IMG/VR virus record: IMGVR_UViG_3300023184_000539
Span: 1-23,154 of that record
Source: a virus
Length of the DNA stretch: 23,154 nt
Direction: 5' to 3' (one strand)
Part shown: piece by piece, positions 1 to 23,154 of the stretch
Layout: every line of letters begins with the position of its first letter
How positions within the stretch are numbered: position 1 is the stretch's first letter
Made by a program: the position numbers and the translations under genes
The notes under the pieces: generated by a model
The model's input: only the letters and a program-made list of their open reading frames with translations
What the model was told of the DNA's origin: nothing
Databases searched by the model: none

Positions 1-189
1 ACTTCTGCACCTAATCTACAGTATAATACTATTACCACCACTACTCGTGTGCCAGCAGTCAGCACACTGGCAGTAACACTGCGTCCTATTTACAGCAGAA
101 AAAATCTACATGAACGGTTTGATCTCAATAAATTTGCTTCAGGCGGCTTGCTTGCAGACAAGGACAAAGGATTTGGAGGATTCATCTAA
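1..189 (+). CDS. 3' end of an unidentified gene, probably a virion structural protein
   Basis: An open frame runs from the first base to a TAA at 187-189 and gives the last 62 residues of a protein whose start lies outside the window. The tail reads as a short beta-type stretch (VPAVSTLAVTLRPIY) followed by a Gly-rich C-terminus (FASGGLLADKDKGFGGFI). Its stop codon overlaps the ATG of the next gene (TAATG), which points to translational coupling with gp53 and makes a structural role likely. In T4-like phages the genes near gp53 and gp5 are baseplate and tail-tube genes, so a gp48- or gp54-type protein is possible. I do not recognise the sequence well enough to name it. Confidence 0.8.
   Translation, partial: TSAPNLQYNTITTTTRVPAVSTLAVTLRPIYSRKNLHERFDLNKFASGGLLADKDKGFGGFI
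175..180 (+). promoter_or_regulatory. Strong Shine-Dalgarno for gp53
   Basis: GGAGGA lies 8 bases before the ATG at 189, inside the last codons of the upstream gene. It supports the 189 start and the coupled, overlapping arrangement of the two genes. Confidence 0.75.
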
Positions 190-491
190 TGGCAATAACC
201 TATCAAAGAACCAGCCCTTATGCCAACACCGACATCTATGGATTTTTCTTAGATGTAGCAAATATTCCAGATATACCTATAGATTCAAATGATGTGGCCT
301 ATGAAATTGATGCAATCTATAAAAATCGTCCTGACCTATTAGCATTTGACTTATATGGTGATAGTGCCTTGTGGTGGGTATTTGCAGTCCGCAACCCTAA
401 TGTCATACAAGATCCTATATTTGATTTTGAACCAGGGGTCACTATCTACGTGCCACAGAAGCAGAATCTAACTAATGCATTAGGATTATAA
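189..491 (+). CDS. 53: Baseplate wedge protein gp53 (LysM-like)
   Basis: This 100-residue protein matches the gp53 family of T4-like phages, a baseplate wedge component that ties neighbouring wedges together around the hub. Residues about 47-89 read as a LysM-type fold: NRPDLLAFDLYGDSALWWVF, then RNPNVIQDPI, then a closing EPGVTIYVP. The pattern of D..A...YGD..LWW..A.RN....DP....PG..I.VP is the hallmark. At 100 residues it is about half the length of T4 gp53 (196, from memory), so it is close to a bare LysM core. The start is set by the GGAGGA at 175-180 and by the ATG that overlaps the previous stop. It lies 3 bases upstream of the hub gene, consistent with one operon. Confidence 0.85.
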   Translation: MAITYQRTSPYANTDIYGFFLDVANIPDIPIDSNDVAYEIDAIYKNRPDLLAFDLYGDSALWWVFAVRNPNVIQDPIFDFEPGVTIYVPQKQNLTNALGL

Positions 492-494
492 TAG

Positions 495-3350
495 ATGGCC
501 GTCAGCCAAAATCAACAAACAGCCTTACAATTCTTTCAAAGCAAAGGATGGACTCCTGCACAGGCCGCAGGTATAGTCGGTAATCTCCAGACAGAATCTA
601 ATCTTAACCCCCAGGCATTCAACGGTGCAGGCGGCGGCAACGGAGCCGCAGGCATAGCACAATGGCGCGGCGATCGCCAGACAAATTTTCAGGCACGTTA
701 TGGAATACCTGTCAGACAAGCTACCTTAGAACAACAATTAGACTTTGTTAACTATGAGTTAACTGAAGGTACAGAAAAAGCCGCAGGAGCTAAACTCAAA
801 GCCACCACCAATGCCACTGATGCTGCAACAGTGGTTGATAGATATTATGAACGCAGTGAAGGCACTGATCTACAAAAACGTATCAATAATGCCAATTCAC
901 TGACTGGCATTGGGCCAGCTGATGCTAATGCACAGGCTCCCGCAGATCGAATCACTGAAGATGGTGCATTGGTTACAGCCAAACGCCCGGGTATACTATA
1001 TCCAATCCCTAACAGACTACACGAATATCCAACATATATTTACGGGCTGAGCCTGCATTTGCTCAGTGATCAAGAATATAATGACATGGTCAATACGCAG
1101 ACCTATACACCAAAACGTGTGTTAGTAGCCAGCGCAGGACGACACAGCCCAGATACGTTCCCACGCAGTGAATTTTTTGACAAAGATTTTTATTTTGATG
1201 ACTGTAATATCACTACCACAATAGCACCTAACAGAGCCAGCAGAAATACCAATGCCATAGATGTTAATTTTACACTAATAGAACCCTACGGTTTTACCTT
1301 GGTAGAACGCATAATCAAAGCGGCCAAGTCAGTTAACAGCCAAAATTATCTGGATATGCCTTATATGTTGCAGATAGATTTCTTTACCATAGATGACACT
1401 GGTAAGATCGTGGGGTCTGTCGAAGAACTTAAGAAACGTATACCGATCAAGATCATAAAATTTGATGTGCGTGTCAGCGGTCGAGGTGCAGAATATAAAA
1501 TACAAGCCACAGCATTCGGGCATAGTGCGTTTGATACTACCACAGTGACTACCCCCGCTAACTTTGAAGTAGTAGCTGGATCAGTATCAGAATTCTTCCA
1601 ATCGATCGAAGGGACACCCGCGGATACTGTTAATGCCCAGGGCAACCAGGTTCCGGGAGATCGTGCTATCACTGAACAGTTTAATCAAGGACCAAACTTT
1701 AATGGCACCGCCAGCAACACTACCTATACTCGCGTGAAGAGCTACGGCACAGCCATCAACGAATACTATGAAAAACTTAAAATCAACGGAAAGATTGGTG
1801 AAAACGACGTCTATAGATTTGAATTTGATGATGCTATAGGTAAGAGCCTATTCACGCATCCAGAAATAGTTACCCCTAAACGCACCAGGATGAAAGACTC
1901 CAGAACGCCTAATGATTTTGTCAACATCAAGCGACAAGGCGCAGGCGAAGAACAGGCCATATATGATCCCAGCAAGGTCATATTCCAAATCAACTTTGGC
2001 ACTACTATAGAGAAATTATTAGAGTATGTTATACGTAACAGTGATTACGTGCAGAATCAGCTGATCGTCCCTGAAGACCCTGACTACGACCAAAAACGTA
2101 AACAGATGGCAGATCAACCGTTAAATTGGTTTAAGATCGTGCCTACTATTAGGCTTAGAGCATTTGATGCTATTAGAAAAGTTTGGGCCCGTGAAATCAC
2201 CTATACCGTCAAACCTTATAAGATTTATAATGTGCGATTAGACATAGCACCACAGGGAGTGCAGTTATACCCAACAAAAAATTACAACTACATCTACACA
2301 GGTAAAAACGATGATGTGTTTGATTTTGATATAAATTTTAATGCCTTATACTTTAGCCAAGTCACTGCCTATAGAAATAGTTTAGCAGAACTAAATCCCA
2401 CAGCTGACAGTAATGCAGTAGCACAACAAACACAAAACTTCCCAAACTATTCGGGCGGTAGTCCATCGATGGAACCCAATGCTATCATGCCACCGATACT
2501 GCATCCAGTAGTGCAGAACAGCAAAGCCACTGCTACGGGAGGTGCTACAAATACCAAAGAAGTAGCGTCTGTAGACTTAGCGGACAGTCTAATGACAGAC
2601 AGCATGGCCGACATGGTAGGATTAAAATTAAGGATCTTAGGTGATCCGGATTATATCAAACAAGATGATATATTCTATAGACCACAGATACAGGCCAGTA
2701 TTACAACTACTCCAGAACAACCCACAGGCGAGGATGAAAGACTATTACCTAATAGAGGTAGTTTAGTTATGGATAATGGCGTAGTTTATGCACAGGTCCT
2801 ATTCCGCACCCCAGTAGATATCGATGAATCAAAAGGACTGATGGAATTTGCAGCAGATTACAAAACCAGTTTATTCAGCGGACTTTATCAGGTCATACAA
2901 GTAGTAAGTAATTTCCGTGGTGGACAATTTACACAAGAATTAGAAATGACACGCTTACCTCGCCAGGCTGCATTTGACTATACTGAATTACAAAATACTG
3001 AAGGTACAGCAAGAACAGAACGACAAGAAGCCAATCCAGATTCACTTCCAGGTCAGTTAGGCATAACACAAACTCCACCAGTGATACCAAGCATACTACA
3101 AAGTGGTGGCACACCGCAATCTACCGCAGACGCCGCAGATACTGCTGTAGACCAGACTGCCGGACAAGATCAGCAGGCTGCAAGGACAGCAAATAATGTT
3201 CCACCATTGCTGACACAGAATGCACAGGATCTACGCATAATCAGAGATACGGCACCTGAACAAGTAATTACTGATCAATCGGAACCACAGGCCATAGTGC
3301 CAGATTTTAAACCTATTTCAATAAGAGGCAACAGAGTACCTGTCCAATAA
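495..3350 (+). CDS. Baseplate hub protein with N-terminal tail lysozyme domain
   Basis: A 951-residue multi-domain protein. Residues 8-130 look like a phage tail lysozyme (Phage_lysozyme2 type): AGIVGNLQTESNLNP with Glu34 as probable catalytic acid, then GAAGIAQW (50-56) and R60. Such domains cut peptidoglycan so the tail tube can cross the wall. Residues about 160-825 appear to be a hub or gp27-like body, with beta-rich segments such as NAIDVNFTLIEPYGFTLVER and, near 796-825, GLYQVIQVVSNFRGGQFTQ. This last pattern recurs in hub and late-control-D-type proteins. Residues about 826-951 are a low-complexity Gln/Ala/Thr/Pro tail, probably flexible. A weak AGGAT at 482-486 precedes the ATG. Its place between gp53 and gp5 fits a hub component that seats the gp5 spike. 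The lysozyme call is firm; the gp27 equivalence is inference. Confidence 0.78.
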   Translation: MAVSQNQQTALQFFQSKGWTPAQAAGIVGNLQTESNLNPQAFNGAGGGNGAAGIAQWRGDRQTNFQARYGIPVRQATLEQQLDFVNYELTEGTEKAAGAKLKATTNATDAATVVDRYYERSEGTDLQKRINNANSLTGIGPADANAQAPADRITEDGALVTAKRPGILYPIPNRLHEYPTYIYGLSLHLLSDQEYNDMVNTQTYTPKRVLVASAGRHSPDTFPRSEFFDKDFYFDDCNITTTIAPNRASRNTNAIDVNFTLIEPYGFTLVERIIKAAKSVNSQNYLDMPYMLQIDFFTIDDTGKIVGSVEELKKRIPIKIIKFDVRVSGRGAEYKIQATAFGHSAFDTTTVTTPANFEVVAGSVSEFFQSIEGTPADTVNAQGNQVPGDRAITEQFNQGPNFNGTASNTTYTRVKSYGTAINEYYEKLKINGKIGENDVYRFEFDDAIGKSLFTHPEIVTPKRTRMKDSRTPNDFVNIKRQGAGEEQAIYDPSKVIFQINFGTTIEKLLEYVIRNSDYVQNQLIVPEDPDYDQKRKQMADQPLNWFKIVPTIRLRAFDAIRKVWAREITYTVKPYKIYNVRLDIAPQGVQLYPTKNYNYIYTGKNDDVFDFDINFNALYFSQVTAYRNSLAELNPTADSNAVAQQTQNFPNYSGGSPSMEPNAIMPPILHPVVQNSKATATGGATNTKEVASVDLADSLMTDSMADMVGLKLRILGDPDYIKQDDIFYRPQIQASITTTPEQPTGEDERLLPNRGSLVMDNGVVYAQVLFRTPVDIDESKGLMEFAADYKTSLFSGLYQVIQVVSNFRGGQFTQELEMTRLPRQAAFDYTELQNTEGTARTERQEANPDSLPGQLGITQTPPVIPSILQSGGTPQSTADAADTAVDQTAGQDQQAARTANNVPPLLTQNAQDLRIIRDTAPEQVITDQSEPQAIVPDFKPISIRGNRVPVQ
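516..884 (+). other. Tail lysozyme domain of the hub protein (residues 8-130)
   Basis: The segment contains the TES motif with Glu34 (codon 594-596), an Asn/Gly-rich loop, GIAQW (52-56) and a following helical half ending near VVDRYYERSEG. These are the marks of the Phage_lysozyme2 family. All expected key residues appear present, so it should be active, unlike the lysozyme-like domain at the C-terminus of gp5 downstream. Confidence 0.75.
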
Positions 3351-3364
3351 TCAAGGAAACATAA

Positions 3365-5425
3365 ATGGCATTAAATGATAGAATAGGTAGTAAGGTAATC
3401 AAAGCCGCACGCAGAGAAGATGCGCCTGGCACACGTGTTGACCCTTATCCATACGTAGGTATAGTAAAGAACAATTTAGACCCAACCCTATCAGGACGTC
3501 TACAGGTCTATATACCTGACCTCGGCGGCCCAGCTGATGACCCAAATAACTGGCGCACGGTCAGCTATAGTAGTCCATATATGGGCTATACCAGTCAGGT
3601 GCAGACATCCACCGATAGTCCAAGTCCAGACAACGCATTTACCAAAGTAAGCCATACCTATGGTATGTGGATGGTTCCGCCAGATATTGGTGTAGAAGTC
3701 ATAGTTATCTTTATCGCGGGTGACCCTTTGCGTGGATATTTTATCGGATGTGTGAACAGTAATCTCAGCCATTTCATGTTGCCTGGTATTGCGGGCACAC
3801 AGAATGTAGATCCTAATAGCCTAACAGGAACCCAACGTCAGACATATACTCCGGGTGATATAGTGCCGGTTGTAGAATTTAACGAATACACCAAAGATTT
3901 CACTAATACATCATTCTATCTCAACAATAAACCAGCGCATACTATACAATACAATATCTTGCGTAATCAAGGCTTAGATCAAGATGTTACTCGAGGAGCT
4001 ATTTCAAGTTCAAGCCAACGCGAAAGCCCCAGCCAGGTATTTGGTATTAGCACACCAGGCAGACCATTAGATGATCCAGCGGCTACACAAGAAACTCGAG
4101 ACAAATACACATCAGATCTGGCCGCCGGCAAGATAGATCCAAAGTATCTAAAAATTAAATCTCGCAAAGGCGGCCATGTGTTTGTCATGGATGATGGCGC
4201 GGCCTTAGGCGAAGATCAACTGGTTAGATTACGTAGTGCTACAGGGCATCAGATCCTAATGCATGATACTAATAAGACTATCTATATAGCACATGCTACC
4301 GGCGGTAGTTGGATTGAGTTAGCCGCAGATGGTAGTATCAGTGCCTATGCATCTGGATCATTTAATGTGCGTAGTGAAGGCACTCTTAATCTACACAGTG
4401 ATCAAGATATAAATCTAAATGCTGGTGGCGAGATTAATATGAAATCTGGTCTACAGATCAAATTAGAAACTACAAAAACAGAATTATTGACCAGTTCTCT
4501 AAAATTTGAATCAACAGGCACTACTGAAATCAAAACAGGCGGATCATTTAATTTAGAATCTGGATCAAGTATAAGTCAGCGTGCCAGCGGAGTGTTTGCT
4601 ACAGAAGGATCTGGGATTTATCAAAACAGCGGTAGGACTGTGGGAGTAAAGAGTATAGAACCCCTACAGGTAAACTCATTACCAAATGCCGAGTATAATC
4701 CAGCCGGTGTATGGAGAATCGTTCCATCAGCGTTAGAAACCATAGTCACAGTAGCACCCACGCATGAACCATTTGCTCGAGGTGACAATGGAGTATTTTA
4801 CAAACCAACCAGTCCTGGCATACAGCCTAAACCCTATAGAGGCACAGTTGATGCTACTAAAAACACTGGGGGTGCTGGTGTGCCTAGTCCTGCTACAGCA
4901 AAAGATCTACGCAATCAACCACCTGCAGCTGAACCAGTGGGTTCTCTCAGCCAAGATCAAACCACCGCATATCTGGCACAGATGGGACAAGGCAAAGATT
5001 ACAGTAGCGTAGATGCTACCACAGGTGCAGTGGGAAAATATCAATTTGATTACAATTCATTGATCACAGGCGGATATGTTAAAAGTTCAGTTATGAGTAA
5101 CGCTGATCTATCTAATCCCAACAGTTGGATTGGCAAAAATGGCATAGACAATGTCAATACATTTCTGACCAACACTGTAGAGCAAGAATCCGCTATGTTA
5201 GAGCTAACAAAAAACAATTACACAGCTATGGTAGCTAGCGGGGCGATTAGTTCTGATCAAGCACCTGAGGATGTAGCTGGAATGCTGGCAGTAGCGCACA
5301 AACTGTCCCCTGATTTGGCCAAATCATTCAGAACGGGTAGTGGAACTGGTGCTGAATTTTTTAATCAAGGCAAATATTCTGCTTCAGTGCTGGCAGCAAA
5401 AGTCCAGGAAGTTAACCAAGGATAA
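3365..5425 (+). CDS. 5: gp5-like baseplate central spike protein
   Basis: A 686-residue gp5-family protein, the needle under the hub that pierces the outer membrane. Residues 28-145 form the gp5 OB fold (YPYVGIVKNNLDPTLSGRLQ, then VYIPDLGG). Residues 150-315 are a linker with the conserved SRKGGHVFVMDDG and RLRSATGHQILMHD stretches that lead into the spike. Residues about 316-422 carry short beta-helix repeats (SWIELAADGSISAYASGS, TLNLHSDQDINLNAGGEINM), matching the triple-stranded T4 spike. Residues about 525-686 form a lysozyme-like globular domain with VGKYQF at 556-561. In T4 the lysozyme sits between OB fold and helix; here it follows the helix and seems to lack the catalytic Glu. AAGGAAA at 3353-3359 is the ribosome binding site, and the gap to the hub gene is 14 bases. 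Confidence 0.9.
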   Translation: MALNDRIGSKVIKAARREDAPGTRVDPYPYVGIVKNNLDPTLSGRLQVYIPDLGGPADDPNNWRTVSYSSPYMGYTSQVQTSTDSPSPDNAFTKVSHTYGMWMVPPDIGVEVIVIFIAGDPLRGYFIGCVNSNLSHFMLPGIAGTQNVDPNSLTGTQRQTYTPGDIVPVVEFNEYTKDFTNTSFYLNNKPAHTIQYNILRNQGLDQDVTRGAISSSSQRESPSQVFGISTPGRPLDDPAATQETRDKYTSDLAAGKIDPKYLKIKSRKGGHVFVMDDGAALGEDQLVRLRSATGHQILMHDTNKTIYIAHATGGSWIELAADGSISAYASGSFNVRSEGTLNLHSDQDINLNAGGEINMKSGLQIKLETTKTELLTSSLKFESTGTTEIKTGGSFNLESGSSISQRASGVFATEGSGIYQNSGRTVGVKSIEPLQVNSLPNAEYNPAGVWRIVPSALETIVTVAPTHEPFARGDNGVFYKPTSPGIQPKPYRGTVDATKNTGGAGVPSPATAKDLRNQPPAAEPVGSLSQDQTTAYLAQMGQGKDYSSVDATTGAVGKYQFDYNSLITGGYVKSSVMSNADLSNPNSWIGKNGIDNVNTFLTNTVEQESAMLELTKNNYTAMVASGAISSDQAPEDVAGMLAVAHKLSPDLAKSFRTGSGTGAEFFNQGKYSASVLAAKVQEVNQG
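4322..4630 (+). repeat. Beta-helix repeat region of gp5
   Basis: Residues about 320-422 show a short alternating pattern of about eight residues per turn, with Gly or Asn at turns (SISAYASG, SFNVRSEG, TLNLHSDQ, DINLNAGG, EINMKSGL, then Thr/Glu-rich turns). In T4 gp5 such octapeptide repeats build the trimeric needle. The later turns are richer in Thr, Lys and Glu and less regular. Confidence 0.8.
4937..5422 (+). other. C-terminal lysozyme-like domain of gp5, probably inactive
   Basis: Residues 525-686 resemble the lysozyme or transglycosylase-like domain whose usual signature is ESGG-DYS, followed about 10 residues later by GKYQF. Here the first motif reads QMGQGKDYSSV (539-549) and the second VGKYQF (556-561). 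The usual Glu-Ser pair aligns with Gly541-Gln542. The rest of the fold looks intact: NPNSWIGKNGIDNVNTFL, a helix with EQESAMLE, and AGMLAVAHKLSP. I infer a domain kept for structure or glycan binding rather than cutting. Confidence 0.6.
5418..5422 (+). promoter_or_regulatory. Ribosome binding site of gp25 inside the end of gp5
   Basis: AAGGA overlaps the last gp5 codons and lies 11 bases before the ATG at 5434. Its position suggests gp25 translation is coupled to gp5. The same bases overlap a GATAAATA string, listed among the rejected items. Confidence 0.55.
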
Positions 5426-5433
5426 ATATCTGT

Positions 5434-5811
5434 ATGCCAACAGTATATAAAGGTTTTAGCACATTAGCACCCGGTAGAAATTTCCGCCTTACGGACTTTG
5501 ATCTGATCAAACAGGATATCATTAATCATTTCAACATACGCAAGGGTGAGAAACTGATGCGTCCTAACTTTGGCACTATCATCTGGAACGTCTTACACGA
5601 ACCCTTTACAGAAGATCTAAAGAGTGTAATCGCACAGGATATCAAGGCTATTGCCAGTTATGACCCACGTGTTAGCTTCGACAATATCGTTATTACAGAA
5701 TATGATCAAGGTATACAGATTGAACTGCAATTACGCTATATCACTACCAATCAAACAAATCTTATGTTGATGAATTTCAACAGTCAGACCAACACTCTAA
5801 CAGCACAGTAA
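5434..5811 (+). CDS. 25: Baseplate wedge protein gp25
   Basis: A 125-residue protein of the GPW/gp25 family, the wedge subunit that joins gp6 and the first sheath ring in contractile tails and has a counterpart (TssE) in type VI secretion. The family core is plain: LIKQDIINHF, then RKGEKLMRPNFGT at 36-48, HEPFTED, and a DPRV motif at 77-80 corresponding to the EPR-type core that sits in the interface with gp6. Length is normal for the family (T4 gp25 is 132, from memory). It starts 8 bases after the gp5 stop and precedes gp6, as in T4. The gene is complete and shows no anomaly. Confidence 0.95.
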   Translation: MPTVYKGFSTLAPGRNFRLTDFDLIKQDIINHFNIRKGEKLMRPNFGTIIWNVLHEPFTEDLKSVIAQDIKAIASYDPRVSFDNIVITEYDQGIQIELQLRYITTNQTNLMLMNFNSQTNTLTAQ

Positions 5812-5825
5812 TTAACTACACAGTT

Positions 5826-5860
5826 TATTTTCCTGATAAATACTATATAATAGGAAAATA
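5826..5860 (+). promoter_or_regulatory. Inverted repeat masking the gp6 ribosome binding site
   Basis: TATTTTCCT at 5826-5834 and AGGAAAATA at 5852-5860 are perfect 9-base inverted repeats with a 17-base loop. The 3' arm contains the Shine-Dalgarno AGGA (5852-5855) of gp6, whose ATG is at 5863. In RNA reading through from gp25 the arms can pair and hide the ribosome binding site. RNA starting inside the loop would lack the 5' arm. The stem is AT-rich with no U-run, so it is not a terminator. Confidence 0.6.
5835..5842 (+). promoter_or_regulatory. Candidate T4-type late promoter upstream of gp6
   Basis: GATAAATA matches the NATAAATA late motif reported for T4-like cyanophages and is one base from T4 TATAAATA. 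In T4 the start site is about 6-7 bases downstream of the box, which would fall near 5848-5850. That gives a leader of about 13-15 bases beginning just before the Shine-Dalgarno. It lies in the only intergenic gap longer than 14 bases in the window. No early-type -35 box is visible. Confidence 0.5.
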
Positions 5861-5862
5861 GC

Positions 5863-8800
5863 ATGGCAACAACCACAAGACAAACCAGTTTATTAGTTGC
5901 AGAAGATTGGACTAAGCTATATCAATCATTCCGTAACGCTGACTTCCAAAGCTATGACTACGAAACACTTCGTGCCAGCATGGTCAGCTATCTCCAACTA
6001 TACTATCCAGAAGATTTCAATGACTTCATCGAATCAAGTGAATTTATCGCCCTAATCGATATGGTCGCATTCTTAGGTCAGAGCTTGGCTTTCCGCGCTG
6101 ATCTAAATGCTCGCGAAAACTTCATTGACACAGCACAGCGCCGTGACAGCATACTTAAACTCGCACGCTTAATCAGCTATAATCCTAAACGCAACGTCAA
6201 CAGCCAAGGTTTCCTAAAGTTCGACAGTGTCAGCACTACAGAAAATGTATTTGACAGCAATGGCTTAAATCTTTCTGGATTAGTCATCAATTGGGCAGAT
6301 GCAGGCAACAGCAACTGGTTGGAACAGATGACTATTGTAATCAATGCTTCACTGGTTAACAATCAGGCTGTAGGTAAACCAGCATACAGCCAAATTATTA
6401 ACGGTATCACAAACGAAGAATATCAGATTAACCTTGTGCCTAATATATTATCTACCTACAGTTTTAAATCTACGGTTGCAGGCACACAAATGAGTTTTGA
6501 GATGGTTAGTCCAACCAGCAGTGGTAAAACCTACATCTACGAAGCTGACCCAAAATTAAATGCTCCATTTAATATCTTATACAAAAATGACAATTTAGGT
6601 AATGGCAGTAGTAATACCGGTTACTTCTTATATTTTAAACAAGGTGAACTTAAGAGTTTAGATTTTAATCTTGCTGAAAGTATTCCTAATCGTGTTTATA
6701 ATATCAACGCCAACAACATCAACAACGCAGACGTTTGGTTATACAGTCTTGACAGCAATGGTAATTTAGATACTCTATGGGAAAAAGTCCCAGCAGTAGC
6801 TAATACTAATGTTATCTATAATGCCACTTTAAACAAGAATATCTATCAGGTGAATACTCGTGCCGGAGACCAAATCGATTTAATCTTTGGTGACGGATCA
6901 TTTGCTAATATCCCTCAGGGCAATTATAGACTATACTATCGTGTCAGCAACGGTCTACAATATAAGATCACACCAGATGAACTGCAGGGATTAGTGATAC
7001 CTATTAATTATGTCAGTGCTAGTGGTCGTGTTGAAACTATAACTATTACAGCCAGCCTACAATATACTGTGGCTAATGCTACTACACGTGAAAGCCTTGA
7101 CAGTGTAAAACAAAAAGCACCACAGCAGTTCTACACACAGAATCGCATGGTCACGGGTGAAGACTACAATATCTTACCTTATACCTTATTCACTGATGTC
7201 TTAAAGATCAAAGCGGTCAACAGAACAAGCAGCGGTATCAGCCGTTACTTGGATGTGATCGATGTCACCGGCAAATATTCAAGCACAAACATCTTTGCAC
7301 AAGATGGTATATTATACAGAGACAATACAGTCAACACATTTAGTTTTGATTATTTCACTACCAATGACATCTATAGAGTAATATATGATAAGGTAGCACC
7401 AATTGCGCAGGCACCAGAAACCTTACAGTTTTTCTATGCGCACTATCCTTTATTAGATCTAACAGATATCTATTGGCATACCTCAACAGTGATAGCTAAC
7501 GGTTGCACTGGATATTTCCAAGACAGCCAAGGCAAGATCTTACAGATTGGATCATCGGTTACCAGCACAAACAAATATATCGTGCAGAGCAGTATAGTTA
7601 AGTTCTCAGCAGGCGCTGGCAACTATTTTGATAGCCAGAATCGCATACAAACAGGCACCCCACGCAATCCTGGCGACAAATACTATGTCTATGCCGCTAT
7701 TGAATTAGTAGTAGGAGATGGAACCAATGGAGGTCAAGGCAATTTAGCCAACGGTGATGGTCCTGTGACTATCAATCAGATTATTCCTGCTACTGAAACA
7801 GCAGAAGCTGATCGAGTATTTGCTGTGTTTAATAATGCGTTTTCAAATGCGTTAGTATCAACTATGGTAGGTTATATACAGGCCTTTGCAAACTTTGGTC
7901 TACGCTATGACGTAGATACATCAGCATGGACTATCATCGCCCCACAAGATCTTAACACCACAGATGCATTCAGTTTAAGTTATGCAGGTGATACCAGTGG
8001 TAATGCTCGTGACAGCAGTTGGATCATAGCATTCCAAACAGTGGGTAAAACCTACACAGTATCATATCGTGGATTAGATTATATTTTTGAAAGTGTGCAA
8101 GAAACAAACTTCTACTATGATGGCACTACCAAGATTTTTGATGCGTCGACAGGCCTAACAGTTAAAGATCAGATCAAAGTATTAAAGGTCAATACACAAC
8201 CAGATAATAGCAATCCATTAGCACTCGATTACATTTGGAATATCTATAAGAGTATAACAGAAGTAGATGGGTATGTAGACACTAATAGAATCTTAGTGAC
8301 TTTTAGTGATAGTGACAATGATGGCATACCAGATAATCCTGAATTGTTTGAGTTGTTGGTCAACCCAAGTGTAGATACTACTAACAAATATGTCTACTTC
8401 CAATCAACTACGGGATACGATAATTTCGTAACAGAAACTCCTGTTGATAATAACACAGTGGTATCACAATATGCGACTCTACGTGACGCACAGGTTGCGG
8501 CTACCCTTTATCAAAATGGACAATTATTCTACATCGCACCAGAAAATAAATTCTATAAGCTGTCAATCAAAGGTGCAGTGTATACGCTTAATTTAACAAC
8601 ATCAATGAGTCCTCCAGAGACTTATATTGCAAGGCTTGGCCGACAAGATGTCTACTTCCAATACAGACACAACAGTCCTAACAATCGTCGTATTGACCCT
8701 AGTCCTAATAACATTATCGACTTGTATATCTTAACGCAGCAATACAGCATTGATTATCTCGCATGGGCCCAGGATATCACTGGCACTATTACCGAACCCA

Positions 8801-9282
8801 GCTTGCCAACCAGTGAAGAGTTGGAAACAAACTACAGCACCTTAGACGACTACAAGGCTGTGAGTGATACTATCATCTATAATCCAGCACAGTTTAAACC
8901 ACTGTTTGGAGCCAAGGCGAATCCTGAACTTCAGGCACAATTTAAAGTTGTTAAGAATCCTAACGTGGTTATCAGCGACAACGAAGTGCAGACCGCAGTT
9001 ATCTCAGCGATTAACAGTTATTTTGCTGTGGAAAACTGGGACTTTGGTGAAACGTTCTACTTCAGTGAATTGGCCGCATATCTACACATGCAACTTGTGC
9101 CAAACATCAGTAGTATCGTTATAGTGCCTGCCAATGAAGCCAGCGTTTTTGGTAGCTTGATGCAGGTCAACTGTGAAATTAATGAAATTATTACCAGCTG
9201 TGCTACAGTTAATGATGTGAAAATCATCAGTGCTATCACTGCCGCACAGATTAATCAAACTGGTGCTCTTATTACTGCTTAA
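5863..9282 (+). CDS. 6: Baseplate wedge protein gp6, enlarged
   Basis: gp6 forms the heterodimeric wedge core and the iris-like ring that drives sheath contraction. The N-terminus is unmistakable: LLVAEDWTKLYQSFRNADFQ, YYPEDFNDFIESSEFIALID, FLGQSLAFRADLNARENFID, RRDSILKLARLISYNPKRN. A baseplate-J-like core follows with FGDGSF at 342-347 and YYRVSNG. The C-terminal dimerisation part, about 1032-1139, includes SDNEVQTAVISAINSYF and FGETFYFSELAAYLHM. At 1139 residues it is far longer than T4 gp6 (660, from memory). The extra mass is central and contains DSDNDGIPD (816-824), a calcium-loop pattern. Start: AGGAAAA at 5852-5858 before the ATG. Translation may be restrained by the hairpin in the leader. 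It follows gp25 as in T4 and is 11 bases from the giant gene. Confidence 0.95.
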   Translation: MATTTRQTSLLVAEDWTKLYQSFRNADFQSYDYETLRASMVSYLQLYYPEDFNDFIESSEFIALIDMVAFLGQSLAFRADLNARENFIDTAQRRDSILKLARLISYNPKRNVNSQGFLKFDSVSTTENVFDSNGLNLSGLVINWADAGNSNWLEQMTIVINASLVNNQAVGKPAYSQIINGITNEEYQINLVPNILSTYSFKSTVAGTQMSFEMVSPTSSGKTYIYEADPKLNAPFNILYKNDNLGNGSSNTGYFLYFKQGELKSLDFNLAESIPNRVYNINANNINNADVWLYSLDSNGNLDTLWEKVPAVANTNVIYNATLNKNIYQVNTRAGDQIDLIFGDGSFANIPQGNYRLYYRVSNGLQYKITPDELQGLVIPINYVSASGRVETITITASLQYTVANATTRESLDSVKQKAPQQFYTQNRMVTGEDYNILPYTLFTDVLKIKAVNRTSSGISRYLDVIDVTGKYSSTNIFAQDGILYRDNTVNTFSFDYFTTNDIYRVIYDKVAPIAQAPETLQFFYAHYPLLDLTDIYWHTSTVIANGCTGYFQDSQGKILQIGSSVTSTNKYIVQSSIVKFSAGAGNYFDSQNRIQTGTPRNPGDKYYVYAAIELVVGDGTNGGQGNLANGDGPVTINQIIPATETAEADRVFAVFNNAFSNALVSTMVGYIQAFANFGLRYDVDTSAWTIIAPQDLNTTDAFSLSYAGDTSGNARDSSWIIAFQTVGKTYTVSYRGLDYIFESVQETNFYYDGTTKIFDASTGLTVKDQIKVLKVNTQPDNSNPLALDYIWNIYKSITEVDGYVDTNRILVTFSDSDNDGIPDNPELFELLVNPSVDTTNKYVYFQSTTGYDNFVTETPVDNNTVVSQYATLRDAQVAATLYQNGQLFYIAPENKFYKLSIKGAVYTLNLTTSMSPPETYIARLGRQDVYFQYRHNSPNNRRIDPSPNNIIDLYILTQQYSIDYLAWAQDITGTITEPSLPTSEELETNYSTLDDYKAVSDTIIYNPAQFKPLFGAKANPELQAQFKVVKNPNVVISDNEVQTAVISAINSYFAVENWDFGETFYFSELAAYLHMQLVPNISSIVIVPANEASVFGSLMQVNCEINEIITSCATVNDVKIISAITAAQINQTGALITA
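8308..8334 (+). other. Calcium-binding-type loop in the central part of gp6
   Basis: Residues 816-824 read D-S-D-N-D-G-I-P-D, fitting the DxDxDGxxD spacing of EF-hand-like and thrombospondin type 3 calcium loops. It lies in the central expansion that T4 gp6 lacks. Metal binding is inferred from spacing alone. Confidence 0.5.
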
Positions 9283-9284
9283 TT

Positions 9285-9289
9285 GGGAA
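9285..9289 (+). promoter_or_regulatory. Weak ribosome binding site of the giant gene
   Basis: GGGAA lies only 4 bases before the ATG at 9294, in an 11-base gap after gp6. It is the only purine-rich candidate and implies modest, gp6-coupled initiation. Confidence 0.4.
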
Positions 9290-9293
9290 CATA

Positions 9294-12200
9294 ATGGCTG
9301 AAAGAAAAACCTATAATTTTTTACCTACTACCTTTAGATCTGACACGAATCAGAAATTCCTGTCAGCTACAATGGATCAGTTGGTATCAGATCCTAACTT
9401 TACTACCTTATATGGTTATATAGGTCGCAGATTTGCACCTACCTATAAGAGCACAGACAGCTATGTATTAGAGTCTACCGCTGAACGTCAAAACTATCAG
9501 TTAGAACCCAGTATAGTAATCAAGAACACACAGCAGAATACCACATTCTTTGCTACCTATACTGATCTATTAGATAAGATCAGCTACTATGGAGGTATAG
9601 TTACAGATCATAGTCGCTTGTTTGAACAAGAATACTATACATTCGATCCTAAGATCAGCTTTGACAAGTTTGTTAACTTCAGCCAATACTATTGGTTACC
9701 TAACGGACCTGCTCCAGTAGAAGTCAGCACCACAGGATTAGATCTTGACATTACCTATACAGTAACACGTGATCCGGCCAATGGACGTTATGTGTTTACC
9801 AACAACGGTGTAGTAGACAACAGTATTATCTTAGCCAGAGGTGGTGTCTATAGATTCATAGTAGATCAACCCGGATATCCTTTCTGGATACAAACTGAGT
9901 TAGGTGTAGATGGTGTAATTTCAGCAACACCAACACTAAGCTCACGAACTGTATTAGGTGTAGACAATAACGGTGCTGAAACTGGAACTGTCACATTTAA
10001 TGTGCCAGCACAGTCAGCACAAGATAGATTTATCGCTATGCAGACGGTATTCAATGTAGATTATGCGACCCCATTCAATACCTTACCATATAATAGATTA
10101 CATAATCAACTGCTATCATCATTCTTGGATGATTATCCTCAATATGGGGGAATCACAGGTCAACTCAACGGCAAGCATTTGGTATTCGTTAATGTCCAAC
10201 AATCAACAAACTATGGCGAGGAAGTGTGGACAGATCCTAATGTAGTTATTGCAACTTCTTCAGCTACCGGCGGTAATGTAGGAACCAACACCCTCACTGT
10301 TGATTCTGGATTTAATGTATTAGCTAATTTAGTAGTCACAGGCACAGGTATCCCAGCTGGGACCACTGTGGTAAACATTAGCGGTGCTAATGTAGTAACC
10401 TTAAGTGCTAATCTCACAGCTAATGCTACAGGCACATATTCATTTATCGACAGTAGTTTCAATGCAGGCTATGTGGTTCCGGAAGCAGATAGATACGATG
10501 TATGGCGTGTGGTGTATGTTGACGCCGGTGCTAAAAATGCAGATGGATCTGTAGATCCTGTGATCAGACTGATCCATCAACAAGACATACAGGTTGATGA
10601 GAAAGTCTATGTTAAGTATGGACTTGGCAATGCCAACAAAGAATACTATAAAGACTACGATGGATTCCTAAAACAGGTTCCATTACTAAGCAGCCAACTC
10701 AATGAACTTTGGATACAAGATGGTGTCCGTAGTAATATCTATACAAATGTAAAAATTGTAGAATATAATGCGTGGACTATCAACGTTCCAACAGATATCT
10801 TAGGACAATTAAATTATACCAGCCCTAACGGAGTAGAATTTACCTCAGGGTTAAAAGTTCAGTTTGGTGATGATGTAGAACCCGCATACTATCAAAATCG
10901 TCAGTTCTATGTAGAACAAGTAGGTGATACCAGCCAGTATAATGGTGGCATTAGATTAGTGCCAGTTGATGAGTTGATCACTCCAGAAGCCTATAACGAT
11001 GAGTTGGCGTTAAACTATCCTACACAGACATTCCCTGATTATATAACTATCAATCGTGCCAGCATAGATCGCAACGCATGGTCACGCAATAATCGTTGGT
11101 TCCACATCGATGTATTATTAGCCACTGCAACATATAATTCTACAACACCGGTATTTGATCAGGCCAGTCGAGGTCAGAGACCAATCGTGCAATTTGATTG
11201 TGACTATCAATTGGTTAACGAAGGTCGTATTGGTCTTGCACCAATTGATGTCTTAGATACTGATACTACTAATGCCTTTACAGAATTACAAGGCAAAACC
11301 TATGCTACAGCATTTGGAGTTACTTTATTTGATGGCATGCGAGTAATCTTTGCTGTAGATAACGATCCATTAGTTCGTAATAAGATCTATGTATTGAATT
11401 TAGTCCAGTATGAAGTAGATGATCAAGGATTACCTACAGGTGATAAACATATTGAATTAACTCTGGCAGAAGACGGAGATGTCAGCGCATACGCAACAGT
11501 TGTAGTCAAACTTGGCAAATACAAGGGTGATCCTTGGTGGTTTGACGGGGTGAATTGGAACGCCAGCCAAAGAAAGACAGCATTACAGCAACCACCACTA
11601 TTTGATGTCTTGGATCCTACAGGTAAAAGTTTTTCTACTTACACCAGAAGCACATTCACGGGCACTCAGTTATTTGGCTATGTCAGAGCTACCTCAGGAG
11701 TAGCAGACAGCGTATTAAGCCAAGGCATTATTCCTACGATCTATGACAGTAATAATAATCCTGTTACAGATTTTTATCTAAGTTATAAAAATTTCCAAGC
11801 CCAAGGCGATATAAATTTCCAAAACTATTTCAGCACTGATACATTCAGCTATGTAGATGCCACAGACACTATCGTAACCGTGCCAATCAGTCTGGGATAC
11901 CTACAGAAAATAATCACCGCCGAGGTATTGCAACCTCGAAATACTTGGTTGACCGTTCCTGAGCATAGTAAACAGTATCAACAGATTAGTTATATATTTG
12001 ATGGCACTAACAATCCATTCAAGATAGATGTCACACCAGCTGTTCCTTCTACTATACCTTATACTAAAGTTTTCCAGAACTTCCAGTATCTACAACCAAC
12101 ACAGTGGACATTGGCCAACAGTGCTGTGACACTATCAACAACATTAACAGTTGGTGATCAGATTGACATCTTAGTTTACAGTCCAGAGATTAGTAAACTT

Positions 12201-15200
12201 GGCTTTTATCAAGTGCCACAAAACTTAGACTTAAATGCACAGAATACAGATATCAATACACTAACATTAGGACAATTACGTAATCACCTAATAGCTTTAG
12301 GACAGAACAGCACGATCCTTGATGGCAATATCTTAGGACAAAGTAACTTACGTGACATTGATATCAAACAACAGGGCGGTACGATCCTACAACACAGTAG
12401 TCCTACTCCCTACGCTAGTTTGTTCTTGGTAGACAAGACAGCAAACTTTATCAACAGTCTACGTTTTGCACAGCAAGAATATACTAAATTTAAGAATAAG
12501 TTCTTAGAACTCAGCACCAGCCTAACAGGTATTGATCCTACTGATCCTATTGCCAGCGTTGATTTAATCCTATCTAAGATTAACTCAGTTAAGAATAAAA
12601 CATTCCCATGGTATTATTCTGACATGGTGCCGTATGGTCCGCTGAAAAATATCGTAAGCCAACAGTCAGGTGTAGATGGTTTCTTAGTATTTGATCCATT
12701 GAAGACCAATTATGAAATTACAAATATATTCAATGATCAAGAACTCAGCAATCAGGCTGTGTTGGTATATCGTAATGGTGTGCAATTAGTCAATGGTGTT
12801 GATTATACATTCAGCACGACTACTCCATCTATAGATTTCCAAATTGGTCTCGATGTTGATGATGTGATTAAGATCGTTGAATATAGTAATACCGACGGTA
12901 ACTACATTCCAGAGACTCCTACAAAATTAGGTCTATGGCCAAAGTATGTGCCTAAGATATTCTTAGACGACACCTATAGAACGCCAACTAATGTTATACA
13001 GGGACACGATGGTAGCATCACACCGGCGTTTAATGACTTCCGTGACGATTTCCTATTAGAATTAGAGAAACGCATCTATAATAATATTAAATTGTCACTG
13101 ATCGGAACGTTTGGTGACATATTTACAGTAGTTCCTGGCAAGTTCCGTAGTAGTGATTATGCTATAGGTGATATTAATCAATTGATATCTATCTATTTCT
13201 TAAATTGGATTGGCAACAACAAGTTAGATTTTTCAACTAACGATACGTTTGATCCTAATGATCCATTCACATGGAATTATGCAAACAGCACTGATGTGAT
13301 AGATGGTGAATCACTGCAAGGCTCATGGCGTGCTTGTTATCAATATTTCTATGATACATTCCGCCCACATATCATGCCATGGGAAATGTTAGGATTCGCT
13401 GCGCAACCAACTTGGTGGGAAGATTTCTATGGCCCAGCACCTTATACCGGTGGTAACAAACTCTTATGGGATGACTTAGAAGCAGGATATATTCGTTATG
13501 GTGAGCGCCAAGGTATAGATACTAATTATGCTCGTCCTGGGTTGAGTCAGGTCATTCCTGTAGATGAAAATGGTAACTTGCTGGCGCCTAATCAGATCCT
13601 TACAAGATCATTTAACAGTAAACGTGCGGCCAGTGCTTGGTCAATTGGCCAATATGGTCCTACAGAATTTGCATGGAGATTAAGTAGCGAATTCCCGTAT
13701 GCTGTTCAGCAGGCTTTAGCCCTAAGTAAACCAGCGAAATATTTTGGTTCACTGATCGATACCTACAATTACAGTTACATCAATCTATTATATACCATAG
13801 ACGAAGATGCCGCTGGTAACGTTATAGGATCAGAACAGTATCTCACACGTTCAACAAATCATCATATTACACAAGATGTGATTGACTTTAACGGTGACAC
13901 TACTTCAGGGACTGTGTATAGAGGTGCTGGCTATATCAACTGGATCGCTGATTACTTGATCAATCAAGGTATAAATCCAGCAACATATATACTTCCATTG
14001 TTGAAGAAATATCAGGTTAATTTAGCCTACAAGGCCGCTGGATTCACAGATCAAAAATATCTACAGATCTTAGCTGAGCAGGTAAGCCCGACCAGCACTA
14101 ACGATAGTATCCTTATACCAAACGAAAATTACAGCATTTTCCTAAATGAAAATCCTATACCTATTGACAAACTGATCTACAGTGCAGTTATAGTAGAAAA
14201 AACCAACAATGGATGGACTGTGCGTGGGTATGATTTATTTAATAGTTTCTTTACTATTATTCCGAGCGTGGTAAACAGTAACGCTTATAAGATCACAGTA
14301 TTGAATAGCAGTGCTACGGTATTTAATGATTATCAAAACCTAAAACTAAACATACCATACGGATATGAATTTACCACACAACAACAGGTAGCAGATTTCT
14401 TAGTCAGTTACGAACGTTTCCTAATCGCACAAGGTTGGACATTTACCAACATGGATCCACAGCTTAATGAGATGCGTAACTGGAAACTGTCAGTAAAAGA
14501 ATTCTTGTATTGGGCACAACAAGGTTGGCGATCAGGTAGCATTTTAGTCCTAAGTCCGGTGGCTGAAACCATTAATGCTGTCACAGTTGGTGCAATAACC
14601 GCAGGCATAGAAGACAGCCAATATAGCAGTAAAGTATTAGACCAAAACTTTAATTTAGTAAAGAATAATAATTATAATGTCTTAAGAACACCTGATATGT
14701 TTAAGCTGAGCCTATCAGATTCTGCGTCTGTGATCGCGTATGTTGAAGTAGATCTTGTGCAATATGAACACGCACTGATATTTGACAACACTACGGTATT
14801 CAATGATGTTATCTATCAGCCAGAAAGCGGCAATCGCCAATATCGTCTGAAACTAATTGGTCAAAAAACAGGTGCCTGGGATGGTAGCCTTACCGCTCCA
14901 GGGTTTGTATATTACTCAGGACAGGTCAATGATTGGCGCCAAGGACAAGATTATCTCAAAGGCGACTTGGTCAAATATAAGAGCCAATACTATACTGCTC
15001 TGCAAGATGTAGTAGCAGCCAACACATTTGAATTCCGATACTGGCAACAGATTGATCAAACGCAGATCCAAGAAGGTCTACTGTCTAACTTCTCAACCTT
15101 AGCAGTGCAGAGCCAAGGCTACTACGATTCTTATGCAACTATCAAAGATCAAAATCAATTAGCATACAGCCATGCATTAATTGGGTTTAAACCTCGCCAA

Positions 15201-18200
15201 TATCTCAGCGATCTTGGTGTTACAGAAACCACCCAGATAGAATTTTATAAAGGATTTATCGCACAGAAAGGCACTGCTAATGCTGTAAATCAGATGTTAA
15301 AAGCAACATTTAATAACCTATCAAGCGATATCAACTTCTATGAAGAATGGGCGATGCGTGTAGGTGAGTATGGTGCATTAGACACTAATCCTTTTGTAGA
15401 AATTCCACTGAACGAAAGTGCATTTGGTGTAAATCCGAGTGTTGCACAATTCGTAGGTGAAGCAAATAATAATATAGCTGATGGTATAAACATATTCAAT
15501 AAATCGCAACTGTATAAATCATATGGTACCTATACTGGTAATATTGCACTTAATCGCACTGCATCCAGTGACTATGATAATGATATTCCAACAGCAGGAT
15601 ATGTTAATATTGATGACGTAGATACTACAATTTATGATCTTGCTAACTATGTTGATCTTGATGGCAAGATCGCAGACATGGGCAGTGGATATCTTATTTG
15701 GTGCGCTAAAGATTTTAGTCAAGACTGGAATGTTTATCGCGTAACGGAAACCAATAACTTTGTTGTTGAAGTGGCAAACGCACTAAACAGTCGCGTGACA
15801 TTTACCACACAGAAACCACACAAATTTGTCGTTGGTAGCGTGTTCCTTGTTAAAGATTTCATTGATGGATTTAATGGGTTCTATCAGGTCTACAAAGTTG
15901 TTAGCCAAACCAGCGTGATGGTTGACTATGTGGGAGATCCTGCTAACTTATCAAATCTAACTACAGAACAAGGGCAGGGTATATTGTTCCGCATGGATAG
16001 CATGCGATTCCAGTTTATGGAAAATAGCCGCGTGTATGGTTTACTGAACCCACCTAACGGTTGGAAAGTAGGTGATAAGATCTGGATTGATGATGATGCA
16101 GAAACTACTCCAGTCCAAGGACAACCATATAGTCCAAGTAATACTTGGAAGGTATATGAAAAACAAGCACCATGGACTGTAAATCAACAGCTGACAAAAA
16201 ATGCCAGTGAATATGCAACCAATGACGGATACGGAACATCTGTTAAGATGTCCAGTGATCAGCTGATCGTAGTAGCTGGTAGCCCAAATGCCAATGGCAA
16301 TGTAGGCATTGTAAATACATTCTTAAAAGACTACGCCGGAGTATTCCAAGAAAGTTTCAGTATCAGTCCACTTGGTGCAAACACCCGTGCATTTGGTCAT
16401 GCAGTTGATCTTGGCACAGACTCTGCATCAAACAGCGTGTTAGCGGTAGGTGCTCCTGCCAGCTACGGTAATATTGGTTATGTTTATGTTTACAACAAGT
16501 CAGAGTTCGCTACAGCTTTTGATCGCACCCAAGTATTAGTTGGTAATGTATTTTCTCAAGGCCAATTTGGTTATAGTCTGGCATTCAGCCAAACAGGTGA
16601 TTGGCTGTATGTGGGTGCTCCTGGCAACGCTGCGATATCCACAGGTAATGTCCATGTTTATGGGCTAAACAAATTTATACCAACACATGAACAAATTAGT
16701 TCAGTTAACAGTTTATATACATTAACACTAAGTTCAGCGTTAGGAACCACTGCCAATGTTGGTGACATCATCACACAGGCAGTTACAGGTGCTACTGCAC
16801 GAATTACCTATGTTGAAAGCGCCAGCTCATATCAGGTTGACAATCTAATTAATTTTGTCTATGCCGCAAATGTTACTGTTGGCAATGCAAATGTATCAGC
16901 TAAATTAAGTATTACCACTGCTGGATTCTTGTCAAACGTAGATGCATACCCGCTGAATTCAAATACCTATGCAGTAACCAGTAATATAACTATTACGCAA
17001 TTTACTCCTACAGTAGCTAATGACCCGAGCGCATTATTAATCACTACTGGTAGCAAGACATTTATTCCAAATGTAGATTATTATTTAAATGGATCAACGG
17101 TATATTTTATTGAAAATGCAAATATCGCTGCTCCACAAAAACTTGACACATCTACAGTAAGTATCAAGCAAAGACCATACTATCAACTGTTAACAACACT
17201 TACACTACCGTTGAGTAACATCGGTGCACAGTTTGGATATGCATTATCAAGTAGCTTTGATGGTGCACAGTTAGCAGTAGGCACACCTAACGATAATATC
17301 GTCGGTGCTGATGGCAATCTCAAGATTGGTGCAGGCTCTGTTTACGTATATGACCGCGTTATTGAAGCATTTAATACAGTAGTTGATGCAGTGCCAGGAA
17401 CCGGTGGACAAGATTACATCACACAAAACGCTATCGCATCAGTTTACAAAGTGACACTTGATAATGTCGAAGTTAATGATTATGTTATAGTCAACAGCAA
17501 CAGAATACGTTTCATTACACCTCCGCCAATTGGTCGTGTATTATACATCGAAACTAACCATTTTGCACTGTTAGAAAGATTGATTGGTGTAGATAGCCTA
17601 ACTGGAAGCCTAACAGCTATCCAAAGCAACGCGGCCTTTGGCACCAGTTTGACGATCTGTTCAAACAACTGTGCGATCTACGTAGGTGCTCCTGGATACG
17701 ATAACGGTACACAATATAATAGTGGTGCTGTATGGAAATTCCACAACAGAGGTCGACTATACGGAACCAATACTGGCTATACAGTAAATCCTGTGTTCAT
17801 GCCAGGGGATACATTCCGCTTAGACAACTTTGAGATCACAGTAACGGGTCGTTGGATGCCAACCACAGGCGGCAATATTCTAACATTAAGCAGTAACGTT
17901 CGTGCCAATGTTGGTGACTACATCACACAGACCGTGAATGGTAGCAACATAGCAAACGTTACAGTGGTCACATCAACTCCTGCCGCAGGCAGTAAGTTTA
18001 TCACTGTAGGTGATTACAATAATGCCAATGTGTTTAGTTGGTCGTCTGGCAATGTCGTCAGTGTTAACGGAACCGCAACAACAGCACAACTAAGAGCCAG
18101 CTTAGATAGTCTTGTTAAAGATGTCAATGATGCTAACCTATTAGGTATTACAGCTACTAATGATGCAGGACGATTGAGATTTGACTCAGATAGCACTGTA

Positions 18201-21200
18201 GCTAAAAATCTCTTGCGTATCCTATCAGGTAATAATCAGGCAGGTAGTCCTGGTGTGTATACGAACGCTGATCTGATCATATTCGCGTTCATGCAGATCA
18301 TCGTAAACCCATTTGGCCTACCTGGTGAATATTTTGGTAACAAGGTAAAACTTGCATCAAACGCTTACATGCTGGTCATTGGCAGTGCCCGAGGAACTAC
18401 TAAAGACTTTACTACATTTGACGTGACCACAACACCAAATGGCACGACTCTTGATAAATCTACTACAAGATTATATGACAGCATACAAGGCAGTGGTAGC
18501 GTTTATATCTACGAATTGTATGATGATCCACGTAACGATGTTGAAGATCCAGGACGTTATGCCTATGCACAACAGCTAAATCCAGATGACTTAGTACCGG
18601 GTTCACAATTTGGCTACAGCTTAGATATTGAAGGAACTTATATCACTGTTAGTGCTCCTGCTGCGACCTACGGAGATAGTCCAGAACGTTCTGGAACTGT
18701 TTATATATTCCAAAATCCTACTATGACACGTGGTTGGAAATTGATACGCTATCAACAACCTACGGTAGATATTGACAGTCTGACCAGAGCTTATCTATAC
18801 GACAGTGTAAGTAGTTTGATCAAATATGATCTACAGTTTATTGATCCTGCTAAAGGTCGTATCTTAGGACAAGCAGAGCAAGAAATATCATTCAAGACAG
18901 AATATGATCCTGCGATCTATAATCGTGGCTCTAATCCCAAAGCAGATATCAATCAAAATGTCTACTGGGGAGATCTACAGGTAGGTAAGGTATGGTGGAA
19001 TCTAAGCACAGTCAGATACATTGACTATGAACAAGATACCTTGACTTATCGCAGCCTATATTGGGGAACCTTATTCCCAGGATCTACTATTGAGGTATTG
19101 GAATGGGTCAAGAGCAACTACTTACCAAGCCAATATGTGGCCAATGGCGGTGATGGTGTGCCTAAATATGCAGACGACAGTGCATACGTAGAAGAGATTT
19201 TCGTTGATCCTGTGACCAGCATCATTACCACACGCTATTACTATTGGGTCAAAGATAAGACCACTGTGGATCCTAACGATTCAGCAAGAAATATTCCTAT
19301 CAGTGCAGTGCAAGACTATATCCTAAATCCAAAAAATCAAGACATTGGTTTTGCGGCCATGATACGCAATGATGCTATAGCGTTCTACAACGTAAGCGAA
19401 TACTTGTCAGCTGACAACACTATCATGCACTTAGATCATCAGTTGACAATTAATACTGATATCATACACAGCGAATATGAGTTAGTGCAGAAAGGTAATC
19501 CAGATAATCCGATTCCTGCTAAGATAGTCAACAAATTAATAGACAGCCTTAGTGGACTTGACAATGCAGGAAGAACTGTTCCAGATCCAACACTCAGCAC
19601 AGCAGATCGCTACGGCATCAGCATACGCCCAAGACAAAGCATGTTCGTTAATCGACTACGTGCGGTTGATGAGATGGTGGCTTTTGTAAACAAAGTATTA
19701 GCTGTGAATCCTATCACTGAACAGTTTGATCTAACAGGACTAAATGCAGAAGATCCACAACCTAACTTTAAACTTGGTGAATACGATCAGGCTGTGACTA
19801 CAGAAGCTGAACTTTACTATATAGATACAGAAGTATTAGATCCTGGATATCTCGTATTAGTCACCAATGATACCACACAAAATGGACTTTGGGTGTTGTA
19901 TGAACTCGCCGCAGACAAAACTTGGTCTATAAACAAAGTGCAAGCCTACAAGACTAATCAATACTGGACCTACATAGACTGGTATGCTACTGGTTACAGT
20001 GCGGCAACCAAACCAGATTTCAGCGTAGAGACTACCAACGACGCACTGAAATTACAAGCCACAGCAGGCATAGTCGTTTATATCAGCAACGCCACAGGTG
20101 CAGGCACATGGCAATTAGTCGTAGTCCAAGAAGATGGAAGCCTACAGGCAGTTGGTATACAGAACGGAACTATACAATTAGCCACTTCGCTCGGTGATTT
20201 TGCAGGCAACGGTCTTGGCTTTGGTAATCAGGACTTTGACAGCAATAGATTTGATCAAAATCCCAACAACGAAATACGTGCCATAGTGCAGAGCCTAAAT
20301 GATACTATATTCACTAATACCTTAGAAGGTGAATTCAACAACATGTTCTTTATCTTAGTTAACTATCTGTTAACTGAACAAAAATATGTTGATTGGTTAT
20401 TTAAATCAAGTTTCATCAGCGTAGTGCATAAACTAAGATCTCTAAGTCAATTTCCAAGCTATGTGGTAGATAATCAGACCTACTATCAAAATTATATTGA
20501 AGAAGTCAAACCATACAGAACCAAGATCCGTGAATATAAGATTGACTATACTGGTGATGATACGTATGAAGGCAGCATCACAGACTTTGATCTTCCAGCA
20601 TATTATGACACTACAACTGGTTATGGTATATTCCGTAGTCCGAGCGGCGAAAGTCCTTATGTTGACGAAGATGAAGCTACATGGCAGACATATCCATACA
20701 ATCAATGGTACGCAAATAGAAATCTCGTAGTATCAAGTGTCCTAATAGAAGCCGCAGGTGCTAACTATCAGACCCCGCCAACTGTGACAATAACCAGTGC
20801 AGACGGTAACGGAAGCGGCGCCACAGCCGTAGCTACAATAGATGGTAACACCGGAGTGATAACTGCTATCACATTAACCAACAGTGGTAGTGGATATACA
20901 ACTACACCTATAGTAACTATCAACGGCAGTGCAACTACACAGGCTAATGCCTACGCTGTAATGAAGAGTCCTTATGCTCGTAGTTTTGATACCAAGATGA
21001 AATTTGACCGTATCAGTTATGATACTGTGGTCACACGCTGGGCTAGCAATACATCATATACCGCAGGTCAGATCGTTAGCTATGCGTTCCCTAACGGTAA
21101 TGTGATGATACGTAAGGCCTATACTGTTAATGCTGATATAACTACAGGTAGTAGTTTTATTCCAACAGATTATACTGAATACACAGCTAATCTCTTTAAT

Positions 21201-22787
21201 AATGCTAATGACCGTATTATTGGTTATTATGAGCCCACTGATATGATGCCAGCTATTGACGTAATATCAGTTCCATTAACATTGGCAAATTCTGCTACTA
21301 ATACTAATACTATCTACGTATTCAACGCACCTACGCTAATCCCTGGAATGTATATTACAGGTAATGACATAACTGGTAATGTTAAATCTTGCTATGTAGC
21401 AAACGTAGTAGCTAACGTAACTATAATGATTAACAGCAGAGGTACTATAACAGGCAACCTTGCTAACGCCAGCACAGTGATCAAAGGAGTGAGTGACAAG
21501 ACAACACCACAGATTGGTGAATATGTTGATGCACCAGGTATACCTTTTGAATCAGTTATTGAAAGCAAGAGTCCTATTGCTGATAATATTGTTATTAGTA
21601 ATTTTGCAACCACCACTGCTAATTTGGTTCCTATCACCTATGGTGGTATACCAATTAAAGTTACACAGGTCACCTTATCAAATGTTATTACGCTGTCAAC
21701 AGATGATACTATCACTGCGAGATATGATAGCTTGGATCAATTGATCCCTGGTATTGACTATCCTGCATTGCCAGTGCAGGGAGCAGACTTTAGTCTGAGT
21801 CCACTATATGGTCGCAGATATGATGTAGCATCTTATGACGCTGTGCAATACAGTAGTGATGGCTTAGCATTATTATCTACACGTGCTGTAGATGTAGCTA
21901 TGTATAGCTTATTCAGCCAGATATCACTGGGCACAGCACCAGAGGATATTGTTACCTACGGTGGACAATTCGTTGATCCAATTAACAGCCATGCACCAGA
22001 AGAACTAGTTCCCGGCAGAACATATGATACTTTGGATATGCGTATCTATACTAAGATCGATGGCAATGCTAATGTAGCAGCCTATCGTATATTTGATAAC
22101 ATGGTTGATGAAGCCAGTTACTTACGCATATCTTCAGCAAATATCACGATATTAACACAGACATTATATCAGACAGATGCTAATATCTATGTAGCTAATG
22201 CGGCTGTGCTAACAGCACCAAGTGTGACCTATGCTCGTCCAGGTGTGATATTCATCAACGGCGAACGTATTACATTCTATACTAAAACTATATACGATCC
22301 AGTAGCGTGGACAGCTAATACTTCTTATGCGGTAGGCACAGCTATAACCTATGATGGTGTAGATTTCTTAACCACAGGCAATGTTAACTCAGCAACATTC
22401 AGCTACGCTAATGTCACAGTCCTACCAGGACGCCATGTGTTAGGTCAACTACGTCGTGGCACACAGGGTACAGGTGCTTACTTTGCACATTCAGCAGGAG
22501 AAAGCGTAGTAGATGGTGGTACAGGACAGATCATACCAAATACACAGTTAGGTAATACCACAGTTGGAAACTTGTTATACAACGCAAATGTATTCTATAA
22601 TGCAGGTAGCGGAACTGCTCTTGATGGTTCAGGACTCACTGGATCTACTACTGCAGCGGCCTTGTTCTTAAAAGCATATCCGATCGTTAACGGTATTATC
22701 CCTGGTATACCAAACGAATTAGTAACAGAAGATGCGATAAATACGATAAACACTGAAGGTAATGTAGCAATTTATACAGAGGAATAA
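9294..22787 (+). CDS. Giant mosaic virion protein, probable peripheral baseplate wedge component
   Basis: One uninterrupted 4497-residue frame (roughly 495 kDa) lies where T4 has genes 7 and 8. The N-terminus (NFLPTTFRSDTNQKFLSATM, FAPTYKSTDSYVLES, YYTFDPKISFDKFVNFSQYY) looks like a conserved virion protein start in marine T4-like phages. Then come a cupredoxin-like fold (158-255), an Ig-like insert (317-384), long structural stretches including DPWWFDGVNWNASQRK and HIMPWEMLGFAAQPTWWEDF, a CBM5/12-like module (1881-1921), a seven-blade FG-GAP propeller (2312-3142), a Gly/Tyr repeat domain (3812-3890), CBM5/12-like modules at 3916-3966 and from 4339, and a C-terminal LRRGTQGTGAYFAHSAGE domain. 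I count only about six cysteines. No signal peptide or membrane segment is visible. Position suggests it serves as gp7/gp8/gp10-like outer wedge and fibre platform. No sequence likeness to T4 gp7, gp8 or gp10 is evident to me, so that role is inference. Confidence 0.8.
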   Translation: MAERKTYNFLPTTFRSDTNQKFLSATMDQLVSDPNFTTLYGYIGRRFAPTYKSTDSYVLESTAERQNYQLEPSIVIKNTQQNTTFFATYTDLLDKISYYGGIVTDHSRLFEQEYYTFDPKISFDKFVNFSQYYWLPNGPAPVEVSTTGLDLDITYTVTRDPANGRYVFTNNGVVDNSIILARGGVYRFIVDQPGYPFWIQTELGVDGVISATPTLSSRTVLGVDNNGAETGTVTFNVPAQSAQDRFIAMQTVFNVDYATPFNTLPYNRLHNQLLSSFLDDYPQYGGITGQLNGKHLVFVNVQQSTNYGEEVWTDPNVVIATSSATGGNVGTNTLTVDSGFNVLANLVVTGTGIPAGTTVVNISGANVVTLSANLTANATGTYSFIDSSFNAGYVVPEADRYDVWRVVYVDAGAKNADGSVDPVIRLIHQQDIQVDEKVYVKYGLGNANKEYYKDYDGFLKQVPLLSSQLNELWIQDGVRSNIYTNVKIVEYNAWTINVPTDILGQLNYTSPNGVEFTSGLKVQFGDDVEPAYYQNRQFYVEQVGDTSQYNGGIRLVPVDELITPEAYNDELALNYPTQTFPDYITINRASIDRNAWSRNNRWFHIDVLLATATYNSTTPVFDQASRGQRPIVQFDCDYQLVNEGRIGLAPIDVLDTDTTNAFTELQGKTYATAFGVTLFDGMRVIFAVDNDPLVRNKIYVLNLVQYEVDDQGLPTGDKHIELTLAEDGDVSAYATVVVKLGKYKGDPWWFDGVNWNASQRKTALQQPPLFDVLDPTGKSFSTYTRSTFTGTQLFGYVRATSGVADSVLSQGIIPTIYDSNNNPVTDFYLSYKNFQAQGDINFQNYFSTDTFSYVDATDTIVTVPISLGYLQKIITAEVLQPRNTWLTVPEHSKQYQQISYIFDGTNNPFKIDVTPAVPSTIPYTKVFQNFQYLQPTQWTLANSAVTLSTTLTVGDQIDILVYSPEISKLGFYQVPQNLDLNAQNTDINTLTLGQLRNHLIALGQNSTILDGNILGQSNLRDIDIKQQGGTILQHSSPTPYASLFLVDKTANFINSLRFAQQEYTKFKNKFLELSTSLTGIDPTDPIASVDLILSKINSVKNKTFPWYYSDMVPYGPLKNIVSQQSGVDGFLVFDPLKTNYEITNIFNDQELSNQAVLVYRNGVQLVNGVDYTFSTTTPSIDFQIGLDVDDVIKIVEYSNTDGNYIPETPTKLGLWPKYVPKIFLDDTYRTPTNVIQGHDGSITPAFNDFRDDFLLELEKRIYNNIKLSLIGTFGDIFTVVPGKFRSSDYAIGDINQLISIYFLNWIGNNKLDFSTNDTFDPNDPFTWNYANSTDVIDGESLQGSWRACYQYFYDTFRPHIMPWEMLGFAAQPTWWEDFYGPAPYTGGNKLLWDDLEAGYIRYGERQGIDTNYARPGLSQVIPVDENGNLLAPNQILTRSFNSKRAASAWSIGQYGPTEFAWRLSSEFPYAVQQALALSKPAKYFGSLIDTYNYSYINLLYTIDEDAAGNVIGSEQYLTRSTNHHITQDVIDFNGDTTSGTVYRGAGYINWIADYLINQGINPATYILPLLKKYQVNLAYKAAGFTDQKYLQILAEQVSPTSTNDSILIPNENYSIFLNENPIPIDKLIYSAVIVEKTNNGWTVRGYDLFNSFFTIIPSVVNSNAYKITVLNSSATVFNDYQNLKLNIPYGYEFTTQQQVADFLVSYERFLIAQGWTFTNMDPQLNEMRNWKLSVKEFLYWAQQGWRSGSILVLSPVAETINAVTVGAITAGIEDSQYSSKVLDQNFNLVKNNNYNVLRTPDMFKLSLSDSASVIAYVEVDLVQYEHALIFDNTTVFNDVIYQPESGNRQYRLKLIGQKTGAWDGSLTAPGFVYYSGQVNDWRQGQDYLKGDLVKYKSQYYTALQDVVAANTFEFRYWQQIDQTQIQEGLLSNFSTLAVQSQGYYDSYATIKDQNQLAYSHALIGFKPRQYLSDLGVTETTQIEFYKGFIAQKGTANAVNQMLKATFNNLSSDINFYEEWAMRVGEYGALDTNPFVEIPLNESAFGVNPSVAQFVGEANNNIADGINIFNKSQLYKSYGTYTGNIALNRTASSDYDNDIPTAGYVNIDDVDTTIYDLANYVDLDGKIADMGSGYLIWCAKDFSQDWNVYRVTETNNFVVEVANALNSRVTFTTQKPHKFVVGSVFLVKDFIDGFNGFYQVYKVVSQTSVMVDYVGDPANLSNLTTEQGQGILFRMDSMRFQFMENSRVYGLLNPPNGWKVGDKIWIDDDAETTPVQGQPYSPSNTWKVYEKQAPWTVNQQLTKNASEYATNDGYGTSVKMSSDQLIVVAGSPNANGNVGIVNTFLKDYAGVFQESFSISPLGANTRAFGHAVDLGTDSASNSVLAVGAPASYGNIGYVYVYNKSEFATAFDRTQVLVGNVFSQGQFGYSLAFSQTGDWLYVGAPGNAAISTGNVHVYGLNKFIPTHEQISSVNSLYTLTLSSALGTTANVGDIITQAVTGATARITYVESASSYQVDNLINFVYAANVTVGNANVSAKLSITTAGFLSNVDAYPLNSNTYAVTSNITITQFTPTVANDPSALLITTGSKTFIPNVDYYLNGSTVYFIENANIAAPQKLDTSTVSIKQRPYYQLLTTLTLPLSNIGAQFGYALSSSFDGAQLAVGTPNDNIVGADGNLKIGAGSVYVYDRVIEAFNTVVDAVPGTGGQDYITQNAIASVYKVTLDNVEVNDYVIVNSNRIRFITPPPIGRVLYIETNHFALLERLIGVDSLTGSLTAIQSNAAFGTSLTICSNNCAIYVGAPGYDNGTQYNSGAVWKFHNRGRLYGTNTGYTVNPVFMPGDTFRLDNFEITVTGRWMPTTGGNILTLSSNVRANVGDYITQTVNGSNIANVTVVTSTPAAGSKFITVGDYNNANVFSWSSGNVVSVNGTATTAQLRASLDSLVKDVNDANLLGITATNDAGRLRFDSDSTVAKNLLRILSGNNQAGSPGVYTNADLIIFAFMQIIVNPFGLPGEYFGNKVKLASNAYMLVIGSARGTTKDFTTFDVTTTPNGTTLDKSTTRLYDSIQGSGSVYIYELYDDPRNDVEDPGRYAYAQQLNPDDLVPGSQFGYSLDIEGTYITVSAPAATYGDSPERSGTVYIFQNPTMTRGWKLIRYQQPTVDIDSLTRAYLYDSVSSLIKYDLQFIDPAKGRILGQAEQEISFKTEYDPAIYNRGSNPKADINQNVYWGDLQVGKVWWNLSTVRYIDYEQDTLTYRSLYWGTLFPGSTIEVLEWVKSNYLPSQYVANGGDGVPKYADDSAYVEEIFVDPVTSIITTRYYYWVKDKTTVDPNDSARNIPISAVQDYILNPKNQDIGFAAMIRNDAIAFYNVSEYLSADNTIMHLDHQLTINTDIIHSEYELVQKGNPDNPIPAKIVNKLIDSLSGLDNAGRTVPDPTLSTADRYGISIRPRQSMFVNRLRAVDEMVAFVNKVLAVNPITEQFDLTGLNAEDPQPNFKLGEYDQAVTTEAELYYIDTEVLDPGYLVLVTNDTTQNGLWVLYELAADKTWSINKVQAYKTNQYWTYIDWYATGYSAATKPDFSVETTNDALKLQATAGIVVYISNATGAGTWQLVVVQEDGSLQAVGIQNGTIQLATSLGDFAGNGLGFGNQDFDSNRFDQNPNNEIRAIVQSLNDTIFTNTLEGEFNNMFFILVNYLLTEQKYVDWLFKSSFISVVHKLRSLSQFPSYVVDNQTYYQNYIEEVKPYRTKIREYKIDYTGDDTYEGSITDFDLPAYYDTTTGYGIFRSPSGESPYVDEDEATWQTYPYNQWYANRNLVVSSVLIEAAGANYQTPPTVTITSADGNGSGATAVATIDGNTGVITAITLTNSGSGYTTTPIVTINGSATTQANAYAVMKSPYARSFDTKMKFDRISYDTVVTRWASNTSYTAGQIVSYAFPNGNVMIRKAYTVNADITTGSSFIPTDYTEYTANLFNNANDRIIGYYEPTDMMPAIDVISVPLTLANSATNTNTIYVFNAPTLIPGMYITGNDITGNVKSCYVANVVANVTIMINSRGTITGNLANASTVIKGVSDKTTPQIGEYVDAPGIPFESVIESKSPIADNIVISNFATTTANLVPITYGGIPIKVTQVTLSNVITLSTDDTITARYDSLDQLIPGIDYPALPVQGADFSLSPLYGRRYDVASYDAVQYSSDGLALLSTRAVDVAMYSLFSQISLGTAPEDIVTYGGQFVDPINSHAPEELVPGRTYDTLDMRIYTKIDGNANVAAYRIFDNMVDEASYLRISSANITILTQTLYQTDANIYVANAAVLTAPSVTYARPGVIFINGERITFYTKTIYDPVAWTANTSYAVGTAITYDGVDFLTTGNVNSATFSYANVTVLPGRHVLGQLRRGTQGTGAYFAHSAGESVVDGGTGQIIPNTQLGNTTVGNLLYNANVFYNAGSGTALDGSGLTGSTTAAALFLKAYPIVNGIIPGIPNELVTEDAINTINTEGNVAIYTEE
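9765..10058 (+). other. Cupredoxin-like domain lacking copper ligands (giant protein 158-255)
   Basis: The segment shows IILARGGVYRFIVDQPGYPF (178-197), then WIQT, a loop, GVDNNGAETGTVTFNVP, and a degenerate end. This resembles the beta-sandwich in marine phage and cyanobacterial proteins that normally reads RG..Y.F.V...GHPFWI ... NNG...GT..F.VP followed by a C..H..M ligand loop. Here the ligand His is Tyr195 and the final loop reads DRFIAMQT with no Cys or His. A structural, metal-free fold is likely. Confidence 0.5.
10242..10446 (+). other. Ig-like beta module (giant protein 317-384)
   Basis: About 68 residues containing NTLTVDSGFNVLANLVVTGT and GIPAGTTVVNISGANVVTLS, a Val/Thr/Gly-rich module that recurs in phage and bacterial surface proteins. 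It sits between EEVWTDPNV and VPEADRYDVWRVVYV, which read as one continuous conserved stretch, so it looks like an insertion. Confidence 0.5.
14934..15057 (+). other. CBM5/12-like module 1 (giant protein 1881-1921)
   Basis: WRQGQDYLKGDLVKYKSQYY is followed by TALQDV and a closing aromatic YWQQID. The W...Y..GD.V.Y....Y.A pattern is typical of chitin/carbohydrate-binding family 5/12 modules common in tail fibres. Binding to sugar is inferred. Confidence 0.5.
16722..16908 (+). other. Insertion module A between propeller blades 3 and 4
   Basis: Begins LTLSSALGTTANVGDIITQA (from residue 2477) and runs through TARITYVESASSYQ to about residue 2538. It resembles the module in the blade 5/6 gap. A second beta segment follows before blade 4 (SKTFIPNVDYYLNGSTVYF). 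Confidence 0.5.
17880..18070 (+). other. Insertion module B between propeller blades 5 and 6
   Basis: Begins LTLSSNVRANVGDYITQTV (from residue 2863) and matches module A in the pattern LTLSS..ANVGD.ITQ.V.G. It is followed by a helical stretch (TTAQLRASLDSLVKDVNDAN) absent from module A. Confidence 0.5.
20727..20963 (+). repeat. Gly/Tyr repeat domain (giant protein 3812-3890)
   Basis: Two related units: AGANYQTPPTVTITSADGNG with SGATAVATIDG, then GSGYTTTPIVTINGSA. The pattern GxGY..PPTVTI..G.GA.A.A..G.IT.I...N is frequent in marine phage tail and fibre proteins. No enzymatic role is implied. Confidence 0.6.
21039..21191 (+). other. CBM5/12-like module 2 (giant protein 3916-3966)
   Basis: WASNTSYTAGQIVSYAFPNG, then IRKAYTVNADIT and TDYTEYTA. 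The W..NTSY..G..V.Y pattern closely matches module 3, so the two are probably a within-protein duplication. Confidence 0.5.
22308..22430 (+). other. CBM5/12-like module 3 (giant protein from residue 4339)
   Basis: WTANTSYAVGTAITYDGVDF, followed by LTTGNVNSATF. It shares W.(A/S)NTSY..G..(I/V).Y with module 2. Immediately downstream is the conserved LGQLRRGTQGT end of the protein. Confidence 0.5.
22736..22743 (+). promoter_or_regulatory. Candidate late promoter upstream of the tail-fibre gene
   Basis: GATAAATA lies inside the last codons of the giant gene, 46 bases before the ATG at 22790. A T4-like late start about 6-7 bases downstream would leave a leader of about 40 bases with AGAGGA near its end. 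Supported only by motif and position. Confidence 0.35.
22778..22783 (+). promoter_or_regulatory. Shine-Dalgarno of the tail-fibre gene
   Basis: AGAGGA overlaps the final codons of the giant gene and lies 6 bases before the ATG at 22790. It supports that start and translational coupling across the 2-base gap. Confidence 0.7.
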
Positions 22788-22789
22788 TA

Positions 22790-23154
22790 ATGACGATTAA
22801 GATTAGCCAACTTGGAACTGTAGCTGCGGTACAGGGTAATGCCCTAATACCAATAGTCAGCAATATTACAGGAACACAGACAACTGTAAAAGCCAATGTT
22901 GAACAACTACAAACCTATGTGTTAGAAAATGCAGGTAATATTATACCAAGCGCAAGTAATGTCTATAGCATTGGTAATTCTACAACATGGTGGAAAGATC
23001 TATGGCTAAGTGCTAACACTCTCTATATCGGCGGTGTGCCGATTGGAACTTCTGGTGGACAATTAACATTTGGCGGCAATGCTGTTGGCACTAGCGGATT
23101 AGATACCTATACCGGTAATGTTTCAGCAAGCAACATTTCAGCAGGCTCAACAGC
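22790..23154 (+). CDS. Tail-fibre-like protein, N-terminal part (runs off the window)
   Basis: The first 121 residues are visible. The start MTIKISQLGTVAAVQGNALI resembles the baseplate-proximal head found on many marine phage fibres and appendages (KISQL ... G..L.PIV). Residues 57-82 contain SNVYSIGNSTTWWKDLWLSA and LYIGG, the Y.IG.....W.DLWLS...L.IGG unit that often recurs along fibre shafts of cyanophage- and pelagiphage-type viruses. The stretch after that is Gly/Ser/Thr/Asn-rich, as in fibre shafts. The AGAGGA site and the 2-base gap after the giant gene support the ATG. No receptor-binding tip can be seen because the gene is cut off. The call rests on motif style and location after the wedge genes. 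Confidence 0.7.
   Translation, partial: MTIKISQLGTVAAVQGNALIPIVSNITGTQTTVKANVEQLQTYVLENAGNIIPSASNVYSIGNSTTWWKDLWLSANTLYIGGVPIGTSGGQLTFGGNAVGTSGLDTYTGNVSASNISAGST

Follow-up and report, generated by a model that had tools for sequence, protein, structure and literature searches.

How can a gene be translated when its ribosome binding site is predicted to pair within a hairpin, and why should a late promoter lie in the loop of that same hairpin? Both questions are posed by the short gap between two baseplate genes, gp25 and gp6, in the virus considered here. The window, by which we mean the whole stretch of DNA analysed, is a virus record of its own of 23,154 bases. Its baseplate genes are of the type found in T4-like jumbo phages and comprise a gp53-like gene (a weak match, just below the Pfam cut-off) and those for a tail lysozyme protein, a base V/OB protein, gp25 and gp6, the genes around the last two being structural and on the same strand. 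The matches of gp6 in tblastn searches are wedge proteins of RaK2, PA5oct, 121Q, CBB, Atu_ph07 and others, at 32-40% identity. Of 9 relative contigs, 8 encode a homologue of the gp55-type late sigma factor, the window itself being a 23-kb fragment, and a published analysis of CBB likewise infers an ATAAATA late motif (PMC5259590).

The arrangement of the gap, summarized in Table 1, points to an answer. A gp55-type late promoter would be enclosed by a hairpin in which the ribosome binding site of gp6 is concealed. On a transcript that enters from upstream both arms would be present and would fold, so that gp6 would be poorly translated from it; RNA started at the promoter itself, near 5848, would lack the 5' arm and present an open AGGA on a 15-nucleotide leader, from which gp6 could be translated. 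Synthesis of gp6 would thus depend on its own late promoter and be shielded from transcripts arriving from upstream, early ones as much as late ones. We consider it likely that the hairpin, with its internal promoter, makes gp6 depend in this way on its own promoter firing. What computation establishes is the anatomy, the conservation of the box, the pairing, conserved and co-varying among members of the window's clade, and a difference in predicted accessibility; where the late RNA starts, how strong the repression is and what the phage gains are predictions.

Table 1. Features of the gp25-gp6 region of the window
Feature	Position	Strand	Basis or remark
Late-promoter box GATAAATA of gp25	5421-5428	+	gp25 ATG (5434) falls exactly at the predicted +1
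gp25 baseplate wedge protein, upstream gene	5434-5811	+	Pfam GPW_gp25, E 2.8e-10
5' arm TATTTTCCT	5826-5834	+	5' of the predicted late start, hence on read-through RNA only; paired in relatives
Late-promoter box GATAAATA in hairpin loop	5835-5842	+	T4-type; putatively gp55-dependent
Predicted late +1	5848	+	Box at -13 to -6, leader of 15 nt; from T4 geometry (PMC1524935)
3' arm AGGAAAATA, including Shine-Dalgarno AGGA (5852-5855)	5852-5860	+	
gp6-like baseplate wedge protein, 1139 aa, regulated gene	5863-9282	+	tblastn to annotated baseplate wedge proteins

The initial annotation had described perfect 9-base arms, a 17-base loop (5835-5851) containing the late box and a 3' arm containing the Shine-Dalgarno sequence of gp6, and each of these elements was found where it had been placed. 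The whole is accommodated in a gap of 51 bases between the gp25 stop and the gp6 ATG, with AGGA 7 bases 5' of the latter. With the box at -13 to -6, its location in T4 (PMC1524935), the predicted late RNA excludes the 5' arm, which ends at 5834. Folding of the isolated stem yields -6.7 kcal/mol (z -2.3) and of the 5812-5870 RNA, the fold that had been proposed as a check, -9.1 kcal/mol (z -2.2); in a context of 111 nucleotides the hairpin is not unusual (z -0.9). A ribosome terminating on gp25 would probably leave the stem closed, because some 15 bases separate the gp25 stop from the 5' arm. The hairpin was also considered as an intrinsic terminator, a reading discarded as no GC-rich stem followed by a T-run occurs in 5000-6200 of the window. 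An origin of the arms in two back-to-back ribosome binding sites was likewise rejected, since gp25 is on the same strand and no opposed, minus-strand TAAATA, the mark of a divergent late-promoter pair, occurs in 5826-5860. Rfam covariance models gave no match to 5400-6000 up to an E value of 1.

Taken singly, the sequence is weak evidence. Perfect 9-base stems with loops of 3-30 bases occur three times in the window (at two loci), compared with 3.8 +/- 2.9 expected from first-order Markov sequences. The earlier estimate that such a repeat would arise by chance 'once or so' in 23 kb was therefore slightly low, with about four expected and three found. The 9-base repeat alone is accordingly not significant, and single-sequence significance was abandoned as proof. 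Judging from the stem count, a given 51-base gap would hold such a stem in about 0.3% of cases. The case rests instead on placement and on conservation in relatives.

A first scan of IMG/VR provided 80 loci whose gaps measure 43-59 bases and without exception contain the box or a one-base variant, and three further scans of gp25 relatives brought the total to 90 distinct gp25-gp6 gaps. The TAAATA core is present in all 90 that were read; the lone row without a box in the gap listing is a chance match within another gene. Most members of the window's clade have a masked gp6 start, and where the letters of one arm differ those of the other differ to match. Thus the stem is kept with changed letters as TTTTCCAA/TTGGAAAA in L036, TTTACCT/AGGTAAA in L068, TCCATTA/TAATGGA in L053, CCGTTTT/AAAACGG in L067 and CCCT/AGGG in L022. 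An alignment-free test in which arms were swapped among 39 divergent representatives gave a mean score of 7.44 for a gap's own arms versus 6.11 +/- 0.23 for swapped arms, a difference equalled in 0 of 50,000 permutations; for the first 21 representatives the values were 8.57 and 6.89 (0 of 20,000). In a fixed-register alignment, class B, in which TTCCT lies three bases further from the box, showed covariation of 0.247 versus 0.099 (0 of 500 shuffles). Class A, the commonest, did not exceed its shuffles by the same measure (136 of 500), because little variation is left in its core and the register shifts in some members.

Compensatory changes in the arms, which the initial annotation had suggested looking for, are therefore present in the window's clade. 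It had also named retention of the box with loss of the arms as an outcome adverse to the switch; this is what is seen in distant clades (L080, L213, L214, L244, L274 and others), where the box is kept and the stem is weak or absent, while pairing is preserved in the clade of the window. Only some members of the family therefore have the hairpin. Could the 5' arm be a promoter element? This was excluded by the rarity of its motif elsewhere: a 5' TTCC within 14 bases of the box is found at 11 of 15 gp6 promoters, compared with 3 of 111 other leadered and 0 of 42 leaderless late promoters.

Accessibility of the gp6 initiation region was expressed as the predicted cost of opening -15 to +3. For the window this amounts to 8.0 kcal/mol on read-through RNA, 0.9 on the late RNA and 3.6 when the 5' segment is shuffled; at 15-25 C, nearer to aquatic conditions, the figures are 10-12 for read-through and 0.2-0.5 for late RNA. 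The means over 50 distinct gaps are 9.4, 2.2 and 5.8 kcal/mol, respectively, and in most of these gaps the real 5' segment costs more than its shuffled versions. The median effect of the real 5' segment in 102 other leadered late genes was nil (-0.1). T4 genes, assigned by their N termini and positions, served as controls with the same script, the cost falling from read-through to late RNA from 15.6 to 1.9 for e, 15.6 to 3.3 for 49, 14.3 to 5.0 for I-TevI and 8.8 to 6.3 for soc. In a T4 benchmark using the same kind of score, gene e ranked first with 13; the window scored 11.

Stems of this kind are not confined to gp6. At 100 other leadered sites a stem score of 12 or more was reached in 4, versus 0.4 with swapped upstream segments. 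Only a subset thus exceeds the swapped controls, and the idea that the hairpin is a general property of late promoters was dropped. The loop of a stem that masks the ribosome binding site also houses the late promoter of a tail-fibre-like gene whose product begins MAISRxPG (L173-L202). The 5' arm is placed differently from phage to phage, such that different 5' segments pair with that site, and the design also occurs at G006 34477 (minus), G011 50569 (plus) and G001 326727 (plus). An arm-swap test of this gene alone gave 814 of 20,000, which, from 11 sequences, is no more than suggestive. On the minus strand of G006 (L124), at about 19261-19310, an 18-base-pair stem, AAATTATCCTGTTGTTGA/TTGACAACAGGATAATTT with one G-U pair, surrounds a late box 5' of the gene for a 305-residue protein and is far stronger than the gp6 stem. 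In T4 itself, a stem CCTCGTA/TACGAGG encloses the late box at 45636 (minus), the opening cost falling from 13.1 to 0.3 kcal/mol; it precedes a protein starting MKWKLRKSLKIA, which we take to be possibly I-TevII. Back-to-back late promoters with mutually complementary ribosome binding sites occur at G004 22584/22609, G009 4475/4503 and T4 116455/116456, an arrangement in which both read-through RNAs would be masked.

Might the pairing at gp6 nevertheless be a by-product, in which a low-complexity Shine-Dalgarno sequence meets a pyrimidine stretch with no regulatory consequence? Chance alone would put about four stems of this kind into 23 kb, and class A covariation does not rise above shuffles, much as such a reading would have it. 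It is already disfavoured by the swap test (0 of 50,000), by class B (0 of 500), by opening costs that exceed those of shuffled 5' segments in most of the 50 gaps and by the occurrence of the same design at a second gene, and we regard it as very improbable. The palindrome might instead act in DNA, as a protein operator or a cruciform around the late promoter, with RNA pairing incidental. Covariation alone cannot tell pairing in RNA from pairing in DNA, and the excess of G-U over A-C in a gap's own arms (16:3) is accompanied by one in swapped arms (531:183, or 2.9:1). The letters of the arms, however, vary widely and their register slips relative to the box, yet the Shine-Dalgarno sequence stays paired, as would be expected of masking more than of a fixed operator, and the 5' motif is absent from the other late promoters of the same phages. 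The odds of a purely DNA-level element appear to us to be very low.

A closer rival shares the masking hairpin and differs in what it is for. The initial annotation had proposed that gp6 uses the switch of T4 gene e, a strict matter of timing in which the hairpin blocks the gene on early read-through RNA in particular and expression follows late. The anatomy is that of T4 e, soc, 49 and I-TevI (PMC3014915), a late sigma homologue is present in relatives, and the core of the proposal holds, with the promoter in the loop, the Shine-Dalgarno sequence in the 3' arm, a predicted late RNA without the 5' arm and compensatory pairing. Its early component fares less well. The window offers no sign of an early promoter, the upstream promoter evidence consisting of the late-type box of gp25 at 5421; the neighbouring genes are structural and on the same strand; early synthesis of a late wedge protein carries no obvious cost, unlike that of lysozyme; and several cultured relatives have a terminator in the same gap. 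We therefore consider strict early/late timing unlikely. RNA from the gp25 box, about 400 bases 5' of the gp6 promoter, would carry the hairpin and be late; the read-through RNA is probably late. That gp6 is insulated from upstream RNA of any kind explains the arrangement at least as well as an early/late switch does, and we favour this reading because gp25 has its own late promoter and because of those terminators.

The design itself has precedents in T4, where late-promoter hairpins have been described for e, in which repression is 100-fold, and for soc, 49 and I-TevI (PMC3014915). Gene e and gp6 share a stem in which the Shine-Dalgarno sequence is sequestered and whose 5' strand, where the late promoter lies, is missing from the late RNA; similar structures occur in related phages. 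The differences are that gp6 encodes a baseplate wedge protein in a jumbo phage lineage and not a lysis or homing function, that its stem is rich in A-U and weaker (8.3 versus 15.6 kcal/mol to open), and that it belongs to a widespread family with turnover of arms whose read-through RNA is probably late. The gp6 hairpin is thus the switch known from T4, newly found at a structural gene, with its repression and start site predicted. The classic switch is thereby extended to jumbo phages that have not been cultivated, an extension backed by comparison of dozens of relatives. A structured initiation region is also found at a baseplate gene of T4-type phage in the split ribosome binding site of T4 gene 25 (PMC3014915); that stem, however, lies between the Shine-Dalgarno sequence and the AUG and raises translation, whereas the gp6 stem pairs the Shine-Dalgarno sequence itself. 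CBB, PHA46, XaC1 and RaK2 have the same junction and the same TAAATA box 5' of gp6, presumably also serving to separate gp6 from upstream RNA. Unlike the window, they carry an element resembling an intrinsic terminator (GC stem plus T-run) 5' of the promoter; CBB, PHA46 and RaK2 have no comparable stem over the Shine-Dalgarno sequence, whereas XaC1 folds one as well. Hairpin and terminator may thus be two alternative ways of separating gp6 from upstream RNA. In PA5oct, Atu_ph07, SCTP-2 and Phosso the gap is only 6-16 bases long and lacks a promoter.

A second signature concerns the late promoter of gp25. Among 298 ATAAATA sites on 15 contigs, 42 have an ATG that coincides with the predicted +1, 11 bases beyond the first T of TAAATA, compared with 2-4 sites at each neighbouring spacing; in G001 the real box gave 19 such sites and permuted hexamers 0-7. 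The ATG of gp25 takes this position in 68 of 76 loci, with ATAAGTA at the same place in four more, and the signature is seen in the window at 5421-5434 and in G001-G014 (loci L086-L150). This class of site was not seen in T4, CBB or RaK2, and we found no report of leaderless late mRNAs in T4-like phages in the open-access literature. The spacing suggests that gp25 and about 40 other genes may have leaderless late mRNAs. Together with the hairpins, it raises the tentative possibility that, in this lineage, translation of a late gene is coupled to the 5' end that its own promoter generates, through leaderless mRNAs in the case of gp25 and the other 40 or so and through ribosome binding sites masked on longer RNA in that of gp6, the tail-fibre-like gene and a few others. 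If this is true, much of the late programme would not be translated from read-through RNA. Beyond gp6, a single open frame of 4497 residues occupies 9294-22787 of the window, and a similarly giant virion structural gene is found there in relatives.
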